Shown here piece by piece: positions 1-37,937 of a stretch of 37,937 nucleotides of DNA; the stretch's first letter is position 1, and each line of letters starts with the position of its first letter. This stretch comes from Endomicrobiia bacterium (GTDB lineage Bacteria > Elusimicrobiota > Endomicrobiia > DTEH01), in the NCBI GenBank assembly GCA_025060535.1, contig JANXCA010000009.1:1-37937 (forward strand), given 5' to 3'. A model generated the notes under the pieces. That model had not been told where the DNA came from. It saw only the letters and a program-made list of their open reading frames with translations, and searched no databases. Both the position numbers and the translations under genes were made by a program.

Positions 1-678
1 AAGACCTATCTTTTGAGCAATATTTCTTAAAACATTCATCTTTTTAGAATCTAAATTACTCACTATAGCAGGTACTATTATAGATGCTTCTATTAATTTT
101 GCTGTTTTGTTTATGCTTAAATCTTCTAGGTATTTTTTAATATATTTTTTGTCCTTCTTAACATAAAAAAATTTTTTACCCTCTAAATCCATAAACTGAC
201 CCTTTATAAGACCATCAAAACCCACATAGTTTGAAATTAGCTTTAAAACCTTTAAAATTATATCATGCTTCATATTTTGCCAATCTGATAGTATCTCAAA
301 AGCTAAAGTCAAAAGTCCATCCCCTATAAGGATAGCATCTGATTCTGAAAATTTTTTATGTAAACTAAGACGACCTCTTCTGTAGTCATCATTATCCATA
401 CAAGGTAAATCATCATGAATAAGTGAGTAATTGTGAATAAGCTCTATACAACAAGCAGGATAAAAAACATCTTCTTTCTTAATTCCTAACATTTTAGAGG
501 AACAAAACATTAATATAGGCCTTATATACTTACCGCCAGGAAATAAAAAATAAAATATCATCTTTTTATATCTTTGAGGAAAATTTTTTAAATATGCCTC
601 TAAAGTTTTTCTAAAATTTTTAGTAAACCAAGTTAAATCTTTTTTAAGTTCTTCCTCAAAAAGGGAGTTCTTCTTCAT
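1..678 (-). CDS. ispA: Polyprenyl (farnesyl/geranylgeranyl) diphosphate synthase, 3' end cut by window edge
   Basis: This gene is missing from the ORF track because it runs off the left edge; I translated it by hand. It would condense isopentenyl diphosphate with allylic diphosphates to make C15-C20 isoprenoid precursors in the cytosol. The visible 226 codons include the family's GGKYIRP segment, the first Asp-rich motif DDLPCMDNDD followed by RRGR, and a GQFMDLE segment. The sequence stops just before the second Asp-rich motif (usually FQxxDD), so roughly the last 70 residues lie outside. I chose the ATG at 678 because a GAGGAAG Shine-Dalgarno-like run lies just upstream, inside xseB. The start overlaps xseB by 23 bp, the usual xseB-ispA order. 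The chain-length class cannot be told from the sequence; no dxs is visible. Confidence 0.93.
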   Translation of the reverse strand, partial: MKKNSLFEEELKKDLTWFTKNFRKTLEAYLKNFPQRYKKMIFYFLFPGGKYIRPILMFCSSKMLGIKKEDVFYPACCIELIHNYSLIHDDLPCMDNDDYRRGRLSLHKKFSESDAILIGDGLLTLAFEILSDWQNMKHDIILKVLKLISNYVGFDGLIKGQFMDLEGKKFFYVKKDKKYIKKYLEDLSINKTAKLIEASIIVPAIVSNLDSKKMNVLRNIAQKIGL

Positions 679-961
679 CTATATCTTCTTCCTCATCCTT
701 TTTTTCTTTTTCAACCGTATCATTTGGCTTTTCTACAAAGGGTTTTAATGTAAAACCATCTTTTGTTTTTACGACCATCTCAACTTTATGTTTTACCTCT
801 TCTAACTTTTGATTACAAAATTTAACTAATTCCATCCCTTCTTCAAAAAGATTTATTGTCTCTTCAAGAGGAACTTCTGATGTTTCCAATTTTGAAACTA
901 TTTCTTCTAATCTTTTTAAAGCTTCTTCAAAAGTATATTTTTCTTTTTTATTTTTTTCCAT
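656..961 (-). CDS. xseB: Exodeoxyribonuclease VII small subunit
   Basis: At 101 residues this is the small subunit that assembles on XseA to form the single-strand-specific exonuclease VII in the cytoplasm. The core matches the family: TFEEALKRLEEIVSKLE followed by PLEETINLFEEGMELVKFC. The C-terminal 30 residues are an unusually long acidic tail (EKKDEEEDIDEEELPF) compared with the roughly 70-80 residue norm. The ATG at 961 has GGAGAA seven bases upstream. The 3' end overlaps the polyprenyl synthase start by 23 bp, so the two are probably translationally coupled. The large subunit xseA is not in the window. Confidence 0.93.
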   Translation of the reverse strand: MEKNKKEKYTFEEALKRLEEIVSKLETSEVPLEETINLFEEGMELVKFCNQKLEEVKHKVEMVVKTKDGFTLKPFVEKPNDTVEKEKKDEEEDIDEEELPF

Positions 962-971
962 AAAGTTCTCC

Positions 972-1397
972 TTAATTTATCTCTTTAATTATTTCTTTAA
1001 TCAATTCTTTATCTGAATTATAAGTAAGAATCTTTTCTACTTCTTTAATGTCATACCACAACACTTCATCTATTTCATCACTTCTAGATTGTTGTATTTT
1101 TACAGGTTTCATAAAATACCACTTCACTTTTTTATGAACTTTTCTACCATCCTGTATAAACCAATATTCTACATCTTTTATTTCTTTTATTATTTCTGCC
1201 TCCACACCAGTTTCTTCTTTTACTTCTCTTAAAGCAGCTTGTTGGGGAGTTTCTTCTTTTTCAATATGCCCTTTAGGAAAAGTATATACAGTCTCTCCCT
1301 TCAAATTCTTAGTTCTTACAACAAGAACATTTTTATTTTTATCAACTACTACCCCTCCAGCAGAGAATTCATATACTGTCTTTTCTTTTTTATTCAT
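972..1397 (-). CDS. NUDIX hydrolase, possibly Ap4A-hydrolase-like
   Basis: A 141-residue single-domain NUDIX pyrophosphohydrolase. The Nudix box GX5EX7REUXEEXGU is intact, running from G43 through E49, R57-E58, E61-E62 and G64. Before it, FSAGGVVVD and the FPKGH turn resemble the small bis(5'-nucleosyl)-tetraphosphatase/NudA subgroup, and a VEYWFIQDGRKVHKK strand follows as in that group. The substrate (dinucleoside polyphosphates or another nucleoside diphosphate derivative) cannot be fixed from sequence. The start overlaps the nitroreductase stop by 8 bp, and xseB begins 10 bp downstream, so it is an inner gene of the operon. It may serve housecleaning of damaged nucleotides. Confidence 0.88.
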   Translation of the reverse strand: MNKKEKTVYEFSAGGVVVDKNKNVLVVRTKNLKGETVYTFPKGHIEKEETPQQAALREVKEETGVEAEIIKEIKDVEYWFIQDGRKVHKKVKWYFMKPVKIQQSRSDEIDEVLWYDIKEVEKILTYNSDKELIKEIIKEIN

Positions 1398-1893
1398 AAA
1401 ATTTAACTATATCTTTTAGTTCTTTTTTATTTATTTTCTGTGCTAATTTAAGTTCATTTTCTTTAGGATATCCTAAAGATATCAAACTTACTAATTTATA
1501 TTTAGCTTCTAAAGAAAGTAATTCTTTTATCTTTTCTGCATAAAATTTTTTATCTCCGGCAATCCAACAACTTCCTATTCCAAAACTCCAAGCTGCTAAA
1601 AGAATATTCTGGGTTGCTGCAGAACCATCTTCTAAATAATACTTAGTATCTTCACAAAAAACTGCTATACAACAATATGCTTCTTTTATAAACTTACCAT
1701 AATCCGTAAGCTCTGCTATTTGAGTTTTTAAGTCATTATTCTTTATTACAATAAATAACCAGGGTTGTTTATTATTTGCTGTAGGAGCATATCTAGCACA
1801 ATCTAAAATTTGATTAATTATTTCATCAGGAATTGGTTTTTGAATATACTTTCTTATACTTCTTCTTGTTTTTATTATATCTAAAAAGTTCAT
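1390..1893 (-). CDS. Nitroreductase-family FMN oxidoreductase
   Basis: A 167-residue protein of the nitroreductase fold, normally an FMN-binding homodimer that reduces quinones, nitro compounds or flavins using NAD(P)H. Visible signatures: the N-terminal RRSIRKY phosphate-binding loop, YAPTANNKQPW, and SAATQNILLAAWSFGIGSCW near residues 92-112, with a C-terminal ISLGYP. It is at the short end of the family. The ATG at 1893 sits 4 bp after the MFS gene stop, and the gene overlaps the NUDIX start by 8 bp. The physiological substrate is unknown; these enzymes are promiscuous and the context does not discriminate. Confidence 0.88.
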   Translation of the reverse strand: MNFLDIIKTRRSIRKYIQKPIPDEIINQILDCARYAPTANNKQPWLFIVIKNNDLKTQIAELTDYGKFIKEAYCCIAVFCEDTKYYLEDGSAATQNILLAAWSFGIGSCWIAGDKKFYAEKIKELLSLEAKYKLVSLISLGYPKENELKLAQKINKKELKDIVKFYE

Positions 1894-1897
1894 AAAA

Positions 1898-3043
1898 TTA
1901 AATCAGAATTATCATTAAAATAGAAGATAAAAAACTCATAATACTACCAAACAAAAATGTAGCAGATGGACCAATCTTATCCCACAATAAACCAGCAATA
2001 AGGCTTGCAGGAAAAAGCATAAATCCTACTAATGTATAATGAAGTCCTAAGATAGTAGCTTTATATTCTGAAGGAGATATTTCTGATAAAAATGCTTTCT
2101 CTTGCCCTTCAACTAATGCTATATAGATTCCATAAATCACAAATAACACCCATATGAAATCTGTAGTTTTCATAAAAGCAAAAAATAAATATACTAAGGA
2201 ATAAATAAAATATCCAACAGTTATTACAGTTTTTTTTCCAATTTTGTCTCCAATAAATCCTGCTGGGTATGAAAAAAGAGTATAGGATAAATTGTAAATT
2301 AAATATAAAAGTATTGTTGTAAGATAGTTTATGCCTAAATTTTTTGCCCTTATAAGCAAAAACTGATTGGAGGAATTACCTAAAGCGAAAATTACAGAAA
2401 TAAATATATATTTTTTTGCAACAAAAGGTATATATTTAAAATCATAAAACTTTAAACTTATTTTCTTTTCAAAGGATAGGGTTTCTTTCTTTTTTTCTTT
2501 TACAAAAAATAAAATCAAAACTCCTAAAAAAGCTGGTAAAATGGATAAAAGAAATACTTTTTTAAATGGTATTTCTTCAGGATTGTATAAAAATAAAAAG
2601 TAAACCACTATCACACCTAACATAGCACCAAAAGTATCCATGCTTCTATGTAATCCAAAAATTTTGCCTTTCTTGGCATCTTCTGTTGATTCAGAAATTA
2701 AAGCATCTCTTGGAGCCGTCCTTACCCCTTTACCAAACCTATCAACTATCCTTGATATTAAAACAAACGGCCAGTTTTTGCTAAAATAAAGAAAGATTTT
2801 ACCTATCGTAGAAAAAGAATAGCCAAATATTACAAATGGCTTTCTTTTTTTAAATTTATCTGAAAACTGACCAGAAAAAACTTTAAGCAAGTTAGATATA
2901 CTCTCTGCTATACCTTCTATAACACCAATAATGGTAAAGGGAGTATTTAAATAAGCTAGATAAAGTCCCAAAATAGGATATATCATTTCAGACGACATAT
3001 CTGTTAAAAGACTTGTTATGCCTAATAAAATTACATTTTTCAT
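1898..3043 (-). CDS. Major facilitator superfamily transporter
   Basis: A 381-residue, highly hydrophobic protein with about 11-12 predicted membrane segments. The loop after the second helix carries a motif-A-like GQFSDKFKKRKP (residues 58-69). It is followed by the DRFGKGVRTAPRDALI segment (101-116) typical of a widespread but uncharacterised MFS subgroup, and a second SYPAGFIGDKIGKK loop starts the C-terminal half. The substrate is not predictable. It is the first gene of the leftward operon. No clear Shine-Dalgarno precedes the ATG at 3043. A sugar or drug proton-coupled exporter are both possible. Confidence 0.88.
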   Translation of the reverse strand: MKNVILLGITSLLTDMSSEMIYPILGLYLAYLNTPFTIIGVIEGIAESISNLLKVFSGQFSDKFKKRKPFVIFGYSFSTIGKIFLYFSKNWPFVLISRIVDRFGKGVRTAPRDALISESTEDAKKGKIFGLHRSMDTFGAMLGVIVVYFLFLYNPEEIPFKKVFLLSILPAFLGVLILFFVKEKKKETLSFEKKISLKFYDFKYIPFVAKKYIFISVIFALGNSSNQFLLIRAKNLGINYLTTILLYLIYNLSYTLFSYPAGFIGDKIGKKTVITVGYFIYSLVYLFFAFMKTTDFIWVLFVIYGIYIALVEGQEKAFLSEISPSEYKATILGLHYTLVGFMLFPASLIAGLLWDKIGPSATFLFGSIMSFLSSILMIILI

Positions 3044-3121
3044 ATTGAGTGGTAATCTACAATATTTTTACTTAAAATTAAAGTGTTGAAAAAGTTTTAA
3101 GTTTTTAATAAAACTAAAAAA
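3044..3121. promoter_or_regulatory. Divergent intergenic region with candidate promoters
   Basis: This 78-bp AT-rich gap is the only place serving both the leftward MFS operon and the rightward radical SAM operon. Leftward, TTCAAC (3090-3085) and AAATAT (3067-3062) are 17 bp apart. Rightward, TTGAAA (3086-3091) and TAAAAC (3109-3114) are 17 bp apart, which would start RNA almost at the ATG at 3122. The perfect small inverted repeat AGTTTT-TAAT-AAAACT (3100-3115) overlaps the rightward -10. All matches are weak in such AT-rich DNA and remain candidates only. Confidence 0.3.
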
Positions 3122-4483
3122 ATGACAAAAGTAATTTTAATAAACCCACCTATATATGACTTTAGTGCTTATGATGTATGGCTTAAACCTTTGGGACTTC
3201 TTTATTTATCAAATATTCTTAAAAATTACAACATTGAGGTAATTTTATTAGATTGTCTAGATAGAAATTATTTTAAATCTATTCCTACTAAAACAGATGG
3301 TACTGGAAAATATCCTTACGAAATTGTTCCAAAACCAGAGGTTTTAAAAAATATCCCTTTAAAATATAAAAGATACGGAATCTCACAAAGAACTATAGAG
3401 GAACTTTTAGTTTGTAATAAAGACGCATCTTTTGTAATAGTAACTTCTTCAATGACTTATTGGTACTTAGGAGTAAAAGAAATAATAGAAACAACAAAAA
3501 AAATACTACCAAAAGCAAAAATTATTTTAGGAGGAATTTATCCTATACTTTTACCAAAACACTCTGAAAAACTTTTTTCAGATAAGGTAGACTTAATATC
3601 TAAAAATTTTAGTTTTTGTGAAATTTTAAAATATCTTAATTTATTAGAAGGAGAAACAAAATATAAAAGTTTTTCAAATTTTCCACCACCTGATTATACT
3701 CTATATAAATATATATGGTATGTTGTAATTAGATTTTCATACGGATGTCTTAACAACTGCAAGTACTGTGCTTCAAAAAGTATTTTTGCAGGATATGAAA
3801 TGAAAAGCACTAACCAGATAATTAATGAAATTACTTATCTTTATAATCTAACAAATTGTGAAAATTTTGTGTTATACGATGATGCTCTTTTAAATGCAAA
3901 AAATTTACATTATATTACAGAATTATTTAATAAGTTAATTAGACTAAATTTAAAAATCAAATTTTATACTCCAAATGGGATAAGTCCAAGATTCATAACA
4001 AAAGATATAGCTTATTTAATGAAACAATTAAATTTTACAGACCCAAGGTTAAGTTTAGAAACTATATCTTCTTTTACACATAAATTAGTAGACAATAAAG
4101 TGAATCTAAAAGATTTTGAAAAGGCTTTAGAAAATTTAACAGCAGCGGGATATAAAACTAATGAAATTTCAGTTTACCTATTAGCAGGTTTACCGAACGA
4201 AACAATAGAAGATGTTTATAAATCTATAAATCTACTACATAAGTATAAAGTCAGAATACGACTAAATGAATTTTCTTTAGTACCTAGAAGCAAAATTTTT
4301 TATGAATTAGGATTGTCAGAAGAAGATATAGATCCTCTTCTTTATAACAATAGTATATTTTTATTTAACGGAATACCTAATAAAGTTAAACCATGGTGTA
4401 AATTTGAAGAACTCCAATATTTAAAAAATTATGTTAAAAATTTAAACGAAAAAATTTTAAATTTAGAAAACACATATGTTTGA
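3122..4483 (+). CDS. B12-binding-type radical SAM protein of unknown substrate
   Basis: A 453-residue radical SAM enzyme. Residues 1-170 form a Rossmann-like cobalamin-binding-type domain (VILINPPIY, LGLLYLSNIL, IILGGIYP) but lack a DxHxxG base-off motif, as is common in class B enzymes. The [4Fe-4S] motif is CLNNCKYC with Cys209, Cys213 and Cys216. A TIM-barrel-like remainder follows, with LSLETIS and YLLAGLPNET typical of the superfamily. The KTDGTGKYPYEIVPKPE and RYGIS segments mark a family I recognise from other anaerobes but whose reaction I cannot name. No Shine-Dalgarno is seen before the ATG. The 3' end overlaps tatD by 8 bp, so it probably heads the plus-strand operon. Confidence 0.85.
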   Translation: MTKVILINPPIYDFSAYDVWLKPLGLLYLSNILKNYNIEVILLDCLDRNYFKSIPTKTDGTGKYPYEIVPKPEVLKNIPLKYKRYGISQRTIEELLVCNKDASFVIVTSSMTYWYLGVKEIIETTKKILPKAKIILGGIYPILLPKHSEKLFSDKVDLISKNFSFCEILKYLNLLEGETKYKSFSNFPPPDYTLYKYIWYVVIRFSYGCLNNCKYCASKSIFAGYEMKSTNQIINEITYLYNLTNCENFVLYDDALLNAKNLHYITELFNKLIRLNLKIKFYTPNGISPRFITKDIAYLMKQLNFTDPRLSLETISSFTHKLVDNKVNLKDFEKALENLTAAGYKTNEISVYLLAGLPNETIEDVYKSINLLHKYKVRIRLNEFSLVPRSKIFYELGLSEEDIDPLLYNNSIFLFNGIPNKVKPWCKFEELQYLKNYVKNLNEKILNLENTYV

Positions 4484-5237
4484 AACTCATTCACATTTAT
4501 TTGATGAAAAAATTATTTCAGAGTTGGATATAATTTTAGAAAATCTAAATTCCTCAAATTTCTTAGGAGTTATATGTATTTGTGAAAATGAGAAGGACAT
4601 AGAGTATTTTATTAAATATTCAGCTAAGTATAAGTTTCTTTATTGTAGTTTAGGAATACATCCCCATAATGCTAAAAATTATGATGAAAAAAAATTTTTA
4701 GAAATGTTTAAAAAATTACAAAAAACAAACAGACTATTAGCCATAGGAGAGATTGGTCTAGACTTTTATTATAATTTTTCACCCCCCCAACAACAAATAC
4801 AATCTTTTAATCTACAGTTAGATTTTGCAAAAAAATATGAACTTCCTGTAATAATTCACTCAAGAAAAAGTAAAGACATATTATACGAAATTTTGAAGCA
4901 AAAAAATATCAAAAAAGGAATACTGCATTGCTTTAGCGAAGATTATGAGTTTGCAAAAAAAATTATAGATTTAGGATTAATGTTAGGAGTAAGTGGAATC
5001 ATAACTTTTGATAAATCCGAAAGTCTCAAAGAGACATTTAAAAATGTCGATGTATCTTTTTTAGTATTAGAGACTGATTCTCCATATCTTACCCCTAGCC
5101 CCTACCGGGGAAAAGTAAACAACCCCTTATATTTGAAATACATTTTAGAAACATTAGCAAAAATTAAAAAAATTGAAGTAAATGAGTTAGAAAAAATTAC
5201 AGATTATAATGCCTTAAAAGTATTCAATTTAGTTTAA
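4476..5237 (+). CDS. tatD: TatD-family metal-dependent DNase
   Basis: A 253-residue TIM-barrel metallohydrolase of the TatD/YcfH family, a cytoplasmic Mg-dependent deoxyribonuclease or 3'-5' exonuclease. The metal-binding residues are present: H5 and H7 in ETHSHL, E92 in AIGEIGLDF, H128 in IIHSR, H151 in LHCFSE and D201 in LETDSPYL. The family TPSPYRGKVNNP segment follows. Length is normal. The start overlaps the radical SAM gene by 8 bp and the stop shares one base with the next start (TAATG), so translation is likely coupled throughout. Whether this is TatD itself or the YcfH paralogue is not resolvable. Confidence 0.93.
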   Translation: MFETHSHLFDEKIISELDIILENLNSSNFLGVICICENEKDIEYFIKYSAKYKFLYCSLGIHPHNAKNYDEKKFLEMFKKLQKTNRLLAIGEIGLDFYYNFSPPQQQIQSFNLQLDFAKKYELPVIIHSRKSKDILYEILKQKNIKKGILHCFSEDYEFAKKIIDLGLMLGVSGIITFDKSESLKETFKNVDVSFLVLETDSPYLTPSPYRGKVNNPLYLKYILETLAKIKKIEVNELEKITDYNALKVFNLV

Positions 5238-7375
5238 TGAAAAATAAAAATATTTTATTTGTAGGTATAATATTCTTATCTGTTTTAATTTTTTTGTCAG
5301 AAATAATTTTTACTAACAAAACATTTTTTCAAAGAGATATAATTTTACAATTTAAACCGTGGAAAACATTTATAAATGAATGCTTTAAAAAAATAGATTA
5401 TTCTGAATATTTAGAGTCTCTTCCTATTTGGAATCCCTACAATCACTGTGGAATGCCATTTATAGCTAATATCCAAGCACAAATTTTTTATCCAATTAGC
5501 TTAGTTTTCTATATAATCAAAGATTTTACAGTTGCTTTCAAAATTTTTATAACTATTCATCTATTTCTGGCTGGATTATTTATGTTTCTGATGTTAAAAA
5601 ATAAAAATTTATCTACAATAAGTTCTTTAATAGGATGTATAATATGGAGCTTCAATGGATATATAATCTCGCGTATTGAGTTTCTTAGTGTATTTGCTTC
5701 TATAGTATGGATACCATTAATTATTTTCTTAATAGATAAGCTACCTAATAATTTTTCTCTTAAACACACAATTTTACTCTCTTTTGCAATAGCATTGCAA
5801 TTTTTAGCAGGACACACACAAATTTGGATGTATGCTTTGTTATTTTGTTTTTTTTATTCTATATTTTTATCATTTTCAAATAAAAATATTAAAATTTTTT
5901 TTATGTTTATAACAAGTAGTATATTCTCATTACTACTTTCAGCAATACAGTTTCTACCAACATTAGAATTTATATTTTTATCTACTAGGAGTGGAGGAGG
6001 AATAAAAAATTTTGGAATGAGTTTTGAAGAATCTTCTAAGTATTCTCTCAAATTATTAGATATTATAAATCTATTTTATCCCTTTAGTTGGCAAATAGAC
6101 TTTATTAAAACTTTGCCAACTAAAGAATCCCATCAAATTCTTTACTTACCTAATTATTGGATTTATACTTTTTATGTTGGAGTCACTACTTCTGTGTTAA
6201 CTTTTATAGGTTTTTTTTCAAAAAAATATTTAAAAGAGAAAATTTTTTTAAGTTGTATATTTTTATTATTTTTTTTATATGCTTTAGGAAAAAACTCTTT
6301 ATTTTTTATTTTTTTATATAAAATTTTACCAATAATAAGAATTTTTAGATATCCGGCTACTAGTTGTTATATATTAGTTTTTGTTGTATGCATATTGGCT
6401 TCTTATGGAGCTGAATTTATTTTAAAAATCCAAAAATTAAATTTAAATAAATATTTAATCTTTATACCACTACTTATTTTTTTAGAATTAAAATTATATT
6501 CAAAAAAAATAATGCTCACTTTACCTTCTAAAATTCTATATGAAAAAAAAGAAATTACCAACTTTTTATTAAACTCAAATGATATCTCCTTATATAGATT
6601 TGCATTGACACCCAAAACCCAAATTTTATCAAGAACAGTTTCTGCTGAGGATTTGTATAATGCAATAGCTACTTATAGAGATAACTTATTAGGTAACATA
6701 AATTTAGATTATTTTATATATAACTTTAGAGGACAAGATATAGAATTAAAAAACTTTTTTGAATTTTTAAACATAGTGTATTCTGAAAAATCATTGGATG
6801 AAGCATTGCCATTTTTTTCTATATCTAATGTTAAGTATATTCTATCCTCTGAAAGCCAACCTACAAAATATTGTAATTTGATTTTCAACAGAAAATATAT
6901 GAAAATATACGAAAATCCTTTTGCAAAAGAAAGAATATATTTTGTGAATGAATATCTGTCAGAAAAAGATCTAAAAAAATCAATTCAACTTATAAAGAAA
7001 ATAAAAGACAAATTAACACACTGTATAATAATTCATTCCAACGAAAAATTTAATATTGATTTTAAACCTAAAAAAATTTATTATTCTATTAAATATCTTG
7101 ACTTTAGACATAACAAAGTATCTTTAGAAATAGAAAATAATGCAGATGGTTTTTTAGTTATGTCTCAAAATTTTTATCCTGGATGGAAATGTTATATTAA
7201 TGGTCGTTCGGGAAAAATATACCATTGTAATATATATATGATGTGTGTTTATCTTAAAAAGGGATACAATCAAGTAATTTTTCAATTTGAGCCTTTAAGT
7301 TTTAAAATAGGAAGTATCTTATCTTTAGTTTCTACTTTAATTTTTTTGCTATATTTATTTGAAAAAGGAGGGTAG
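5237..7375 (+). CDS. YfhO-like multi-pass membrane protein
   Basis: A 712-residue integral membrane protein with an N-terminal helix, about ten further hydrophobic segments to residue ~410, a long soluble region, and a last helix at ~690-708. The LPIWNPYNHCGMPFIAN segment, the aromatic-rich early loops and the C-terminal FYPGWKCYINGR followed by FEPLSFKIG match the bacterial YfhO family. Those are GT-C-like proteins proposed to act on lipid-linked sugars at the outer face of the cytoplasmic membrane. In Firmicutes YfhO is implicated in teichoic or lipoteichoic acid glycosylation, but the substrate here is unknown. It starts within the tatD stop codon. It may glycosylate the polysaccharide or surface proteins made by the neighbouring directon, which is inference. 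Confidence 0.85.
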   Translation: MKNKNILFVGIIFLSVLIFLSEIIFTNKTFFQRDIILQFKPWKTFINECFKKIDYSEYLESLPIWNPYNHCGMPFIANIQAQIFYPISLVFYIIKDFTVAFKIFITIHLFLAGLFMFLMLKNKNLSTISSLIGCIIWSFNGYIISRIEFLSVFASIVWIPLIIFLIDKLPNNFSLKHTILLSFAIALQFLAGHTQIWMYALLFCFFYSIFLSFSNKNIKIFFMFITSSIFSLLLSAIQFLPTLEFIFLSTRSGGGIKNFGMSFEESSKYSLKLLDIINLFYPFSWQIDFIKTLPTKESHQILYLPNYWIYTFYVGVTTSVLTFIGFFSKKYLKEKIFLSCIFLLFFLYALGKNSLFFIFLYKILPIIRIFRYPATSCYILVFVVCILASYGAEFILKIQKLNLNKYLIFIPLLIFLELKLYSKKIMLTLPSKILYEKKEITNFLLNSNDISLYRFALTPKTQILSRTVSAEDLYNAIATYRDNLLGNINLDYFIYNFRGQDIELKNFFEFLNIVYSEKSLDEALPFFSISNVKYILSSESQPTKYCNLIFNRKYMKIYENPFAKERIYFVNEYLSEKDLKKSIQLIKKIKDKLTHCIIIHSNEKFNIDFKPKKIYYSIKYLDFRHNKVSLEIENNADGFLVMSQNFYPGWKCYINGRSGKIYHCNIYMMCVYLKKGYNQVIFQFEPLSFKIGSILSLVSTLIFLLYLFEKGG

Positions 7376-7381
7376 TTTCAA

Positions 7382-7582
7382 ATGAAAGAGTGTAACATTA
7401 CAGCAAATCTAAAAAATTGTACCTGTAGTTATGAACCTTGCAGCAGAAAAGGAAAATGTTGTGAATGTGTCTTATATCATAGAAAAAATGGACAAATTCC
7501 CGGATGTTTCTTTCCTCCTGATAAGGAAAAACTTTACAACAGAAGTATAGAGTTTTTTATATCTATTTTTAAACAAAAATAA
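7382..7582 (+). CDS. Small Cys-rich protein, DUF6485-like
   Basis: A 66-residue protein with eight cysteines (C4, C13, C15, C20, C26, C27, C29, C42), all in the first two thirds, and the core CTCSYEPCSRKGKCCEC. This pattern matches, from memory, the uncharacterised DUF6485 family, which probably binds a metal or Fe-S cluster. A strong AAGGAGGG Shine-Dalgarno precedes the ATG, showing it is translated in its own right although it lies only 6 bp after the YfhO-like gene. The function is unknown. The gene ends 2 bp from the convergent ABC ATPase gene, and no terminator hairpin fits between them. Confidence 0.82.
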   Translation: MKECNITANLKNCTCSYEPCSRKGKCCECVLYHRKNGQIPGCFFPPDKEKLYNRSIEFFISIFKQK

Positions 7583-7584
7583 AA

Positions 7585-8697
7585 TTATATTATAGTCTCT
7601 TCTGTCTCAATATCAAAAAGGTGAGCTTTTTCAACATTTACTACTACTTCAATAATCTGATTAGGTCTTGCTGTATCATGAGGATCTGCTTTCACTACAA
7701 AACTGTTTTTTGCACTTTTAAGGTGAAGATATATTTCAGAACCTAATGTTTCAATAAAATCTACAGTTAAAGTTATTAAATTTTCTTCTTTGATTGGGCC
7801 TGTATAGAAAAGTTTATCATACATATGTTCTGGTCTAATTCCTAATATCATTTTATTACCTTTCTTTGCACAATAATTTTCTACTTTCTCTTTAAAGGAT
7901 GAAGGAAGTTTTAATTTAAAACTTCCTTCGTCAGCATATAAATTACCATTTTCTTCAACTATTTCTACTTCTACAAAATTCATAGGTGGAGAACCTATAA
8001 ATCCTGCGACAAATTTATTTTTAGGATTATCATACAACTCTATAGGCTTGTCAACTTGCTGAATTACTCCATCTTTCATAACACAGATTTTATCTCCCAA
8101 TGTCATAGCTTCAACTTGGTCATGTGTGACATATATTATAGTGGTCTGCAGACGTTCATGAAGTTTTTTAAGCTCTGCGCGCATTTGAACTCTTAATTTA
8201 GCATCTAAATTTGAAAGTGGTTCATCAAACAAAAAAACTTTTGGTTTTCTTACTATTGCTCTTCCTACAGCAACACGCTGTCTCTGTCCACCTGAGAGTT
8301 CTTTAGGATATCTGTCTAAAAGATGAGAAATTCCCAAAATTTCAGCAGCTTCTTTGACACGAGCATCTATTTCTTGTTTAGAATACCCTCTAATTTTAAG
8401 CCCAAATGCCATATTATCATATACTTTCATATGAGGATATAACGCATAGTTTTGAAAAACCATTGCTATATCTCTATCTTTAGGATGAAGATTATTTACT
8501 ACTTTACCGTCAATGTAAATTTTACCCTCAGTTATTTCTTCAAGACCTGCTATCATTCTTAAAGTTGTAGTCTTACCACAACCAGAAGGCCCTACAAGTA
8601 CTGTAAACTCTTTGTCTTTTATCTCTAAATTTATTCTTTTAACCACCTCAACATTCCCAAATCTTTTTGTAACATTTTCCAAAATTACTTCCGCCAT
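7585..8697 (-). CDS. ABC transporter ATP-binding protein, MalK/UgpC/MsmK type
   Basis: A 370-residue ATPase of the carbohydrate-uptake CUT1 class, acting at the cytoplasmic face of a sugar importer. Walker A GPSGCGKTT is at 36-44, the Q-loop Q at 82, signature LSGGQ at 134-138, Walker B FLFDEP at 155-160 and H-loop His at 192. A TOBE-type regulatory domain follows from ~240, including GIRPEHM. Length is typical. The ATG at 8697 has a strong AAGGGGGTGA Shine-Dalgarno. No permease or binding-protein gene lies in the window, so it may be a shared ATPase serving several importers, as MsmK does in streptococci. It lies directly downstream of the tRNA cluster with no visible terminator, so it may share that transcript. 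Confidence 0.93.
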   Translation of the reverse strand: MAEVILENVTKRFGNVEVVKRINLEIKDKEFTVLVGPSGCGKTTTLRMIAGLEEITEGKIYIDGKVVNNLHPKDRDIAMVFQNYALYPHMKVYDNMAFGLKIRGYSKQEIDARVKEAAEILGISHLLDRYPKELSGGQRQRVAVGRAIVRKPKVFLFDEPLSNLDAKLRVQMRAELKKLHERLQTTIIYVTHDQVEAMTLGDKICVMKDGVIQQVDKPIELYDNPKNKFVAGFIGSPPMNFVEVEIVEENGNLYADEGSFKLKLPSSFKEKVENYCAKKGNKMILGIRPEHMYDKLFYTGPIKEENLITLTVDFIETLGSEIYLHLKSAKNSFVVKADPHDTARPNQIIEVVVNVEKAHLFDIETEETII

Positions 8698-8728
8698 TTT
8701 TTTATTTCACCCCCTTAAAAATCAAAAC

Positions 8729-8804
8729 CGGGCTCGACGGGATTTGAACCCGCGATCTCTGGCTTGACAGGCCAGCGTGTTGAACCAGGCTACACCACGA
8801 GCCC
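8729..8804 (-). tRNA. tRNA-Asp (GTC)
   Basis: All four arms fold by hand: acceptor GGGCTCG/CGAGCCC, anticodon stem CTGGC/GCCAG around the loop CTGTCAA (anticodon GTC), and T-arm GCGGG-TTCAAAT-CCCGT. The discriminator is G, as expected for Asp. The gene is 76 nt and CCA is not encoded. It is the last of six tRNAs in transcription order. Confidence 0.97.
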
Positions 8805-8855
8805 AATCAAAATTAAATCTTAGTTAGTTTGTATAATTGTATAAATTGAAAAATA

Positions 8856-8927
8856 TGGGCGGTAGAGGATTTGAACCTCTGACCTTCCGGGTGTAAACCG
8901 GGCGCTCTCCCGCTGAGCTAACCGCCC
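8856..8927 (-). tRNA. tRNA-Val (TAC)
   Basis: The gene is 72 nt, with acceptor GGGCGGT/ACCGCCC, anticodon loop TTTACAC (anticodon TAC) and T-arm AGAGG-TTCAAAT-CCTCT. The discriminator is A and CCA is not encoded. The outermost anticodon-stem pair 27-43 is a C-A mismatch; the other four pairs are sound. Confidence 0.96.
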
Positions 8928-8958
8928 TTCTAAAAACAATTTTCTAAACTATATTATG

Positions 8959-9033
8959 GGTGGTTGACGGGACTCGAACCCGCAACAACCTGGGCCACAG
9001 CCAGGTGCTCTATCCAGTTGAGCTACAACCACC
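8959..9033 (-). tRNA. tRNA-His (GTG)
   Basis: Acceptor GTGGTTG/CAACCAC, anticodon stem CCTGG/CCAGG around CTGTGGC (anticodon GTG), T-arm GCGGG-TTCGAGT-CCCGT. The discriminator is C and the template has a G at position -1, the His-specific identity pair. Both are included in the 75-nt span. CCA is not encoded. Confidence 0.97.
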
Positions 9034-9044
9034 ACAAAAAAACA

Positions 9045-9118
<74 letters not shown>

Positions 9119-9127
9119 AAATAAAAA

Positions 9128-9200
9128 TGAGCCCGGAGAGATTCGAACTCTCGACACCCGGCTTAAAAGGCCGGTGCTCTACCTACTGAGCTACGGGCCC
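9128..9200 (-). tRNA. tRNA-Lys (TTT)
   Basis: The gene is 73 nt. Acceptor GGGCCCG/CGGGCTC contains one G-U pair; anticodon stem CCGGC/GCCGG surrounds CTTTTAA (anticodon TTT). T-arm GAGAG-TTCGAAT-CTCTC, discriminator A. CCA is not encoded. Confidence 0.97.
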
Positions 9201-9217
9201 TTTTTGTTTTATTACAA

Positions 9218-9289
9218 AGCCGGCGAAGGGACTTGAACCCCCGACCTGACGCTTACAAGGCGCCTGCTCTACCACTGAGCTACGCCGGC
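9218..9289 (-). tRNA. tRNA-Thr (TGT)
   Basis: The gene is 72 nt, with acceptor GCCGGCG/CGCCGGC and anticodon stem GGCGC/GCGTC around CTTGTAA (anticodon TGT). T-arm GGGGG-TTCAAGT-CCCTT has two G-U pairs. The discriminator is T and CCA is not encoded. It is the first tRNA after the candidate promoter at 9327-9355. Confidence 0.96.
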
Positions 9290-9326
9290 AGACATAACAA
9301 ATATAAACAAAATTCTATAGTTGAAA

Positions 9327-9355
9327 ATTTTATAAAAATGATTTATAAAAGTCAA
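9327..9355 (-). promoter_or_regulatory. Sigma70-like promoter of the tRNA cluster
   Basis: Read on the minus strand, TTGACT and TAAAAT are separated by exactly 17 bp, a near-consensus housekeeping promoter. The -35 starts 4 bp past the obg stop and the -10 ends 37 bp before tRNA-Thr, leaving room for a short 5' leader removed by RNase P. This is the best promoter match I saw in the window. Confidence 0.72.
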
Positions 9356-9358
9356 TAA

Positions 9359-10633
9359 TTACTCAATAAATTCAAATTCTACATCTGAAATTAAAACCTT
9401 ATCACCAACCTTAATTCCTTTTTCTTTCAATTTCTTTTCTATCTTTAATTTTTTAAGAATACTATGAAATCTCTCAATACTTTCTTTAGAAGAAAAATCT
9501 GTCATTTTTACGAGATCCTCAATTTTTTTCCCTTTAATTATAAACTTATTATCAATTTTTTCAATTTTGAAATCTTCTTTATATTCTATTATTTCTTGCT
9601 TTTTTTCCAAAATAGGCTCAACATCTTTTATGTCTTCTATGATTTGTACAATTTTTTTTACTAACTCATTAATACCCTCTTTTTTAAAAGCAGATATAGC
9701 TAAAACTGGATATTTCTTCAATTTTAGTTTAAACTTTTTAATTAAAGTATTCTTTGTTTCTAAAGATATCGTGTCTATTTTATTTAATACAACTATCATA
9801 GGTTTTTTAATAAGTTTTTCAGAGTAACTTTTAAGCTCATTTATTACTATTTGATAATTTTTATAGATTTTTTCAAAATCTCCGCAACTTATATCTATTA
9901 AATGCACCAACATCCTTGTTCTTTCAATGTGTCTTAAAAAATCAGTACCTAAACCTTTTCCTTTATGTGCATCTTCTATCAACCCAGGTATGTCTGCAAC
10001 TACTAACTTTTTATCATGATACACTAAAGTGCCCAAATTAGGAGACAGTGTTGTAAAGGGATAATCAGCAATTTTAGGTTTAGCTGCTGTGATCACAGAC
10101 AAAAGTGTAGATTTTCCAGCATTTGGTAAGCCTATTATACCTACATCTGCTATAAGTTTTAACTCTAAAATCAAAGTTACTTTTTCTGATGGTTGACCTA
10201 ACTCAGCTATCCTTGGAGCACGATTTGTGGATGACTTAAAATCAGCATTCCCTCTACCACCTCTTCCTCCTTTAGCAACTAAAACTACTTCATAGGGTTT
10301 TGTTAAATCTGCTAAAAAAATTTTATTTTTGTTTTCATCTAATTTATAAACAACTGTCCCACAAGGAACATCTATATATAAGTCTCTTCCATCTTTTCCA
10401 TACATATTTTTGCCTTTCCCATGTTCTCCATCCTCTGCTTTGAAATGAGGTCTTAAAGTAAAATCATAAAGAGTAGTAATGTTAGGATTTGCTCTTAAAT
10501 ACACATCACCACCTTTACCGCCTCTTCCACCATCCGGACCACCATATGGAACAAATTTCTCTCTTCTAAAACTTACACAACCATTTCCACCCTTCCCTGA
10601 TTCTACATATATTTTTACAACATCTACGAACAT
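9359..10633 (-). CDS. obg: GTPase Obg/CgtA
   Basis: A 424-residue essential GTPase that monitors late 50S ribosome assembly and stress status. The N-terminal glycine-rich Obg fold (residues 1-160) shows the family pattern: VSFRREKFVPYGGPDGGRGG and KGGRGGRGNADF. The G domain has G1 GLPNAGKST at 168-176, G3 DIPGLIEDAHKGKGLG from 214, G4 NKID at 284-287 and a G5-like AISAF. The C-terminal ~75 residues (from KIEKIDNKFII) form an OCT domain. It begins 1 bp after the rpmA stop, the usual rpmA-obg pairing, and is the last gene of the long directon. Confidence 0.96.
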   Translation of the reverse strand: MFVDVVKIYVESGKGGNGCVSFRREKFVPYGGPDGGRGGKGGDVYLRANPNITTLYDFTLRPHFKAEDGEHGKGKNMYGKDGRDLYIDVPCGTVVYKLDENKNKIFLADLTKPYEVVLVAKGGRGGRGNADFKSSTNRAPRIAELGQPSEKVTLILELKLIADVGIIGLPNAGKSTLLSVITAAKPKIADYPFTTLSPNLGTLVYHDKKLVVADIPGLIEDAHKGKGLGTDFLRHIERTRMLVHLIDISCGDFEKIYKNYQIVINELKSYSEKLIKKPMIVVLNKIDTISLETKNTLIKKFKLKLKKYPVLAISAFKKEGINELVKKIVQIIEDIKDVEPILEKKQEIIEYKEDFKIEKIDNKFIIKGKKIEDLVKMTDFSSKESIERFHSILKKLKIEKKLKEKGIKVGDKVLISDVEFEFIE

Positions 10634-10634
10634 A

Positions 10635-10874
10635 TCAACTTAAAGGAACAACCTCTACTATTTGTTTGTCCTTACTAAGATGTTTAAAAACAACTTTTCC
10701 TAAAATTTTTGAATGTATTGTGAAATCTTTAGAAATATAAGTGTTTTTCCCAGCTAAAAACTTCGTACCTCTTTGTTTTAAAATAATCTGTCCAGGTTTT
10801 ACTATTTGATCATGGTAAACTTTTATTCCTAGATATTTAGGGTTGCTATCCCTTCCATTAGTAACATGTGCCAT
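10635..10874 (-). CDS. rpmA: 50S ribosomal protein L27 with shortened N-terminal tail
   Basis: A 79-residue L27. NGRDSNPKYLGIK and ILKQRGTKFLAGKN are diagnostic, and the strong GAAAGGAG Shine-Dalgarno and the obg neighbour support it. L27 sits by the peptidyl-transferase centre, its N-terminal tail reaching the tRNA CCA ends. Here the protein starts MAHVTNGRDS, whereas typical bacterial L27 starts about MAHKKAGGSTRNGRDS, so roughly six residues of the Lys/Gly-rich tail are missing. The latter half is also divergent. L21 (rplU), the usual upstream partner, is absent from this locus. Confidence 0.93.
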   Translation of the reverse strand: MAHVTNGRDSNPKYLGIKVYHDQIVKPGQIILKQRGTKFLAGKNTYISKDFTIHSKILGKVVFKHLSKDKQIVEVVPLS

Positions 10875-10894
10875 AGCTTTAACTCCTTTCTTAA

Positions 10895-12022
10895 TTATTC
10901 AATTATGCTTCTGTTATAATTTATTAAATGAGAGTTTCCTTCTTCCGATAGCCATAAAGAATTTTTGTCTATAAAAAAGCTTGAGATAACTCTATTTGCT
11001 AAAAAATCTAATTTGTAAGAGTTCACTATTTCTTTGTAACCTTTAAGTTTATAAAGTGTATAATTTTTGTCTAAAATCCATATTTTATCTTTATACGAAG
11101 AAGCATATATTATATCCTTTACTAAATAAGGAAATTTTTCTATTACCTTATTTAAATCTTTGTCATATACAACAATTTGTTTGTCTTTATTATCAAAAAC
11201 TAAGATATTATTTTTATAAGCCACAATACAAATAGGTTCAGTTTGAGACAAGTTAACTACTTTAAGTAAAATATTTTTTCCTTTAACTATTACATATTTA
11301 TATATTTTTTTATTCCAAGCATCTAAAATATATAAATAATTTGAAACAAAACATATAGATGTAGGTACAATGTTGTCTCTGGAAAGCTTAAAAGATGTTA
11401 TCATAAATAAAAAATCACCTTTAATTTTATAAAACGCAACTTCTTGTGATGACCAACTACTTAATACAAGCTTATTATCTATAGCATTTATAGAAGATAT
11501 TGTCTCTAATGTAGTTTCATAAAACTTTTGTATTGGCAACTTTTCCCTTAAAACAAATTTCTTACATAATAACGCAAAAAACAAAATCAAAATGCTTACA
11601 CCAAAAAGTAAATTTATTTTTAAAGGAATCTTAAATCCTACTAATTTTTGAAATTGTGGTTTTATTTCTTTTTCTGGTTGTGGAAAAACTGTAATACTTT
11701 CTTCTTTTATTGTCTGTTGAGTATTAAATTTCTCTTTCGAAAGAATACTTATCTTTGTTAATAATTCATTTAAATTTCTCTGTGCTTCAAGATATCTTGG
11801 ATTAAGTCGAAGTGCTTTTTCAAACTCTATCCTTGCTTCTTCTAAAAAACCCTTCTTTGCTAAAGCTCTACCTAAAGAATTATGAACATCAGCATAGTCA
11901 GCACCATATTCTATTGCTTTTTTATACTCCTCAATAGCTATATCTAACTCACCTGTTGCTTCAAAAACCCTACCACGATAATAATGTCTCATCGCATCTA
12001 AAGAAACATCATACTTAGACAT
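10895..12022 (-). CDS. TPR - transmembrane - propeller-like membrane protein
   Basis: A 375-residue protein of unknown function. Residues ~10-90 are two to three tetratricopeptide repeats (e.g. ADVHNSLGRALAKKGFLEEA, FEKALRLNPRYLEAQ). A single membrane helix lies at ~137-155 (LLFGVSILILFFALL), and residues ~170-375 are short repeated beta segments such as NYLYILDAWNKKIYKYV and DKIWILDKNYTLYKL, suggesting a small beta-propeller. With no signal peptide, the TPR would be cytoplasmic and the propeller periplasmic. A Shine-Dalgarno AAGGGAG precedes the ATG. It lies 15 bp after the histidine-kinase-like gene and 20 bp before rpmA. It may relay or scaffold for that kinase-like protein, which is inference. 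Confidence 0.8.
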   Translation of the reverse strand: MSKYDVSLDAMRHYYRGRVFEATGELDIAIEEYKKAIEYGADYADVHNSLGRALAKKGFLEEARIEFEKALRLNPRYLEAQRNLNELLTKISILSKEKFNTQQTIKEESITVFPQPEKEIKPQFQKLVGFKIPLKINLLFGVSILILFFALLCKKFVLREKLPIQKFYETTLETISSINAIDNKLVLSSWSSQEVAFYKIKGDFLFMITSFKLSRDNIVPTSICFVSNYLYILDAWNKKIYKYVIVKGKNILLKVVNLSQTEPICIVAYKNNILVFDNKDKQIVVYDKDLNKVIEKFPYLVKDIIYASSYKDKIWILDKNYTLYKLKGYKEIVNSYKLDFLANRVISSFFIDKNSLWLSEEGNSHLINYNRSIIE

Positions 12023-12037
12023 AAAATCTCCCTTTAG

Positions 12038-13216
12038 TTAGTCTACAACTGGAAATTCTAATGTTACAGCAGTACCTTTATTAAAAACTGAACTTATATC
12101 TATTTTGCCATTAAATAATTTTATATACCAAAAAGCTTTAAATAAACCTATACCAAAATGCCCTTGTTCAAACTTTGTCGTAAAAAATAACTCAAATACT
12201 TTTGGCAACAAATGCTCAGGTATTCCACAACCATTGTCCTCTATGACTATTTTTTTAGATAACTCAGAGGATAGTAATTTTATAATTATTTTATTATTTG
12301 TGAGTTGGAAAAACGACTCTAAAGAATTTTGTATAACTTCTGATACTATATCTGACAAAATTTGAAAATCTGCTTCAACCATAAGATCTTTATCAGAAGA
12401 AAAAACTTCCTGTGATACTTCAACATTTTTAAAAGATATCTCTTTTTCAAACTTATTTAAAACAAAAGAAATTATTGACTTTAAATCCACTTTTTGAAGA
12501 TTTATTGTAGAAGGAGGTTTTAAACGCTCAGAAGCAGTACGAATTATATCTCTTATTTTATATATCTCTTTCTGAACTACTTCTATTTTTCTATAGGAGG
12601 GATGCCCATCTATTTCATCTTTCACTAAATTAAATGCTTCATCTATTATACCAATAGGATTTCTAAAATATCTTAAACATTCATTCATAAAAGTAGTTAA
12701 TAACTTCATATGTGAAATTACATAATCTATTTTATCTTGTTTTGATGTTTCTTTTAAATATTTTTCTTCTTTTGAGATTGTTTCTATTTTTTCTTTTAAA
12801 TTTTTATTTTCTATCTCTAACTCTGTGATTTTTTTAAGAAGTTCTAAAAGTGACTTATCTTGTTGTAAAGATAAAGCTGACACTTTTGCTATTTGTTGTT
12901 CTTGAGTTGTTTTTAGTTGTTCATATTTTAGCATTATATCTTCTATCTCTTTTTGTAATTTCTGAATGATTTTTTCTTTTTCTTGTAAAATTGTCTCATA
13001 TCCTTTTTTAATCGTCTCAAGCAACATATTTTGGACTTCAGAAAAAAAAGATGGAGAAACCACTCCAGTTGAGTTTATCTGAGGTTTAATATCTAAAATC
13101 TGTGCAGAAAGATTTTCTTTTTTATTTTGTATCTCTTCAGTAAGCTTTTTTATTCTTTCACGAATTTTAATTATTCTTTCTTTTTCTTGTTGTGATAATT
13201 TTTCTAAATCTTTCAT
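12038..13216 (-). CDS. Histidine-kinase-like coiled-coil protein lacking the H-box histidine
   Basis: A 392-residue soluble protein. Residues ~1-155 are largely coiled coil, ~165-235 resemble a HisKA dimerisation helix pair, and ~280-392 form a HATPase_c domain. The ATP-binding boxes are intact: N297 in EVIQNSLES, DNGCGIP at 327-333, FELFFTTK, GHFGIGLF and the final GTAVTLEFP. In the HisKA region the usual H-E-L-R-N-P reads R-Y-F-R-N-P (R182-P187), so the phospho-acceptor His is replaced by Arg. H169 is the nearest His. There is no membrane segment, sensor domain or adjacent response regulator. It may act as an ATP-dependent scaffold or a serine-kinase-like relative rather than a classical sensor kinase. 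It sits 5 bp after the PorV-like gene. Confidence 0.82.
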   Translation of the reverse strand: MKDLEKLSQQEKERIIKIRERIKKLTEEIQNKKENLSAQILDIKPQINSTGVVSPSFFSEVQNMLLETIKKGYETILQEKEKIIQKLQKEIEDIMLKYEQLKTTQEQQIAKVSALSLQQDKSLLELLKKITELEIENKNLKEKIETISKEEKYLKETSKQDKIDYVISHMKLLTTFMNECLRYFRNPIGIIDEAFNLVKDEIDGHPSYRKIEVVQKEIYKIRDIIRTASERLKPPSTINLQKVDLKSIISFVLNKFEKEISFKNVEVSQEVFSSDKDLMVEADFQILSDIVSEVIQNSLESFFQLTNNKIIIKLLSSELSKKIVIEDNGCGIPEHLLPKVFELFFTTKFEQGHFGIGLFKAFWYIKLFNGKIDISSVFNKGTAVTLEFPVVD

Positions 13217-13221
13217 AAAAT

Positions 13222-14586
13222 TTACGGTATCTCAAGAACACTTCCTGGAACTAGTTGACCCCTTATTATTTTATCTTTGTTTGCTTCATAAATCCTTCTC
13301 CATTCTGAAGGATTTCCATAGTACTTCTCAGCTAACTTAGGTAAAGTATCACCTTCAACTACAGTGTGATATCTTTTTTTAGGTACAGTTGGTTGTAGAG
13401 GTGAAGTAGTTGTTGGCTGTTGAGGTTTTGGTTTTTCTTCAATTTTTCTTGATTCTGCTTCTTTAAGTTTCTTTTCTAACTCTTCTAATTTCTTAAGTAA
13501 AATTTCTTCGGTAGTTGAAAGCTGTTGAGGTTGTGGAGGTTGTAGAGTTGGTGTAAGTTCTTCTTCAGTAGGCATTGGTTGCTTAGAAGTAAAAGATTTA
13601 ATTTGTTCCTCTAATTGTTGTTTTTCTAAAAGAAGTTTGTAATATTCTTTTTTAGAAATCTTTTCTTCTTCTACCTCCACTGGTAAAAATTTGTAATTTA
13701 AAGAAAAACACTGAATACCACCGGTATCAACTTTACTTAAAGGAGACCACATATAAGCATAGTTAAAGCTAATCTGGGAAGTATAAAACCCAAAACCTAA
13801 AGAAATACTACTGTAGTCATTTTTACCATATCCTATTCCAAAAGAAGGAGTAAGTTTTATTTTTTTATTAAAAAATAAAAATTTATATTCAAAAGAAAAA
13901 GCAAAAATATAGTCCATTAAAGAAGAAAATTCGATTTTTAAATTAGGAAAAACTTTTATATTTTTATATTCATATTTATATCCAAAATTCAAACACATCG
14001 GTATATTTTCTTTAGTATATAAACCTACATTTGGCTGAAATATATTTTCTATCAATATACCTAAATAATTAAATTCATTAAACATATACAACCCACCTAG
14101 CGAAGCTGAAAAATAAGAAATTTCTGAAGTTTTTGAAAAAACAGGATTTTGTTTCATATAATCGTCTAAATTATACGACTCTCTATCATATGTGAATTTT
14201 ACTCCAAGTGCAACCTTAGGGATAAGTTCTTTTAGCTGTCTTCCATAAGAAAGTATTATTTTGTTTTTTATATACCAATCTATTATACCAAATTGATTAA
14301 AACCAAAACCTACTATACCATTTAACAATTTCTGGTTAGCACCTAAGCTATTATTAACAAATTTAGTTCCGTCTGTCAAGTTAGGATAAATCAGTCCATA
14401 TGTAAAAGTAATCTCTGGTACTTTAAGATTCCATAAACCTGCAGGATTTAAAAATATACAACTTACTGAATCATCTTTTGCAACTGTGTTATTTAATCTA
14501 AAATTTTCAGCAGAAAAATTCTCAACCGGATTATAACAATATCCTAAGCTAAATAAAAAGATAAAAATTATATTTAAATATTTCAT
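13222..14586 (-). CDS. PorV/UPF0164-like outer-membrane barrel with C-terminal LysM
   Basis: A 454-residue protein with an N-terminal signal sequence (LNIIFIFLFSLGYC). The first ~300 residues are amphipathic beta strands opening with the family-like CIFLNPAGLWNL and ending YAYMWSPLSKVDTGG then FSLNYKF, as in PorV/PorQ/UPF0164 barrels. A coiled-coil stretch, a Pro/Gln-rich linker (~335-400) and a C-terminal LysM (YHTVVEGDTLPKLAEKYYG through LVPGSVLEIP) follow, which would bind peptidoglycan from the periplasm. The start codon overlaps the giant Fn3 gene stop by 4 bp (ATGA). PorV proteins in type IX secretion shuttle cargo, and the neighbour has a sortable-looking C-terminal Ig domain. The role here is inferred. 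Confidence 0.78.
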   Translation of the reverse strand: MKYLNIIFIFLFSLGYCYNPVENFSAENFRLNNTVAKDDSVSCIFLNPAGLWNLKVPEITFTYGLIYPNLTDGTKFVNNSLGANQKLLNGIVGFGFNQFGIIDWYIKNKIILSYGRQLKELIPKVALGVKFTYDRESYNLDDYMKQNPVFSKTSEISYFSASLGGLYMFNEFNYLGILIENIFQPNVGLYTKENIPMCLNFGYKYEYKNIKVFPNLKIEFSSLMDYIFAFSFEYKFLFFNKKIKLTPSFGIGYGKNDYSSISLGFGFYTSQISFNYAYMWSPLSKVDTGGIQCFSLNYKFLPVEVEEEKISKKEYYKLLLEKQQLEEQIKSFTSKQPMPTEEELTPTLQPPQPQQLSTTEEILLKKLEELEKKLKEAESRKIEEKPKPQQPTTTSPLQPTVPKKRYHTVVEGDTLPKLAEKYYGNPSEWRRIYEANKDKIIRGQLVPGSVLEIP

Positions 14587-17500
14587 TTTGCTACTATTAT
14601 TGTCCCTGTAAATGTTTTGTTACCTATTTTTATTTTATAAATATAAATTCCCTTCGGTACAACTTCTTTGTTATCATATCTTCCATCCCAAACAAGTTCT
14701 GTATCTTCCAATTTTAGTTTAGCCACATATCTTAAGTTTAAATCATAAACTTCTCCCTCTGGAGTAGATAAAGTAGGATTAAAAATCACAAAGTGGATTT
14801 TGTTATTTTTGGGAGAAAGAGGAGTAAAAATTTTCCTTGGGTAGATATTTACAATTGCAGGTTCTTCAGAAAAATGTATGACTTTTCTTATAACATATTC
14901 ACCTGTATTTTTTAATGTACATCTTAAAATATTTTTTTCTTTTTCATAATAGGTAGGAATAAGGACATATTCAACACCATTATTAAAAAACACAAGTGGT
15001 CTAAATTTATCATTATTTAAATAATCCTCCTGAAAATTATTCTTCAAAGAAATTTCTAAACTTATTGGTTGTGGTAATGTGTAAGTTATATTTTTATTAT
15101 TTTTTATAACCTCTAATTTATACCTCATAATTACATTTAACCTATCTATATCTTCTTCCTTAACAGACATTGTCGCAACTTGTATTTTATAACCTAAATC
15201 CAAAATTTCTTCATCTACAAATTTAGGAATTATCATTCTTATTTCCTCTAAAGGAATAATCCTGCTACCAGAGTTAAAAGAAGTTATCACATCAGAAGGA
15301 GCACTTTCTATATCTCCATATGTTATTGCCTTTATAAAGTAGTAGTAGGTAGTAAAATAAATATAATCTATAAACATTGTAATAGTTGAAGATACAAACT
15401 TATACACTGTATCTGTGCTCAGAAGAGTTTCATAATCCTGGCTACGATATATGTTGTAGCCCTTTATATCGTCTGCAGCTGATCCATCTGTATAGGTTTG
15501 AACTTTTTGCCAATATAAAATAAATCTGTATTGTTGTTGTTGGTAAGTTATTTTTTCTACTCTTGAAGGAATATTTATTATTCCTACAAAAAAACTTTCT
15601 TTATTAGCGTCACTACTTATTCCCTCCTCATCTATTGCAAGCACTTCATAATAATATGTTGTATTTTGTGTTAAATTTATCTGTGGTTGATAAGTAGTAG
15701 TTGAAACTTCTACATCAATTATTGATTCAGAAAAATCTTCTTTAGAAAAAACTTTCAATCTATATTTAATAATTTTAGTATTAGGCTCTTGATGAGAAGA
15801 AGGACTCCATTTAAAAACCGGTTTTCTTAAATTAGTTTCACCTTTAGGAGATAAAATTTCTACAGGATTTGGTCTAAAATAAGGCACATAAAACTGAAAA
15901 ACATTTGAATCTCTCCACAAACCTCTACTATCATAAGCAACTATTTTCCAATAATAAGTAGTATTCATCAAAAGTTTATATTCTATAGTATGTACAGATA
16001 CTGTAGAAGATATTATTGTGGTTGTAGTTATTTTAGATGGAAAATTACTTCTAGTAGATAATTTTAATTCATAATAAACTATATTATCGTCTTTATCCAC
16101 AGCTAATGACCAACAAAATTTTGGATTCCTTGTTAAAACTGTTCCTGAGGGATAATAAATCTCAAAAAATTCAGGAGGGTCATTTTGCAAGTCCACAAAA
16201 AAATAATTTATCTGTGAAGTTTTTTTGCCTATTTGGTTATAGGCTTCCACATACCAAAAGTATGTAGTGTTTTCTTTTAATGCTGAAGTAGAATAAGAAA
16301 TTACTTGAATTTCTTTATAATTTTTATATGGATCTAAAGAAAGGACAAAATAATTAGTTGTTTGTTTTTCAGCCTCACCAAGAAAGATTTTATAATTTAT
16401 TGGTTTCCACCATTCTGTTTTGTTTGCTGCAGTCCAAGTTAAATTTAAAGGTTGATGTTGAATACGAACAAATGTGAAAGTAGAACCAGGTGACAATAAA
16501 TAAAAATCGTCTGGCAAGTCATCTTGAAGATCTACTATAAATAAATAAGATGAAATACTTTTTGTATAATTCCCTTTACTGTCATATGCTTCTACCCACC
16601 AATAATATATAGCATTTTCTTTAAGCAAAGATAAATCTAAATTATAATTTAAAGTTGTACTTCCCAAAACTATAATATATGTAGAGTGCCCAACTACATA
16701 ACTATCAAAGGTAGAAATAACTATTCTATAATGATGAATATAATCTTTCGGATCGGATTCATAACTTGGTTGCCAACTTAAAAAAATATTTCTTTCTTTT
16801 ATTACACCAGATGTTATATTTACATAGAAACTTTTTGGCTCTTCTTCAATAGAATTTATCCAAAAAGAGCTAACAGTAGAACTAGAAACACCTCCATATT
16901 TATCATTCGCAACTACTTGCCAAAAATACTGAGTGTTTTCTTTAAAATCAAAAGAAACTTCTATTTCTATTGTACTATTTAACTGTTTACCTAAATTTGA
17001 AGCTATATCTTCATATTTTTCATACACAGAAAAATCTGACATACTAGAAATATATAGAGTATAAAAAACTATATCTTCATCCGGATCTCCTTTATTTTTA
17101 AATTTAAACTTTGGATTTGTTGTGTTTACAACTTCATCATTTATCGGATATTCTAATTCAAAATTTCTTGGTTCAAAATTTGTTGTTTGGAAATAAAAAG
17201 TAGAATACGGAGTTTGAAAATTGCCAAATCTATCATATGCTTTCACATACCAAAAATATGTTGTTCTTGGTTGAAGATCAAAATTTAAAACAAAACTTGT
17301 AGTTGAAGAATAAAAACTATATTGAAAAGAAAAATTAGCTCTACTACTTATCACTAACACATAACTTGAAATTATGGGGTCATAGTTGTCTGGATCATAC
17401 ACCTGTTCCCAGTAAAATGTAGGTCTGAAGGTTTTAATCCCAACTGCAAAAGGTGAATTTATAGAAACACCCGGAGATAAAAGATTAAATTTGTATGGCT

Positions 17501-20318
17501 TTTGATTTGATATTACAAAATATCCAGTTGAAAAAGCAACTCCATATGGTTTTACTAAATATGGTTGAGAAGTAGAAGGATTCAAAGAAAAATTCCACTC
17601 ATTTTCTCCCCAACAATGAATCTGCCAATAATATGTAACAGAAGGATACAGTTTAGAAAATGTAAACATTACTGTTGTAGAGGTAACTTGTGGGTTTTCT
17701 AAATATATGTTTAGTTTCCATAAAGCTAAAGTATACCACCCATCACAAGTTTGCGGTAGAAATGTAGAAATGTTTAAAAAATAATGTTTCACACTATCAA
17801 AAGGATCTGGATCCTTGGGCTTTGTCCATTCAAAATATATAGGTCCTTCAAGAGATATTGGATTTATTATACCAGTTGGTTTAACTATATTATAATCAAA
17901 AGGAGCTTGTGGTAAAAAATCAATACAGAAAGTTTTTGGTGACTGAGATAAAGAAGGTGAAAATGTTTCAGTAGAAGTCCATATCCAGTATAAATTCTGT
18001 GGAGCATCAAGTGCTCTTATTCTAAAAAAATATGTTGCGTTTTCTATAATTTTTAAATCATATCCTTCTTGGGTACCTTCTTCTATAATTTTTGTTATTG
18101 CAGTAGAAACAAAAAAATCCCATCTTTTAAACCAATCTTCATACTCAAAAGGAGGTGCATTTTGATTAGGATTTCCAACATATCTCCATGCATTGGCTTC
18201 GTTTTTTGGCTCACGCCAACTTGAGATAAAAACCGCATACTCATATACACCATCTTGAGGATCAGGATCAAAAGTAGGTTGCCAACATAAGATTATAGGT
18301 GTGGATTTAGCAATGAAAATTTTATCATTATTTATTACTTTTTCCATTAAAGGATAATATGTGGTTCCTTCTAATACTATTTTATAAAAAGTTGCACCTT
18401 TTAAAATGGTAGGTGTTCCTGTAGGAAAAAATACTTCAAAATCACAAATAGGTTCATCTTTTTGGTTAATCCAAAACCAACCCAACGGAGTCTGTGTAGA
18501 AAGTTGTGGAAAACCTAAAAAGCTGCCTGAGTCATATGTTACTACATACCAATATATCTTTTTATTTTCATAATCCAATAACTCATTAGAAGATGGCTGT
18601 GTATATGGTGTCATCAAAAAGTAAGAAGTTGTTAATAATCCTTCTTTTGGAATCTTAATATAGTTTTCAAAACTTTCTGATGTAGAAAGAAATATCTCAT
18701 AGCCTATAACATAGTCATAAGGATCCACATCATATGCATCCTTAAAATCAAAAGAAATCTGTCCTGTATTAGTATGCACTACAGTATTTATAGGAGAAAT
18801 TAAAGGATTTGTGTGGAATTTAGGAGAAGTATTTTTAAAATTTACTATAAATTTAAAAATAGCTGTTGTTGAAGAAGCACCTTCTGAATCATAAGTAGTA
18901 AGTGTCCAATAATATGTTGTGTCATCTAATAAATTCTCAACTATAACATATGTTTGAGTGGTAGATAAATTTATAACCGGATGGCCTAATATATTTGAAG
19001 TAATATAAGTTGAAATTTTTAAAGTATAAGAAGATATAAAATCTCCATAGTCACTATCATTGCTTGCATCACTTAATGAAATTCCAGCATGCCAGCCTGC
19101 TTCTGACCAGTCTATTTTTACTGTAGTTGAAGAAATTACTATTGAAGTTGTGTTCCTTACAGGATCATATACAAAGTGCTTTAGAGGTGCATAACAACTT
19201 GGCAATGAATTAAAAGGAACCACATAAGGAGAAGATGAAGAAATTAACGACCAGTTATTTCTTTCATCTTTTGTTTTTATTGAAAAATAATAAAAATTAT
19301 TATTTAACAAACCAGTTATAACTACACTTGTAGAAGCATTAGGAACAACATTAACATTTTCTATAAAAAATACTTCAGTAGCTTCTGACCAAAGTGACTC
19401 GTTATTTATTTGTTGTCTATGATATCTTATTTTATAACCGCCAGAATAACTTGATGAATTATATAAAAAACCATCTTCATAGGAATCTTCATAAGGCAAA
19501 ATCCAATTAAGTTTTATGTGTCTAAATCCTGCCGAAACCAAAATAGATGTAATCCTTCTTGGAGGAGAAATATCAGGCTGTGCTATAGTAGTTACTTTAT
19601 TTGAAATTTCTGAAATGTTTCCAAGTTCATCTTCTGCCCACATTCTTATATAATAAGTAACACCTCCATTTAAACCTGTAAGTGTATACTTTGCAGACCA
19701 GATATAGGAGGGATATCCCCAAGTAGATATTTTAACTTGTGCTGCTAAGGGTGACCAATTATTAAAATTTTCATCTTCTGTATATTGAATATAGAAATAA
19801 CCAGATAAAGCTCCTATTATAGTGCCATTTATATAATCATCACTTCCTTCAAACTCTAATTCAATTTTACCTTCATGTATTCCACCAGTCGCATCTTTAA
19901 TATTAATATATGGCTTCCATAAAGTAAACCAGCCCGTTGCTGTATTTGATAAAGATACACTTTCATCTGATGAAGAAATAAATACTACAAAATAAAAAGT
20001 TGTATATTTACTTAATGAATTATTTAAAACAAATTTATCCAAACCTGAAATTGTTACTAATTGTTGTTCTCCAGGATAAACAGGCCCTGTAGAAAGCACA
20101 ATTTGAGCTGTGGAGGTAGACCAAGATATCTCTGAGAATGTGCTATATTGAATATAATAGCGGCTTCCTTCTGGTAAAATATCAGCTCCAGGATATGTCC
20201 AGATTAATTTTATACTTCCTTCTGAAAGATCATTACTTCCTGAAATTGAAATTAAGTCAGAAATATTAAAAGAAGCAAAAAGTTGAGTTGTTAATAAGCA
20301 TAAAAGTAAAATAAACAT
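14583..20318 (-). CDS. Giant secreted Fn3-repeat protein with FlgD-like C-terminal Ig domain
   Basis: A 1911-residue exported protein. A signal peptide (MFILLLCLLTTQLFA) is followed by about fourteen ~100-residue fibronectin-III-like repeats. These recur with a Tyr/Trp-rich strand such as TTYYWKIVAYDSRG, TTYFWYVEAYNQIG and TTYFWYVKAYDRFG, and many contain a DPDP/DPDE acidic turn. Repeat 14 (YNIYRSQDYE) looks like a canonical Fn3. A ~130-residue beta domain precedes the last ~85 residues, which read like a FlgD-type Ig domain (VYDLNLRYVAKL, LVWDGRYDNKEVVPKGIYIYKIK). No enzymatic motif is visible. It is likely a cell-surface adhesin, sheath or S-layer-like fibre. It overlaps the PorV-like gene by 4 bp. 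Ser/Thr richness may allow glycosylation. Confidence 0.85.
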   Translation of the reverse strand: MFILLLCLLTTQLFASFNISDLISISGSNDLSEGSIKLIWTYPGADILPEGSRYYIQYSTFSEISWSTSTAQIVLSTGPVYPGEQQLVTISGLDKFVLNNSLSKYTTFYFVVFISSSDESVSLSNTATGWFTLWKPYINIKDATGGIHEGKIELEFEGSDDYINGTIIGALSGYFYIQYTEDENFNNWSPLAAQVKISTWGYPSYIWSAKYTLTGLNGGVTYYIRMWAEDELGNISEISNKVTTIAQPDISPPRRITSILVSAGFRHIKLNWILPYEDSYEDGFLYNSSSYSGGYKIRYHRQQINNESLWSEATEVFFIENVNVVPNASTSVVITGLLNNNFYYFSIKTKDERNNWSLISSSSPYVVPFNSLPSCYAPLKHFVYDPVRNTTSIVISSTTVKIDWSEAGWHAGISLSDASNDSDYGDFISSYTLKISTYITSNILGHPVINLSTTQTYVIVENLLDDTTYYWTLTTYDSEGASSTTAIFKFIVNFKNTSPKFHTNPLISPINTVVHTNTGQISFDFKDAYDVDPYDYVIGYEIFLSTSESFENYIKIPKEGLLTTSYFLMTPYTQPSSNELLDYENKKIYWYVVTYDSGSFLGFPQLSTQTPLGWFWINQKDEPICDFEVFFPTGTPTILKGATFYKIVLEGTTYYPLMEKVINNDKIFIAKSTPIILCWQPTFDPDPQDGVYEYAVFISSWREPKNEANAWRYVGNPNQNAPPFEYEDWFKRWDFFVSTAITKIIEEGTQEGYDLKIIENATYFFRIRALDAPQNLYWIWTSTETFSPSLSQSPKTFCIDFLPQAPFDYNIVKPTGIINPISLEGPIYFEWTKPKDPDPFDSVKHYFLNISTFLPQTCDGWYTLALWKLNIYLENPQVTSTTVMFTFSKLYPSVTYYWQIHCWGENEWNFSLNPSTSQPYLVKPYGVAFSTGYFVISNQKPYKFNLLSPGVSINSPFAVGIKTFRPTFYWEQVYDPDNYDPIISSYVLVISSRANFSFQYSFYSSTTSFVLNFDLQPRTTYFWYVKAYDRFGNFQTPYSTFYFQTTNFEPRNFELEYPINDEVVNTTNPKFKFKNKGDPDEDIVFYTLYISSMSDFSVYEKYEDIASNLGKQLNSTIEIEVSFDFKENTQYFWQVVANDKYGGVSSSTVSSFWINSIEEEPKSFYVNITSGVIKERNIFLSWQPSYESDPKDYIHHYRIVISTFDSYVVGHSTYIIVLGSTTLNYNLDLSLLKENAIYYWWVEAYDSKGNYTKSISSYLFIVDLQDDLPDDFYLLSPGSTFTFVRIQHQPLNLTWTAANKTEWWKPINYKIFLGEAEKQTTNYFVLSLDPYKNYKEIQVISYSTSALKENTTYFWYVEAYNQIGKKTSQINYFFVDLQNDPPEFFEIYYPSGTVLTRNPKFCWSLAVDKDDNIVYYELKLSTRSNFPSKITTTTIISSTVSVHTIEYKLLMNTTYYWKIVAYDSRGLWRDSNVFQFYVPYFRPNPVEILSPKGETNLRKPVFKWSPSSHQEPNTKIIKYRLKVFSKEDFSESIIDVEVSTTTYQPQINLTQNTTYYYEVLAIDEEGISSDANKESFFVGIINIPSRVEKITYQQQQYRFILYWQKVQTYTDGSAADDIKGYNIYRSQDYETLLSTDTVYKFVSSTITMFIDYIYFTTYYYFIKAITYGDIESAPSDVITSFNSGSRIIPLEEIRMIIPKFVDEEILDLGYKIQVATMSVKEEDIDRLNVIMRYKLEVIKNNKNITYTLPQPISLEISLKNNFQEDYLNNDKFRPLVFFNNGVEYVLIPTYYEKEKNILRCTLKNTGEYVIRKVIHFSEEPAIVNIYPRKIFTPLSPKNNKIHFVIFNPTLSTPEGEVYDLNLRYVAKLKLEDTELVWDGRYDNKEVVPKGIYIYKIKIGNKTFTGTIIVAK

Positions 20319-20327
20319 ATTCTTTAA

Positions 20328-20801
20328 TTAATATACTAACTTTTTAATTATAATTTCAACACAAATCTTAATTTCTTCCGCTACCTGTAGATATACACTC
20401 TCTGGCTGACCAATTGGATCAAATATCTCTGGCTGAGAAAAAAAACCAGCAAATTTTTTCAAAAGATAACATTTATCAAAGAATTCTTTAAAGTTTTTAT
20501 ATATAAAATCAAGTTGTTTATTTTCCATTACCAATACCAAATCAGAAATTTCTAAAAGTGGCTGACTTATTCTGGTAGGTATATGCTTTGAAAGATCTTT
20601 CTCTTTAATGTTATAGAGTTTAAAAAGTTTTTTTATACTTTCAGGTAAACAGAAATCTTCTTCAGCTATTATTCCACAAGAATAAACCTTTATACTATCT
20701 ATGTTATATTTAGCCAAAAGATGTAAAGTATATCCCTCGGCAAAAACACTTCTAAATACATTGCCGTTACACACATAAAGTATTGTTTTTGTCTGTTTCA
20801 T
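20328..20801 (-). CDS. Low-molecular-weight protein-tyrosine phosphatase
   Basis: A 157-residue cytosolic phosphatase of the LMW-PTP/Wzb class. The CX5RS signature is VCNGNVFRS (Cys11 nucleophile, Arg17, Ser18) and the general-acid Asp is in IFDPIGQP (Asp128). In capsule and exopolysaccharide clusters such enzymes dephosphorylate a Wzc-type tyrosine autokinase to control polymer length. No Wzc-like kinase is in the window, but the cluster continues past the right edge. The GNVFRS loop departs slightly from the usual GNICRS, and an ArsC-like role is less likely given the context. It begins 2 bp after the PHP gene stop. Confidence 0.87.
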   Translation of the reverse strand: MKQTKTILYVCNGNVFRSVFAEGYTLHLLAKYNIDSIKVYSCGIIAEEDFCLPESIKKLFKLYNIKEKDLSKHIPTRISQPLLEISDLVLVMENKQLDFIYKNFKEFFDKCYLLKKFAGFFSQPEIFDPIGQPESVYLQVAEEIKICVEIIIKKLVY

Positions 20802-20803
20802 CT

Positions 20804-22180
20804 TTATTCTACAAAAATAGGATTTGTTGCTAACATATGAGGATATTCAGATTCTATCCAGATTCTATAATAAGAAAGATTTTGTGGTTTATTGTCAGAA
20901 AAAACTATTTTTTTTGGAGTAATATCTTTAGTTTCATAGATTAAATCTCCATTTTTTATTATACACACCTTTATATTTTTATTTTCGTTATTTGAGAAAT
21001 AAACATTGAATTCAAAAGTTAAAACTTCTTTATCAAATTTATACCTTCCTCCAAAAACTACAGGCTGAGAAGATATTTTTAAATCAGAAATTATAAGCTC
21101 TTTTTTATCGTCCCTCCAAACAGCATAAAAATTTCCATTTTTTAAAGAAGAAAGTATAGACTCCTTATTTTTTTGTTTAGTAAACACTATGTTTTTTCTT
21201 ATAAAAAAAGAAAAATTATTTTCAACAAAATCAATTTCAGAATAACACCATATAGGTGAGTTCCTTTTTCCTTCACAGTATTCTTTTAAAACTTCATCCC
21301 AGATACCTCCAATATTTCCAACTTTTCTGTAACCTTCCGCAAATATACTAAATCCATCATAATTAAAAGTTTTTAGTAACGATTCATAATATGGTTTAGT
21401 TTGTGTATAAATTTTAAGTTTTTTTATTGTTTTTAGTATTTTTTTATCTTCATAGTTAGTTGCTTCAGGATGTGCCCAGATAATAATAGAGTTAGTTTTT
21501 AAACTATTTATATAATTAATAAATTCTTGATAAGGTTTTTCATCAAAATTTTTATATTGATGATATTTTTTTTCTAAAAACGGAAAATTAGATAATAACA
21601 AAATTAAAGAAACTACAAACAAAAATTTTGATTTTAATAATAACGAAAAAAAAACTAATAAAATAGGCCAAAAAGATTTTAAATTAAATTTTTTAATATT
21701 TATCTCATTTCCTAAAATAGGCATCTTTAAATAATAATTTTTATTACTTAAACCCACAATTAAAAGATGTTTATGCAAGTTATTAATAACTAATGAATCT
21801 TTTTCTGTTGACCAAAAATAATGTGTAGTTAGTTCTACTGCAGGAATTACTATTACATCTTGCTGTTTTTTATTTATATAATCTATCTCATTTAGATACT
21901 TTTCAATACCTAAATTCATCACAGAAGGACCACTATATGTTTTTTTAATTATATTTCTAAATGGCCATACTCCAAATTCCACCTTCTGTAAAAAATGATC
22001 AGTTAGAATTACACAATCAATTTTATTTTGTTTTGCTATTTCTACTATTTGATTTATAGAATATTTTGAACCACTAAATTCAGAATGAATGTGAAGAATA
22101 CAATTTAACTTTATAAGATCTTCACAAAAACAAAATTTTATTAATAAACTCAAATATAAAAAGAAAAACAACTTCTTCAT
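20804..22180 (-). CDS. Membrane-associated PHP-domain hydrolase
   Basis: A 458-residue protein with an N-terminal hydrophobic export signal (LFFFLYLSLLIKFCFC) and a PHP metallo-phosphoesterase fold. Visible metal-binding residues include H30/H32 in LHIHSEFSG, D61-H62 in ILTDHF and E116 in PAVELTTH, with IIWAHPEATN further on. Between these halves, residues ~169-201 are strongly hydrophobic (WPILLVFFSLLL and FLFVVSLILLL) and look like a membrane hairpin interrupting the catalytic domain. The C-terminal ~100 residues are a beta-rich domain. If the signal is cleaved the active site faces the periplasm. The substrate is unknown; a phosphorylated glycan or lipid intermediate fits the neighbourhood. 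It overlaps the GT4 gene by 4 bp. Confidence 0.78.
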   Translation of the reverse strand: MKKLFFFLYLSLLIKFCFCEDLIKLNCILHIHSEFSGSKYSINQIVEIAKQNKIDCVILTDHFLQKVEFGVWPFRNIIKKTYSGPSVMNLGIEKYLNEIDYINKKQQDVIVIPAVELTTHYFWSTEKDSLVINNLHKHLLIVGLSNKNYYLKMPILGNEINIKKFNLKSFWPILLVFFSLLLKSKFLFVVSLILLLSNFPFLEKKYHQYKNFDEKPYQEFINYINSLKTNSIIIWAHPEATNYEDKKILKTIKKLKIYTQTKPYYESLLKTFNYDGFSIFAEGYRKVGNIGGIWDEVLKEYCEGKRNSPIWCYSEIDFVENNFSFFIRKNIVFTKQKNKESILSSLKNGNFYAVWRDDKKELIISDLKISSQPVVFGGRYKFDKEVLTFEFNVYFSNNENKNIKVCIIKNGDLIYETKDITPKKIVFSDNKPQNLSYYRIWIESEYPHMLATNPIFVE

Positions 22181-23463
22181 TTTTTAGTAGAAAAAATATT
22201 AGTATAAAGACTTTCTAATAAAAAAATCATTCTTTCTATACTAAACTGTGGATAACCATCTATTATTTTGTTTACCCAAACTTTAGCATTACTTGACATT
22301 TCAGTCCTTAATTTTACATCCATCAACAGCCTAACTACTGCTTCGGCTAATTTTTTGGAATCTTGTGGTTCAACTAAAATACCTGTATGAAGGTCTACTA
22401 CAACTGAACTAATTCCTTGAACTTTTGTAGCAATCACTGGTTTTCCTAAAAGTTGTGCTAAAACTATAGTCTTACCCATACCTTCATTCAAAGATGGCTG
22501 AACATATATATCCATTATTGAAATTAACTCAACTACATTTTCTCTCATACCAGTGAATATAACTTTAATTTTTTTATCTTTTAATGTTTTTTCAAAAATT
22601 TTTATATTATTTTTTTGTCCATAATAAAAACTTTTAGATAAACTTACAACTTTAAAATGTTGTTCTGTAAGGAGTTTTTCTAATTTTTTTCTTTCAGAAC
22701 CGTCTCCCACAATAAGAAAAGAAAAAGAAGAATTTAAAAAATTACAAATAAAAGGTATCGCTTCTATCAAATATCTTACACCTTTAACAGGCTCAAGCCG
22801 TGCTACTGTGCCTATAATCATGTTTTCTTTTATGTTAAATTCTTCTTTTAGATTATTCAATTCGTGATATGTAATCTGTAGATTATAATCAACTCCTGAG
22901 GGTATCACAACCCATTGATTAATTTTGCCGATCCCATACATAAGAGATTCATTTTTCTCACCATCAGTTAAAGCAACAATTTTGTCAGTTATTTTTGCAG
23001 TAATTTTTTCAATCACTAGAAACATAAATGTAATAAGTTTATTATAATATCCGTAAAAAATATGACCATGAGGAGTATGAATTATTTTTATATTTCGGAA
23101 TTCAAGACTAAAAGTCCGCAACAAAAATGCTGCCCATCTACCTAAAATACCGCCTTTTGAAGTATGTGTATGGACTATATCTGGTTTTTCTTTTTTTATT
23201 ATATTTAAAATTCTCAAAAAAGCAACTAAATCTTTTATAAAAGAAATTTTTCTTTGCAGTTCTTCAATATAATAAGTTTTAAAATTTAAGGTAGAAATAT
23301 TAAAATCTAAACTTTTTGTTTTACCACCATATATTAATACTATCTCATAATCATACTTTACAGGTTCTTTCTTTAATGCAAAGTATTTACAACTAATCAA
23401 GACATTTTCAGAGGAACCACCTTTATCAAGACGTGTTATGATATGAATAATTTTAAGTTTCAT
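22177..23463 (-). CDS. GT4-family glycosyltransferase
   Basis: A 428-residue retaining glycosyltransferase of the GT-B fold. The N-terminal acceptor domain opens KIIHIITRLDKGGSS with the family's glycine loop and has HTHTSKGGILGRWAA. The C-terminal donor domain carries GTVARLEPVKGVRYLI and the E-x7-E-like NEGMGKTIVLAQLLGKPVIA. It would add one sugar to the lipid-linked repeat unit on the cytoplasmic side. Donor and linkage are not predictable. It is joined to both neighbours by 4-bp ATGA overlaps. An 18-residue insertion around KIFEKTLKDKKIK in the donor domain is unusual but not disruptive. Confidence 0.92.
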   Translation of the reverse strand: MKLKIIHIITRLDKGGSSENVLISCKYFALKKEPVKYDYEIVLIYGGKTKSLDFNISTLNFKTYYIEELQRKISFIKDLVAFLRILNIIKKEKPDIVHTHTSKGGILGRWAAFLLRTFSLEFRNIKIIHTPHGHIFYGYYNKLITFMFLVIEKITAKITDKIVALTDGEKNESLMYGIGKINQWVVIPSGVDYNLQITYHELNNLKEEFNIKENMIIGTVARLEPVKGVRYLIEAIPFICNFLNSSFSFLIVGDGSERKKLEKLLTEQHFKVVSLSKSFYYGQKNNIKIFEKTLKDKKIKVIFTGMRENVVELISIMDIYVQPSLNEGMGKTIVLAQLLGKPVIATKVQGISSVVVDLHTGILVEPQDSKKLAEAVVRLLMDVKLRTEMSSNAKVWVNKIIDGYPQFSIERMIFLLESLYTNIFSTKK

Positions 23464-24545
23464 TTTTTTAATAAAATTTCAACAACTTCTGAATCAGCTA
23501 AAAATCTCATAGGAGGGCCCCAAACACCAGCACCTGATGTAACTATTAATACTGAGTTATTTTTTTTATAAATACCATAGAAATATTTATAAAAAATTCT
23601 CACAAAGATATGAAAAGGGAAAATCTGCCCTCTATGAATATGTCCTGAGATCATTATTAAATCAAAATTTTTTGATATTTCCTCAAAATAAAGTGGTTGA
23701 TGTGAGATCAAAATATTTAATTTGTTTTTAATATAATGTTTTGATAAAATTTCCATTACTTCTTGTTTTGACAAATCTTCAGTAATAATATCACCCAGTC
23801 CTATAAAATTTATATCTCCTATACACAATGAATTATTTCTTAAAATCTTATAACCTAAACTACTAAAAATTTCTGAAGCTTTATTAATTCCGAAATAATA
23901 TTCGTGATTACCAAATACCACAATAGTAGGGATTTTATAAGAATGAATTTTCCTAACCATCTCATCATTAATTTTAAAACCATATTCTAATATATCACCT
24001 ACTAATACTAAAACATCAGGTTGAGAATTTTTTATTTTTTCATACAATTTTAAAAACCATAAATTTTTATGTCTACAACTTAAATGTGTATCTGAGATAA
24101 AAATTATTTTATAGTTTTTATTTAAATTATCAAACTTAAAAGTAATTCTATTAAAATTAGGCAACTTTATTCCTTCATAAGTAGCTTTAATAATATAAAT
24201 TAAAGATACACCTAAGAATAAACAAATAATTATTCTTCTATCAATTTTTTTAAACAAAAATAAAAAAATTTCTCCTATAAAGCACCAAAAAGACATTATC
24301 AAAACTAATCCTATCCAAAAAAACCCTAAAATAAAAATATATTCTAAAACTCCACAACTAAATCTTACACGTAAAAATAAACTCAAGATAGAAACTATAA
24401 ATAAACCCAAAAAAACTTTCCTAAAATAAATTATATTTTTTCTTACAAATGGAAAATCTGAAATAAACTTAAGAATAAACAAATGAGATAAAAAGAAAAA
24501 AAACAATAAACTCAAAAAAATCAAACCAAATGCAAAATACTTCAT
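23460..24545 (-). CDS. Membrane-anchored metallophosphoesterase (YaeI-like), start corrected
   Basis: The calcineurin-like motifs are complete: SDTHLS (D152, H154), LVGDILE (D184), FGNHEYY (N213, H214), ISHQP and SGHIHRGQ, residues counted from my start. The N-terminal ~120 residues hold about four membrane helices. The ORF track begins at a GTG at 24632, which adds 29 residues and overlaps the methyltransferase by 91 bp. I prefer the ATG at 24545 (MKYFAFGLIFLSL), which makes a 361-residue protein and gives the same 4-bp ATGA overlap as neighbouring junctions. Relatives include YaeI-like and UDP-diacylglucosamine-type phosphoesterases; the substrate here is unknown but a lipid-linked phosphate is plausible. 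Confidence 0.88.
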   Translation of the reverse strand: MKYFAFGLIFLSLLFFFFLSHLFILKFISDFPFVRKNIIYFRKVFLGLFIVSILSLFLRVRFSCGVLEYIFILGFFWIGLVLIMSFWCFIGEIFLFLFKKIDRRIIICLFLGVSLIYIIKATYEGIKLPNFNRITFKFDNLNKNYKIIFISDTHLSCRHKNLWFLKLYEKIKNSQPDVLVLVGDILEYGFKINDEMVRKIHSYKIPTIVVFGNHEYYFGINKASEIFSSLGYKILRNNSLCIGDINFIGLGDIITEDLSKQEVMEILSKHYIKNKLNILISHQPLYFEEISKNFDLIMISGHIHRGQIFPFHIFVRIFYKYFYGIYKKNNSVLIVTSGAGVWGPPMRFLADSEVVEILLKK

Positions 24546-25375
24546 TTTTTTACAGAATATATAATAAATGAAGGAGATATTATAAATCCAGTAAAAAAAT
24601 ATACAATTTTTGATATTATAAAATATAAGCACTTAAAAATTGAAACAATTTCATTTAAAAATTTTAATTGTCTATATGGATCGCCTAAAGTTAAATAAAG
24701 ATACGCTTTATTATTTAAAATTCTAAATCCATTCTTTAATAAAAGCCATTTTAATGACCTAAATGTAAAACCAAAATTATGATATACAAAAGGAGATTTA
24801 ATAAACAATTTTACTATATTTATTAGTTTCTCTAAATAAATATGAAATAAAGCATTCTTTACCCTTATTATCAAAATACCATTTTCAGTTAAAATTTCAT
24901 TAATATATTTAATTGCTTTATTTATATCATTTATCTCATATAACACATCAATTAAAATAATTACATCAAAAAATTTTAAAGGAAATTTTATATGAAGAAA
25001 ATCACCTAAATAAATTTTATCTTCACCAATTAAAGTTTTTGCAGACTCTACAGACCTTTTTACTAATTCAACACCATATACATCATATCCTATATTTTGT
25101 AAATATTTTAAAAAATACCCACTTCCAAAACCTACTTCTAAGACTTTAATTTTTGTAGTTTTGTATCTTTTAATAAGAAATTTTTTTATTTTATAATAAA
25201 TACTACTTTTAGACATATCAATAATTCTTTGCATTTCAAAATATTTATCATAATATGACTCTATCTCTAAAGAAGATTTTCTTATTTTATTTTGATAAAA
25301 ACCACATTTTTTACAAATAAATAAGTTTTTATATTCTTTAATTTTATAAGAATTACAAATTATACAACTCTGCAT
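24542..25375 (-). CDS. Class I SAM-dependent methyltransferase with N-terminal zinc ribbon
   Basis: A 277-residue protein. The first ~30 residues hold two CxxC pairs (CIIC and CKKC), a small zinc ribbon common in sugar-methylating enzymes. Motif I is VLEVGFGSGYFLKYL near residue 80, followed by DVYGVELVKRSVE and the post-I FFDVIILIDVLYEI. The C-terminal ~45 residues are hydrophobic (YFIISKIVYFFTGFIISPSF), suggesting membrane association. It probably O- or C-methylates a sugar or sugar nucleotide of the glycan. It lies 4 bp after the AsnB-GT9 fusion stop and overlaps the phosphoesterase start by 4 bp. Confidence 0.87.
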   Translation of the reverse strand: MQSCIICNSYKIKEYKNLFICKKCGFYQNKIRKSSLEIESYYDKYFEMQRIIDMSKSSIYYKIKKFLIKRYKTTKIKVLEVGFGSGYFLKYLQNIGYDVYGVELVKRSVESAKTLIGEDKIYLGDFLHIKFPLKFFDVIILIDVLYEINDINKAIKYINEILTENGILIIRVKNALFHIYLEKLINIVKLFIKSPFVYHNFGFTFRSLKWLLLKNGFRILNNKAYLYLTLGDPYRQLKFLNEIVSIFKCLYFIISKIVYFFTGFIISPSFIIYSVKK

Positions 25376-25379
25376 AACT

Positions 25380-28307
25380 TTAGACCAAATTTTTCAGTAT
25401 ATTTAAAACTTCTTTTGGTGTAATTTCTTTAAGACATTTTAAGTTTTTACAGTTATACTTATAACATGGTCTTTTACATTTTATATTTTCTTTCCTTAAA
25501 ATATAAATTTTATCTTTTTCTACATAAGGAGTATATCTGACAACATCACCAGGTCCAAATATACATATCACTTTTTTATTCAAAGCAGCTGCAAGATGCA
25601 TAAGGCCAGTATCATTTGACACAATTATATCCATTTTTTCCATAAGAGCAGCTAATTTCTCAAATTTATCAGTTATGTTATTGGTTATAATTACAAAATC
25701 CAAATCTGAAAAAGTTTTATGCATCAATTTATCTTCTTCTTTACTACCAAAGATAAAAATTGAAGCATATGAATATATATTTTTAATAAGAAATGCTAAA
25801 TCTCTCCAATACTCTAATGGCCATCTCCTTGAAGGCCTAAACGCTCCTGGACAAAATCCAACTAAAATCTTAGATCCCTTTATATTGTTTCTTATAAATT
25901 CTTCACTCCATTGCTTTGCTTCGATTCTTATTGGATAAAAAATATAATCTGGTTTTCCCTTTATGCCTAAAGGTTCTAGTAACTTATAAGTAATTTCTAC
26001 CTCATTAGTTGCTGGAAAATCTTCTTCATCATAAAAGAAATTAAAAATTCTTCGTGAAAATTTTTTACCATACCCTATAAAAAAATCTGAATTTATAAAA
26101 GTTTTTATTATTAAAATTTTAAGCATACCTAATAAACTATTTACTTTTCTTAAATTTATAACAAAATCAAATTTTATATTTTTTAATCCAATTAATAACT
26201 TAATCAAACTTTTAATTTTTTTAAATTTAAACATCTTATAATGAATCGGCAAAGTAATTATTTCTGAAAAATAAGGAATTGTCTGTGCTATTTCTTGTGA
26301 ACGCGATATTGTAAGTAAAAAAAACTTAGAATTGGAATATCTATCATAAAGAGCTTTAATTATTGGCATCATCATTATTATATCTCCGAGACCACCTAAA
26401 TTTATTAATAAAATTTTCATTTCATTTTTTAATTCAATAGCTCTTTTTAAGTTCAAAGATAATAATTTCAAAAACTTTTCTCGCCACATCTCCCACACAA
26501 GAATAGTAAATAAAAGATCAGAATAGTTTTTGGTTTTATTCAGATGCTGCTTAATTATTTTTTGTAGATAATTATAATTTATTAGGCCCTCACTATTTAT
26601 AGTATGTGGATTTAAGTAATCGAACATTAATTCTTTAATCTCCTCTATCAACCACCGTCCTAAAGGAATTTGAAAACCTTGCTTTTTTTGTTTTACGATA
26701 CTTAAAGGTAAACCTTCCATTTCTAAAATCTTTCTTAAAAAATACTTTAAAGTTAATTTTTTTGTTTTACTTTTTAGTGATACCTTGCTTAAAAATTCTA
26801 CTAAACGAACATCTAAAAAAGGAACTCTTAACTCTAAAGAATTAGCCATTGAGGCACGATCTGCTAAAAACAATAAATTATCTTTAAGATATGTAGATAT
26901 ATCAAAAAAATAAATATCTTCATAAGTATTTATTGACGGAAGGAAATCCGTATCAAATTTCTTAAGTTCCTTTTCCAAAAATAACTCATCTTTGTCATTT
27001 AAATCTAAAGAAGAAACCCACAAGATGTATTTTTCTTTTAAATTCTCTGAAATATATAAAAATCTTTTTATCCAGTTGATTAAATCCCTTTTTTGATAAG
27101 TAATCTTAAAAATTTTAGAAAACTCAAAAAGACATCTTTGAAAAAATAACGGTGTATGTAAATAGATTTGTGCAAAATATGCACCAATATATCGCGGATA
27201 GCCACCAAATAACTCATCCCCTCCTATACCAGAAAGAGCAACAGTTATTTTATTTTTGGCAAACTGACTAATAAGATAAGTAGGTATTATTGAGGAATCT
27301 CCAAATGGTTCTCCTGATTTTTCTAATATATCTAATAAAACTTTCTCAATTTGCGGTGTTAAAATTTTAACATTGTGGTTAGTATTAAAAAACTCTGAAA
27401 TAATTTTGGCTTTTTTTAGTTCATTAAAAGTAATATCTTCCTCTCCGAAACCAACACTAAATGTCTCTATTTTACCAATATTAAACTTTTTCATAAATGC
27501 TACTATCGCAGAAGAATCTAATCCACCAGAAAGAAATACTCCTAAAGGGACATCTGAAACTAATTGTTCTTTTATAGAAAGATAAAACAATTCATAAATT
27601 TTTTCTATAATAAACTCTTCCTTTAAGTTTTCCTTTTGACTAGAAGTATTTAACTCCCAGTATTTGCGAATATAAAAATTGTTATTTCTCCAAACAAGTA
27701 AACTTGCAGCTGGAAGTTTTTTGATCTGTTTTATGATAGTGTATGGTTCAGGAGCGTAAAGCAAAGAAAAAAAATAAGATAAGGCATCTTTATCTATTTC
27801 AAAATTTATGCCAGGTACCAAATATAGTGCTGATATTTCAGAGCTAAAAAATATAGTTTTATCTTTAATAATATAATGTAACGGTTTTATTCCAAAATGA
27901 TCCCTAACTAAGACAAGCGTCTTAGTCTTTTTATCCCATAATGCAATCGCAAACATCCCACGAAGATATTTTACAAAATCAAGACCATAATCTTCATACA
28001 AATGAACTATGACTTCTACATCAGACTTACTTTTAAATATATGTCCTTTTGACTCAAGAGTGTTTCTTAGTTCTCTAAAATTATATATCTCTCCGTTACA
28101 TACAACTACCACATTACCATCTTCACTCATAATAGGTTGACTTCCTGTTAAAAGATCAATAATTTTAAGTCTTCTAATACCTAAAGATACTAAACTATCT
28201 TCAGTATAAATTCCTTCCTCATCAGGTCCACGATGTATTAATTTGTCTAACATTTTTCTAAGGAGTTCTTCATCTTTATAATTTACAAAACCACATATAC
28301 CACACAT
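25380..28307 (-). CDS. Asparagine synthase (AsnB) fused to GT9 heptosyltransferase-like domain
   Basis: A 975-residue open frame of two complete enzymes. Residues 1-629 are a class-II glutamine-hydrolysing asparagine synthetase: catalytic Cys2 in MCGICGF, NGEIYNFREL, RGPDEEG and the ATP-pyrophosphatase loop SGGLDSS at 260-266. AsnB homologues are common in exopolysaccharide clusters, where they may amidate sugar carboxyls. Residues 630-975 are a GT9 glycosyltransferase: LLINLGGLGDIIMMMPII, FCPGAFRPSRRWP and SNDTGLMHLAAALNKKVI. There is almost no linker: Met630 (ATG at 26420) looks like the natural GT9 start. The junction lies on an A6 run where a one-base shift would create a stop, so the fusion may be genuine, recoded, or an assembly error (see findings). 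Confidence 0.85.
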   Translation of the reverse strand: MCGICGFVNYKDEELLRKMLDKLIHRGPDEEGIYTEDSLVSLGIRRLKIIDLLTGSQPIMSEDGNVVVVCNGEIYNFRELRNTLESKGHIFKSKSDVEVIVHLYEDYGLDFVKYLRGMFAIALWDKKTKTLVLVRDHFGIKPLHYIIKDKTIFFSSEISALYLVPGINFEIDKDALSYFFSLLYAPEPYTIIKQIKKLPAASLLVWRNNNFYIRKYWELNTSSQKENLKEEFIIEKIYELFYLSIKEQLVSDVPLGVFLSGGLDSSAIVAFMKKFNIGKIETFSVGFGEEDITFNELKKAKIISEFFNTNHNVKILTPQIEKVLLDILEKSGEPFGDSSIIPTYLISQFAKNKITVALSGIGGDELFGGYPRYIGAYFAQIYLHTPLFFQRCLFEFSKIFKITYQKRDLINWIKRFLYISENLKEKYILWVSSLDLNDKDELFLEKELKKFDTDFLPSINTYEDIYFFDISTYLKDNLLFLADRASMANSLELRVPFLDVRLVEFLSKVSLKSKTKKLTLKYFLRKILEMEGLPLSIVKQKKQGFQIPLGRWLIEEIKELMFDYLNPHTINSEGLINYNYLQKIIKQHLNKTKNYSDLLFTILVWEMWREKFLKLLSLNLKRAIELKNEMKILLINLGGLGDIIMMMPIIKALYDRYSNSKFFLLTISRSQEIAQTIPYFSEIITLPIHYKMFKFKKIKSLIKLLIGLKNIKFDFVINLRKVNSLLGMLKILIIKTFINSDFFIGYGKKFSRRIFNFFYDEEDFPATNEVEITYKLLEPLGIKGKPDYIFYPIRIEAKQWSEEFIRNNIKGSKILVGFCPGAFRPSRRWPLEYWRDLAFLIKNIYSYASIFIFGSKEEDKLMHKTFSDLDFVIITNNITDKFEKLAALMEKMDIIVSNDTGLMHLAAALNKKVICIFGPGDVVRYTPYVEKDKIYILRKENIKCKRPCYKYNCKNLKCLKEITPKEVLNILKNLV
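26418..26431 (-). other. Candidate slippery site at the AsnB/GT9 junction
   Basis: In the coding frame the sequence reads A-AAA-AAT, a -1 slippery-type heptamer inside a run of six A. In the -1 frame the next codon is TGA. One base later comes the ATG that would start the GT9 enzyme alone. No obvious stable stimulatory hairpin was seen. It may equally be a one-base homopolymer error. Confidence 0.4.
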
Positions 28308-28313
28308 TTTTAA

Positions 28314-29414
28314 TTACCTCTCATTAATTACTAAATTAAATATTTCAATATATTTCTTACCAATTTCCTCTAAATTAAACTTTTTAACTTGTCTAAAACC
28401 TAACTCTACTAACTCCTTTCGTAACTTCTCTGACAATAAAACTTTTAATATAGACTCTTTAATTTCATTTATATCATATGGATTAAAATATAAAGCCGCA
28501 TCTTGAAGTATCTCCAAAGTAGTTGAGATATTAGAAGCTACTACAGGACAACCACATGCCATTGCCTCTAATGGTGGCAGTCCAAAACCTTCATATAAAG
28601 ATGGAAAAACAAAAACCTCTGCTCCACTATATAAAGAAACTAATTCATCGTCAGGTAAAAACTCAATTATATTTAACCAAGAAGGTAAAACTTTAAAAGT
28701 AGAGATTAAATCTTTTCTTTTTACTCCAACAAGTAAAAGATAATAGTTATTTCTGATGCTGTCAGGTAATAACTTATATGCTTCAATTAAACGATAAAGG
28801 TTTTTATGTGGTTTTGAATTCCCTACATATAACAAATACTTTGAATTAATATTATATCTTTTTTTCACTTCCTCAACTTTTTTATATGGTTGAGGATAAA
28901 ATTTCTTATCTACGGATAAATAAATAACCTCAATTTTATCTTGGGGGATACTTAAAATATTTATTAAGTCAACTTTAACTGTATTTGAACAAGTGATTAT
29001 TTTTTTTACTTTTTGCGCAGTTAATTTAATGAAATTTTTTATATAGAGTTGGTATTTAAGGTTATTCTTATATGGAGGTAATATAAGATACATTATGTCA
29101 AAAATATTGGTGATAACTGGGACAGATAAAAACACAGGAAATTTATAATAAGGTGAAAAGAATAAATCTATATTATATTGTCTTACTCTTTTTAATAATT
29201 CTAACTGATCCCAAACAAAAGTTATTTTTTCGGGTATATAAATTTTATATAGGTTAGGATATTCTAAATTAACTTCACAATATTGATTTAAGAACACATA
29301 AAAATCCCAATTTGGTTTTTCTTTCGCTATATAAGATAAAAAATTATAAAGAAATCTTTTAATACCTGTAACTTTATTTTTAACAAATTCTCTTCCATCT
29401 ATACCTATTTTCAT
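28314..29414 (-). CDS. GT4-family glycosyltransferase (mannosyltransferase-like)
   Basis: A 366-residue GT-B enzyme. The N-terminal half opens IGIDGREFVKNKVTGIKR and ends near VKKIITCSNTVKVDL. The donor half has LLYVGNSKPHKNLYRLIEAY and the E-x7-E site in YEGFGLPPLEAMACGCPVVAS. This arrangement is typical of mannosyl- or rhamnosyltransferases in O-antigen and capsule loci. It begins 2 bp after the gmd stop, which would fit a donor derived from GDP-mannose, though that is inference. It is 6 bp upstream of asnB. It is clearly related to the 33656-34834 protein. Confidence 0.92.
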   Translation of the reverse strand: MKIGIDGREFVKNKVTGIKRFLYNFLSYIAKEKPNWDFYVFLNQYCEVNLEYPNLYKIYIPEKITFVWDQLELLKRVRQYNIDLFFSPYYKFPVFLSVPVITNIFDIMYLILPPYKNNLKYQLYIKNFIKLTAQKVKKIITCSNTVKVDLINILSIPQDKIEVIYLSVDKKFYPQPYKKVEEVKKRYNINSKYLLYVGNSKPHKNLYRLIEAYKLLPDSIRNNYYLLLVGVKRKDLISTFKVLPSWLNIIEFLPDDELVSLYSGAEVFVFPSLYEGFGLPPLEAMACGCPVVASNISTTLEILQDAALYFNPYDINEIKESILKVLLSEKLRKELVELGFRQVKKFNLEEIGKKYIEIFNLVINER

Positions 29415-29416
29415 CT

Positions 29417-30394
29417 TTACAAACTAATACCATATCTTTTGAAATCATACTCAAGCATCATTTTAACTAACTCTTCAAACTTTACTTTAGGTTTCCAACC
29501 GAGTTTCTCCCTCGCTTTAGTATAGTCTCCTCTTAATTCAAAGACTTCAGCCGGACGATAATGGGAAGGATCAACAACTACATAATCTTTCCAATTAAGT
29601 TTAGCATAACTAAAAGCTAACTCTACAAATTCTTTTACCGAATGTGTTTCACCTGTTGCGATTACATAATCATCTGGTTGATCTTGCTGTAGCATCAACC
29701 ACATTGCTTCTACATAATCTCCAGCAAATCCCCAGTCACGCTTTGCTTCAAGGTTACCTAATCTTAGTTCCTTTGCTAAACCAGCCTTAATTCTTGCAAC
29801 GCCATCTGTAATCTTTCTTGTAACAAATTCAAATCCACGCCGAGGTGACTCATGATTAAAAAGTATTCCACTACAACAAAACATACCATAAGCTTCTCTA
29901 TAGTTCATTGTCATATAAAAACCAGCAACTTTTGAAACACCATAAGGTGAACGAGGATGAAAAGGTGTGTTTTCATTTTGAGGTGATTCCTTCGCTAATC
30001 CAAACATCTCAGAAGAGCCAGCAAAATAAAATTTACACTTTGGTGCTCTTTCTTTTAAAGCAGATAAAATAAACATCGTGCCATTAATGTTTGTATTTAT
30101 TGTAGAAAATTCGTCTTCAAATGAATAAGAAACAAAACTTTGTGCAGCAAGATGATAACACTCATCTGGTTGAATTTTTTCTACAATATTAAAAATACTC
30201 GCATAACTTTCAAGAGAACCACAATGTAAAATAAGTTTATCCTTTATATGTTTTATTCTCCATAATCTATGTTCTGGATCTTCTAAAGCTACTCTTCTTA
30301 CAATACCATGAACCTCATATCCTTTAGTTAAAAGAAACTCTGCAAGATATGAACCATCTTGTCCAGTAATACCTGTAATTAATGCTTTTTTCAT
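29417..30394 (-). CDS. gmd: GDP-mannose 4,6-dehydratase
   Basis: A 325-residue extended SDR enzyme that converts GDP-D-mannose to GDP-4-keto-6-deoxy-D-mannose, the precursor of GDP-fucose, GDP-D-rhamnose and related deoxysugars. The NADP-binding GITGQDGSYLAEFL gives the TGxTGxxG pattern (G8, G11, G14). HLAAQSFVSYSFEDE, FAGSSEMFG and catalytic Tyr151/Lys155 (SPYGVSK) are present, and FNHESPRRGFEFVTRKI is characteristic of Gmd. A strong AAGGAGG Shine-Dalgarno precedes the ATG, suggesting high expression. No partner reductase (Fcl/WcaG, Rmd) or PerA-type aminotransferase is visible in the window. Confidence 0.96.
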   Translation of the reverse strand: MKKALITGITGQDGSYLAEFLLTKGYEVHGIVRRVALEDPEHRLWRIKHIKDKLILHCGSLESYASIFNIVEKIQPDECYHLAAQSFVSYSFEDEFSTINTNINGTMFILSALKERAPKCKFYFAGSSEMFGLAKESPQNENTPFHPRSPYGVSKVAGFYMTMNYREAYGMFCCSGILFNHESPRRGFEFVTRKITDGVARIKAGLAKELRLGNLEAKRDWGFAGDYVEAMWLMLQQDQPDDYVIATGETHSVKEFVELAFSYAKLNWKDYVVVDPSHYRPAEVFELRGDYTKAREKLGWKPKVKFEELVKMMLEYDFKRYGISL

Positions 30395-30412
30395 TTTTTC
30401 CTCCTTTGTTAA

Positions 30413-31465
30413 TTATTCTTTTTGAGATAATTCTTTATATATTTGAAGTATATGATCAACATAGTTTTCTATAGAAAATTTTTTTGCTTTTTCTTGTGCA
30501 TTTTTTGAAATTTTCTCGTACAACTTTTTATCTGTCAAAAGTAATTCCATTGAATTTTTTAACTCCTCAATACATGGTTTTACAAGAATACCATCTACAA
30601 AATTTATAATCAACTCTTTTGGCCCTCCAAAATCTGTAGCAATCACTACTTTTCCACAAGCCATTGCTTCTATTATAGTTCTTCCAAATGGTTCCGGTTC
30701 AGTAGATGGATTTAAAATTATATCACACATATTCATAAGTTGAGGAATATCTTTTCTAAAACCTAAAAAAATAATGTTATCATAAGAAGAAAAATTTTTA
30801 GTAAAATTTATTATTTCTTCTTTATAAGGGCCATCTCCTACAATAATAAGCTTTACATTTTTTAATTTTTTACATAATCTATCAAAAGCCTCAATGGCAA
30901 TTTTATGCCCTTTCCACCAATCAAGTCTTGAAAATATTCCTATTATTTTATCTTTTGAAGATACATTAAGTTCTTTATAAAGATAATCAATAGGTAACCC
31001 TGGCTTAAACTCTTTTATATCAACAGGATTATAAATTTTGATAACTTTTTTTTGAAAATTTTTAAATTTATATCTTATAACATCTGAAGTTACTATTATT
31101 TTATCTGAAAACATAGCTATGAGCGAGTCCTTTAAAAAACTTTTTTCAATTACTCTATTGTGCCATACAAAATTTATTTTAAGCATTTTCGCTATAAATC
31201 CGGCTAAAAAAGTATATTTTGTTGTAGCAGAATTACAATGAATAATGTCAGGATGTAATTTTTTTATTTCAAAATATAAATTAAAAATTGGTACAATTCT
31301 AACTTTTATATTTTCTTCTTTTAGTTGTTCTAAAAATCTACAATAATATGGCATAAAAACTTCAAAATCAATTTTTGTCTTTAAATTTTTAAGTAAAACA
31401 AATAAACTTATCTGCCCCCCACCTGGTGGATCAATTGGTTGATCTATGTATAAGACTTTTAACAT
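30413..31465 (-). CDS. GT4-family glycosyltransferase
   Basis: A 350-residue GT-B retaining glycosyltransferase. The N-terminal domain opens VLYIDQPIDPPGGGQISL and contains IIHCNSATTKYTFLAGF. The donor domain has GIFSRLDWWKGHKIAIEAF, LIIVGDGPYKEEI and the nucleotide-sugar site EPFGRTIIEAMACGKVVIA. It is part of the glycan assembly block. It starts 2 bp after the GT2 gene stop and ends 18 bp before gmd, whose own strong Shine-Dalgarno lies in that gap. Donor and acceptor are unknown. Confidence 0.92.
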   Translation of the reverse strand: MLKVLYIDQPIDPPGGGQISLFVLLKNLKTKIDFEVFMPYYCRFLEQLKEENIKVRIVPIFNLYFEIKKLHPDIIHCNSATTKYTFLAGFIAKMLKINFVWHNRVIEKSFLKDSLIAMFSDKIIVTSDVIRYKFKNFQKKVIKIYNPVDIKEFKPGLPIDYLYKELNVSSKDKIIGIFSRLDWWKGHKIAIEAFDRLCKKLKNVKLIIVGDGPYKEEIINFTKNFSSYDNIIFLGFRKDIPQLMNMCDIILNPSTEPEPFGRTIIEAMACGKVVIATDFGGPKELIINFVDGILVKPCIEELKNSMELLLTDKKLYEKISKNAQEKAKKFSIENYVDHILQIYKELSQKE

Positions 31466-31467
31466 AT

Positions 31468-32451
31468 CTAACTTATATATTTTTTAATTAACCGGATTAT
31501 CCTACCTATATCAAAAGATATATCAGCTATAAATTTTATTATTGGAAAACAAAAGAATGTAAAAATACGATATAAAAATCCAAATTTATAAATATCAAAA
31601 TATTTCCACATAAAAAAATATTTTATTAACTGAGTTATATACCACAAAAATAAAAATAACAAAAAAAATGGTTTAAAAAATAAACTTACTAAATATGCAA
31701 AAAATAACTTAAAAGATAATGCTGTTTGAATTATATACCGCCAATGAAGTTTACTTGTAGCCACTAAGTCAATATCTGCCATTCCACGACGAATATACCA
31801 TTTTATCATCTTAAGCAAATTTTTATGAGTATCATGCCATACTAAAGCATCAGGAATATAAAGAAATTTTTTTTCTCCATATCTTTTTATTATTCTTAAA
31901 CATAAATCTGAATCTTCACTACCATATCTGTTTTCTAAATTAAACATACCTACTTCTAAAATAACATCTTTTCTAAAAATGGTATTACAGGTAGCAACTT
32001 GAGAAAGTTTAATAATTTTACCTTTTGAGTAAAAATGCAGTCTAAATCCACCACCTGGATGTCCTAAAACTCCAATACAGAAACTTATAAAATTTGCATT
32101 TTCTTTTTTAGGAAAAACAGCTCCCATTGCACCAAAAACATCATCACAAAGATTAGAAGTTATTTTTTCAAACCAATCTTTTTCAATCTCCACATCATCA
32201 TCAATAAATATCACAAATTTAGAAGCACTATGAAGAACTCCTAAGTTCCTTTGATGAGAAAAACCAGCTTCCTTATATGAAATTTTTATATGTTTAATAT
32301 TATTTAAACTTGGCAAACACGAATATTCTTTATTAGCTTCTATAACAATTATCTCAAAATCATCTCTTTTTATTTCTTCAAGTAGTAACTTAACTAAATT
32401 TTCAACTTTATTTTTGTTGTCTTTTGTTATAATTATTATTGAATATTGCAT
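31468..32451 (-). CDS. GT2-family glycosyltransferase with C-terminal membrane segments
   Basis: A 327-residue GT-A enzyme. The N-terminal Rossmann-like domain starts YSIIIITKDNKNKVE and carries the metal-binding DXD-like FIDDDVEIEKDWF. GSEDSDLCLRI supplies the acceptor-side ED motif. From ~240 on, hydrophobic runs (LFFAYLVSLFFKPFFLLFLFLWY) indicate one or two membrane-attached helices, so it would work on a lipid-linked acceptor at the inner membrane. It is the only inverting GT2 in the cluster. Its neighbours are 2 bp and 26 bp away, the latter being the largest gap in the whole directon. Confidence 0.92.
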   Translation of the reverse strand: MQYSIIIITKDNKNKVENLVKLLLEEIKRDDFEIIVIEANKEYSCLPSLNNIKHIKISYKEAGFSHQRNLGVLHSASKFVIFIDDDVEIEKDWFEKITSNLCDDVFGAMGAVFPKKENANFISFCIGVLGHPGGGFRLHFYSKGKIIKLSQVATCNTIFRKDVILEVGMFNLENRYGSEDSDLCLRIIKRYGEKKFLYIPDALVWHDTHKNLLKMIKWYIRRGMADIDLVATSKLHWRYIIQTALSFKLFFAYLVSLFFKPFFLLFLFLWYITQLIKYFFMWKYFDIYKFGFLYRIFTFFCFPIIKFIADISFDIGRIIRLIKKYIS

Positions 32452-32477
32452 TTATAGTAATAAATTTCAATTTTTAA

Positions 32478-33659
32478 TTACTTATCAGATATTATTAACT
32501 GATAATACTTAATCATTTCCTTAACAATGTTTTCCCATAAATAATTTTTCTCAATAAGTTCAGACGCATTTTTGCCTAAATAATATCTTTTTTGTAAAGA
32601 ATTTAACAATCCAACTACCTTATGTGCAAACTCAACATAGTTAGAAGCAAATAGAATATGTACATCATCTAAAACTTTAATTCCTTCAGTAGCTTTTTTA
32701 GTTGAAACAACAGGCATTCCTATTCCTAATGCTTCTAATAGTTTATTCCTTATCCCAGCACCTGTCCTTATAGGAGCAACATATACTGAAAATTCTCTTA
32801 AATAACTATAAATGTTATCTACAAAACCAGTAACGACTATTGATTTGTCTTTTTTTGCAAGATTTAGTATCTTTTTTGCTGGATTTCTGCCAACTACAAA
32901 AAATTTTATATTAGGTATATTTTTTTTTATTATTGGTAAAATTTTTTGGGCAAAAAACAAAACAGTATCAATATTTTGAAAAAATCCCATATCTCCTGTA
33001 TAAATGATTGTATTGCCTTTGTCGTGATCTTCAGGTTTTGTTTTTCTGTAATTTATTATTTGACTTTCAATTCCATTTGGCACTATGTATACTTTTTTAT
33101 TAGGATATCTTTTTATAATATAACTTTTAGCCTCTTCTGATACCACAAAAAAATTATTAAAACTTTTATATATTTTTGTATCTGCTAAAAAATATCTAGG
33201 GATTCTACTAAATTTTATAATTTTTTTTAATAAATTTCTCTCAAAAACTACTTCATACCATACCCCTTTTAACCCAGCAGCCCATAAATCTATCACTACT
33301 GGCACAAAATTTTTAAATTCTATAAAATTTATTGCAATCTGCACTTTGTGAATATGTACAATATCATATTTGGTTTTATGTAAAATCTCCTTTATACGAT
33401 TTTTAAGTTTCAAACTTATGTTGTAAGCTTTAAAAAGTATTAAATTTTTAACTTTATGATGGAACTTCATTGAAAAATCTTCTTCAACAAAATAAATGTT
33501 GTCTATGTATTGCTTTATTGTTTCATCAACCAAATTAGTTTTAAATGTTATCAAATCAATTATATTCCCAAATTCTTTCAGATATTTTATCTGGTAATAC
33601 ATTCTTTGTCCACCACCAAATCTATGAGGCAGTTCAGGAGTTATAAATAATATCCTCAT
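32478..33659 (-). CDS. GT4-family glycosyltransferase, EpsH1/PEP-CTERM-associated type
   Basis: A 393-residue GT-B protein. ITPELPHRFGGGQRMYYQIK at the N-terminus, the middle IVPNGIE, IIYTGDMGFFQNIDTVLFF, and VAPIRTGAGIRNKLLEALGIGMPVVST resemble the sugar transferases linked with exopolysaccharide/exosortase clusters. The donor site lacks the classical E-x7-E; the equivalent segment is GIRNKLLEALG, as in that subfamily. No exosortase is present in the window. The start overlaps the upstream GT4 gene's stop by 4 bp. Confidence 0.9.
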   Translation of the reverse strand: MRILFITPELPHRFGGGQRMYYQIKYLKEFGNIIDLITFKTNLVDETIKQYIDNIYFVEEDFSMKFHHKVKNLILFKAYNISLKLKNRIKEILHKTKYDIVHIHKVQIAINFIEFKNFVPVVIDLWAAGLKGVWYEVVFERNLLKKIIKFSRIPRYFLADTKIYKSFNNFFVVSEEAKSYIIKRYPNKKVYIVPNGIESQIINYRKTKPEDHDKGNTIIYTGDMGFFQNIDTVLFFAQKILPIIKKNIPNIKFFVVGRNPAKKILNLAKKDKSIVVTGFVDNIYSYLREFSVYVAPIRTGAGIRNKLLEALGIGMPVVSTKKATEGIKVLDDVHILFASNYVEFAHKVVGLLNSLQKRYYLGKNASELIEKNYLWENIVKEMIKYYQLIISDK

Positions 33660-34834
33660 TTATTTATTAAATTTAAAAGTTTCTTAATAATTTGAGTATC
33701 TTTAAACTTTTTACTTCTTTCTAACCCTTTTTTTATTATATTTTGTCTTATATTCTCATCTACTATTAGCAAGTACATTGCTTCAGCTATGGAAATATAA
33801 TCATATGGTGAACACAAAATTCCAGCATCTGCCACTACTTCTGGAATAGAAGAAGTATTAGAAGCAACTATAGGAACTCCACAAGACATTGCTTCTACTA
33901 ACGGCATTCCAAAACCTTCATATAGTGAAGGGAAAACAAATAAATCAGCACCTGAATATATTGCAGGTAAATCATCATCGGGAAGATAGGATATAAATTT
34001 AATTCTGTCTATAATATTGTTATTTAAAGCAAAATTCATTATATCCTTATCTACTTTACCTGTACAATCTGGACGTCCAACAAAAACAAAATTATGTTTT
34101 ATTTTGTAGTTATTAACCAAATAACTAAATGCTTTTACAGCAGTAAGTAAATTTTTATTTTCTCCTCTTACTCCCACATAAAGAATATACTTTTCTTCGG
34201 GATTTAAACCATATTTTTTTAAGGTATAAAAGATAATTTCTTTAGGTTGAATACAAAACCTTTCTGAAATAACAGGATATACAACTTCAATTTTTTCTTC
34301 AGGTAAATTAAATGCAGCTATAACATCCTTTTTTGTAAATTCTGAAATTACAATAAAATAATCTGATCTTTGGATAGTAGAAAACAACAATTCCCTAAAA
34401 GATTCTCTATAAGAAGGCGAAACCACAGGGCTTCTAATAGGTGTAATGTCATAAATAAATGAAATTACATTGACATTTTTCAAATATGGAGTAAAATAAA
34501 CTGTAGAAAAAAAAATATCAAGATTATTATAAAATTGTTTTTGTAAAACATCTGTTAAAATTTTTGTATCCCATATAAATTTTTGAACTCTATCAGGCAG
34601 AAATACTTTTTTAAATTTCACATTAGCATATTTTTCATAGTCCAAAATTACTTGTTTAGGTATTGTTTTTCTAAAGGTTCTTATGAAAAAATAGTATTCA
34701 TTTTTAGTATCTATTTCCAAAAGTAAATTAATAATGTTAGAAATATACTTACTTATACCTGCACCTTGAAAATAGTTAGCTATAATTGGTGTAGCATCAA
34801 TACCTATTATTTTAAATTTTTTAACACTATACAT
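33656..34834 (-). CDS. GT4-family glycosyltransferase (mannosyltransferase-like)
   Basis: A 392-residue GT-B enzyme opening IIGIDATPIIANYFQGAGIS, with YFIVISEFTKKDVIAAF at the end of the acceptor domain and LYVGVRGENKNLLTAV plus YEGFGMPLVEAMSCGVPIVAS in the donor domain. It is close in layout to the 28314-29414 protein, perhaps an old duplication. The ATG at 34834 lies inside the methyltransferase gene (28-bp overlap) and has AGGA a few bases upstream. An ATG four bases earlier is out of frame. Donor sugar is unknown; a mannose- or rhamnose-type nucleotide is likely for this subgroup. Confidence 0.91.
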   Translation of the reverse strand: MYSVKKFKIIGIDATPIIANYFQGAGISKYISNIINLLLEIDTKNEYYFFIRTFRKTIPKQVILDYEKYANVKFKKVFLPDRVQKFIWDTKILTDVLQKQFYNNLDIFFSTVYFTPYLKNVNVISFIYDITPIRSPVVSPSYRESFRELLFSTIQRSDYFIVISEFTKKDVIAAFNLPEEKIEVVYPVISERFCIQPKEIIFYTLKKYGLNPEEKYILYVGVRGENKNLLTAVKAFSYLVNNYKIKHNFVFVGRPDCTGKVDKDIMNFALNNNIIDRIKFISYLPDDDLPAIYSGADLFVFPSLYEGFGMPLVEAMSCGVPIVASNTSSIPEVVADAGILCSPYDYISIAEAMYLLIVDENIRQNIIKKGLERSKKFKDTQIIKKLLNLINK

Positions 34835-35553
34835 ACATTTCCTGTGTTTCTTCCTCTCTCATTGACTCCACAACTTATAACTTCTTCTTCAGTTACTAAA
34901 GTCCAGTATTTGTCATTATAGTTAAGAAAATACTGAAGTTTAACAATTTCAAAACTTGAAATTAGTTTATTCAGTGCTTCTTTATCATAAACTCTAAATA
35001 ATTGAGTTTTCATATTTTTTCCAAAAGGTAAAGTTAATATAAACTTTCCATTTGGTTTAAGTATACGTTTTATCTCTGAAACTGCTTGATAGTCATCTTC
35101 AAAAACAGAGTCACCATAATGACCTAAACCTATATGTTCAATTGTTGAAATAGCAATAATAACATCAAAAAAATTATCTTCAAACTCTGTTTTACATATA
35201 CTACCTTTTACAAAAGTAAAATTCGGATGATAAAAAGGATATTCAGAGATATCAATTCCCCACACTTTATAACCTAAACAACTAAGCTCCAACGAGATAC
35301 TACTCCAACAACAACCAACATCTAAAATTTTACTTCCAACAGATACATCATATAAGTTCATAAACAAAAAACCTCTTTCAAAAATTCTTTCAGTGACTGT
35401 ATAATCTTCCTTATATATCTTTTCTAAAACTTTCTGTGGTAAACGATCTAATATTTTTTTAATAATAGAAAACTTAGAAGTTATCTTTTGGAGGGTTTCA
35501 TTCTTAAATTTTTTATGGACAACTATAGGCCACTCTAAAAATATTTTGTTCAT
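34807..35553 (-). CDS. Class I SAM-dependent methyltransferase
   Basis: A 248-residue enzyme with motif I ILDVGCCWSSISLEL near residue 78, an acidic motif II GYKVWGIDIS, and FFDVIIAISTIEHIGLGHYG plus RILKPNGKFILTLPFG for motifs III-IV. The IEHIGLGHYG segment is typical of methyltransferases found in O-antigen and exopolysaccharide clusters. The first ~65 residues are helical and basic. It probably O-methylates a sugar, perhaps a terminal cap. A good AGGAGA Shine-Dalgarno sits upstream. It overlaps the flippase stop by 4 bp and the next GT4 start by 28 bp. Confidence 0.88.
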   Translation of the reverse strand: MNKIFLEWPIVVHKKFKNETLQKITSKFSIIKKILDRLPQKVLEKIYKEDYTVTERIFERGFLFMNLYDVSVGSKILDVGCCWSSISLELSCLGYKVWGIDISEYPFYHPNFTFVKGSICKTEFEDNFFDVIIAISTIEHIGLGHYGDSVFEDDYQAVSEIKRILKPNGKFILTLPFGKNMKTQLFRVYDKEALNKLISSFEIVKLQYFLNYNDKYWTLVTEEEVISCGVNERGRNTGNVCIVLKNLK

Positions 35554-36788
35554 TTTTTATCTCCTGTTATCATCGGTAAAAACTTTAATATCAAAAAACT
35601 ATACACTACTAAACTAAAAATTTGAGTTAAAGAAGTTGCTAATGCTGCACCTATGGAAAAAAATTTAGGTATTAAGATAAAATTCAAAAGAATATTAACT
35701 GTACTACTTAGAAATGAAATTATAAACATCAAATTTTGTTTACCAATAATTATAAGGATATCACCTAAAATAATACTAATAAAAGCAAATGGAATACCTA
35801 TACATAAAACTTTTAATATCTTTATGGCATCTAAATATTTCTTTGGAAGCACAAACAACATCAAAGGTTCACCTGCAATTAACACTATAACTAGAATAAA
35901 CAAACCTGCTATTAACGAAACAATTATTCCCTCAATAGCAACTCTTAAAAATTGTTTACTGTTGTAAAGTTTTGACATTAAAGGAAAAAATACAGAACCA
36001 ATTACAGCTGCAACAAAAAACATAAAGCTATAAAACTGAACTGCCGCATTATACATACCAACTGTAGCATTTACAGTTAAAAATGATAACATAACAGTAT
36101 CTACTTTTGTATAAAACATTGAAATTAATATTGTTAAAAATAAAGGTAAAGATTGCTTCAAAAGAAATTTTGCAAAACCAATATCAAATTTATATATAGG
36201 CAAAATATATCTTAATCCTACTACAAATAAAAACAAATTAGTTAAATTTTCAGATAACACATAACTTATAACTACACTAATTAAACCTAATTTAAACATA
36301 CTTAAAAATGAAAACAAACCTAAAAAAATTATTTTCCTTAAGATATTTCCTATAGATAACCACCATATCTTAAGTTCTGAATAGAAAACAGAATTCACTG
36401 TTGTAAGTGGATAAGTAAGAAAACTTAACAAAAGTCCTATAACTGCAAAACGTTTAACAGGTTCTTTGAAAGTAAAAGTTGTTATTATAATTATACCAAT
36501 ATACACTGCTACCATAAACATTCTTAATATAGTAGCAGTACCTATTAAAAATCTTCCTTTCTGCTTATCTATACTTACTTCCCGAGTAATTATTGGCGTC
36601 ATTCCCATATCACATAAAGGAGAAAACATAGTTATATATGCTACTGCAAAAGAATAAATACCATAATCTTCAATAGAGATATTTCTTGTAATCATCATCA
36701 GAGTAAACAAAGATAATAATGACTCAGGAATTTTGGCTAATATTTGGATACCTATATTAGTAACTGCCGAAACAATATATTCTATCAT
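35550..36788 (-). CDS. wzx: Wzx-like oligosaccharide flippase
   Basis: A 412-residue polytopic protein of the polysaccharide-transporter (PST/MATE-like) family, with about 12 hydrophobic segments. It begins with the usual amphipathic start (IGIQILAKIPESLLSLFTLMMI), the family's GIYSFAVAYITMFSPLCDMGM, and a cytoplasmic TREVSIDK loop. The second half repeats the layout from LKQSLPLFLTILISMFYTKVDTVML. It would translocate the undecaprenyl-linked repeat unit across the inner membrane. It overlaps the ligase/polymerase gene before it and the methyltransferase after it by 4 bp each, a classic Wzy-pathway arrangement. Confidence 0.9.
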   Translation of the reverse strand: MIEYIVSAVTNIGIQILAKIPESLLSLFTLMMITRNISIEDYGIYSFAVAYITMFSPLCDMGMTPIITREVSIDKQKGRFLIGTATILRMFMVAVYIGIIIITTFTFKEPVKRFAVIGLLLSFLTYPLTTVNSVFYSELKIWWLSIGNILRKIIFLGLFSFLSMFKLGLISVVISYVLSENLTNLFLFVVGLRYILPIYKFDIGFAKFLLKQSLPLFLTILISMFYTKVDTVMLSFLTVNATVGMYNAAVQFYSFMFFVAAVIGSVFFPLMSKLYNSKQFLRVAIEGIIVSLIAGLFILVIVLIAGEPLMLFVLPKKYLDAIKILKVLCIGIPFAFISIILGDILIIIGKQNLMFIISFLSSTVNILLNFILIPKFFSIGAALATSLTQIFSLVVYSFLILKFLPMITGDKK

Positions 36789-37937
36789 ATATCTTTAAAT
36801 TCTCTACAAACAAGTAAACCACATAAAAACCAAAATGGTTCCATTATCCGAATAATAATAAAAGTATTTGCTCCAATTGATTGAACAAGTAAAGCTACAA
36901 GTGAAGATATGACACATAAGGATATTGATTTATATAATGAATCTGATGCATTCTTAAACACAAAAAACGCTTCTTTAAAAATTGTAAAAATCATCCATAA
37001 AAAAAATACCAAACCTAAAAGCCCTACCTCTCCAATTATTAAAGGTATTTGTGCATCTACAAGCCCTACACCCGTAACACCATGGCCTAATATAGGCCTT
37101 TTAGGAAGAAACTCTTCAAAAACTCTTCTCCATGCCTTTACTCGTGCTAATGCAGAAAGTTCTTTAACTTTAAATCCTAAAATTACAGCTTCTTCTTCAG
37201 ACCAACCAGGACCTACAAATGTTTCTTTTATTCTCTCAATTACAGTATTTGTTGCTTCTGGAAAAACTAAAGGAGACAAAGCAAACAAAAGTAATACACA
37301 TCCTAAAAGCAAACCTTTCTTCTTTTCTGTAAGTAAAATAATTATCATCATCATAGGAACAAATGCAAAATAACTTGACCTTGATTTAGTATATGCAAAA
37401 GGTATTAATGTAAAAATTATTAAAAACAAATATAAAAAGTTTGTAGTTTGAAGTTCAGAGTAACATAGCAAACAAAATAATAAAGATAAAACTATCAAAA
37501 GATACCCACCATAAGTATTGGCTTCACCCGAACCAACAGGTACCCCAGCTTTAACTTCTGCACCAGGAGCATCAAAAGGAGCATAAAGTCGCTCAACCTT
37601 ACCTATCAAAAAATAACCATGGATGTTTACAATTATAGAAGTGATCAAAAACAAAATAATATAAGTTTTTATTTGAGTTTTATTAGATACAATTTGAGTG
37701 ATAAGAAAATAAACTAAGAAGTATTCTATATATTTTAAAATATAAAAAATTGCTTTTTTAAATAATACTGTTCCAGAAAGAATTCCAAAATAAGTAGAAA
37801 CTACACAACTTAAAGTATATAAAAACATCGGCAACAACAAAGGAGTAAAAACTAAATCTATCTTTTTACTAAATACAGATTTTGCAAACCATCCAAAAAA
37901 AACAGCAAAAATTAATAAATCATCGATACGAATAACA
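36785..37937 (-). CDS. O-antigen ligase / Wzy-type polymerase, 5' end beyond right edge
   Basis: The ORF track starts at a TTG (37840), but the frame stays open to the window edge, adding VIRIDDLLIFAVFFGWFAKS and more in-frame hydrophobic sequence. The gene is therefore partial, with 383 residues visible. It is a polytopic membrane protein with the Wzy_C/WaaL-like region TKSRSSYFAFVPMMMI, a large periplasmic loop with RPILGHGVTGVGLVDAQIP, and closing helices GEVGLLGLVFFLWMIF. It would either polymerise repeat units or transfer the finished glycan to its acceptor in the periplasm; sequence alone does not separate these roles. It overlaps wzx by 4 bp. Confidence 0.87.
   Translation of the reverse strand, partial: VIRIDDLLIFAVFFGWFAKSVFSKKIDLVFTPLLLPMFLYTLSCVVSTYFGILSGTVLFKKAIFYILKYIEYFLVYFLITQIVSNKTQIKTYIILFLITSIIVNIHGYFLIGKVERLYAPFDAPGAEVKAGVPVGSGEANTYGGYLLIVLSLLFCLLCYSELQTTNFLYLFLIIFTLIPFAYTKSRSSYFAFVPMMMIIILLTEKKKGLLLGCVLLLFALSPLVFPEATNTVIERIKETFVGPGWSEEEAVILGFKVKELSALARVKAWRRVFEEFLPKRPILGHGVTGVGLVDAQIPLIIGEVGLLGLVFFLWMIFTIFKEAFFVFKNASDSLYKSISLCVISSLVALLVQSIGANTFIIIRIMEPFWFLCGLLVCREFKDI

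Follow-up and report, generated by a model that had tools for sequence, protein, structure and literature searches.

Recurrent fusion of an asparagine synthetase-type amidotransferase with a glycosyltransferase in polysaccharide gene clusters of Elusimicrobiota

An important question raised by this locus is whether one long open reading frame (ORF), in which an asparagine synthetase-type (AsnB) part is followed by a GT9 glycosyltransferase, encodes a single protein with two functions, gives separate products through slippage, or represents two genes joined by a wrong base. The ORF lies in the window, i.e., the whole stretch of 37,937 nucleotides that was analysed, and where its two parts meet the coding sequence runs ATT GAA TTA AAA AAT GAA ATG AAA ATT, so that a slip into the −1 frame or an additional A gives TGA-A-ATG. 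The original prediction had described a single ORF with this A6/TGA/ATG junction, and our re-reading of the positions and sequence agreed with it exactly. It had also described two complete enzymes joined with no linker; the first part stands, with an AsnB-type enzyme of about 612 residues and a GT9 enzyme occupying the last 346, whereas the second part has to be corrected, because the conserved AsnB core, soon after which unfused relatives terminate, ends near residue 612 and the first strand of GT9 begins from residue 630, leaving a linker of about 17 residues. The features of the locus are collected in Table 1.

Table 1. Features of the fusion gene, its joint and its conserved neighbours (window coordinates).
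Feature	Position	Strand	Description	Evidence
AsnB-GT9 fusion gene	25380..28307	(-)	975 aa, single open frame; counterpart in G002 at L038:3596-6586	
Amidotransferase (asparagine synthase-type) domain	26472..28307	(-)	residues 1-612	
Linker	26421..26471	(-)	residues 613-629; the A6 run is at 26425-26430	
TGA in the −1 frame	26422-26424			
ATG of GT9	26418-26420			
GT9 (heptosyltransferase-type) domain	25383..26420	(-)	residues 630-975	
Peptide around the joint			AIELKNEMKILLINLGG	
GT4 (PGGGQ type)	30413..31465	(-)	conserved upstream neighbour	synteny
GT4 (IDGRE type)	28314..29414	(-)	immediately upstream of the fusion; conserved neighbour	Pfam, synteny
Methyltransferase	24542..25375	(-)	immediately downstream of the fusion; conserved neighbour	Pfam Methyltransf_23/11, synteny
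GT4 (TRLDKGG type)	22177..23463	(-)	conserved in cluster	Pfam, synteny
PHP-domain protein	20804..22180	(-)	conserved in cluster	PF02811 28.1 bits, synteny, triple fusion in G322

The two domains and their gene cluster

Pfam assigns GATase_7/Asn_synthase to residues 45-609 (PF13537, 151.8 bits; PF00733, 257.6 bits; both above the cut-off) and Glyco_transf_9 to residues 706-946. With the N-terminal Cys glutaminase and the ATP-binding synthetase domain, and with the motifs MCGI at the N-terminus, SGGLDS and GIGGDELFGGY, the first part belongs to the AsnB-type glutamine-dependent amidotransferases. Its glutaminase and synthetase domains are homologous to those of asparagine synthetase B (PDB 1ct9) and a hydroxyamidotransferase (7ylz), which differ in carrying no fused glycosyltransferase (chain lengths of 553 and 623). 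Among NCBIfam models the top match is TIGR03108 (eps_aminotran_1) with 481.1 bits, a score that does not reach the curated cut-off of 816.9. The two-domain AsnB architecture, this top model and the location in a polysaccharide cluster are all shared with WbpS and WbqG (PMC7468200), while the low score and the C-terminal glycosyltransferase set the protein of the window apart; the AsnB domain can be placed near WbpS/eps_aminotran_1 by its sequence, and the missed cut-off leaves membership unestablished.

The C-terminal part is a GT9 enzyme (PF01075, 95.2 bits against a gathering score of 22) with the motifs GGLGD, PSRRWP and NDTGLMH and a cysteine-rich C-terminal motif (CxxxPCYxxxCxxxxCL); conservation of the motifs is seen in alignments A2 and A3. 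Its match to GT9 heptosyltransferases such as WaaF/RfaF (PDB 1psw, 3tov) is full-length and includes the motifs, and the NCBIfam heptosyltransferase models begin at residue 631 of the fusion; it differs from them in its position behind an amidotransferase and in scoring below every equivalog cut-off for LPS heptosyltransferases (108.5 against 134.6 bits for TIGR02195, 80.8 against 185.3 for TIGR02193 and 76.4 against 170.2 for TIGR02201). Four C-terminal cysteines in a CxxxPCYxxxxCxxxxCL-like arrangement are conserved in the GT9s of the fusions and of Omnitrophota and could be a metal site. AlphaFold with a shallow alignment of 16 sequences modelled the AsnB part poorly (mean pLDDT of 59.8) and the GT9 part fairly confidently (block means mostly 60-91), and gave a helical, uncertain linker.

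The cluster of GT4 (PGGGQ), GT4 (IDGRE), AsnB with or without its glycosyltransferase, methyltransferase, GT4 (TRLDKGG) and PHP genes recurs in Elusimicrobiota and Omnitrophota, partially or completely depending on the genome. In the genome G322, a single ORF of 1474 residues (L105:5037-9461) combines AsnB with a GT4 of the TRLDKGG type and with a protein resembling the PHP protein of the window, parts that are separate but close neighbours in the window. Two other genes of this region can be mentioned: a metallophosphoesterase ORF (23460-24632), which as listed begins at a GTG and shares 91 bases with the methyltransferase gene, so that its true start is probably further in, and a gene for a 1911-aa protein with fibronectin type III/Rha78A-type Ig repeats (14583-20318), which adjoins the polysaccharide cluster.

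The AsnB part might be thought an ordinary asparagine synthetase fused by happenstance, since it passes the asparagine synthase model TIGR01536 with 447.8 bits against a cut-off of 267.1. We regard this as rather unlikely, because eps_aminotran_1 is the best-scoring NCBIfam model, because the gene is located in polysaccharide clusters in two phyla, and because the genome of the window has a second AsnB-like fragment (G000:C212, L052:5533-5991), situated at a contig end.

The joint in related genomes

We searched 340 Elusimicrobiota genomes and then read the loci as stop-to-stop ORFs, on which all fusion calls are based, since open frames reported by the search for G008:C33 and G005:C13 span in-frame stops. 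Single-ORF fusions were found in 34 cases, 20 of the AsnB-GT9 type, including that of the window, and 14 of the AsnB-GT4 type; at least two of them (L086 and L094) are truncated where their contigs stop. In 28 of the 34 the linker measures 17 residues, whether the fused partner is GT9 or GT4. When the window protein was used as a query in a scan of genome contigs, no matches were obtained; a scan with GT9 gave five fused loci among the 80 listed, all from the Elusimicrobiota search set, and no AsnB ORF was present near the remaining 75. In Omnitrophota, two of 384 sampled genomes have an AsnB-GT9 ORF, with 989 residues and a linker of 37 residues, and other genomes have AsnB and GT9 as neighbouring separate genes; the Omnitrophota form may represent an independent fusion.

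An informative relative is G002, a genome of the same genus, which encodes the same fusion in one ORF of 986 residues with 65% identity over 974 residues. At its joint, which reads ATA ACT TCC AAA TTA AAA GTT, there is neither an A-run nor a nearby stop in the −1 frame, and the GT9 part has no start codon of its own. Over 131 nt spanning this joint, the DNA of G002 and that of the window align gap-free, so that nothing suggests a missing or extra base in the window. The linker has a pooled pN/pS of 0.27, compared with 0.14 and 0.12 in the flanking 40 codons (eight close pairs of relatives), indicating that it is translated and constrained by purifying selection. On the evidence of these sequence comparisons, the fusion genuinely exists, is conserved and is kept in frame by selection, and of the three readings that had been proposed, the genuine bifunctional enzyme is the one that stands. 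The previous slight lean towards an error or a recent fusion does not hold, because a fusion common to two species at 65% identity and widespread in the phylum is not recent.

It is conceivable that the whole fusion is translated and that some free GT9 is additionally initiated from the ATG at 26418, because this in-frame ATG stands at residue 1 of the GT part, where it may be a relic of an old start codon and where no other fusion has one. We consider this improbable: the ATG is not conserved in G002 and is preceded by no Shine-Dalgarno-like pairing (−0.9 kcal/mol), although the strength of such pairing does not discriminate here, several genes of the window being without one.

Still less probable is a slip at A AAA AAT, either as a programmed −1 frameshift or during transcription, that yields AsnB alone and a re-initiated GT9, even though the motif, the −1 TGA and the ATG are all present in the window and A-runs slip in AT-rich genomes. 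We rejected this switch on the basis of the relatives, the motif statistics and RNA folding. The original prediction had held that relatives with the fusion and without any A-run would mean no slippage, and G002 is such a relative; A6 or longer near the joint is found in only four of the 34 fusions, the slippery site being absent in nearly all of them, and the start codon at GT residue 1 is confined to the window. The window has a GC content of 27%, its coding sequence of about 35 kb contains 152 A-runs of at least six, and slippery motifs are no commoner in it than the background: an immediate −1 stop follows 33 of the 282 in-frame X XXY YYZ heptamers in the coding sequence (11.7%), compared with 11.4% of all codon positions, and A AAA AAT with an immediate −1 stop occurs at six more sites in other genes. 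No stimulatory RNA structure was detected, the RNA 3' of the A-run being less structured than shuffled sequences (z +1.98, pseudoknot-free folding). The A6 run is an incidental, chance feature of an AT-rich genome and has no role. A single-base assembly error, with seven A and two genes in the true sequence, is least credible of all and was rejected on the gap-free alignment with G002 and the linker length common to most fusions, although homopolymer errors happen, the genome is a draft of 88% completeness and separate genes do exist at related loci.

Formation of the fusions

Unfused arrangements at related loci illustrate how the bifunctional gene arose. In G199 and G208, AsnB and GT9 overlap by ATGA and GTGA, respectively; in G204, AsnB and GT4 are overlapping, and in G003 they are two bases apart. 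The fusions arose when adjacent, often overlapping genes of the conserved cluster were joined. In trees, the fused GT9s cluster with the unfused GT9s that adjoin AsnB in G199 and G208, away from other sampled GT9s (support of 96), with the GT9 of G008 more distant from the fused-GT9 group, and the fused and adjacent unfused GT4s compose one clade (support of 100). In an AsnB tree built by a quick and hence approximate method, a minimum of three changes is needed for the fused/unfused label, and of five for the GT9/GT4 label. In G008 and G251, a free GT4 comes after AsnB-GT9 and belongs to the same family as the GT4 fused in G005 and other genomes. From such an AsnB-GT9-GT4 gene order both AsnB-GT9 and, after probable loss of the GT9 module, AsnB-GT4 may have been produced. 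The unfused AsnB of G208 (L087, minus, about 4085-5771 in reverse-complement coordinates) is interrupted within a conserved stretch by an in-frame TAA (...SQR*MGFHVPL), past which homology continues, and this gene is either a pseudogene or affected by a sequence error.

Proposed function of the fusion protein

Because the AsnB part scores below the TIGR03108 cut-off, we propose a WbpS-like mode of action for it and do not identify it as WbpS. WbpS and WbqG have been linked to conversion of a uronic acid to a uronamide, and deletion of wbpS in P. gingivalis leads to loss of the uronamide (PMC7468200). In a wbpS mutant of H. pullorum the uronic acid persists and glycan extension stops (PMC6025236), implying that later enzymes are sensitive to the amide. 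The AsnB part therefore most likely amidates a uronic-acid sugar, a substrate proposed by analogy. Outside the window, the same genome encodes a UDP-sugar dehydrogenase of the kind that makes uronates, and no gene for uronic-acid biosynthesis was recognised within the window.

We consider it very probable, as far as sequence can tell, that the locus encodes a single chain carrying two active enzymes. Most likely the first amidates a sugar of the uronic-acid type, and the glycosyltransferase fused to it transfers this sugar or acts next. Using ammonia from glutamine together with ATP, the AsnB-type domain would convert the carboxyl of the sugar to an amide; the GT9 domain of the same chain would then transfer the amidated sugar or add the next sugar to it, both steps belonging to assembly of a surface polysaccharide. 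The repeated joining of an amidotransferase to the adjoining glycosyltransferase is Rosetta-stone evidence for consecutive steps, and such joining would tie amidation to glycosyl transfer, the coupling being presumed.

As judged from the predicted proteins, a WbpS-like (eps_aminotran_1) amidotransferase has been joined recurrently to the downstream glycosyltransferase of a polysaccharide cluster, and we found no description of an AsnB-glycosyltransferase fusion in the openly accessible papers that were searched. A wider view, which we put forward only tentatively as the less likely side of the matter, is that these proteins may compose an undescribed amidotransferase-glycosyltransferase family, formed repeatedly and with interchangeable modules (GT9, GT4 and, in one genome, GT4-PHP), which would link amidation to transfer and thereby restrict entry into the surface glycan to the amidated sugar. 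What was suspected to be a sequencing error has turned out to be a fusion in many genomes of at least two phyla, and it provides a concrete functional proposal for GT9 and GT4 enzymes of unknown specificity, mostly in uncultured bacteria.
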